From contig JAKSIQ010000016.1 of NCBI GenBank assembly GCA_024398755.1, positions 1-34,322 of the forward strand: 34,322 nucleotides of DNA, written 5' to 3'. The stretch is from Bacteroidaceae bacterium. GTDB lineage: Bacteria > Bacteroidota > Bacteroidia > Bacteroidales > Bacteroidaceae. The translations under genes and the position numbers were made by a program. Positions 1-34,322 of this stretch are shown piece by piece (position 1 is the stretch's first letter; each line of letters opens with the position of its first letter). Under the pieces are notes generated by a model. That model was not told the DNA's origin and did not search any database. It worked only from the letters and a program-made list of their open reading frames with translations.

Positions 1-128
1 TCACCGCGGGAGAAGAAATGGCCAGCTCGTAAGCAAAACAGCCCGAATCACTCACCGCGGGAGAAGAAATGGCTGGCTCGTAAGCAAAACAGCCCGAATC
101 ACTCACCACAGAAGAAGAAATGGCCTGG
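1..128. repeat. 51-bp tandem repeat, about 2.5 copies, at the window edge
   Basis: Two near-identical 51-base units occupy 1-51 and 52-102. They differ mainly at GGCCAGCTC versus GGCTGGCTC. A diverged partial third unit starts at 103 (TCACCACAGAAGAAGAAATG). Each unit begins TCACCGCGGGAGAAGAAATG and ends in AGCCCGAATCAC. The array may continue left of the window. It lies beyond the 3' end of the nqr operon and contains no convincing gene. No spacers separate the units, so this is not CRISPR-like. Confidence 0.9.
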
Positions 129-140
129 CGGTGAATAGGA

Positions 141-170
141 AAAGGCGGTGAGGGAACCCCCACCGCCTTT
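141..170. terminator. hairpin downstream of the nqr operon, possible terminator
   Basis: AAAGGCGGTG (141-150) and CACCGCCTTT (161-170) form a perfect 10-bp stem around a 10-base loop. The hairpin sits about 90 bases beyond the nqrF stop codon and could end the minus-strand nqr transcript. There is no long T run on either strand, only TTT inside the stem, so intrinsic termination is inferred and not proven. Confidence 0.5.
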
Positions 171-181
171 GAAAGTGATTG

Positions 182-247
182 CGCGCTTACCGCTAAAACA
201 GGTGCGGCGCGCTTACCGCTAAAACAGGTGCGGCGTGCTTACCGCAA
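182..247. repeat. 26-bp tandem repeat, about 2.5 copies
   Basis: The unit CGCGCTTACCGCTAAAACAG followed by GTGCGG occurs at 182-207 and 208-233. A partial third copy at 234-247 carries CGTGCTTACCGC. The copies are otherwise identical. The array ends about 14 bases before the nqrF stop codon, so it is probably transcribed as the 3' untranslated region of the nqr message. Confidence 0.85.
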
Positions 248-260
248 TGACAAAAGCGAA

Positions 261-1529
261 TTATGCGCCGAAGTTGTCGAACATGATATCCTTTGGTTCG
301 ACGCCGAGTGAATCCAGAAGATCCAGCACGGTCTTGGCCATCATAGGAGGTCCGCACAGGTAGTACTCAATATCTTCAGGATTCTCATGCTGCTTCAGAT
401 AGGTATCGCCAAGAACCGGAGCAATGAAACCTGCGGTGTACTTGACGCCCATAGCATCGGCCTTCGGATCCGGACGGTCCAAAGCCAGATGGAAATGGAA
501 GTTCGGATACTCCTGCTCAAGAGCAAGGAAGTCTTCCATGAAGAACACTTCGTCAATGGCACGTGCGCCGTAGAAATAATGCATCTCGCGGTCGCGTGTG
601 TGCAGTGTCTTGAGCATGTGCATGATCTGTGCACGCAGAGGAGCCATACCGGCACCACCACCTACCCATATCATTTCCTTCTTTGAGTCGAAGCGCGGAT
701 GGAATTCTCCGTAAGGGCCGCTCATGATGACCTTATCACCAGGTTTCAGGCTGAAGATATAGGTCGATGCTATACCGCAAGGCACATCCATAAAGCCGGG
801 ACCCTGATCTTTCGGTTTGAAAGGAGGAGTTGCAATACGGACCGTCAGAGTGATGATGTCACCCTCGTCAGGATAGTTGGCCATTGAATATGCACGGATG
901 GTAGGCTCGGTATTCTTCTGCTTCAGGTTGAACAGACCGAACTTTTCCCATGCCGGAATATACAGGTCGCCAATAAGCGAACGGTCAAAATCAGCATAGT
1001 TGAGATCGTATGCCGGAATCTTGATCTGGGCATAGCTACCAGGCAGGAAGTCCATATGTTCTCCAGCAGGCAGCTTGACCTTGAATTCCTTGATGAATGT
1101 TGCAACGTTCTTGTTTGAGATGACCTCGCACTCCCACTCCTTGACGCCAAGCACGCTGTCGGATACCTTTATTGAAAGGTCACCCTTTACCTTGCACTGA
1201 CAGCCAAGACGCCAGTTGTCCTTAATCTGCTTGCGGGTGAAATGACCCTTTTCAGAATCAAGAATCTCGCCGCCGCCTTCTACTACCTGGCACTTGCACT
1301 GGCCGCATGAGCCCTTGCCGCCGCAGGCAGATGGCAGATATACGCCGTTCTCTGCAAGTGTGCTCAGAAGGCTTGCTCCTGAATTAACCTCGAGTTCCTT
1401 TTCTCCGTTCATTGTAATCTTGACCTTGCCACTTGCAACAAGGTATTTCTTTGCCACCAGCAGAATGATGACCAGCAGCAGAATGACGGCCAGGAATACT
1501 ACGATACTTGATATATACAAATTGTCCAT
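261..1529 (-). CDS. nqrF: Na+-translocating NADH:quinone reductase subunit F
   Basis: This 422-residue protein is the NADH-oxidising entry subunit of the Na+-pumping respiratory complex. Electrons pass from NADH to FAD and then to a 2Fe-2S cluster. An N-terminal membrane helix covers about residues 7-27. A plant-type ferredoxin domain follows, with Cys69, Cys75, Cys78 and Cys110 as the likely cluster ligands in ACGGKGSCGQCKC. The ferredoxin-reductase part has RAYSMANYP for FAD, GGGAGMAPLRAQ for NADH and a C-terminal YYLCGPPMM, ending in the typical DNFGA. Length and domain order are normal. It is the last gene of the minus-strand nqrABCDEF operon, 15 bases after nqrE. The sequence past its stop codon is repeats and a hairpin. 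Confidence 0.97.
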   Translation of the reverse strand: MDNLYISSIVVFLAVILLLVIILLVAKKYLVASGKVKITMNGEKELEVNSGASLLSTLAENGVYLPSACGGKGSCGQCKCQVVEGGGEILDSEKGHFTRKQIKDNWRLGCQCKVKGDLSIKVSDSVLGVKEWECEVISNKNVATFIKEFKVKLPAGEHMDFLPGSYAQIKIPAYDLNYADFDRSLIGDLYIPAWEKFGLFNLKQKNTEPTIRAYSMANYPDEGDIITLTVRIATPPFKPKDQGPGFMDVPCGIASTYIFSLKPGDKVIMSGPYGEFHPRFDSKKEMIWVGGGAGMAPLRAQIMHMLKTLHTRDREMHYFYGARAIDEVFFMEDFLALEQEYPNFHFHLALDRPDPKADAMGVKYTAGFIAPVLGDTYLKQHENPEDIEYYLCGPPMMAKTVLDLLDSLGVEPKDIMFDNFGA

Positions 1530-1544
1530 ATCGTACCTTTTTGA

Positions 1545-2153
1545 TTAGATTGAAAGACCTGAGAAGCACATGAATGCCATAGCCATCAGACCTACAGTAA
1601 TGAATGTAATGCCAATACCCTTCAACGGTTTTGGAACGTCGGCATATTCCAACTTTTCACGGATGGCTGCCAGGCAGACAATAGCCAATGCCCAACCAAT
1701 ACCTGAACCGAGAGCGAAGGCTATGGAGTCACCAAAACAGGTTATGGCCTGTGAATTGGTAGCATCCATGACAATGCGCTGCTGCATGAACAGGCTGCCG
1801 CCCATGATGGCGCAGTTTACTGCAATCAGAGGCAGGAAGATACCCAGCGAAGCATAAAGTGACGGAGAGAACTTCTCAACAATCATTTCAACCAGCTGTA
1901 CGATACCGGCTATGACTGCAATGAACAGTATGAAGCTCAGGAAGCCAAGTCCCAGCGGATCGAGAACCTTGGTCTGGAGCAGATAGTTTACAGGAAGTGT
2001 GATGAGCTGTACAAAGATTACAGCGACACCCAATCCCAGAGCTGTCTTCACATTCTTACTTACGGCAAGGAATGAACACATGCCCAGGAAGAAGGCGAAT
2101 ATCATGTTGTCGACAAAAATCGACCTTACAAGAAGACTGAAAAAATGTTCCAT
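1545..2153 (-). CDS. nqrE: Na+-translocating NADH:quinone reductase subunit E
   Basis: A 202-residue integral membrane subunit with about six helices and normal family length. NqrE and NqrD are homologous and pack in opposite orientations around an iron centre that relays electrons across the membrane. The expected cysteines are visible in [12 protein letters not shown] (Cys26) and VNCAIMGG (Cys114). It lies 19 bases after nqrD and 15 bases before nqrF in the same operon. Confidence 0.97.
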
Positions 2154-2172
2154 AGTTGTTTTGCTCTAGAGA

Positions 2173-2793
2173 TTATTTTTCCTGAAGATCCTTGTTCTTG
2201 GAACGATGGAACCAGATGATGCAGCCTACCAGGATCAGAGCCATAGGAGGCATAATCATAAGTCCGTTGTTCATGTAACCGTGGTCATAGCACCACTGTG
2301 GGATTACCTGGAAGCCAAGAAGCTTGCCACTGCCAAGAAGTTCGCGAACAAAGGCCACTACAACCAGAATGGCTGCATAGCCGAGACCGTTGCCGATACC
2401 GTCCATAAATGAAGCGGCAGGACCGTTCTGCATTGCAAACGCCTCAAGGCGTCCCATAAGGATACAGTTGGTAATGATAAGTCCGATGTAAACGGACAGC
2501 TGAACACTCACGTCGTATGCGAAAGCCTTGAGGATTTCGCTTACTATTGTTACCAGAGCAGCTACGACAACAAGCTGTACGATAATACGTATACGGTTAG
2601 GTATGGTATTGCGAAGCAGTGATATGATGACGTTTGACATAGCTACGATAACTGTTACAGACAGACCCATCACGATAGCCGGCTTGAGCTGTGCCGTTAC
2701 GGCCAGGGCTGAACAGATACCCAGAATCTGGACCACAACCGGGTTGTTTACCCAAATAGGCTGCTTGAGAGCCTCATTGTTTTTGTTTGCCAT
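2173..2793 (-). CDS. nqrD: Na+-translocating NADH:quinone reductase subunit D
   Basis: A 206-residue multi-helix membrane subunit, homologous to NqrE. The conserved cysteines are in ILGICSALAVTAQLKPA (Cys27) and IITNCILMGRLEAFA (Cys110), the positions that hold the intramembrane iron centre in this family. The N-terminus is cytoplasmic and basic, and the C-terminus ends in a charged tail. It starts 6 bases after the nqrC stop codon, consistent with translation from one polycistronic message. Confidence 0.97.
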   Translation of the reverse strand: MANKNNEALKQPIWVNNPVVVQILGICSALAVTAQLKPAIVMGLSVTVIVAMSNVIISLLRNTIPNRIRIIVQLVVVAALVTIVSEILKAFAYDVSVQLSVYIGLIITNCILMGRLEAFAMQNGPAASFMDGIGNGLGYAAILVVVAFVRELLGSGKLLGFQVIPQWCYDHGYMNNGLMIMPPMALILVGCIIWFHRSKNKDLQEK

Positions 2794-2799
2794 ATTCCT

Positions 2800-3690
2800 T
2801 TAATCTTCAATTGATTCAACATTCTGCTCTTCTTCGCAGCCGTCTTCGTTGCAGCACTGCTGTGCGCAGCAGGCACCGTTCAGGAACGGAAGGTATGAAG
2901 TGAGCACCTTATTAATCATATTGTTCACGCCGGTCGATGTGATGGTTGCGCCGGTAACGCCGTCAATCTGGTAGGCCGATGTTTTGTCAGCCTTGCCGAA
3001 TTTGAGAACCTGAAGGGCAACCTGACCATCGCTGGTCACAATCTTGCCGGGGAAACGGCTCTGGAAAAGGGGAGCCGCAATTTCACCACCAAGACCCGGA
3101 GTTTCGCTGGCATGTGAGAAATATACGCCATAGACTGTCTGGCGGTCTTCATCAAGAGCGATATAGCCCCAGATGACACCCCAAAGTCCAAGACCGTTCA
3201 TCGGGATGACGTACTTGGTCTGACCGTCAACTTCAGCCTGGAAAACATGCAGACGACCTGCATCGTATTCAGAACTGTAACCGGTGCAGAACTCACCTTC
3301 GTAAGGTACCAGCGAGCCATCGGCCTGCATAAGCATATCGGCCTTGACAGCGTTCTGATATGCAGATGCCACATCGGCCTGATCCTTTATGTTCAGAGAT
3401 GCCAGTATCTGCGCCTTTGTGTCATTGATGACATTGGCGGTCTGACGTTCCTTAAGAGTTGATGAAACGAACACCAGCAGGAAAGCCACCAGAATGACCA
3501 TGACAGCTGCATATATAATGGTATAAGCGTTGCTGCTGGTATCAAGTCCCTTCTTCTTTGGTGCTGCGCCACCTTCTACAATCTCTTCGAACTCACTTTT
3601 GGGTGCGCCGCACAACGGGCACTTCTCAGGAGCTTCGTTTCCTTCGTGGACATAGCCACAAACTTTGCATTTGAATTTTTTCGTAGCCAT
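2800..3690 (-). CDS. nqrC: NqrC with N-terminal rubredoxin-like domain and Cys-rich tail
   Basis: NqrC carries a covalently bound FMN on the periplasmic side of the Na+-NQR complex. Here the protein is 296 residues. Residues about 5-37 form a rubrerythrin-type rubredoxin domain with C8-x2-C11-G-Y and C24-P-L-C27. A linker leads to one membrane helix at about 56-75. The FMN domain then carries D243-G-V-T-G-A-T249, with Thr249 the predicted flavinylation site. The last 25 residues add Cys274, 275, 279, 280 and 285. There is no methionine between the rubredoxin domain and the membrane helix, and no in-frame stop, so the fusion is a single reading frame. Spacing to nqrB (5 bases) and nqrD (6 bases) is tight. 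The flavin domain is certain; the role of the extra domain is unknown. Confidence 0.95.
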
Positions 3691-3695
3691 AATCC

Positions 3696-4868
3696 TTATT
3701 TCTTTACAAGTCTTGAAGCTCTGCGGTTCACATTCTTCTGCACAACGCAGTAGTCAATGAGCGGAGCAAAGCAGTTCATAAGCAGAATAGCCAGCATCAT
3801 GCCTTCCGGATAACCAGGATTCATGACACGGATTGTGATGGCCATGGCACCGATAAGCAGACCGTATATCCACTTGCCGCATTCTGTGCGGGCCGATGTT
3901 ACAGGGTCTGTTGCCATGAACACTGCGCCGAAGCAGAAACCGCCTACGCAGATGTGCTCATACCATGGCATGGCAGCCATTGCATTGTCAGGACCCCACT
4001 GGTTGTAAACTACAGCCATTGCGATACCGCCAATGAACACTGACAACATTGTCTTCCAGCTTGCAATGCCGGTATAGAGCAGAAGCAGAGCGCCAAGAGC
4101 AATTGCTATCACGCTTGTTTCACCTACTGAGCCGGGAATGAAGCCCCAGACCATATCCATGGTGAATGCAGGAGCGGCAGCTGTTGTCGATGCTGTACCG
4201 AGAGCGGTAGCTGCGGTCATACCGTCAAGATTGGCACCAAGGCCGCAGATGGTATGGTCAACAACCCATACTGAGTCACCCGAAATGACTGAAGGATAAG
4301 CAAAGAAGATGAATGCACGGGTAATCAGGGCGACGTTCAGGAAGTTCATTCCGGTGCCGCCGAAGATTTCCTTTGCAAAGATTACCGAGAATGCCACTGC
4401 AACTGCAAGAATCCACAGCGGGCAGGTGGCGGGAACAATCAGAGGAATGATAAAACCTGATACCAGGTAACCTTCCTGAATTTCCTCGTGTTTCCACTGT
4501 GCTACGGTGAACTCGATAGCAAGACCTACAACGTATGAAACGATGAGTCTTGGCAGAACGGCCAGGAAGCCGAACCAGAACTTGTTCCAGAATGTGGCCT
4601 GGTCAAGCATGCCGGCAAGAGCGTAGTTCTGATAACCTACATTGTACATACCGAACAGCAGAGCCGGGCAAAGTGCAATGACAACCATGATCATCATGCG
4701 CTTTGAGTCAAATGAGTCGTGAATGTTCACGCCGTTCTTTGCAGTGGTATTCGGAACATAAAGGAAGGATTCGAAACCTTCATAAAGCGAACGGAAGGCA
4801 TGCAGTTTGCCGCCTTCATCGAAGTTCGGTCTGATCTTGTCAAGATAATTTCTTAAACTCATAGTCAT
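3696..4868 (-). CDS. nqrB: Na+-translocating NADH:quinone reductase subunit B
   Basis: A 390-residue membrane subunit with about ten helices. It holds a covalent FMN and probably riboflavin, and helps form the Na+ path. The flavinylation motif is D215-G-M-T-A-A-T221, a variant of Dxx(S/T)GAT with Ala for Gly; Thr221 is the predicted acceptor. Attachment needs an ApbE flavin transferase, which is not in this window. The N-terminal cytoplasmic stretch and the [17 protein letters not shown] region are typical. Two in-frame ATGs two codons apart (4868 and 4862) are both acceptable starts. It lies 7 bases after nqrA. Confidence 0.97.
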
Positions 4869-4875
4869 CCTGTTT

Positions 4876-6225
4876 TTAGGCCATTTCGGCGCGAAGGTTA
4901 TTCAAGCCCTCGCGAACAATGCGCTGGAGCTCAAGCTTTGATGAATCTACAAACTCGCAGAGGGCGAAATCTTCAGGAGCGACCTCATAGATACCGTATG
5001 CCTCCATCTTGTCGATGTTGCCGGTAATGATGGCCTTGATAAGATATTCCGGGAAAATGTCCATCGGGAACACCTTGTCGTATTCGTTCGACATGATCAT
5101 GTGGCGTTCGCTGCCCTTGATACGGGCATCAATGCTGAACTGCTTCTTGCAGCACATCCATGAGAAGAACGAACGGCTTACGCTGAAGTGACCGAAACGT
5201 GGAGCTATCCAGCCCATGAATTCGTTCACGTCATCACCCTCAGGAATAACTGTTACCATGTTTGCAAATGCGCCCAGGAAGTCTTCCTTCGATGCCTTGA
5301 CACCGGTCAGAACGTTTCCGTTGATAATGCGGATGTGTTCGTTGCGGTTCAGACGGCCGTCAAGAATGGAAGCCAGGCTTGCGCCTACAAGAACCTTGGC
5401 GTATGAAGGCTTGGCAATCTCCTCGCCTGCTACGGCAATGACACGTGTCATGTCAACAACACCCTTGTTGAAAAGACGTCCTATGAAGATTACCACTTCG
5501 GGATCCAGAGTCCATACCACCTCACCCTTGTTGACCGGGCTGATGTGGTTGATCTGAACACCTACGTTACCTGCCGGATGAGCGCCTTTGAAAGCGTAAA
5601 CATCGGCATTCTTTGCCTGTGTCAGAGTCGGATTGGTCTGCTTTGCACTGATGCCCAGTGTTGTGGGTGCAATCTTTGCAAGTGCGCTGAGTCCGGTCTG
5701 GAAGTCCAGTTCGTTGCCCTGAAGCACGAACTCGAAGTCAGGTGCAAGCGGTTTGGAATCGAAAGCCGAAACGAAAATACCACGCGGAGTATCGTTCGGA
5801 TTGGCAATGACGTCATAAGGACGCTGACGCAGGAAACCGAAGAGACCGGCCTCCATAAGTGCCTTCTTAACTTCTTCACCAGAAAGAGACTGTACGCTCT
5901 TGGTTCCGAATTCAACATAACTCTGCTCTGCATCGGGCTTGACCACAATGCTCATCACCTTGCGGCGTGCACCGCGGTTCACGGCAACAACCTCACCGCT
6001 GACAGGTGAAACGAACTTCACCTCAGGGTTGTTCTTGTCAATGAACAGGGCTTCGCCGGCCTTGACCTTCTGCTGCTCTTTGACCACCGGCTTCGGAGTC
6101 ACTCCGGTAAAGTCATCGGGGCACAGTGCGTACTGTCCCGCTGCCTCCACCTGGGTGATTTCCTTTGCAGGAGTTCCCAGCAACCTGATGTCCAGACCCT
6201 TTCGTAAACGAATGATTTCTGCCAT
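4876..6225 (-). CDS. nqrA: Na+-translocating NADH:quinone reductase subunit A
   Basis: A 449-residue soluble peripheral subunit on the cytoplasmic face, linked in this family to quinone binding. It opens with MAEIIRLRKGLDIRLLG, the usual NqrA start. A longer frame begins at 6264 with 13 extra residues that do not look like NqrA, so the ATG at 6225 is preferred. It is the first gene of the operon. Upstream on the minus strand, a TAATTTCG at 6275-6282 is one base off the TAnnTTTG element and may be part of the operon promoter, but this is weak. tamB is divergent across the gap. Confidence 0.96.
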   Translation of the reverse strand: MAEIIRLRKGLDIRLLGTPAKEITQVEAAGQYALCPDDFTGVTPKPVVKEQQKVKAGEALFIDKNNPEVKFVSPVSGEVVAVNRGARRKVMSIVVKPDAEQSYVEFGTKSVQSLSGEEVKKALMEAGLFGFLRQRPYDVIANPNDTPRGIFVSAFDSKPLAPDFEFVLQGNELDFQTGLSALAKIAPTTLGISAKQTNPTLTQAKNADVYAFKGAHPAGNVGVQINHISPVNKGEVVWTLDPEVVIFIGRLFNKGVVDMTRVIAVAGEEIAKPSYAKVLVGASLASILDGRLNRNEHIRIINGNVLTGVKASKEDFLGAFANMVTVIPEGDDVNEFMGWIAPRFGHFSVSRSFFSWMCCKKQFSIDARIKGSERHMIMSNEYDKVFPMDIFPEYLIKAIITGNIDKMEAYGIYEVAPEDFALCEFVDSSKLELQRIVREGLNNLRAEMA

Positions 6226-6376
6226 TTTGTTGTTAGTTGGATATGTGTTAATTATTAAGTTCAAAATTCGTGCGCGAAATTACTAATAAAAGGCCAATCT
6301 GCGTCACGCGCGCGCAATTTGTTTTCAACAATGTAGATTTTACTGTTTTAATCAAGGCTTTGTGGCAAACTAGGCT

Positions 6377-6384
6377 TATCTTTG
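6377..6384 (+). promoter_or_regulatory. -7 element (TATCTTTG) for tamB
   Basis: An exact match to the Bacteroidota TAnnTTTG -7 consensus. It ends six bases before the GTG at 6391, so the transcript would have an extremely short leader. No clear -33 TTTG lies at 19-21 bases spacing. Confidence 0.55.
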
Positions 6385-6390
6385 CCAGTT

Positions 6391-9300
6391 GTGAAATTTG
6401 CGAAAATTCTACATATCATCTCACTCGCTGTTTCTGTTCTGCTGCTTGCGGGGCAGTTGTTCTTCAGCAGCGGCCGCATGCAGGAAAAGGCGGCCGGATT
6501 GGTTGCATCGTACTCCAATTCCATCCTGGAAACAGAAATCAGCGCATCGAATATCAGATTCACGTATCCGTTCGGTATTGAAATCAACGGCATGACCGTT
6601 TACGACGAGAAGCATGACACCCTGGCATTCGTATCAATGGCAATAGCCCATTTCAAACCCGGCCAGCTGCTGCATAAAAAACTATCCATAAACGGAATAA
6701 GACTCATCCACCCAGATATCAGGCTGTCGGCCGACAGCATCGGAGCAAGACCGAACTACATGTTTCTGGCAGAGAAGTTGAAAGGCTCGGGCCAACAGCC
6801 GGAAATACTGCTGCGCGCAAACTCCATCGTTTTAAGAAACGCTTCCTTCAGGTATGACATTCTTGACCAGCCTTATACCGAAGGGTATTTCAACAGCAGC
6901 CACATAGGTGTGGAGCATCTGAACACAAGTATCTCCATCAAAGCTCTGCGCACCGACACCGTAGCGGTCAGCATCAGGAAACTGCGGCTACGTGAGCGTT
7001 CAGGTTTTGCCATACGCAGCATGCACGGAAGCATTGCCGCAGGTCCCGAATCGTTCACCATTGACGACCTGACGCTTCACACCAATGCAAGTTCCATATC
7101 GGTATCGGATTTTGAATCGGCATCGGGAATGACAGGCATCAGGAATGGAGAAATACCGGAGAAGTTCACTGCCACAGTACTTGCAGACATTACCGGCCGC
7201 GATTTCAAAGCGTTTGTTCCACAAGCCGCCAGCATGGATGACCGCATAGCATTCAATGCTACGGCTGCACGCAACGGAAACAGATTCACCGTATCGGGCT
7301 GCTCCATACAACTGGGACGCAACATGTTTTCAATGAAGTCGTCAGGTTCGGCGGTCATAGATTTTGCAGGCCCGGCAACAGATCCGGCACGATACGTGGC
7401 AGCATTGTCATTGGACGGCAGTTTTTCCAAGCGGCTGCCTGTATGGCTTGACTGCCAGTTCGCCAATTTCGGCATCAGTGTTCCACAAGCATGCCGCAAT
7501 CTGGGTTCAGGCAGTTTTTCGGCAGTTGCCGATGCAGACGGCAAGTCTGCCGTCATGACAATAGGTCTTGAATCCGAATCAGGTGATGCCGAATTTGAAA
7601 TCAGATATCAGGACGGTCATTATTCAGCACAGGCCGACGGACACAGAATTCAGGTCGGCAGAATTGCCGGAAGTTCCGTTGCAGGTCCGTGCAGTTTCAC
7701 ACTTTCGGCCGATGCCGGTTCCATTGGCAAGAATATGACCGGCAAGGCGAAACTCAACGTTTTGTCTGCCGTGATTGACGGTTACACCTACAGGAACATA
7801 GTGGCAAACGCCAATACCGACGGGAACAACCTGACGGCATTGGTAAACTTTTCTGACATCAACGGATCCATCTCGCTGCAGGCGGGAATGCATAGGGCCG
7901 ATGTACCTGAATTCTGGACCAGAATAGATGCCGATTCTGTCAGACTGTACGCATACGGCATCGGAAAAGACAGTCTTGAGGTATCAGGAACACTTACTGC
8001 AAATATTTCAGACACCGACATTGACCGTATAAAGGGCCGCATGTCGGTTGACAGCCTGCTTTGTTCTCGTCCGGACGGACGCAAATGGCACATGGACAAT
8101 CTGACTGCAACACTCTCCGGTGAATGCCGGGAAAAGCGTACAGCCACAGTATCAAGCGATTTCTTCAATGCCTCAATGATTGGCGAATACAAGCTGTCCA
8201 CCCTGGCTTCTTCATTCAGTTCTCTGACAGCCGTCATAGCTCCGTCTTTGTCCGAATGGCTTGAAACCAACATACCAGCATGCAGAAAGAAAATTACAAA
8301 TAACAATAATCTGACGCTCACGGCCAGCCTGTCAAGTCTGGACTTTTCCGATGTTGTTCTTGACAAGCCCCTGCTTCTGCCACATGAAGCGACAGCATGT
8401 GTCCGTATGGATGAATCGGATGCCAGCATGTCATGTTCCGCCTGCGTTCCGGAAATCGGTTTTGGTGACAAGCTTATCAGAGGTTTCAACCTTGACGCAT
8501 CGTTGTGCGAAGGCACATTCAGTTCGGAAATCAACGGTTCGTACACATCGGGTACGGGCAAGGCTATCAGCCTGACCAATGTGGCAGGTTCCAGATATGA
8601 TGACCGCGATTCCATTGACATATTCTTCCTGTTGGAAGACATGAACGGCAGCACCTCCATACCCCTGCAGACACATTGCAGATTCGACGGTCTGACGGCA
8701 CACAGGTTGAAGACCAGCATTTTCATAGACCCAGCTGACATGACCTTCAATTCCGAACATTGGAAACTGTCTGTGGACAGTATCTCAATATTCAACGGTT
8801 CTACAGGCATAGGCAATCTGGCACTAAGCGATGACCTTTCATCATCACTGCTGGCAAACGGCATAATATCGGCCGATACGACCGATGTCCTGACCCTTGA
8901 AATGAATGACATTGACATGAACCGTGCTGCAAGCCTTGCCGGCGCCGACAGAATGGGTCTCAAGGGGTTGGCATCGGGCAGGCTTGATCTGATGGGCATT
9001 CTGGGAAAGCTGGCATTTGAAGGCAGCCTGAACGTTGACAGTCTTGAATTCATGACATCAAAGCAGGGCAATCTGGAATCTCATTTCAACTGGAACCCGC
9101 AATTGTCACAAGTTGAAATATGGGGTGTGGCAGTTGACAGTATCCGCTCGGCCAGAACAGTTCTTGACGGTTATTACCGTACCACCGATTCCTTTGTTGA
9201 CGTGGCCATTGACGCCACCCACACAGACCTGCATTTCCTGAATACATGGACAGGCAAGTGCTTCTCGGAAATGGGCGGCAGTGCCACAGGACACCTGAGG

Positions 9301-10770
9301 CTGTTCGGAAGCGGTAGTGCACTTGACCTTGAAGGCGAATCGGTACTTGAAAACGCATTCTTCGACATAGAAGCCATGGGTGCCAGATTCATCGTCAAGG
9401 AAGACTCTCTGCATTTTGAACCTGGCAAAATGCTGTTTGACAACATTGTCTGCTATGACGAATACGGTCATGACGGCATTCTGAACTGTCATCTGTACCA
9501 TAACTGCTTTCACAACTGGAAGGTTGACCTGAGGGCCAATGTCACCGACATGATGGTTTACAGCGTTCCAAAATCGGACAAAGGCGTCATATATGCCACT
9601 GTATATGCCGAAGGCAGTGCCGCAATGAATTATGACGGCACAAACGGACTTGACATAAAGGTCGATGCCCGCACGTCAAATGGCACCAGAATAGGATTCC
9701 GCCCATCTACCGGACAGGTTGCCAGCTACAACTTCCTGTCCATTGTTGACCGCAACGAATTGAATTCCGACACCACATCGCTGGCATCGGTCCAGACAAA
9801 TGCGCCTGTCAGGAAAAGGAACTTCAACCTTGATCTTAACGTGGAATGTGACAATTCCGCCATTCTTGACCTTTCAATGGGCTCGCTGTCAGGTCTGATG
9901 CGCGGAGAAGGCAACATTGGAATAAATTATAACCGCAAGGACGGCATCAGTCTGAACGGTCTCTACAATTTGAGTTACGGCATGTGTTCGCTCTCTCTGG
10001 AAGACCTGATACGCAAAGACTTCTCGTTACGCGACGGAAGTTATGTAAGATTCAACGGTCAGGTGATGGACACAGAGCTCAATCTTCTGACATACCATAA
10101 TGTGAACTCGGCCTCGATGTACGATCTTGACCCGACTGTTACACCCGGAAACAATTCAAGGGTGCGCTGTCTGATGGATGTTACAGGTACGGCCGGCAAT
10201 CCGCAACTGTCGTTCGACATTGACATGCCTAACGGAACATCTCAGGAAAAAGACATTCTGGCAAGTGCCACAGCCACCGAAGAGCAGAGAAACATCCAGT
10301 TCATGTATCTTCTGGCGATGGGACGTTTCTATGCGTACGATGTCAACGCCGACGACCGCAATGCCAGCAGTCCGTCAGCAATGGAATCGATAGTGAATTC
10401 AGCCGTCAGCGGTCAGGTGAACAACATACTGTCATCGCTGCTCAACAGCGACAAGTTCACGTTATCCAGCAATCTGAGTGCCGGCAGCTATCTGTCAAAT
10501 GATGCCACAAATCTCAGCAACAAGGAACTGGAAGGCATTCTCGAAGCCCATCTGCTTGACAACCGTCTGCTTGTGAACGGCAATTTCGGCTACAGGGAGA
10601 ATACGATAAACAACACATCAGACTTTATAGGCGATGTGGAAGTCCGCTACAAACTGTTCCCCCGTCAGGGTATCAGTCTGAAAGGATACAACAAGAGCAA
10701 CGACAAATATTTTTCAAAGACCACGCTCACCACACAAGGAGTAGGCCTGGTCTTTGAAAAAGATTTCTGA
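6391..10770 (+). CDS. tamB: TamB-family translocation and assembly module protein
   Basis: A very large protein, about 1459 residues, with one N-terminal membrane anchor (about residues 5-22) and a long beta-rich periplasmic body. It ends in a TamB/DUF490 domain covering roughly the last 400 residues (NNSRVRCLMDVTGTAGNPQL through GVGLVFEKDF). The family spans the periplasm and works with BamA/TamA-type outer-membrane proteins, or in lipid transfer between membranes. No partner gene lies nearby. No ATG precedes the anchor. GTG at 6391 (VKFAKILH) is preferred over TTG at 6382, because the TTG falls inside the predicted -7 element. An ATG at 6478 would delete the anchor. The gene is divergent from nqrA and convergent with proS. 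Confidence 0.9.
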   Translation: MKFAKILHIISLAVSVLLLAGQLFFSSGRMQEKAAGLVASYSNSILETEISASNIRFTYPFGIEINGMTVYDEKHDTLAFVSMAIAHFKPGQLLHKKLSINGIRLIHPDIRLSADSIGARPNYMFLAEKLKGSGQQPEILLRANSIVLRNASFRYDILDQPYTEGYFNSSHIGVEHLNTSISIKALRTDTVAVSIRKLRLRERSGFAIRSMHGSIAAGPESFTIDDLTLHTNASSISVSDFESASGMTGIRNGEIPEKFTATVLADITGRDFKAFVPQAASMDDRIAFNATAARNGNRFTVSGCSIQLGRNMFSMKSSGSAVIDFAGPATDPARYVAALSLDGSFSKRLPVWLDCQFANFGISVPQACRNLGSGSFSAVADADGKSAVMTIGLESESGDAEFEIRYQDGHYSAQADGHRIQVGRIAGSSVAGPCSFTLSADAGSIGKNMTGKAKLNVLSAVIDGYTYRNIVANANTDGNNLTALVNFSDINGSISLQAGMHRADVPEFWTRIDADSVRLYAYGIGKDSLEVSGTLTANISDTDIDRIKGRMSVDSLLCSRPDGRKWHMDNLTATLSGECREKRTATVSSDFFNASMIGEYKLSTLASSFSSLTAVIAPSLSEWLETNIPACRKKITNNNNLTLTASLSSLDFSDVVLDKPLLLPHEATACVRMDESDASMSCSACVPEIGFGDKLIRGFNLDASLCEGTFSSEINGSYTSGTGKAISLTNVAGSRYDDRDSIDIFFLLEDMNGSTSIPLQTHCRFDGLTAHRLKTSIFIDPADMTFNSEHWKLSVDSISIFNGSTGIGNLALSDDLSSSLLANGIISADTTDVLTLEMNDIDMNRAASLAGADRMGLKGLASGRLDLMGILGKLAFEGSLNVDSLEFMTSKQGNLESHFNWNPQLSQVEIWGVAVDSIRSARTVLDGYYRTTDSFVDVAIDATHTDLHFLNTWTGKCFSEMGGSATGHLRLFGSGSALDLEGESVLENAFFDIEAMGARFIVKEDSLHFEPGKMLFDNIVCYDEYGHDGILNCHLYHNCFHNWKVDLRANVTDMMVYSVPKSDKGVIYATVYAEGSAAMNYDGTNGLDIKVDARTSNGTRIGFRPSTGQVASYNFLSIVDRNELNSDTTSLASVQTNAPVRKRNFNLDLNVECDNSAILDLSMGSLSGLMRGEGNIGINYNRKDGISLNGLYNLSYGMCSLSLEDLIRKDFSLRDGSYVRFNGQVMDTELNLLTYHNVNSASMYDLDPTVTPGNNSRVRCLMDVTGTAGNPQLSFDIDMPNGTSQEKDILASATATEEQRNIQFMYLLAMGRFYAYDVNADDRNASSPSAMESIVNSAVSGQVNNILSSLLNSDKFTLSSNLSAGSYLSNDATNLSNKELEGILEAHLLDNRLLVNGNFGYRENTINNTSDFIGDVEVRYKLFPRQGISLKGYNKSNDKYFSKTTLTTQGVGLVFEKDF

Positions 10771-10786
10771 CAGGCTTGGAACCTGT
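10770..10786. terminator. weak hairpin between convergent tamB and proS
   Basis: ACAGG (10770-10774) and CCTGT (10782-10786) form a 5-bp stem with a 7-base loop, followed on the plus strand by TT and then a T-rich stretch. It lies in the 29-base gap between two convergent stop codons. The stem is short, so this is only a possible terminator. Confidence 0.25.
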
Positions 10787-10799
10787 TTGGGAATTTTCC

Positions 10800-12284
10800 T
10801 TAGTAAGAGCGTGCAAACAGTACACGGCGGTGTGAAGGAGCACCGGTATATACGCACTGTCCCTCTTCGGTAGTATCGAAGTCCATCGGAATGCAGCGTA
10901 TGGTTGCCTTGGTCTCTTCCTTGATCTTGGCCTCTGTTTCAGGAGTGCCGTCCCAATGTGCAAGAACAAAGTTGCCGGCATCAATCTGAGCCTTGAACTC
11001 ATCGTATGAATTCACCTTGACCATACGTGAATCGCGCCATGCCTTGGCCTTTTCAAAGATGGACTTCTGGATTTCGTCAAGCAGAGCCGGAATGGTATTC
11101 TCAAGTCCTTCGAACTGTACCGTCTCCTTTTCCAGAGTATCACGGCGCATCAGTTCAACAGTACCGGCCTCAAGATCACGCATGCCAAGTGCCAGACGTA
11201 CAGGTACGCCCTTAACCTCATAATCGGCAAACTTGAAGCCAGGACGCTTGTTGTCGGCATCGTCATACTTGACACTTATTCCTTTGGCACGGAGCGCATC
11301 GGCCAGAACATTGACTTTGGCGCTTATCTTGTCAAGATCTTCCTGAGTCTTGTAGATAGGAACAATTACTACCTGTATTGGTGCAAGTTTCGGAGGAAGA
11401 ACCAGACCGTTGTCATCGCTGTGTGCCATAATCAGAGCACCCATAAGACGAGTTGAAACGCCCCAGCTGGTTGCCCATACGTAGTCAAGTTTGTTGTCCT
11501 TGTCAACGAACTGGACATCGAACGCCTTGGCAAAATTCTGTCCCAGGAAATGTGAAGTGCCGCACTGGAGTGCCTTGCCGTCCTGGGTCATGGACTCGAT
11601 AGTATAGGTATCAAGAGCGCCGGCAAAACGTTCGGTCTCTGACTTGACGCCGCGGACAACCGGAACAGCCATATATCCTTCAACGAAATCACGGTAAACG
11701 GTCTGCATGCGGCGTGCCTCCTGCTCAGCCTCTTCACGTGTGGCATGTGCGGTATGACCTTCCTGCCAGAGGAATTCGGCTGTACGGAGGAACAGACGGG
11801 GACGCATTTCCCAACGCATTACATTTGCCCACTGGTTGCAAAGAATTGGCAGGTCGCGGTATGACTTGATCCAGTTCTTGTAAGTGGCCCATATTATGGT
11901 TTCCGATGTAGGACGTACTATCAGTTCCTCTTCAAGTTTTGCGGCAGGGTCAACAATGACACCGGAACCGTCTTCAGCATTCTTCAGACGATAATGTGTG
12001 ACTACGGCACATTCCTTTGCAAAGCCCTCAACATGTTCGGCTTCCTTGCTCAGATATGACTTTGGAATGAGCAGTGGGAAATATGCGTTGACATGACCGG
12101 TTTCCTTGAACTTGTCGTCAAGTGTACGCTGTATCTTCTCCCAGATGGCATAACCGTAGGGTTTTATTACCATACAGCCACGGACAGGTGCCTGTTCCGC
12201 CAGATCGGCCTTTACAACCAGTTCATTGTACCACTGTGAATAGTTCTCACTCCTTTTTGTCAGGTCTTTGAGTTCTTTTGCCAT
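10800..12284 (-). CDS. proS: prolyl-tRNA synthetase, type 3 (archaeal/eukaryotic-like)
   Basis: A 494-residue cytoplasmic class II synthetase that charges tRNA-Pro. Visible motifs are [13 protein letters not shown], motif 2 in [20 protein letters not shown] followed by GHTAHAT, and motif 3 in [13 protein letters not shown]. The anticodon-binding domain starts near [11 protein letters not shown]. The C-terminal domain has [13 protein letters not shown] and a terminal RVLFARSY, which marks the short archaeal-type ProS without the bacterial editing insertion. This type is normal in Bacteroidota. The gene has its own promoter element at 12317-12324 and is divergent from the T9SS plug gene. Confidence 0.97.
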
Positions 12285-12316
12285 TGCAATATGCTGTTAT
12301 TTGTTCTTTCAGGCCG

Positions 12317-12324
12317 CAAATTTA
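12317..12324 (-). promoter_or_regulatory. -7 element (TAAATTTG) for proS
   Basis: Read on the minus strand this is TAAATTTG, an exact TAnnTTTG match, 32 bases upstream of the proS ATG. No distinct -33 element is assigned. Confidence 0.6.
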
Positions 12325-12345
12325 CTCATTTATCCATAAATAAGT

Positions 12346-12353
12346 TAATATTG
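12346..12353 (+). promoter_or_regulatory. near-consensus -7 element (TAATATTG) for the T9SS plug gene
   Basis: TAATATTG differs from TAnnTTTG at one base and ends four bases before the ATG at 12358. This spacing resembles that of tamB and implies a nearly leaderless message. Confidence 0.4.
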
Positions 12354-12357
12354 CAGT

Positions 12358-13629
12358 ATGAAACGTCTTTCATTTGCTGCTGCTCTTCTGGCCATAACGT
12401 CACCATCATGGGGAGACGGCCCGGCATCTCTGTCATCAAAGACAGAAGTCTGGGCCGAAGGTCTGATTGAGGAGATTCTGTCACCCCGCATAATTGCATG
12501 CGGAGACTGGATGAGACCGCCGGTAATTACACTGGGAACCGATGAGACTCTTGAGTTCTCGTTTGACAGGCTGTCAAAAGAACCGCATCAGTTCAATTAT
12601 CACATTGACCACTGCGATGCCGACTGGGAAGTATCCGATCTGCAGTATTCGGAATATATGGACGGTTTTGACAACGAGCAGCTTTATTATGATGATTATT
12701 CACGCAACACCACTTTTGATTATACCCATTTCAGCCTGACAGTTCCCAATGAAATGAACACCCCGATACTGTCCGGCAACTATAAGCTCACCATTTCCGA
12801 GAGTGATTTTCCAGTGGCCGTATTCCGTTTCTGCGTTGTAGAGCCTGCGGCTGCAATAAAGTCAGCCGTTTCCGACATTACCGACATTGACACCCGGGAA
12901 ACCCACCAGCAGGTTACCGCCAGTGTGGAATCGTCAGAACTGGCATGTTTTGATGCCCGAGAGGAACTGAAACTTACAGTGATGCAGAACATGCGCTTTG
13001 ACAATGCGGCACGTATGGTTGCGCCCGATTTCATTCAGGGAAGCACTGTCATCTGGCAGCACTGCGAACCTATGATATTCGATGCCGGGAACGGTTTCAG
13101 ACGCTTTGAGATTACCGATTTCTATGCCAACACCCAGAATGTTGACAAGATAAGCTACTATGATCCGTTCTACCATGCCATGCTGTGCCATGACGAACCT
13201 GGCAGAAATTTCCGTTATGAAGGAGACCATGGAGGACGCATGTACATAAGAAGCACAGAAACAGGAGTTACCGATTATGACACCGAAGCCGACTATGTCT
13301 TTGTACACTTTGAACTGTATTCCGACCTTGTTGACGGAGGAAGCCCCTATATATATTACCAATACGACGGCGCTGGTTTTTCAGCACGTCACAAGATGCA
13401 GTACAGGGGAACACGTCCACATTGCTACGAAGCGGTTCTGCCGTTGAAGATGGGGTCATACGACTACCAGTATCTGTGGGTACCCGATGGAGCGAACCGT
13501 GCGGAAACAGGGCAATTCGAAGGCAATTTCCATCAAACCGGGAACGAATACATGCTGTTCCTGTACCAGAGACGTCCGGGAGACCGGTATGACCGCCTGG
13601 TAGGTTATTCCACTACAATCTTCAAATAA
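12358..13629 (+). CDS. type IX secretion system plug-domain protein (DUF5103)
   Basis: A 423-residue secreted protein with an N-terminal signal peptide (MKRLSFAAALLAITSPSWG, predicted cleavage near residue 19). The body fits the DUF5103 / T9SS plug family: FNYHIDHCDADWE, FDNEQLYYDDYSRNTTFDYT, then a conserved C-terminal part with YYQYDGAGF, YEAVLPLKMGSYDYQYLWV and TGNEYMLFLYQRRPGDRYDR. Family members are thought to close or gate the large outer-membrane channel SprA of the T9SS; that role is taken from the family. The gene is single, divergent from proS, and convergent with the lipoprotein operon across 12 bases. Confidence 0.88.
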   Translation: MKRLSFAAALLAITSPSWGDGPASLSSKTEVWAEGLIEEILSPRIIACGDWMRPPVITLGTDETLEFSFDRLSKEPHQFNYHIDHCDADWEVSDLQYSEYMDGFDNEQLYYDDYSRNTTFDYTHFSLTVPNEMNTPILSGNYKLTISESDFPVAVFRFCVVEPAAAIKSAVSDITDIDTRETHQQVTASVESSELACFDAREELKLTVMQNMRFDNAARMVAPDFIQGSTVIWQHCEPMIFDAGNGFRRFEITDFYANTQNVDKISYYDPFYHAMLCHDEPGRNFRYEGDHGGRMYIRSTETGVTDYDTEADYVFVHFELYSDLVDGGSPYIYYQYDGAGFSARHKMQYRGTRPHCYEAVLPLKMGSYDYQYLWVPDGANRAETGQFEGNFHQTGNEYMLFLYQRRPGDRYDRLVGYSTTIFK

Positions 13630-13641
13630 AGGATTCATAGG

Positions 13642-15198
13642 TCAGAGTCGGTCAATCAGAATGTCCATCTGAGCAATCCTGTCACTCAGCACCTGCTTCA
13701 TCTTTGCCACAGCCTGTTCGAAGGTCATCTCTTCATCGCCGTTTTTCATATCAGGCATGAACCTGCTGAACGGATAGATGGTTTCATCAATATGAGCGCT
13801 GACCGAAAGCTCCGTTGCAAGACTGTCCATATAGTCAAAAATATAAGGATCAACCTTTGATTTATAACTGTCCCATCTGGATTTGACTCTGCGTACGAAC
13901 GCCGTGTCATTCTTCAGATACATATACCAGATTCCATCTGTGAACAGAGATTTGTCAACATCATTGAAAGTTCTGTAGTCAAAGTCCCATAACGGGCCGG
14001 CAAACAGCTTGCCGTCCTTCTTTTTGTACCCATACACTGAGAAACAATTGAAGAATTCGCCATTATTGGTCAGCGACTGGACCAGTCCATAATCAATGAA
14101 TGAATTCATATCATAGTACTGCGAAGAAGCCGTTTCATAATCCCCGCTCACCAGACACTGTTCAAAGCCGTTGTAGAAGCTACTGATGCAGTCAAGAAAT
14201 GACGAATCGCATATTTCATCATCGGGTGACTTGACATTGACAGGCCAGCCGTTAATTGCAGTCCTGAACTTCCACGCCTCGTCATAGTAGTTGTCCATCT
14301 CCAAAAGATAGCCGACATTCACATCAGCAGAATCGGCTCCGATTTCATCAATGTCCACACGGTTTTTGTTGACATTGATCTTTTCAGTAATCTGATACAG
14401 TCCCTCGTGTTTGCCGTTCAGTACCAGTTCCGCGAATTTTGATTTGGGAGTCCACTCCAGGCCGTCGGCCATCTGGCCCAGTCTGAAAGCAACGGCATTT
14501 CGCATCTCCGTACGGTCGCGGAAATTGGCCAGGAAGCACCATGTCTTGTTTTTCGGCATGCCAAGAATCGGACGTTTCTTGTCAAACTTGACATTGAATG
14601 CCACCTTCGGATAAGTGGCGGTTCCGTTTCCGCGTTTTTTGACGAGAACCGAATCTCTGCTGTCCGGAAGTTTGCCGAAACCGTAGGTCTTCAGTTCCGC
14701 AGCAAGCCATTCCGTCTTTGATTCTATGGATTTGCCCTGATTGGTAGCGACAACTATCACCGGCAGACCTGTATATGGCAGGAACGATATGCTGTGGAAC
14801 ACGTCCGACGGTGCAATACCCTGAATGCGTATCTGAGCCGGATACTTTGCCGAGCAGTATATCGGAGTTTCACCGCTGACAAGTTCGTCACCATTCCAGA
14901 TTATCGAACCGTCACCTACAGAAAACCTCGGTATGAGTTCACAAGGCAGTTCAATTGAATCGGCCGATATCATCAGCAGATTGTACGGATCGAGTCCGGT
15001 GCACACGACATCGCTTTTCAGACTGGGGTTATCTTCTTTAAGAAAGGCGAAATACGTGAATTCACTGTACTTTGTCTCCCCTTTGTTATCTTCCTGGCGC
15101 GGGTCTGTCCACCCCTCAGGAAATGACAGAGACATGCAGCCGGCAAGCCAGAAACAAGCCAGTATTGACAGGCATGATATTCTTGCTGTTTTCGTCAT
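13642..15198 (-). CDS. CotH-kinase-like lipoprotein, type A (copy 2)
   Basis: A 518-residue predicted lipoprotein (lipobox LAGC, Cys21). Residues about 45-150 form an Ig-like region with KEDNPSLKSDVV and VSGETPIYC. A CotH-like domain follows: KKRGNGTATYP (about 188-197), LGMPKNKTWCFLANFRDRTE (about 212-231), EWTPKSKFAELVLNGKHEGL (about 248-267), and GKLFAGPLWDFDYRTF with WDFD at 404-407. CotH proteins have a protein-kinase-like fold and phosphorylate spore-coat protein in Bacillus; the substrate here is unknown. Compared with the CotH pattern, the paired Lys after the Gly-rich segment is PKVAF, and the upstream acidic position is Glu in NNGEFFN. The closest relative in the window is the protein at 19695-21236. 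It is last in the six-gene operon, one base after the preceding gene. Confidence 0.85.
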   Translation of the reverse strand: MTKTARISCLSILACFWLAGCMSLSFPEGWTDPRQEDNKGETKYSEFTYFAFLKEDNPSLKSDVVCTGLDPYNLLMISADSIELPCELIPRFSVGDGSIIWNGDELVSGETPIYCSAKYPAQIRIQGIAPSDVFHSISFLPYTGLPVIVVATNQGKSIESKTEWLAAELKTYGFGKLPDSRDSVLVKKRGNGTATYPKVAFNVKFDKKRPILGMPKNKTWCFLANFRDRTEMRNAVAFRLGQMADGLEWTPKSKFAELVLNGKHEGLYQITEKINVNKNRVDIDEIGADSADVNVGYLLEMDNYYDEAWKFRTAINGWPVNVKSPDDEICDSSFLDCISSFYNGFEQCLVSGDYETASSQYYDMNSFIDYGLVQSLTNNGEFFNCFSVYGYKKKDGKLFAGPLWDFDYRTFNDVDKSLFTDGIWYMYLKNDTAFVRRVKSRWDSYKSKVDPYIFDYMDSLATELSVSAHIDETIYPFSRFMPDMKNGDEEMTFEQAVAKMKQVLSDRIAQMDILIDRL

Positions 15199-15199
15199 A

Positions 15200-16798
15200 T
15201 TACCAGGATGAAATTGAATCGTTCAACATCTTGAGTCTGGACGAATAATTCTTTTTCAGTTCCTCAACCGATTCGTCCCATGACATGGATGCATCGGGGT
15301 TGCCCGTTACCCTACCCGGCCATGCCTTGTCGTTGACTACCATCGAGTTTTCTATCATTTCGGCCTGACTGTCAATATATTCCGGAATCGATGCGAATGA
15401 CGGATAATATGTCTGCCAACGGCGTTTTACCATGCTTTTGAAAACAGGATCAAGGAAAAGCCTTGAATACCACAGGCTGTTGTCATTCGAAGTGAAATCG
15501 GTGATTTCATAATCATACAGAAGGAATGAACTGCTGGGATTGAATGCGGCAAGGTCGAAATCCCATACAGGTCCGGCAAACAGTTTGCCATTCCGGTCCT
15601 TGTAGTACCATATTGATCCCGGCAGGCGCGCATCCGTGCAATTGGTCAGTTCAAGCACAATCCAGACATCGGCAAACGATTCCAGATCAATAAGTTCTCT
15701 ATATGCAGGATCGGGAACATCCGCACGATACAGCAGCTGCTCAATTTTCTTGAAATAATCCTCTATGTAATCAATCTGCATATCGTTGATTACATCTTCA
15801 TTAGGAGATTTGATGTTGATTGGCAGGTGTCTGACAGCTGTATTGAACGAAATATTGTCAACATACCGGTCACATTCAAGCAGATAGCCGCCGGTCAGGT
15901 TCTCTCCCGCGGTATCGGTCAAACACATTTCAGTAATGTTGACCCTGTTCTTGCCGATTCTGATCTGTTCGGCAATAAGATACAGGCCACAATACTTGCT
16001 GTTGACAAAGAGTTCACAATACCGTGAGTCAGGAGTCCATGGAAGACCTGTCCTTGAGGATATTTCGAATGCCACCCGGTTTCTCAGCATGGTACGGTCA
16101 GCAGCATTGGCCAGGAAGCACCAGCGTGTGTGTCTGTTCATTCCCATGAATGACGATTTGTTGTCGAACTTCACCGTATACGATTTCTTGAGGTTCTGCA
16201 GCGAATTGTTGCCACGATACTTGGCCTGCGACGGATATATGACATCGCTGTAACCTGACTGCTGACCCGACAACTTCAATATGGAACTTGCCCAGACGCT
16301 CTTGTTGGTGATAGACCTTGATGATACGATTGAAACCACCTGGAAGCCGGTATAATCGCCCTGCGTTATGGAAAAGGTGTATTCCTTATACTGTCCGTCC
16401 GATGCATACAGTCTGTACGTGACAGGCGAACTGAAATCATTAGGCGTTTCTCCGGGAACCTGATCCACACCATCTACAGTCACCTTGGCCGCCACGCAAT
16501 CCCAAGTGGGTACAAGACACATGGAATCAAGACGGTAATGTTCTACAACAGCGGAACACACATCGTTCTGTTTCGCTGAAAACACCAAATCGGCCATGAG
16601 ATTGTCATTGGTCATAGCGTTGATTCGGAATGACTTGAACCTCACCTTGTCAATGGTGCACTCGACAGGCTTCCAACTCTGGTCCGTCACTATATTACCG
16701 CCTAACGGAGTAAGTTCGAACTTGTCAAACATATCATTTCCGCATGCCGTCAACAACAGCATGACCGATGATATGAAAAGCAGTTTCTCAATTCTCAT
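15200..16798 (-). CDS. CotH-kinase-like lipoprotein, type B (copy 2), best preserved
   Basis: A 532-residue predicted lipoprotein (lipobox LTAC, Cys19, followed by Gly-Asn-Asp). An Ig-like/DUF5018-like region covers about residues 45-145, with KVTVDGVDQVPG and NDFSSPVTYRLYASDG. The CotH domain keeps every consensus segment I can compare: KYRGNNSLQNLKKSYTVKFD (193-212), GMNRHTRWCFLANAADRT, GLYLIAEQIRIGKNRVNI, LTNCTDARLPGS with Asp389, and GKLFAGPVWDFDLAAF with WDFD at 412-415. It is therefore the likeliest active enzyme of the four. An in-frame TTG at 16804 overlaps the upstream stop, but ATG at 16798 gives a clean signal peptide (MRIEKLLFISSVMLLLTAC). It starts two bases after the lamin-tail gene. 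The paralogue is at 21230-22843. Confidence 0.88.
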   Translation of the reverse strand: MRIEKLLFISSVMLLLTACGNDMFDKFELTPLGGNIVTDQSWKPVECTIDKVRFKSFRINAMTNDNLMADLVFSAKQNDVCSAVVEHYRLDSMCLVPTWDCVAAKVTVDGVDQVPGETPNDFSSPVTYRLYASDGQYKEYTFSITQGDYTGFQVVSIVSSRSITNKSVWASSILKLSGQQSGYSDVIYPSQAKYRGNNSLQNLKKSYTVKFDNKSSFMGMNRHTRWCFLANAADRTMLRNRVAFEISSRTGLPWTPDSRYCELFVNSKYCGLYLIAEQIRIGKNRVNITEMCLTDTAGENLTGGYLLECDRYVDNISFNTAVRHLPINIKSPNEDVINDMQIDYIEDYFKKIEQLLYRADVPDPAYRELIDLESFADVWIVLELTNCTDARLPGSIWYYKDRNGKLFAGPVWDFDLAAFNPSSSFLLYDYEITDFTSNDNSLWYSRLFLDPVFKSMVKRRWQTYYPSFASIPEYIDSQAEMIENSMVVNDKAWPGRVTGNPDASMSWDESVEELKKNYSSRLKMLNDSISSW

Positions 16799-16800
16799 GC

Positions 16801-17889
16801 TCAATATCCGTCTATGTCAGAAATTGTTTTGCCGGATGGTGTGCCATTTGTATGACCCATGGATCCTGTGCTGACCATCAGCCATTCACCTGTTCCGTCG
16901 GGAACACGGACAATACTTCCTGCAATCGCCGAACTTAGTGTCACAGTGGTCCATCCGGTACTTTTGGAACCTCTCTTCACTTCATCATAAACATATTTCG
17001 CTTTAGTAAAGTCAACATGACCGTCACTAGTGCTGCCGTCACGCAGGCAAAGGCGGAAATTCTTCTGGACATAGTCTTTCAAATCAATTTCTGAAAGATC
17101 TGCCACATAATATCCGTATGGATCAATATTGGTTTCCACCAGTGTTGTCCACACAGTCTTGTTGTCTTCATTCATATCTTTGATTCTGCTCCAACGAAGT
17201 TCAAAGCCGACAATGTTGAACTTTTCCGATGAATTGTTGAACAGTTCAACCTTGTTGTTCTCAAAATCAATCTCATTAATGACTATTGGAAGCATCTTCT
17301 GGTCTATGTCACCAACCTTTGCCCCATTTGCAGTTCCAGGTGTCGAAACCGCGTAAACCCACTCGCCGCCAACTTTAGAGAAAGAATATGCGACACCTTC
17401 GGGGCTTTCACACTTCTGCATGTGAACCTGATTCCATCCTACACCTTTCTGTCCGCGCACAAAGACCGATTTTTCCAATCCGGTAGCATCCTGAAGAAAG
17501 ATGTATGTGTTCTTGCGGGCTGAAAAATCTCGTTTCAGGAAACCGGAGACATTCTCCTTTCCAGCTTCATAAGCAAGACAAAGGTATGATTTCGGACCTA
17601 TGACCTCATCGGTACCTACCCAAAGCGTCTGCTTGTCTTCAACTCCGTCATTCACCCTGAAACGTCTTATCTTGGCACCTCTCAGAGAGACCTTGGTATC
17701 ACTGGAATTGTATAGTTCAATATAGTCTTTAAAACCATTTATTTCGTTCAATGATACGGCGGAAATGTCGGGAAGCTGGTTTCCACCATCTATTCCCGTC
17801 TTGGAATCATCACTACTGCAGGCTGCAGCAAAACACACCATACCAACCAGTGTGACACTCTTGCAGAAATCCAATACACTTTTTGTCAT
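16801..17889 (-). CDS. lipoprotein with two lamin-tail domains
   Basis: A 362-residue predicted lipoprotein. The signal peptide ends in AAAC (Cys24), followed by SSDDSK. Two lamin-tail-domain (LTD) repeats are visible. The first has SLNEINGFKDYIELYNSSD and SLRGAKIRR (about residues 45-75). The second has VINEIDFENNKVELFNNSS and NIVGFELRW (about 202-233). Each is followed by a WT/LWVGT-type strand and a closing GTANG or GHTNGTPSG segment. Bacterial LTDs are Ig-like binding domains on secreted proteins, sometimes found in the same polypeptide as a CotH domain; here they are on a separate protein. Acidic residues just after the lipid Cys resemble the Bacteroides surface-export signal, so it may face outward. 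No catalytic motif is seen. Confidence 0.85.
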   Translation of the reverse strand: MTKSVLDFCKSVTLVGMVCFAAACSSDDSKTGIDGGNQLPDISAVSLNEINGFKDYIELYNSSDTKVSLRGAKIRRFRVNDGVEDKQTLWVGTDEVIGPKSYLCLAYEAGKENVSGFLKRDFSARKNTYIFLQDATGLEKSVFVRGQKGVGWNQVHMQKCESPEGVAYSFSKVGGEWVYAVSTPGTANGAKVGDIDQKMLPIVINEIDFENNKVELFNNSSEKFNIVGFELRWSRIKDMNEDNKTVWTTLVETNIDPYGYYVADLSEIDLKDYVQKNFRLCLRDGSTSDGHVDFTKAKYVYDEVKRGSKSTGWTTVTLSSAIAGSIVRVPDGTGEWLMVSTGSMGHTNGTPSGKTISDIDGY

Positions 17890-17919
17890 AATCTGTATTA
17901 TTTATTTGCTGTATTTGTT

Positions 17920-19680
17920 TCAGAACTGACGTTCAACCTTACTTTCATAGCCGTCATACATGATCAGATATTTGTTCATCTGTTCTTTTGTATACTTTCC
18001 GTTTATTGGCAACACACCCTGCGAAGGCTCTTTGGCATTCTTTATTCTGTCAGAATATTTCCCCTGCAAATCCTTGCGGAGCAATGAGACCTGATACTGC
18101 GCATAGTCCTTGCTGTCATCGTCGTATTCAGCCTCATATCTGGAGACATATTTTTCAGCCATCTTCACCACCCTGTCTGTAAAGTTGCAGTTTACAAGCA
18201 CTGTCCCGTCAGACTGCACGGCGCTGGAGAAGCCGTACAGGTTCTCAGTGAGCGGTAATGCAGGCCCTTCGGCACCATCAATCACGAACGACAGGTCTGT
18301 AAAAATATATGTGGCATCAATGGGGACCGTCACAGTCACTATTGTGAATCCCTCCTGAGTCAATGAGTCCTTCATTGTCATTGAAGATGTCATTTCCTTG
18401 TATTCGTAGAGTTCGTCATAGGTTGTCACCCAGATGTTGTCTTCACCGTATTTTCCGTACAAGTCATAGATTTCACACAGGAAATCCAAAGCATCCTTCT
18501 GAGGACGGTGGTCAAGTTTACCTACCAGCTCCGGCTGTTCAGACGTGCTCTGCACTCCAAGTTCTTGTATCTTGTCATCATAGTTGGCTTCTGTGAATCC
18601 GCCGAACACCTCACGTTTTTCAAGCGATGTGGAATCGTCCATAAGTCTGACAGGCTGCGATATTCCATTACCTGTAGTTGCACGAGTCATATGGACATAA
18701 GGACTGATGAGTGCGGCCTCAAGGTATGAACCGTTTCCGTCAGGCTGGGCAAGCACCTTCATCGGATAACCTATCTTGCTGTACGTCTTTTTATAATCGG
18801 TTTCAATTCCTTTGACAAGTGCTTTCACATCATGTTCAAGCGTGTCAGTCTCGGAAGTGGGTACGTTATGCCAATGGACGGCGTTACCCATATCGGTCAT
18901 AATCTGCAGTTCCTCCCACGATATGTACGGACTGAAAACCGATTTGTTCACATCAAGAATGAAACCTTCGGGATTGTATTCCCCGGACAGTGAGGGCCAG
19001 ATGGCAGAACCGAATGTGAAACGGCGGTCATTGCCGCATCCGTCAGTGAAACAGAGCGGGTACTGCTGTCTGTAACCTGTGGTCTTCCTCAATCCGAGAT
19101 GGAAGAACTCCTGATTGTCAATCCATCTTCCGTTGATTGTAGCAAACACTCTTGACCACGCATTAACCGATGCGTCATCAACAGTATAGCAGAATACCAT
19201 GTGCTTGTTGTACTTCAACGGCGCTACTCTGACACTGACAGGCTGTGTACCAGGCACCTTGAATTTGAACGTCACATTTTCCGGATCGGAGCCTGGAACC
19301 GGCATGGAGGCACGAGTCAGATGGCCGCCGGCGTCCGGCGTACTCTGATTGCAGATAATGTCCGGTTTTACCGACATGGTATATACATCCTTGAGCAGGT
19401 TGGCGCCCGAAGGGTCTTTTGCACGCATTTTGACAGAAAGCTCACTTTTGAAGCCTTCATCCTTCTCTATGCTCGTCATCCAATGTGTCGATGACAACTG
19501 CACCGTCTCAATGTTTCCATTGTAATTTCTGTAGCAGACATTCATATCGAACAGATCGAGGGCATCGTACGAGACATCCACGACATACGATATCTGATCG
19601 GGCAGATTCAGGCGGTTTATGCATGATGTGCATACAAGCACCGCCAGTGCGGAAAGAGTCTTTTTTCCAATAGTTCTCAT
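17920..19680 (-). CDS. lipoprotein resembling a polysaccharide deacetylase
   Basis: A 586-residue predicted lipoprotein; the signal sequence MRTIGKKTLSALAVLVCTSC puts Cys at 20, with an atypical Cys at -3. An N-terminal beta-rich region covers about residues 30-155. A region then resembles a divergent NodB-type polysaccharide deacetylase: MVFCYTVDDAS with Asp168-Asp169, WEELQIMTDMGNAVHWHNV with His269 and His271, and KVLAQPDGNGSYL near 310-320, which could match the RxPYG strand. If so it would be a metal-dependent carbohydrate deacetylase at the envelope, but the match is by eye and the catalytic set is unproven. The last 150 residues are beta-rich and then helical and charged. A GTG at 19698 overlapping the upstream stop is an alternative start. 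A 30-base gap separates it from the lamin-tail gene. Confidence 0.6.
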   Translation of the reverse strand: MRTIGKKTLSALAVLVCTSCINRLNLPDQISYVVDVSYDALDLFDMNVCYRNYNGNIETVQLSSTHWMTSIEKDEGFKSELSVKMRAKDPSGANLLKDVYTMSVKPDIICNQSTPDAGGHLTRASMPVPGSDPENVTFKFKVPGTQPVSVRVAPLKYNKHMVFCYTVDDASVNAWSRVFATINGRWIDNQEFFHLGLRKTTGYRQQYPLCFTDGCGNDRRFTFGSAIWPSLSGEYNPEGFILDVNKSVFSPYISWEELQIMTDMGNAVHWHNVPTSETDTLEHDVKALVKGIETDYKKTYSKIGYPMKVLAQPDGNGSYLEAALISPYVHMTRATTGNGISQPVRLMDDSTSLEKREVFGGFTEANYDDKIQELGVQSTSEQPELVGKLDHRPQKDALDFLCEIYDLYGKYGEDNIWVTTYDELYEYKEMTSSMTMKDSLTQEGFTIVTVTVPIDATYIFTDLSFVIDGAEGPALPLTENLYGFSSAVQSDGTVLVNCNFTDRVVKMAEKYVSRYEAEYDDDSKDYAQYQVSLLRKDLQGKYSDRIKNAKEPSQGVLPINGKYTKEQMNKYLIMYDGYESKVERQF

Positions 19681-19694
19681 ATGATATGTCCGTG

Positions 19695-21236
19695 TCACTT
19701 GACAGAGTTAATTTCCTTGTCCATCCAATCTATTCTGAGTCCGATGAATGTTTTAAGACGGGTTACAGCATCCTCAAAAGAAAGTCCGTCATCATCATTC
19801 TGATATGAAGGCGCATACATGCCGTATGGATACAGATTTTCTGATGCATGCACTGCAGGTGCCACAACACATGCAAGGCTGTCAATGCAAGCGTATATGC
19901 GCGATTCTACCGCCGGTTTCAATTCAGCCCATCTGGTCCTGATCTGGCTGCAGAACTCCAGATTGTCCTTCAGATACCTGTACCAATGGAACTCCGTAAA
20001 GAGCTCCAATGAATCGTTATTGAAGGAACCATATTCAAAATTCCACAACGGACCGGCATAAAGCCTGCCGCCATTCTTCTTGTACGAATATACCGATTTC
20101 TGGTCACACAGACCGTTATTTGAGGTCAGAGACTGTATCAGACCATAGTCAACGAATGAACGCACATCAATGGAATCGTACACATCACCGTATGCCCCGC
20201 TTTCCAGATTGTCTTCAAGGCTGTTGATGAAAGATTTGATATAAAGCAGCTTGGAATAGTCGCAGTCATCACCGGTAGGCGACACCATATTGACATACCA
20301 GCGGTTAGTCTTTGAGCGGAACTTCCAGAGTTCGGAATAGCTGCGATCCATATTCAGAATATAAGCGTCGGTTTCATCAATGTCAATGCGGTCCTCATCG
20401 ATGCATATCTGTTCCGTTATCTGATAAAGTCCCTGGTATCGGCCGTTGACCGTCAGATTGGCATAACGTGAAGAAGGAGTCCATTCAAGTCCGCCAGCCA
20501 GCCGTCCCATTTCAAAAGCCACCGAACTGCGAAGCTGCGTCCTGTCTTCGAAATTGGCCAGGAAGCACCAGCGCCTGTTGCTCTTCATGCCCATGAGCGG
20601 AAGATCATGCAGCGATTCCAACTTGAACGACATTTTTGGTGCATTGTCTGACATGCGCATATACCTGACACGTACTGAATCTTTTGAATCGGGCAGCTGT
20701 CCCATGCCACGGGTTATCATGGTGGCATCCAGCCAGTCATTCCGTGAGTCCAATCCTGCACCGCCATCGACTGTTATTTCAATGACCGGAAGATTGGAAT
20801 ACGGCACGAATGACAGACTGTGGTATTCTGTCTTTCCTGACGCACCTTCTATTCGGAGAAGAGCATCCTGGTTAAGCGAGCAATAAATTTCACTTGCTCC
20901 GCTGACCAGTTTTTCACCGTTGTAGAACACCGTACCATATTCAGTTGAGAATCTGGGCTTGAGCATGCAGGGCATATCCAGAGGGAAGTCCAGAATCATG
21001 GCAAGGCCCACCGTACTCAGATCGTCACAGTATATATCACGCTCCCGACAAGGGTTGTCTTCCGTGAGGAAGGCGAACGATTTCGAGTTTATCGCCCCTG
21101 TAATATCCGACATCTGTTTGTCGATAATATGCCTGCGCTGTTCAATCCAGTCATCAGACAAGGACAATGACGTACAGCCCGACACAAGGATGAGCAGGGA
21201 AAGCATACTTGCCGATATGAAATGTTTCCTTACCAT
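19695..21236 (-). CDS. CotH-kinase-like lipoprotein, type A (copy 1), degenerate motif
   Basis: A 513-residue predicted lipoprotein. ATG at 21236 gives MVRKHFISASMLSLLILVSG and then Cys21. The longer frame back to 21353 adds 39 charged residues inside the upstream gene and is rejected. The same architecture as the protein at 13642-15198: an Ig-like region (LTEDNPCRERDIYC, VSGASEIYC) then a CotH-like domain with LMGMKSNRRWCFLANFEDRT, EWTPSSRYANLTVNGRYQGL and GRLYAGPLWNFEYGSF. The WDFD segment is WNFE (398-401), so both Asp are replaced. The Gly-rich RGN segment reads RYMRMSDNAPKMSF, and the upstream Asp position is Gly. It is probably a non-catalytic CotH paralogue. It overlaps the upstream gene by 7 bases. 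Confidence 0.82.
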   Translation of the reverse strand: MVRKHFISASMLSLLILVSGCTSLSLSDDWIEQRRHIIDKQMSDITGAINSKSFAFLTEDNPCRERDIYCDDLSTVGLAMILDFPLDMPCMLKPRFSTEYGTVFYNGEKLVSGASEIYCSLNQDALLRIEGASGKTEYHSLSFVPYSNLPVIEITVDGGAGLDSRNDWLDATMITRGMGQLPDSKDSVRVRYMRMSDNAPKMSFKLESLHDLPLMGMKSNRRWCFLANFEDRTQLRSSVAFEMGRLAGGLEWTPSSRYANLTVNGRYQGLYQITEQICIDEDRIDIDETDAYILNMDRSYSELWKFRSKTNRWYVNMVSPTGDDCDYSKLLYIKSFINSLEDNLESGAYGDVYDSIDVRSFVDYGLIQSLTSNNGLCDQKSVYSYKKNGGRLYAGPLWNFEYGSFNNDSLELFTEFHWYRYLKDNLEFCSQIRTRWAELKPAVESRIYACIDSLACVVAPAVHASENLYPYGMYAPSYQNDDDGLSFEDAVTRLKTFIGLRIDWMDKEINSVK

Positions 21237-22843
21237 GCGCTGATATTGTTGTCCATAAATGTCCACCTGGCCTTCAGATGGCTGTTCAATGAATCGACGG
21301 CTTCCTTCCATGGAAGTCTGGCATCGGCATTTGCATTTTGGTCTGTTTTCCACAGCGTAAGGCTAAGCTGTGCCGACTCACTTATTACGGAAGCCTGTTC
21401 CCCCACATAGTCAGTGATTGACCGCAAGGCCTCCTTATGCTGTATCCAGCTGTCCTTTACCGCATTTACGAAAGCCTCGTCCCGGAACAGTCTTGAATAC
21501 CACAGGCTTCGGCTGGCACTGCCGAAATCGACCGTCTCATAATTGCGAAGAATGAAGCGGTCAACCGTATTGAATGTGTACTTGTCAAAATCAAGCAGAG
21601 GTCCTGCAGACAGTTTTTCTCCTGCATTCTTGTAATACCATACCGAATACGGATATGTGGCCGATTCGCACATGGTCATCTCAAGGGCAATCCAACAGTC
21701 CGCAAAAGTTTTGATATCCACAAGGCTGCGATATGCGATATCAGGAACTTCCTTCTGGTACAAGTACTGTTCAATGCGCTTCATGTAATCCTTTGCATAA
21801 TTTTCCTGATTCAAATCAGGATTCTCCGGATAGACAATATTAACAGGCAGTTCCCTGACTGCTGTCTTGAACCAGTGTTTCTCCCTGTTCTGATCGACCT
21901 TGAAAAGGAAACCGGAATTTGACGGATTACTGCTGTCAGATGCCGACAGACTGACCTTGTCGCTGCCAACTTCCACTTGTTCGGCAAGAAGATACAGGCC
22001 CTTGTATTCGCTGTTCACAAACAGTTCACAGTATTCACATGAAGGCACCCAGCACACATCCATGATTGAACTTATCCTATAGGCCACTTTGTTTCGCAGG
22101 AATGTACGGTCCGGAATATTTGCCACAAGACTCCATCTGGTTCCCGGTTTCATGCCCAGCATTGAAGTCTTCCTGTCAAGTCTGACATCAAACGATTTTT
22201 TTGTTGACGAATAAGAATTGTCGTAAAGGAATCTGGCTGAGGCGCTCCCCTTATAAGTCACATGCCCGACGTTCTGGTCCGCAATCTTCATACTGGCCGG
22301 AATCCATGAATACTGGTCCGATATGTTTTTTGACGAGTACAGTGAAATTACCGGCAGACCGGTATAGGAACCCTGTTTGAGCACCAAAGCATAAATCCTG
22401 TAACTGCCGTCCGATGCATACAGACGATATTTCAGGGTATCGCTGAAATCATTTGCAGTAACTCCGGGCAACTGATCGGTGCCATCGACCGTAACCTTTG
22501 CCGCAACACAGTCCCAGCTTGCAATAAGGCTGTCCTTGGGAAGATAATAATGGCTTACCAAGGCAGTGTAGCAATAAATGGAATCGTTTGCCACTCCGTC
22601 GAACGCGAATTTCAAATCGCTTAGGACCTCGTTATTGGCTGATGTCAGAATTGCGAATGACTTCAGCACCACCTGGCTGATAGAGCAATCTGTCGGAGTC
22701 CATGTACCGGCGTCCGATTCCGTTCTTTTTTCTCTGGAAAGACTGTCATATCTGTCAAACAGATCGGTACCACATGCACTTGCAAGCAGCACGGCAATCG
22801 GTACGGCAATCGGTACGACAATGGAACGCAGCAGTCTGTTCAT
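21230..22843 (-). CDS. CotH-kinase-like lipoprotein, type B (copy 1)
   Basis: A 537-residue predicted lipoprotein (lipobox ASAC, Cys24, followed by Gly-Thr-Asp). It has the same layout as the protein at 15200-16798: an Ig-like/DUF5018-like region with KVTVDGTDQLPG and NDFSDTLKYRLYASDG, then a CotH-like domain with TYKGSASARF and TKKSFDVRLDRK (about 196-225), GMKPGTRWSLVANIPDRT, GLYLLAEQVEVGSDKVSL and EKLSAGPLLDFDKYTF. DFD is kept, but Trp is Leu (LDFD, 417-420). The Asp equivalent to Asp389 of the other B copy is Ser394, with Glu393 beside it. It is the first gene of the six-gene operon, behind the promoter element at 22869-22876. The signal peptide contains a VPIA duplication. Confidence 0.85.
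   Translation of the reverse strand: MNRLLRSIVVPIAVPIAVLLASACGTDLFDRYDSLSREKRTESDAGTWTPTDCSISQVVLKSFAILTSANNEVLSDLKFAFDGVANDSIYCYTALVSHYYLPKDSLIASWDCVAAKVTVDGTDQLPGVTANDFSDTLKYRLYASDGSYRIYALVLKQGSYTGLPVISLYSSKNISDQYSWIPASMKIADQNVGHVTYKGSASARFLYDNSYSSTKKSFDVRLDRKTSMLGMKPGTRWSLVANIPDRTFLRNKVAYRISSIMDVCWVPSCEYCELFVNSEYKGLYLLAEQVEVGSDKVSLSASDSSNPSNSGFLFKVDQNREKHWFKTAVRELPVNIVYPENPDLNQENYAKDYMKRIEQYLYQKEVPDIAYRSLVDIKTFADCWIALEMTMCESATYPYSVWYYKNAGEKLSAGPLLDFDKYTFNTVDRFILRNYETVDFGSASRSLWYSRLFRDEAFVNAVKDSWIQHKEALRSITDYVGEQASVISESAQLSLTLWKTDQNANADARLPWKEAVDSLNSHLKARWTFMDNNISAW
22791..22814. repeat. 12-bp tandem duplication inside a signal-peptide coding region
   Basis: ACGGCAATCGGT occurs twice in a row (22791-22802 and 22803-22814), followed by a degenerate ACGACAATGG. 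It encodes VPIAVPIA in the hydrophobic core of the signal peptide of the CotH-like protein at 21230-22843. The unit is a multiple of three, so copy changes would keep the frame and change the core length by four residues. Confidence 0.85.
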
Positions 22844-22868
22844 CTTCTATTCTTCGAAATCTGTTCTG

Positions 22869-22876
22869 CAAAAATA
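22869..22876 (-). promoter_or_regulatory. -7 element (TATTTTTG) for the CotH lipoprotein operon
   Basis: On the minus strand this reads TATTTTTG, an exact TAnnTTTG match, 25 bases upstream of the ATG at 22843. A TTG at 22895-22897 (minus strand) is 18 bases further up and could be the -33 element. I see no other such element before the internal genes of this operon, so all six are probably transcribed from here. Confidence 0.6.
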
Positions 22877-22930
22877 ATAAAAAACGCGCGCGGGCAAGCA
22901 ACATGTTTCATTTTGCACGCAGTTTTTTTG

Positions 22931-22938
22931 TATGTTTG
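22931..22938 (+). promoter_or_regulatory. -7 element (TATGTTTG) for rarA
   Basis: An exact TAnnTTTG match, 27 bases before the rarA ATG. It is divergent from the CotH operon element about 55 bases away. TTTC at 22906-22909 with a 21-base spacer, or TTTG at 22912-22915 with a 15-base spacer, are possible -33 elements. Confidence 0.6.
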
Positions 22939-22965
22939 CAGTGAATTCAAGAAAAAACGGGAATC

Positions 22966-24234
22966 ATGCAACCTCTTGCCGAAAGAATGAGACCAAGGTC
23001 TCTGGACGATTATGTAGGCCAGCAGCACCTTGTCGGCCAAGGAGCCGTATTGCGCCGCATGATTGATTCCGGCCGCATTTCATCGTTCATACTGTGGGGA
23101 CCTCCAGGAACAGGCAAGACCACGCTGGCCCAAATTGTGGCAAGCCGTCTTGAACTGCCGTTCAGCACGTTGAGCGCTGTGACAGCCGGAGTCAAAGAAG
23201 TGCGTGACGTAATTGACCGTGCCAAAGCGAACCCGCTGTTCCGCACAAAGGGCAGTCCCATCCTTTTCATCGATGAAATCCACCGTTTCAACAAAGCCCA
23301 GCAGGACTCTCTGCTAGGTGCTGTGGAACGCGGAGACATAACGCTTATCGGCGCAACCACCGAAAACCCGTCTTTCGAAGTCATACGTCCGCTGCTTTCA
23401 CGAATGCAGGTCTACGTACTGAATTCACTCGGAAAAGAAGACCTGCTGAAACTTGTGGAACGCGCCATATCGACCGATGAAATCCTCAGCCGCCGTCACA
23501 TCGAACTGAAAGAAAACACCGCCCTGCTGCGTTTTTCCGGGGGTGATGCACGCAAGCTGCTCAACATTCTCGAACTTGTTGTCGAAGCATGTGGCGACGG
23601 CGACGTCTCCATTACCGACAGTCTGGTCACCGAATGTCTGCAGCAGAACCCGCTTGCCTACGACAAGGACGGCGAGATGCACTACGACATAATATCGGCC
23701 TTCATAAAATCCGTCCGTGGCAGCGACCCCGATGCCGCCCTTTACTGGCTGGCACGCATGGTCCAGGCCGGCGAAGATCCGGCTTTCATTGCCCGGCGTC
23801 TCATTATTTCCGCCAGCGAAGATGTCGGGCTTGCAAACCCCAACGCCCTGCTTATAGCAAACGCAGCATTCGACGCGGTACAGAAAATAGGCTGGCCCGA
23901 AGGACGCATTCCGCTGGCCGAAGCAACCGTTTACCTGGCAACCAGTCCCAAGAGCAATTCCGCATACATGGGCATCAACACCGCACTTGAAACGGTGAAT
24001 CAGACGGGCAATCTGCCGGTACCTCTGCATCTGCGCAACGCCCCCACTTCACTCATGAAGGATTTGGGCTATTCGGCCGGGTACAAATACGCCCACGACT
24101 ACCAGGACCATTATGTCAAGCAGCAGTACCTGCCTGACGAACTCAAGGACACAACATTCTGGACAGCGCAGAACAACCAGCAGGAGCTCAAGATCAAAGA
24201 GCGCCTCGATGCGTTGAAATCCCGCACCGACTGA
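22966..24234 (+). CDS. rarA: replication-associated recombination protein A (RarA/MgsA AAA+ ATPase)
   Basis: A 422-residue cytoplasmic AAA+ ATPase related to clamp-loader and RuvB ATPases, acting at stalled replication forks. It opens with the family-typical PLAERMRPRSLDDYVGQQHL. Walker A is GPPGTGKTT (about 45-53), Walker B is ILFIDEIHRF, sensor 1 is LIGATTENPSF and the arginine-finger region is RPLLSRMQVY. The C-terminal part has SAFIKSVRGSDPDAALYWLA and ARRLIISASEDVGLANP, diagnostic for RarA. Length is normal. It is a single gene with its own promoter, convergent with the glutamine synthetase gene across the repeat array at 24296-24500. Confidence 0.97.
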   Translation: MQPLAERMRPRSLDDYVGQQHLVGQGAVLRRMIDSGRISSFILWGPPGTGKTTLAQIVASRLELPFSTLSAVTAGVKEVRDVIDRAKANPLFRTKGSPILFIDEIHRFNKAQQDSLLGAVERGDITLIGATTENPSFEVIRPLLSRMQVYVLNSLGKEDLLKLVERAISTDEILSRRHIELKENTALLRFSGGDARKLLNILELVVEACGDGDVSITDSLVTECLQQNPLAYDKDGEMHYDIISAFIKSVRGSDPDAALYWLARMVQAGEDPAFIARRLIISASEDVGLANPNALLIANAAFDAVQKIGWPEGRIPLAEATVYLATSPKSNSAYMGINTALETVNQTGNLPVPLHLRNAPTSLMKDLGYSAGYKYAHDYQDHYVKQQYLPDELKDTTFWTAQNNQQELKIKERLDALKSRTD

Positions 24235-24296
24235 TTCCTCCCCCGTCCACCCCCTTCCTCCCGCCCCGTCCTCCCCTCTTCCTCCTCCCCTTCCTC
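24235..24296. other. near-continuous polypyrimidine tract
   Basis: Directly after the rarA stop codon come about 62 bases of almost only C and T on the plus strand, interrupted by four purines (at 24245, 24249, 24263 and 24268). There is no reading frame of note. Such tracts can form triplex structures or stall polymerase; nothing in the sequence proves that here. Confidence 0.8.
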
Positions 24297-24500
24297 GGTG
24301 TGACTCGGCCGGCGGGTGAGTCACGCAAAGGAAAAGCGCAGAAAGCCCGGTGTGACTCGGCCGGCGGGTGAGTCACGCAAAGGAAAAGCGCAGAAAGCTC
24401 GGTGTGACTCGGCCGGCGGGTGAGTCACGCAAGGGAAAAGCGCAGAAAGCCCGGTGTGACTCGGCCGGCGGGTGAGTCACGCAGGGGAAAAGCGCAGAAA
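24296..24500. repeat. four 52-bp tandem repeats, each with an inverted repeat
   Basis: Units start at 24296, 24348, 24400 and 24452; the last lacks its final three bases. They differ at only a few positions (CAAAGG, CAAGGG and CAGGGG after GTCACG; AGCC or AGCT at the end). Each unit contains GTGACTC and GAGTCAC arms seven bases long around an 11-base GC-rich loop. With one G-U pair the stem grows to nine. Hairpins fall at 24300-24324, 24352-24376, 24404-24428 and 24456-24480. The array fills the gap between the 3' ends of rarA and the glutamine synthetase gene. Units abut without spacers. It resembles REP/BIME-type intergenic arrays in position and structure. Confidence 0.92.
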
Positions 24501-24502
24501 TG

Positions 24503-24532
24503 GAAGCAGTGAATCTTGAAGCAGTGAATCTT
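24503..24532. repeat. 15-bp perfect tandem duplication
   Basis: GAAGCAGTGAATCTT is present twice in direct succession (24503-24517 and 24518-24532). It lies between the 52-bp repeat array and the stop codon of the glutamine synthetase gene, in its 3' untranslated region. Confidence 0.9.
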
Positions 24533-24535
24533 GGA

Positions 24536-26722
24536 TCAGTTGATGAACAGCAGTTCGCGGTATTTCGGCATGGGCCACAGGTCATCATCAACAATCTCCT
24601 CAAGACGGTCAATGTAACTGCGCAGCCCCACAAGTGCCTGAGCCACATCATAGTAGCGTGCTGCCGTCTCGTATTCACCAGGCGCGTTGTTGGCAATCTT
24701 CCGGAGTTCGACCATTGCATCGACACCGTTCTTCAGTTCTGTCACAAGACTTGAAATCTCGCTCACAAGGCCCATTTCGACCGATGCCATCTGTTCAAAC
24801 GCAGACGGATACAGTTCCTTCAGCAGCTTTATGTTATCAAGAAGCCTGGTCTGATACTGCAAAGCGGCTGGAATGATATGGTTATATGCCATGCGTCCAA
24901 GAACGCGCGCTTCAATCTGAACCTTCTTGGCATAGATTTCCCACTTGACCTCGTTGCGCGCTTGAAGTTCAACTTCGCTGTAAATACCAAGACTTGTAAA
25001 CATTTTTACCGACTGCGGAGTGGTAAATGCCTTGAACATCTCGGGCACCCGAATCTCGGTATCAAGACCGCGTCGCACTGCCTCCTTCTGCCATTCCTCA
25101 GAGTAGCCGTTGCCGTCAAAGCAGATGGTGTCAATGACGCTTGCAATCAGAGGTTTCAGCGTATCCATCACGGCCACATTGAGCTGTATGCCATTTTTCA
25201 TAGCCTTGTCAACATCGGCCTTGAACTGCAGAAGCTGTTCGGCCACCGCAGCGTTCAAAGTGGTGAGAGCACCCGCACAGTTGGCGCTCGAGCCTACCGC
25301 ACGAAACTCGAAACGGTTTCCGGTAAAGGCAAAAGGCGAAGTCCTGTTACGATCAGTATTGTCAAGGAAAATCTCAGGAATCTCAACCAGTCCCACCGAC
25401 TTGCCGCGCTTGCCTGCAATCTCAATGGGAGTGTCAGACGGCACTTCAAGCAGTTTTCTCAGCACTGACGTCATGGTCTGTCCCAGGAAAGCTGACACTA
25501 TTGCCGGAGGGGCCTCGTTTCCACCCAGACGATGGGCGTTTGTGGCCGATGCAATCGATGCCTTAAGCACTGAATTGTGCTTCTGCACGGCAGCCAGCAC
25601 GTTTACAAAGAACGTGATGAACTGCAGATTGCCCATTGCATCCTTGCCAGGTGCAAGCAGCTGCACGCCGGTATCGGTTCCAAGAGACCAGTTGTTGTGT
25701 TTTCCGGAACCGTTGATGCCGTCAAACGGCTTCTCATGGAACACAACCACAAAGCCGTGCTTGCGTGCCATGGCATTCATGACGTTCATTATCTGCTGGT
25801 TCTGGTCATTTGCCAGATTCGCTTCGCCGTATATAGGAGCCAGCTCGAACTGGTTCGGAGCAGCCTCATTGTGACGCGTCTTCAATGGAATGCCCAGCTT
25901 GTAGCCGGCAATCTCAATATCACGCATGAAAGCGGCCACCCTCGATGGAATGGCACCGAAATAATGGTCGTCCAGCTGCTGGCTTTTGGACGATGCGTGT
26001 CCCATCAGCGTACGTCCGCACAGCATCAGGTCGGGACGCGTGGCATACAGATCCTCATCGACCAGGAAATACTCCTGCTCCCAGCCAAGATATGAAATGA
26101 CCTTGCTGACTTTCGGGTCAAACAGACGGCACACCGGAAGAGCCGCATCGCAGACAGCCTTCAGGGCCTTCTTGAGCGGAGTCTTGTAGTCAAGAGCCTC
26201 GCCGGTATATGATATGAACACGGTAGGTATGCACAGGGTATCGTCCTGGATGAACACAGGAGACATGGGGTCCCAGGCCGTATATCCGCGGGCCTCGAAG
26301 GTTGCGCGTATGCCTCCGTTCGGGAACGATGACGCATCGGGCTCCTGCTGTACCAGCATCTTGCCGTCAAAACACTCAATCATACCGCCTTTGCCGTCAT
26401 ATTCCATGAACGAGTCATGCTTTTCGGCGGTACCCTCGGTCAGAGGCTGGAACCAGTGGGTAACATGGGTCACACCATGTTCCATAGCCCACGTCTTCAT
26501 TCCGGCAGCAACACCGTCGGCAGTGCTGCGGTCAAGAGGTTCGCCGTTGTCAATGCAGTTGACCAGTGCGGTGTAAATGCCCGCATCAAGGTACTTGTGC
26601 ATTTTCTCCCTATTGAAAACCAGTTCGCCGAAATACTCTGACGGACGTTTATCAGGCAGTTCAACGTCAACAGCCTTCTTCTTGAAGGCCTCCTGTACAA
26701 CATCAAATCGCAATCTGCTCAT
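24536..26722 (-). CDS. glnN: type III glutamine synthetase
   Basis: A 728-residue cytoplasmic enzyme making glutamine from glutamate, ammonia and ATP. Length and sequence fit the large GSIII family common in Bacteroidota. Features include the N-terminal GSIII domain with YFGELVFNREKMHKYL and THWFQPLTEGTAEKHDSFME. The catalytic part has LGWEQEYFLVDE with metal-binding Glu, KTRHNEAAPNQFELAPIYGE, FDGINGSGKHNNWSLGTDTG, and NRTSPFAFTGNRFEFRAVGS. The C-terminal helical extension (MVELRKIANN through PKYRELLFIN) is also typical. It is a single gene behind a -7 element at 26742-26749, with no PII or other nitrogen-regulation gene beside it. Confidence 0.96.
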   Translation of the reverse strand: MSRLRFDVVQEAFKKKAVDVELPDKRPSEYFGELVFNREKMHKYLDAGIYTALVNCIDNGEPLDRSTADGVAAGMKTWAMEHGVTHVTHWFQPLTEGTAEKHDSFMEYDGKGGMIECFDGKMLVQQEPDASSFPNGGIRATFEARGYTAWDPMSPVFIQDDTLCIPTVFISYTGEALDYKTPLKKALKAVCDAALPVCRLFDPKVSKVISYLGWEQEYFLVDEDLYATRPDLMLCGRTLMGHASSKSQQLDDHYFGAIPSRVAAFMRDIEIAGYKLGIPLKTRHNEAAPNQFELAPIYGEANLANDQNQQIMNVMNAMARKHGFVVVFHEKPFDGINGSGKHNNWSLGTDTGVQLLAPGKDAMGNLQFITFFVNVLAAVQKHNSVLKASIASATNAHRLGGNEAPPAIVSAFLGQTMTSVLRKLLEVPSDTPIEIAGKRGKSVGLVEIPEIFLDNTDRNRTSPFAFTGNRFEFRAVGSSANCAGALTTLNAAVAEQLLQFKADVDKAMKNGIQLNVAVMDTLKPLIASVIDTICFDGNGYSEEWQKEAVRRGLDTEIRVPEMFKAFTTPQSVKMFTSLGIYSEVELQARNEVKWEIYAKKVQIEARVLGRMAYNHIIPAALQYQTRLLDNIKLLKELYPSAFEQMASVEMGLVSEISSLVTELKNGVDAMVELRKIANNAPGEYETAARYYDVAQALVGLRSYIDRLEEIVDDDLWPMPKYRELLFIN

Positions 26723-26741
26723 AGAATAATGTATTATGTCA

Positions 26742-26749
26742 CAAAATTA
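26742..26749 (-). promoter_or_regulatory. -7 element (TAATTTTG) for glutamine synthetase
   Basis: On the minus strand this is TAATTTTG, an exact TAnnTTTG match, ending 19 bases before the ATG at 26722. No clear -33 partner was found at 19-21 bases. Confidence 0.55.
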
Positions 26750-26815
26750 CTGCAAAAGCGCGACTGTTACAGCACCGCAACCATTTTTAACAGCAGCGCT
26801 CACAAAAGACCCGTT

Positions 26816-27742
26816 TCACCGGTCTGTTTTCCGAGTCTGATAATCCAGAAGCGCCAATCTGTAAAGCTTGTAGAAAGAGAACAGGAACAGGACAGGATGC
26901 CTGCCCGTAAGGTTACGTCTGATGAACGGATACGCCACACGCCCAAGGCAACGGACCGGAGCGGCCAGATGCAGACGTGACAGATTACGGTATGTGTTCA
27001 GCAGTTTCGATCCGTTTCCAACGGAGTTTTCAGCCTGCAGCAAAGTGGAAACCGCCGCATCAGTCTTTGCCAGATAATCGGCGTTGTCATCGATGCCAGT
27101 ATGTATCAGCGGGTTGTCAATATGCAGAATCGGCACGCCGCGGCTTTCCAGGCACATTCCAAACTCCACATCCTCGTATCCGTAGGCTGTAATGCCTTCA
27201 TCGAACCGGACCGACTGGAAAACGCTGCGGTCAATGAGGAATGAGAACGGAGTGAAGTTGTCATACGGGTGCCGGCTGCGGAATTTTGCGGACCGATGAC
27301 GGTCGGCAGCCTTTTCATAGCGATAGCGCAGTTCCTTTCCCGGCGCCGGGAGCCTGTCCGGATGCCTCAGTCCGCCACAGATTACAGATGCCTGTCCTGC
27401 AACTGCCATATATGCGGCAAGGAACGTATCACTGTCCGTTTCCGCATCACAGTCAATGAAAAGCAGTTTGTCATAAACCGCATTGTCAGCCAGGAAATTC
27501 CTGATGGCGGCGCGTCCCTTGTTGCTGTCAAGCGCAAAGTAGCGGCATCCTTCCAGGGCCGATGCCGTTGACGCCACCTTTTCCTTCAGCGTCAGGTCTG
27601 ACGAACAGTCGTCGGCAACCAGCAGTTCAAAGCCCGATGCTATTGCACGGCCCTGCCTATGCAGTTCCTTGAGCAAGTTGCTGCAATCCCAGTTGTAAAC
27701 CGGAACCAGCACAGACAGTCCTTCAGAAACCTGATTATCCAT
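26816..27742 (-). CDS. family 2 glycosyltransferase
   Basis: A 308-residue predicted GT-A fold glycosyltransferase. The N-terminal nucleotide-binding strand is LSVLVPVYNWD, followed by FELLVADDCSSD, NKGRAAIRNFLAD, and the metal/nucleotide motif LFIDCDAETD at about residue 95. FDEGITAYGYEDVEFGMCL is the acceptor/catalytic segment seen in galactosyltransferase-like GT2 members. There is no signal peptide. The C-terminal region is basic and partly hydrophobic (YPFIRRNLTGRHPVLFLFSF), which may attach it to the membrane. Donor and acceptor cannot be read from sequence; cell-surface glycan synthesis is likely. It starts three bases after the TIGR02757 gene, so the two are co-transcribed. Confidence 0.88.
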   Translation of the reverse strand: MDNQVSEGLSVLVPVYNWDCSNLLKELHRQGRAIASGFELLVADDCSSDLTLKEKVASTASALEGCRYFALDSNKGRAAIRNFLADNAVYDKLLFIDCDAETDSDTFLAAYMAVAGQASVICGGLRHPDRLPAPGKELRYRYEKAADRHRSAKFRSRHPYDNFTPFSFLIDRSVFQSVRFDEGITAYGYEDVEFGMCLESRGVPILHIDNPLIHTGIDDNADYLAKTDAAVSTLLQAENSVGNGSKLLNTYRNLSRLHLAAPVRCLGRVAYPFIRRNLTGRHPVLFLFSFYKLYRLALLDYQTRKTDR

Positions 27743-27745
27743 AAT

Positions 27746-28480
27746 TCACAAATCTGACACTTCCATACCATACAGAGAGAAGTCGGCGCGGGCGGGGTCA
27801 TCGGGCCATACCATAGCCATGTGTTCCGTTATCTCCTTTGCCGTCTTCAGATCGGCGCTGTTACGCAGCGTGAGTCCCATCCGCCTGGCAGCCTGATAAA
27901 CATGGGTGTCAAGCGGAATGATGAGCTGTGACGGCGACACATTTGTCCATATGCCGAAATCGACCGGACTGTTGCGACGCACCATCCAGCGCAGAAACAT
28001 GTAAAATCTTTTATTGGCCGATGTACTACCAGGAACCGGAATGCCCTGAACGCCTTCAAAGAACGAGCAGAGATTCGCCACGCCTTCATCAAGCAGATGT
28101 CCCGGCTGAAAGAATGCCTCAAGACTGTCGTTTTCATCGTATGCTTTTGCCAGTCTGTCACACAGTTCCAAAAAATCGGACCACTTGTAGAAACGGTACA
28201 GGCACGCTCCGGCATCGGTCTCTATACCGTTGAAGCAACGGTTGGAAATGAACCTGTACGGCCCGCCGTGTGCATCCATCATTGTATGGATTTTTTCAAG
28301 GACACCAAGAAAAACCCTACGGCTTCCGTACGCCATCCATGCCGAAATGAAAGCCGACACTTCAATATCATGACGGTCCGTGTAACGATGCGGAAACTGC
28401 ACCGGGTCAGAACCGATGAAATGGGCGTTTTCGCATTTGTCGGCCGCCTCTATCAATTCGCGTTTCAGCTGGCCGTTCAT
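27746..28480 (-). CDS. TIGR02757 / DUF2400 family protein
   Basis: A 244-residue cytoplasmic protein of a family widespread in Bacteroidota, with remote likeness to helix-hairpin-helix DNA glycosylases but no established function. Diagnostic segments are DPVQFPHRYTDRHDIEVSAF followed by ISAWMAYGSR, NKRFYMFLRWMVRRNSPVDF, and LIIPLDTHVYQAARRMGL. It ends in ARADFSLYGMEVSDL. The longer open frame to 28555 would place the start upstream of the -7 element at 28514-28521, so ATG at 28480 is chosen; this gives the usual family length. It is the first gene of a two-gene unit with the glycosyltransferase and is divergent from glnS. Confidence 0.88.
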   Translation of the reverse strand: MNGQLKRELIEAADKCENAHFIGSDPVQFPHRYTDRHDIEVSAFISAWMAYGSRRVFLGVLEKIHTMMDAHGGPYRFISNRCFNGIETDAGACLYRFYKWSDFLELCDRLAKAYDENDSLEAFFQPGHLLDEGVANLCSFFEGVQGIPVPGSTSANKRFYMFLRWMVRRNSPVDFGIWTNVSPSQLIIPLDTHVYQAARRMGLTLRNSADLKTAKEITEHMAMVWPDDPARADFSLYGMEVSDL

Positions 28481-28513
28481 ATTCCAAGCGGTTTTTCTTG
28501 AATTATCATACTG

Positions 28514-28521
28514 CAAAAATA
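28514..28521 (-). promoter_or_regulatory. -7 element (TATTTTTG) for the TIGR02757-glycosyltransferase unit
   Basis: The minus strand reads TATTTTTG, an exact TAnnTTTG match, 33 bases upstream of the ATG at 28480. Its position inside the longer open frame argues against a start at 28555. Confidence 0.58.
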
Positions 28522-28554
28522 GCAATCCCCTGACATTTTTCCACTTCAAAAGCA

Positions 28555-28562
28555 TAACTTTG
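28555..28562 (+). promoter_or_regulatory. -7 element (TAACTTTG) for glnS-TPR-dedA
   Basis: TAACTTTG is an exact TAnnTTTG match, 38 bases before the glnS ATG and about 34 bases from the divergent element at 28514-28521. No clear -33 element. Confidence 0.58.
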
Positions 28563-28600
28563 CATTCTCAAAACTGAAACAACTAAAATTAGGTACATAT

Positions 28601-30340
28601 ATGGCAGAAAACACCACAGCCGAGAGCTCAGAGAAAAAGAGCCTCAACTTCATTGAGGAAATGGTAGAAAAGGACCTTGCGCAGGGTAAGAACGGAGGTC
28701 GCGTCCAGACCCGTTTCCCGCCGGAACCCAACGGTTATCTGCACATAGGACACGCCAAAGCAATCTGCATGGACTTCGGCATGGCCGAAAAGCACGGTGG
28801 AATCTGCAACCTGCGTTTCGATGACACCAACCCCACCAAAGAAGATACAGAATACGTTGATGCCATCAAGGAAGACATTCAGTGGCTTGGTTTCAAGTGG
28901 GAGAACGAGTTCTACGCATCGGACTACTTCCAGCAGTTGTGGGACTTTGCCATCGAACTCATAAAAGAAGGCAAGGCATACATTGACGAGCAGCCTCAGG
29001 AAGCCATTCTGGCACAGAAAGGTACGCCGACACAGCCCGGTCAGAACAGCCCTTACCGCGACCGTCCCATTCAGGAGAACCTTGACCTGTTCTACAAGAT
29101 GAACAGCGGCGAACTGGAAGAAGGCTCAATGGTGTTGCGTGCCAAGATTGACATGGCACACAACAACATGCTGTTCCGTGACCCCATCATTTACCGCATT
29201 GTCAAGACACCGCATCACCGCACAGGCACCAAGTGGAAGGCATACCCGATGTACGACTTCGCACACGGCCAGAGTGATTTCTTCGAGGGCGTGACACATT
29301 CGCTCTGCACACTTGAATTCGTGCCTCACCGTCCGCTCTACGACCTGTTCATTGACTGGCTCAAGAAGGGCAAGGACCTTGACGACAACCGTCCGCGTCA
29401 GACAGAATTCAACAAGCTGAACCTGAACTATACCCTGCTCAGCAAGCGCAACCTGCTGGCTCTGGTCCAGAACGGCATGGTTAGCGGCTGGGACGATCCC
29501 CGCATGCCGACAATCTGCGGTTACCGCCGTCGCGGCTACACCCCGGAATCAATCCGTATGTTCGTTGACCGCATAGGTTACACCAAGTTCGATGCCCTGA
29601 ACGACATGGCCCTGATGGAAAGTGCCATACGTGAAGATCTGAACAAGCGCGCCACACGCGTATCGGCCGTCATCGACCCCGTAAAGCTCATCGTAACCAA
29701 CTATCCTGAAGGCAAGACCGAAGAACTTGATGCAATCAACAACCCTGAAGATCCCGAGGCAGGAAGCCACAAGATAACATTCAGCCGTGAGCTCTGGATT
29801 GAGCGCGAAGACTATATGGAGAACGCTCCGTCCAAGTATTTCCGTCTGACCGAGGGCCGCGAGGTACGCCTCAAGAGTTCATACATTGTTCTCTGCACCG
29901 GAAGTAAAAAGGACGAGAACGGCAAGGTTCAGGAAGTCTATTGCGAATACATACCCAACACCAAGACCGGAGAATCGGACTGCAACCGCAAGGCCAAGGG
30001 TACCATCCACTGGGTAAGCGCAGACCACTGCATCAAGGCCGAAGTGCGTCTTTACGACCGTCTTTGGAAAGTTGAGAACCCGCGTGACGAGCTGTCACGC
30101 CTGCGCGAAGAAGGCATGGATCCGGTCGAGGCACTCAAGCAGATGAAGAACCCCGACTCTCTTGAAATACGCACAGAATGCTACGTCGAGAAGTTCCTGG
30201 CCGATACCAAACCGCTTGACCACTTCCAGTTCCAGCGCATAGGTTATTTCTGCACCGACAAGGATTCCAAAGCCGGTCATCTGGTATTCAACCGCACAGT
30301 ATCGCTCAAGGACACCTGGAACAAGGTCAAAGACAGATAA
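28601..30340 (+). CDS. glnS: glutaminyl-tRNA synthetase
   Basis: A 579-residue class I cytoplasmic synthetase charging tRNA-Gln. The ATP-site HIGH motif is in RFPPEPNGYLHIGHAKAI (His48-Ile-Gly-His51). The second signature is the variant LLSKRNL around residue 280. Other GlnRS-typical segments are CNLRFDDTNPTKEDTEYVD, SPYRDRPIQENLDLF, PHHRTGTKWKAYPMYDFAHG and GWDDPRMPTICGYRRRGY. The C-terminal anticodon-binding beta-barrels run to the end, with GTIHWVSADHCIKAEVRLYD. The length matches bacterial GlnRS, with about 20 extra residues at the N-terminus. Its stop codon overlaps the next start by one base (TAATG). Confidence 0.97.
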   Translation: MAENTTAESSEKKSLNFIEEMVEKDLAQGKNGGRVQTRFPPEPNGYLHIGHAKAICMDFGMAEKHGGICNLRFDDTNPTKEDTEYVDAIKEDIQWLGFKWENEFYASDYFQQLWDFAIELIKEGKAYIDEQPQEAILAQKGTPTQPGQNSPYRDRPIQENLDLFYKMNSGELEEGSMVLRAKIDMAHNNMLFRDPIIYRIVKTPHHRTGTKWKAYPMYDFAHGQSDFFEGVTHSLCTLEFVPHRPLYDLFIDWLKKGKDLDDNRPRQTEFNKLNLNYTLLSKRNLLALVQNGMVSGWDDPRMPTICGYRRRGYTPESIRMFVDRIGYTKFDALNDMALMESAIREDLNKRATRVSAVIDPVKLIVTNYPEGKTEELDAINNPEDPEAGSHKITFSRELWIEREDYMENAPSKYFRLTEGREVRLKSSYIVLCTGSKKDENGKVQEVYCEYIPNTKTGESDCNRKAKGTIHWVSADHCIKAEVRLYDRLWKVENPRDELSRLREEGMDPVEALKQMKNPDSLEIRTECYVEKFLADTKPLDHFQFQRIGYFCTDKDSKAGHLVFNRTVSLKDTWNKVKDR

Positions 30341-31434
30341 TGAAGGACGATTCGGAATCGTACTATGAAAGCCAGGAGTTTCAGGACATCCTGAAGTCAT
30401 ACGAATCCATGCTTGACGAAGGTACCAGCGCGTACTTTGACGGCATGGATCTGGCCAACATAGCACAATACTACGCCCTTTCATCGGACCTTGAAAAATC
30501 GGACCGTGCCATAGAGTACGGCCTTTCCATCCACCCTGCCGACCCGGACATCCTGATTGCCAAAGCAGGCAACCAGCTGCAGCGCGGTCTGAACGCTCAG
30601 GCGCGCGTAATTGCCGAATCCATCGATGATTCTGACAATCAGGAACTTATTTACCTGAAGGGTTGCATCGAGCTGGCCGATGACAATTCCGAGCAGGCCG
30701 ACCGTTTCTACACCCAAGCCGTAGAAATGAGCGAGAATGACAGCGGCATGATAAATGACATAATTGTCAAGTTCATGGACACGCGCCATTTTGAACTGTG
30801 TCAGAAATGGCTTGACAAGGCGCTTGTTCTGGAACCCGATTCACGCAATTTCATTGAACTGCAGGCCGACCTGTTCTTTGACACCGGACAGATGGACACG
30901 GCCATAATCTGGTATGACAACCTGCTTGACGAGTTCCCGTTCGACACATACTATTGGGAGCAGTTGGGACGCATCTATTACGAAAAGAACGAATTTGCAA
31001 AAGCCCGTGAATGCTTCGAATACATTGAAGCCATAGATCCCGACAATAAATCGGCCCGCATGATGTGTGCCGGCTGCATTTTCAGTCTGGAACTGTGGGA
31101 TCAGGCATACGACATCTATTCATCACTGCTTGAAGAAGACCGCGATTCATACACTCTGCTGTATTACTGCGGCCGATGCAAATTCGAAAAGGGCAATTAC
31201 GCCGATGCGCTTCCGTTCTTCCAGCAGTCGTTTGACAGCCTTTCACACGAAGAAGACGAAATCCCGACGGAAATGCTGGTCGAACTGTACGGATACATGG
31301 CCCACTGTGCCTATTTCACCAAAGACATAACATCGGCTCTGAATTACCTGACTGACGGTCTGGCGCTCAATCCCGAAGACAGTTTTCTTCAGGAAGTGTG
31401 GTTCATGATGTTCGGCGAACAGGAAAAACAATAA
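30340..31434 (+). CDS. tetratricopeptide-repeat protein
   Basis: A 364-residue cytoplasmic protein without signal peptide or membrane helix. It is made almost entirely of TPR-type helical hairpins. Clear repeats include AIEYGLSIHPADPDILIAKA, KALVLEPDSRNFIELQADLF, AIIWYDNLLDEFPFDTYYWE, ARECFEYIEAIDPDNKSARM and ALNYLTDGLALNPEDSFLQE, so about eight to nine repeats. TPRs bind other proteins; the partner is unknown. The start codon shares its A with the glnS TAA stop (TAATG), suggesting coupled translation with glnS. The protein is very acidic. I do not recognise a named family. Confidence 0.82.
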   Translation: MKDDSESYYESQEFQDILKSYESMLDEGTSAYFDGMDLANIAQYYALSSDLEKSDRAIEYGLSIHPADPDILIAKAGNQLQRGLNAQARVIAESIDDSDNQELIYLKGCIELADDNSEQADRFYTQAVEMSENDSGMINDIIVKFMDTRHFELCQKWLDKALVLEPDSRNFIELQADLFFDTGQMDTAIIWYDNLLDEFPFDTYYWEQLGRIYYEKNEFAKARECFEYIEAIDPDNKSARMMCAGCIFSLELWDQAYDIYSSLLEEDRDSYTLLYYCGRCKFEKGNYADALPFFQQSFDSLSHEEDEIPTEMLVELYGYMAHCAYFTKDITSALNYLTDGLALNPEDSFLQEVWFMMFGEQEKQ

Positions 31435-31455
31435 TCTGACAAAAACAACGAATCT

Positions 31456-32082
31456 ATGATATCTGCATTTCTTCAGTGGTGTCTTGAACACCTGAACTAT
31501 TGGACAATCACGCTCCTTATGACAATTGAGAGTTCATTTATCCCCTTTCCATCGGAAATTGTCATTCCGCCTGCAGCATACCATGCAGCGACTGACGCCG
31601 CCCTTAACGTTCCACTCATCGTGCTGTTCGGAACCATTGGAGCCATTATAGGAGCATCAGTCAACTACTTTCTTGCCCTGTGGATAGGCAAGCCCATTGT
31701 CTATGCATTCGCTGACAGCAAGCTGGGACATCTGCTTCTGCTTGACAGCGCCAAAATACGCAAGGCCGAAGACTATTTCAACGAGCACGGAGCCATTTCG
31801 ACCTTCGTGGGCCGTCTTATCCCGGCCATACGCCAGCTCATCTCCATACCGGCAGGTCTGGCACGCATGCCAATTGGCAAATTCATAGGTTTCACCGCGC
31901 TTGGAGCCGGCATCTGGAACACCGTTCTTGCATGCCTGGGATATTTCATGAGCCGTGCGGTACCCGAAGACCAGCTCATTGACACAGTCACCAGATACAG
32001 CCATGAAATCGGCTATTCCATATTGGGCATAGTCATAGTTGTCCTGGCAATAATCATTGTCAGGAATACCAGAAGAAAATGA
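31456..32082 (+). CDS. DedA-family membrane protein
   Basis: A 208-residue inner-membrane protein with about four to five hydrophobic segments. Signature parts are MTIESSFIPFPSEIVIPPAA (re-entrant region), the Gly-rich TIGAIIGASVNYFLALWIGK and FNEHGAISTFVGRLIPAIRQ, which continues with LISIPAGLARM. This fits the DedA/SNARE-associated family, implicated in moving undecaprenyl phosphate or phospholipids across the inner membrane; the substrate here is unknown. It lies 21 bases after the TPR gene, probably in the same operon, and its stop codon is three bases from the convergent serine acetyltransferase gene. Confidence 0.93.
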   Translation: MISAFLQWCLEHLNYWTITLLMTIESSFIPFPSEIVIPPAAYHAATDAALNVPLIVLFGTIGAIIGASVNYFLALWIGKPIVYAFADSKLGHLLLLDSAKIRKAEDYFNEHGAISTFVGRLIPAIRQLISIPAGLARMPIGKFIGFTALGAGIWNTVLACLGYFMSRAVPEDQLIDTVTRYSHEIGYSILGIVIVVLAIIIVRNTRRK

Positions 32083-32085
32083 CGG

Positions 32086-32847
32086 TCAGATTTCGTTTGA
32101 CTTGCGGGCGTCGTTAATCTCAACAGCCTTACCCTGCTTGATTACCGAGAACGGCGGGACATCGTGCGTAAGCCAGATGTTACCGCCTACAATAGTGTCA
32201 TGACCAATGGTCACACGTCCTAAGATTGACGTATTGGAGTAGATGGTGACATTGTCTTCAATTATCGGGTGACGGGGGGCGTCTATAGGATGTCCCTGTT
32301 CGTCATAACTGAATGACTTTGCACCCAATGTGACTCCCTGATACAGCATCACATGATTGCCGATTATGCTTGTGGCACCAACCACCACTCCGGTGCCGTG
32401 GTCAATGGCAAAGTACTCGCCTATCGTGGCTGCAGGATGTATGTCGATGCCTGTTGCGCTATGAGCCATTTCCGTAAGAATACGCGGAATGCGCGGTACT
32501 CCAAGCTCGTGCAGACGATGTGCCGAACGGTAATTGATCATCACCTTTACCAGCGGATAGCAGAGAACCACTTCTCCAAGGTCTTTTACCGCAGGATCGT
32601 TATGAGCCACAGCCTGCACATCGGTATGAAGCAGGCGGCCTATCTCCGGCAGTGATTCCACGAATCTGCCGGCCACTTCCTTGACACATGATTCGTCCAT
32701 GACTGTAGCCAGCTGTGTCAGAAGAATCTCCTTTATGGCTTTAGGACCATCGGTCCATGCAGGAACATCAGAATAATCGGGAAAGATGACGTACTTGACC
32801 AGTTCCATCATCCTTTCAAGTTCCCTTGTGCTTGGTGACTTGCTCAT
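32086..32847 (-). CDS. cysE: serine O-acetyltransferase (EpsC-type)
   Basis: A 253-residue cytoplasmic enzyme making O-acetylserine from serine and acetyl-CoA, the first step of cysteine synthesis. A helical N-terminal domain (about residues 1-130) is followed by a left-handed beta-helix of hexapeptide repeats: IDIHPAATIGEYFAIDHGTG, GATSIIGNHVMLYQGVTLGA and YSNTSILGRVTIGHDTIVGG. The catalytic His-Asp region is AIDHGTGVVVG. The N-terminal sequence fits the EpsC type found in Bacteroidota rather than enterobacterial CysE. It starts 12 bases after cysK, whose product uses O-acetylserine, so the pair form one operon for cysteine synthesis. Confidence 0.94.
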   Translation of the reverse strand: MSKSPSTRELERMMELVKYVIFPDYSDVPAWTDGPKAIKEILLTQLATVMDESCVKEVAGRFVESLPEIGRLLHTDVQAVAHNDPAVKDLGEVVLCYPLVKVMINYRSAHRLHELGVPRIPRILTEMAHSATGIDIHPAATIGEYFAIDHGTGVVVGATSIIGNHVMLYQGVTLGAKSFSYDEQGHPIDAPRHPIIEDNVTIYSNTSILGRVTIGHDTIVGGNIWLTHDVPPFSVIKQGKAVEINDARKSNEI

Positions 32848-32859
32848 TGTATCGAATTC

Positions 32860-33774
32860 TTAGTCAAAAACTCCGGTGGAAAGGTAACGTTCGCCTGTAT
32901 CGGGCAGCAGAACCACAATGGTCTTACCCTTGTTCTCAGGCTTCATTGCAAGCTCGCGTGCTGCGCTGTATGCGGCACCCGATGAAATGCCCACAAGCAG
33001 GCCACGTTCATGAGCCAGAAATGCCGTAGCCGAAAGGGCATCCTTGTCGGTCACCGTCATTACCATGTCAATAGCCTCCTTGATATAAGTGTCAGGAACA
33101 AAATTGGCACCTATACCCTGAATGGCATGAGGTCCACTTGTACCTCTGGTCAGAAGCGGCGATGAATCCGGTTCAAACGCCACCACCTGTATATTGCTGT
33201 TAAACTTCTTCAACCCCATACCTGTTCCGCTGACAGTTCCTCCGGTGCCCATACCTGCAACAAAGATATCGACCTTTCCATCGGTCTGTTTCCATATTTC
33301 AACGGCAGTAGTCGTTTCATGGATTTTCGGGTTCGACATATTTGTAAACTGTCCGAGTATCACAGCTCCCTGAATGCTGTCACGCAGTTCCTCTGCCTTT
33401 GCTATGGCGCCCGTCATTCCATCCTTGCCCGGAGTCAGGACAATCTGTGCGCCGTATGCTCCAAGCAGTTTGCGACGCTCCAGACTCATTGTGTCGGGCA
33501 TGGTCAGTATGGTACGGTATCCGCGCAGCTTGCCTATCCAGGCCAGGCCGACTCCTGTATTGCCGCTTGTAGGTTCAATAATTGTGCCTCCGGCCTTCAG
33601 AGTGCCGTTGCTTTCGGCATCAAGAATCATGGCAAGCGCGGTACGGTCCTTGACGCTGCCTCCGGGGTTGAAGCACTCCAACTTGGCAACTATCTTGGCA
33701 TGCTGTCCTTCAACAGGAGCTATTTCAAGCATAGGGGTCTCACCTATGAGTTGTGTCAAATCCGTGTATATCAT
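32860..33774 (-). CDS. cysK: cysteine synthase A (O-acetylserine sulfhydrylase)
   Basis: A 304-residue PLP enzyme that makes cysteine from O-acetylserine and sulfide. The PLP lysine is in ECFNPGGSVKDRTALAMI (Lys42 counted from the chosen start). The substrate loop is EPTSGNTGVGLAW, and the PLP-phosphate loop is GMGTGGTVSGTG. GISSGAAYSAA and VLLPDTGERYLSTGVF close the protein as in CysK. A TTG at 33783 extends the frame by three codons, but ATG at 33774 (MIYTDLTQLIGETPMLEI) is the natural start. It is the first gene of a cysK-cysE unit behind the -7 element at 33810-33817. I see no obvious riboswitch in the short leader. Confidence 0.96.
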   Translation of the reverse strand: MIYTDLTQLIGETPMLEIAPVEGQHAKIVAKLECFNPGGSVKDRTALAMILDAESNGTLKAGGTIIEPTSGNTGVGLAWIGKLRGYRTILTMPDTMSLERRKLLGAYGAQIVLTPGKDGMTGAIAKAEELRDSIQGAVILGQFTNMSNPKIHETTTAVEIWKQTDGKVDIFVAGMGTGGTVSGTGMGLKKFNSNIQVVAFEPDSSPLLTRGTSGPHAIQGIGANFVPDTYIKEAIDMVMTVTDKDALSATAFLAHERGLLVGISSGAAYSAARELAMKPENKGKTIVVLLPDTGERYLSTGVFD

Positions 33775-33809
33775 ATAGTTCAAATGTGTATTTCAACTCA
33801 AACTGTTCG

Positions 33810-33817
33810 CAAAGATA
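33810..33817 (-). promoter_or_regulatory. -7 element (TATCTTTG) for cysK-cysE
   Basis: The minus strand reads TATCTTTG, an exact TAnnTTTG match, 35 bases upstream of the cysK ATG. The -33 region is not obvious. Confidence 0.58.
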
Positions 33818-33828
33818 ACCAAAATGTC

Positions 33829-33836
33829 TATTTTTG
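33829..33836 (+). promoter_or_regulatory. -7 element (TATTTTTG) for the acetyltransferase gene
   Basis: TATTTTTG is an exact TAnnTTTG match, 34 bases before the ATG at 33871. It forms a divergent pair with the cysK element only 12 bases away. Confidence 0.55.
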
Positions 33837-33870
33837 TGAAGCATAGGAAACCGTTTTATTAAAGCATACA

Positions 33871-34322
33871 ATGACACGCAAAGAAGAACTTGAACAGAAT
33901 CCGGCCCTCAGGCAGGAGCTGGAAAAGATGAAGGCCGGGCTGCCTTACGATGCCCACACCCCCGAAATGTACGCATACCGCGACGAAGTCAAGAAGCTTC
34001 TGCGACGCCTGAACATAACAGAATATCACGAAGACAGCATGCGTGACATTCTGCACGAGCTGCTGCCAAACTGCGCCCCCGACATATATTTCGAGCCGCC
34101 TTTCTACTGCGACTACGGCAGCCTTATCCATGCCGGCGAAGGCGTGTTCGTCAACTTTGGCTGCACCATACTTGACGGCGGCGGTGTTTACATTGGCAGT
34201 CACACGCTCATAGCTCCAAGCGTGAACATATTCACGGCCGGACATCCGCTCGATGCCGACGAACGCGACGAATGGGAGTACTGCAAGCCTGTACACATTG
34301 GAGAGCGCTGCTGGATTGGCGG
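33871..34322 (+). CDS. sugar (maltose-type) O-acetyltransferase, truncated by the window end
   Basis: The frame opens at ATG 33871 and runs off the right edge after 150 codons. It begins MTRKEELEQNPALRQELEKM, then KAGLPYDAHTPEMYAYRDEV, the N-terminal Mac domain of maltose/galactoside acetyltransferases. The left-handed beta-helix follows, with FEPPFYCDYGSLIHAGEGVF, NFGCTILDGGGVYIGSHTLI and APSVNIFTAGHPLDADERDE. The catalytic His is expected in TAGHPLD. This family acetylates sugar hydroxyls from acetyl-CoA; the sugar cannot be told from sequence. About 35-45 residues should lie beyond the window. It is divergent from cysK. Confidence 0.92.
   Translation, partial: MTRKEELEQNPALRQELEKMKAGLPYDAHTPEMYAYRDEVKKLLRRLNITEYHEDSMRDILHELLPNCAPDIYFEPPFYCDYGSLIHAGEGVFVNFGCTILDGGGVYIGSHTLIAPSVNIFTAGHPLDADERDEWEYCKPVHIGERCWIG

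Follow-up and report, generated by a model that had tools for sequence, protein, structure and literature searches.

A Bacteroidaceae lipoprotein operon with two pairs of CotH-like proteins, one intact and one degenerate at the predicted kinase active site

Two described systems come readily to mind when we consider the operon that is our subject here. The first is the Bacillus spore coat kinase CotH (PF08757; 5jd9/5jda), which has its N-x-D and W-D motifs in common with the operon's CotH proteins, at a similar spacing (23 residues from N-x-D to the W-D Asp in 5jd9, and 24 in the protein that we call B2). A catalytically inactive form of this kinase, D228Q, has been used in B. subtilis, according to a passage of PMC7821199. 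Unlike Bacillus CotH, the operon proteins are predicted to be exported as lipoproteins and have an additional domain at the N-terminus, and they come as four paralogues, two of which lack the catalytic positions. The second system is the Fam20C–Fam20A pair of animals, from a family of secreted kinases that has a distant relationship to CotH; in this pair an active and an inactive paralogue co-operate. Fam20A activates Fam20C, and carries a Gln in place of a Glu that coordinates Mn and the ion-pair Lys (both points as given in an excerpt of PMC4421793). Here, by comparison, the pairing is a proposal drawn from gene neighbourhood alone, and the residues that have been lost are different ones. 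There are, of course, solitary CotH proteins within the Bacteroidales themselves (for instance in the genomes G680, G101 and G066), which fall in the tree group enclosing the operon sequences and have Glu at the catalytic position, as does our A2, but these are single genes with intact motifs and with no deacetylase-like or LTD-like ORF in the stretches examined. In the open-licence PMC literature neither the operon nor CotH pseudokinases turned up in our searches, and nor did functional work on Bacteroidales CotH relatives.

The window, by which we mean the whole stretch of DNA analysed, comprises 34,322 nucleotides of contig JAKSIQ010000016.1 from a Bacteroidaceae bacterium, and the operon occupies positions 13642-22843 of its minus strand. 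The original prediction, made from the letters of the sequence, was of six lipoprotein genes on one strand with short gaps, in the order B-A-deacetylase-LTD-B-A, and the checked ORF coordinates agree with it. First comes B1 (21230..22843), with an N-terminal domain, a CotH domain of 91.8 bits and a degenerate active site, followed by A1 (19695..21236), whose CotH domain (103.6 bits, scored on a longer 552-aa frame) is likewise degenerate; then DEA, a polysaccharide-deacetylase-like protein (17920..19680; PF15421, 102.4 bits on a frame from GTG 19698), and LTD, with two lamin-tail-domain stretches (16801..17889; PF00932, 39.0 bits); and finally B2 (15200..16798; 148.4 bits on a frame from TTG 16804) and A2 (13642..15198; 99.8 bits), both of which retain the active-site positions of their CotH domains. 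All four CotH scores exceed the Pfam cut-off of 23.8 and that of LTD exceeds 34.3, as had been proposed, the cut-off for Polysacc_deac_3 (PF15421) being 28.5. With ATG starts, the junction gaps are -7, 14, 30, 2 and 1 bases; the most likely start of A1 is ATG 21236, since GTG 21353 would entail a 124-base overlap with B1, and 19680 and 16798 are the likely starts of DEA and B2. Outside the operon, on the plus strand, are genes for a type IX secretion plug protein (12358..13629; NF052315, 344.5 bits against a cut-off of 100) and a RarA/MgsA-type AAA+ ATPase (22966..24234; MgsA_C, 254.6 bits against 27). We found this operon, between identical flanking genes, in one other genome, a Bacteroidaceae MAG from horse faeces (G029, hereafter the sister species), and this recurrence of order and neighbours in a second species argues that the six-gene arrangement is more than chance.

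The six genes are presumably co-transcribed and their products exported. The Bacteroidetes -7 consensus is TAnnTTTG, and a candidate element of this kind, TATTTTTG, can be read at 22869..22876 on the minus strand, 25 bases upstream of B1, and TATCTTTG precedes B1 in the sister species; the -7 element proposed originally still stands as a candidate for the operon promoter. The lipoprotein assignment also holds, as each of the six proteins has a lipobox-like stretch ending in Cys at residues 19-24. A pattern search flagged Cys 24 in B1, 21 in A1, 24 in LTD (where SSDD follows the likely lipid Cys), 19 in B2 and 21 in A2 (plus 15). For DEA the search pointed to Cys17, whereas Cys20 (LVCTSC) was chosen by eye; in the alignment, Cys20 matches the Cys flagged in the sister-species protein. 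The pattern missed the likely lipid Cys of A1 and A2 in the sister species (AGC and MSC), which were also read by eye.

The new element, as far as the motifs reveal it, is that the two pairs differ, one being intact and the other degenerate at the active site. Motif positions were mapped to CotH 5jd9 by a weak alignment, and in both species B2 and A2 retain the loop Gly, the acid at the D228 position of N-x-D/E (D in B2, E in A2) and the Asp of W-D, which we take to have the metal role of D251 in B. subtilis CotH. The residues concerned are R195 G196, D389 and W412 D413 in B2, and RG, E381 and D405 in A2. Both species lack the loop Gly and the catalytic acid in B1 and A1, and three of these four proteins have also lost the metal Asp: B1 has LY for RG in the window and LN in the sister species, S and N respectively for the acid, and a metal Asp that is kept in the window and replaced by N in the sister species, and A1 in both species has lost the loop Gly and has G for the acid and N for the metal Asp. 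On this basis, the earlier suggestion of kinase-like and pseudokinase-like proteins side by side looks sound, and we predict that B1 and A1 are inactive pseudokinases, that is, members of the CotH family which lack the catalytic residues and are nevertheless kept by selection. Indeed, between the two species all six genes have pN of 0.12-0.31 against pS of 0.50-0.75, which shows purifying selection. The placement of the loop Arg of A1 differs between two alignments, the missing Gly being common to both.

For reference we collected 81 distinct CotH domains from outside the operon, which are not a random sample, and scored 80 of them (one is truncated): the loop Gly is present in 80/80, the metal Asp in 79/80 and an acid at the catalytic position in 79/80 (53 D, 26 E). 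The idea that the Glu of A2 represents a loss, which would leave B2 as the sole active copy, was entertained on the strength of the first 35 relatives and then withdrawn. After nearer relatives were added, Glu appeared at this position in 25 of 66 domains, and it accounts for 22 of the 30 non-operon rows in the enclosing tree group, the remaining 8 having Asp; a residue so frequent among relatives is by itself no sign of loss in A2. The row closest to the A clade (L145) carries Asp, however, which counts somewhat against an active A2.

That the operon contains a duplicated B-A module had been argued from shared segments, namely KVTVDG, NDFS and YRLYASDG in the B proteins and EDNP and VSG in the A proteins. 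These segments do exist, but they sit upstream of the CotH domain, and so cannot prove duplication on their own; the domain in that region gave weak Cadherin-like and DUF5018-related matches in B2 only (E 0.07 and 0.1). Proof comes instead from the trees. The first has a B clade and an A clade at 100/100 each, and the tree with the nearest relatives found added recovers the B and A clades again (100/100 and 100/99, respectively), with the A copies as sisters and the B copies as sisters, so that the duplicated module survived the tree comparison by which the original prediction had proposed to judge it, and sequence phylogeny shows A and B each to have been duplicated. A tree constrained to join A1 with B1 is worse by 143 log-likelihood units and is rejected (p-AU 5.7e-48); a topology that unites the eight A and B proteins in a single clade gave p-AU 0.054. 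In the tree with nearer relatives the path lengths are similar (1.31 for B1-B2 and 1.36 for A1-A2), as expected of one block duplication, and the pair was probably duplicated in a single step.

How might such a set of proteins work? The reading that we favour, by analogy with Fam20C–Fam20A and with a probability of roughly 40%, is that the operon encodes an exported, lipid-anchored kinase complex of the cell envelope, in which the inactive paralogues act as regulators or scaffolds. The ancestral B and A would have been paralogous CotH-family lipoproteins working as a pair, and the adjacent genes would have been duplicated before the two species split, leaving copies that now flank the deacetylase-like and LTD lipoproteins. 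The downstream B2 and A2 would have kept the kinase active-site positions, and the upstream B1 and A1 would have lost them and been retained as faster-evolving, non-catalytic partners that bind, regulate or scaffold the active copies, as Fam20A does with Fam20C. The complex might then phosphorylate a nearby envelope component, for which the LTD protein, DEA, some further lipoprotein and a glycan would be candidates; it is complex formation, kinase activity and substrate that we infer here, as well as the envelope role and the tie to carbohydrates put forward originally. A gut bacterium with a duplicated kinase-like pair, one copy of which is degenerate yet intact as a gene, would suggest a working kinase with inactive helpers.

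The strongest rival, which we nonetheless regard as unlikely, holds that all of the operon's CotH domains are structural, forming a lipid-anchored surface assembly for adhesion or glycan binding without catalysis. It would sit comfortably with the fact that these are lipoproteins, as we know of no ATP supply outside the bacterial inner membrane, and with their fast evolution, their identity between the two species being 53-79%, as in many surface proteins, against 90.5-98.6% for rarA, glnN and proS (for the plug gene the figure is 69.0%). Moreover, B2 and A2 show one departure each from a site that is otherwise conserved: the N that precedes the catalytic acid by two residues in 76/80 non-operon domains is C387 in B2, and the second Lys of KK, present in 74/80, is V in A2, so that even these two proteins may be inactive. 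What this reading leaves unexplained is that Gly, acid and metal Asp are kept by B2 and A2 but not by B1 and A1, in both species, a selective retention that points to catalysis. Quite improbable, to our minds, is the alternative that B1 and A1 are active in some other manner, through relocated residues or by turning the kinase fold to another reaction. Such things happen, since SelO has a kinase fold and AMPylates, and SidJ polyglutamylates. A passage of PMC9758233 cites polyglutamylation by a bacterial pseudokinase. The full-length conservation of B1 and A1 under purifying selection would also be in keeping with an activity of this sort, but the lost positions of B1 vary between species (S or N, D or N), unlike a new conserved site, and the metal Asp is absent from three of the four proteins.

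Whether the six genes belong together functionally is a separate matter, and here the distribution is informative. With a deacetylase profile as anchor, the operon is found in 2 of the 37 genomes of the genus, many of which are incomplete, and in one genome without it (G017) the site holds other genes; a scan of genome contigs with two deacetylases matched only the horse-faeces MAG, and one with the eight CotH proteins gave no pattern that could be used. A single deacetylase protein found 5 matches in 301 family genomes and the profile 28 in 393 order genomes, the window's own included in each count, and the best match outside the genus (G441, 528 bits) has no CotH-like ORF in the stretch around it. 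We covered the surroundings of 6 of the 27 other order matches (G441, G059, G604, G667, G618 and G496) and of G538, seven in total, and in the stretches examined deacetylase and CotH relatives were not each other's neighbours, and neither LTD nor DEA relatives were seen beside CotH. The A-type profile, matched by at least 143 of the 393 sampled order genomes (E<=1e-25), gave 315 bits for its best listed match outside the operon, against 949 for A1 and 979 for A2, and the LTD profile found only the window's own protein in 301 family genomes, the other 300 having no match at E<=1e-12. The sister species is not among the listed family or order matches and so lies outside those samples. In the sampled family and order genomes the six-gene order turned up nowhere but in the window's own genome, and on the samples seen through these three anchors we reject the notion that it is a cluster general to the Bacteroidales. 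This patchiness, together with GC of 0.44-0.47 against 0.49-0.55 in five flanking genes, might suggest an accessory or mobile island of functionally unrelated genes with merely a common promoter, but order, spacing and flanks have been conserved while the operon proteins themselves diverged so far, and we think such an island an improbable explanation. Least credible by a wide measure is that B1 and A1 are decaying duplicates on their way to being lost: their key residues have gone and they are the less conserved pair (53.0% and 60.6% identity to the sister species, where A2, the highest in the operon, has 78.9%), but the operon still begins with them, and in the two species their frames are intact (513-537 aa) after saturating synonymous divergence, with pN of 0.31 and 0.24 against pS of 0.75 and 0.74.

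The favoured reading, of active copies with inactive partners, gains a parallel from the one degenerate domain among the 80 non-operon domains, which lies directly upstream of an intact paralogue. Adjacent genes of this kind occur in two species (G132 and G721) of one genus, in the same family as the window but in a different genus, and the pair in G132 has lipobox-like N-termini; the remaining 7 CotH matches in the sample of that genus (6 genomes) keep the three positions. The order, degenerate upstream and intact downstream, is that of our operon, but there are two genes with no B/A split, and no DEA-like or LTD-like ORF was found in the G132 stretch. As the two genes are sisters in another clade of the CotH tree, the tandem pair is of separate origin, and predicted pseudokinase–kinase neighbours have therefore arisen at least twice in the CotH family. 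A pseudokinase partner is not to be expected as a rule, since another five CotH sets, tandem or fused, consist of intact members only. It is rather doubtful, if tempting, that tandem duplication repeatedly furnishes exported CotH kinases with pseudokinase partners, so that the Fam20C–Fam20A principle would have appeared independently in bacteria, and here in a four-subunit form, with two active-type and two inactive CotH proteins joined by carbohydrate esterase-like and LTD lipoproteins in the cell envelope. CotH relatives are common in the Bacteroidales, and matched intact and degenerate paralogues offer a handle on what their exported kinases do, allowing the source of the phosphate donor and the need for an inactive partner to be probed; the two tandem cases, which arose independently, are of a size that lends itself to expression and testing.

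Finally, a word on DEA, which fits the profile of the Polysacc_deac_3 proteins. Its relatives in that family have no CotH neighbour in the stretches examined; unlike DEA, one (in G063) lies between two glycosyltransferase genes, and another (in G059) has an acyltransferase next to it, together with a weak match to a glycosyltransferase. The classical NodB/CE4 deacetylases have an H-x-x-x-H metal motif, which DEA lacks, only H271 of that stretch being conserved among relatives. The conserved residues that it does have in common with the family are D168 and D169, found in all 10 of the 12 aligned sequences that cover them, and H271 and H391, found in 12/12.

Six genes on the minus strand form a real operon, transcribed in the order B1 (21230-22843), A1 (19695-21236), DEA (17920-19680), LTD (16801-17889), B2 (15200-16798) and A2 (13642-15198), and the intergenic gaps from B1 to A2 (-7, 14, 30, 2 and 1 bases) bear out the original prediction of a single, tightly spaced unit. 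The proposed domain assignments also hold in Pfam: in the four B and A lipoproteins the C-terminal 310-335 residues match CotH, and the lamin-tail lipoprotein, LTD, matches the lamin tail domain. The deacetylase-like DEA matches Polysacc_deac_3, and none of the six proteins reaches the cut-off of any NCBIfam model. The identical six genes, in identical order and with identical flanks, occur in a second species, the horse-faeces Bacteroidaceae MAG G029. The flanks are rarA, upstream on the plus strand, and on the other side the gene for a type IX secretion plug protein, then proS; in both species an element that is -7-like by the Bacteroidetes consensus lies 5' of B1.

Duplication of a B-A pair had also been predicted, and it is upheld by two trees, the first of 43 CotH proteins (8 from the operons and 35 relatives, one fragment being dropped) and the second of 49 rows (the same 8, 10 of the first 35, and 31 better-scoring relatives from family and order searches, leaving out repeats and pieces <300 residues). 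In each tree B1 and B2 group with their G029 counterparts in a single clade (100/100), and A1 and A2 with theirs in a second (100/100, then 100/99); within both clades the 1/2 split predates the species split. The AU test rejects a grouping of A1 and B1 (p-AU 5.7e-48), and duplication of both partners is real; a single clade of all eight operon proteins gave p-AU 0.054. The near-equal path lengths in the second tree (B1-B2 1.31, A1-A2 1.36) would fit one block duplication.

The sole solved relative found is CotH itself (5jd9/5jda), with a spacing of 23 residues between the two Asp, against 24 in B2; N-A-D and W-D of L001, another CotH protein of the window's genome, align with QNFDGF and PWDYD of 5jd9 in a weak segment (1.9 bits). 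That genome has ten CotH matches, four of them in the operon, and two of the other six rows share one frame, giving nine genes. The second Asp of CotH is presumably the metal-binding D251. For comparison we drew on 136 CotH matches, dropping 7 fragments <200 residues and 19 repeats and setting 29 operon rows apart; 81 domains were left, one incomplete at a stretch end. The 80 distinct domains scored, a non-random sample picked for resemblance to the operon's proteins or because they lay in stretches that were read, have the loop Gly in 80, the metal Asp in 79 and an acid at the catalytic position in 79 (53 D, 26 E). Glu for Asp at this position is frequent among CotH relatives (26/80). In PMC7821199, CotH D228Q, which is catalytically inactive, was used in B. 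subtilis.

In both species the downstream pair, B2 and A2, retains all three positions, and the upstream pair, B1 and A1, is without the loop Gly and the catalytic acid; N replaces the metal Asp in A1 of both species and in B1 of G029. Some features of B2 and A2 would speak against their simply being active, namely C in B2 for the N two residues before the acid (N in 76/80), V in A2 for the second Lys (K in 74/80), and E as the acid of A2, a residue found in 22/30 non-operon rows of the enclosing tree group; the row nearest the A clade carries D.

Degenerate CotH proteins are rare among the domains examined. The only one of the 80 (L154 5894-7702) comes from G132, a genome of another genus of the same family, where it lies 45 bases upstream of an intact gene that is its sister in the tree (100/97), both members having a lipobox-like stretch near the N-terminus. 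Among 80 genomes of that genus, searched at E<=1e-60, there were 11 matches in 8 genomes: G721 has the same adjacent pair, in which the copy upstream is degenerate, with N and G replacing the two acids, and the downstream one is intact, and the other seven matches, in six genomes, retain the three positions. G132/G721 is a second, independent case of an upstream-degenerate, downstream-intact pair, and each of the three degenerate lineages seen (B1, A1 and G132/G721) is upstream of intact paralogues. Every member is intact in five more tandem or fused sets (L051, L132, L171, L172 and L173). For many relatives the stretch read took in a flank of just 1.5 kb, and tandem partners further out may be missed. 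L132 1498-4131 (G457) is a single protein with two consecutive intact CotH domains, the catalytic residue being D in the first and E in the second; L051 5809-14057 (G059) holds four tandem CotH genes, motifs all intact, and the one CotH protein scanned there combines a ricin-type lectin domain with a sub-cut-off type IX sorting-tail match. We found nothing on degenerate CotH copies beside intact ones in open-licence PMC papers.

Because both members were duplicated and are still adjacent, we take the B-A pair as a putative working unit, in which B2 and A2, with their retained positions, are the predicted catalytic-type copies, and B1 and A1, which have lost theirs yet are maintained, look as expected of non-catalytic partners of B2/A2. 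The upstream pair is less conserved between the two species (B1 53.0% and A1 60.6% identity) than the downstream pair (B2 67.2%, A2 78.9%); DEA stands at 63.6% and LTD at 58.4%, and the surrounding genes at 69.0% (plug gene), 90.5% (rarA), 96.2% (glnN) and 98.6% (proS). B1 and A1 do not look like decaying genes, since pN is well under pS (0.31 vs 0.75 and 0.24 vs 0.74, respectively), saturated synonymous sites making dN/dS a rough guide only.

The operon's distribution is narrow, the DEA profile matching in 2 of 37 genus genomes, many of them incomplete MAGs in which it may have been missed. We read the plug-gene surroundings in 9 of the 34 other members with a plug match and saw no CotH-like ORF in any of the nine; rarA adjoins the plug gene or is one gene off in six (G021, G008, G011, G018, G031, G007), is separated from it by three other genes in G017, and lies outside the stretch read in G015 and G028. 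These nine surroundings would fit a gain at the plug-rarA site in the G000/G029 lineage, G000 being the window's own genome, and loss from other genus members may instead account for the pattern. The operon is a little lower in GC than five flanking genes (0.44-0.47 vs 0.49-0.55), with third-position GC similar to the flanks except in LTD. The site is perhaps prone to frequent insertion, as the G017 genes (L110 5752-8376) may indicate.

DEA retains its relatives' conserved D168 D169, H271 and H391, and the second His of the classical CE4 motif is absent from it. A carbohydrate substrate would agree with the genes around its relatives: in G063 a glycosyltransferase gene stands on either side, in G059 the neighbours are an acyltransferase gene and a weak glycosyltransferase match that stays under the cut-off, and in G667 glycogen-type enzymes are encoded nearby. 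A full-length relative with 43% identity (L109 2212-3957; G441, of another family) directly follows HATPase_c and Na/Ca exchanger genes, with no CotH-like ORF in that stretch. Searching the rest of a family sample (300 genomes) at E<=1e-12 gave no match to LTD; its likely lipid Cys is directly followed by SSDD, similar to the signal that directs Bacteroidetes lipoproteins to the cell surface.

Elsewhere in the window, six consecutive genes (261-6264) match nqrA-F, for the Na+-translocating NADH:quinone reductase, and 26816-27742 encodes an HfsG-like polysaccharide biosynthesis protein, whose score of 122.7 bits is under the family cut-off of 500.
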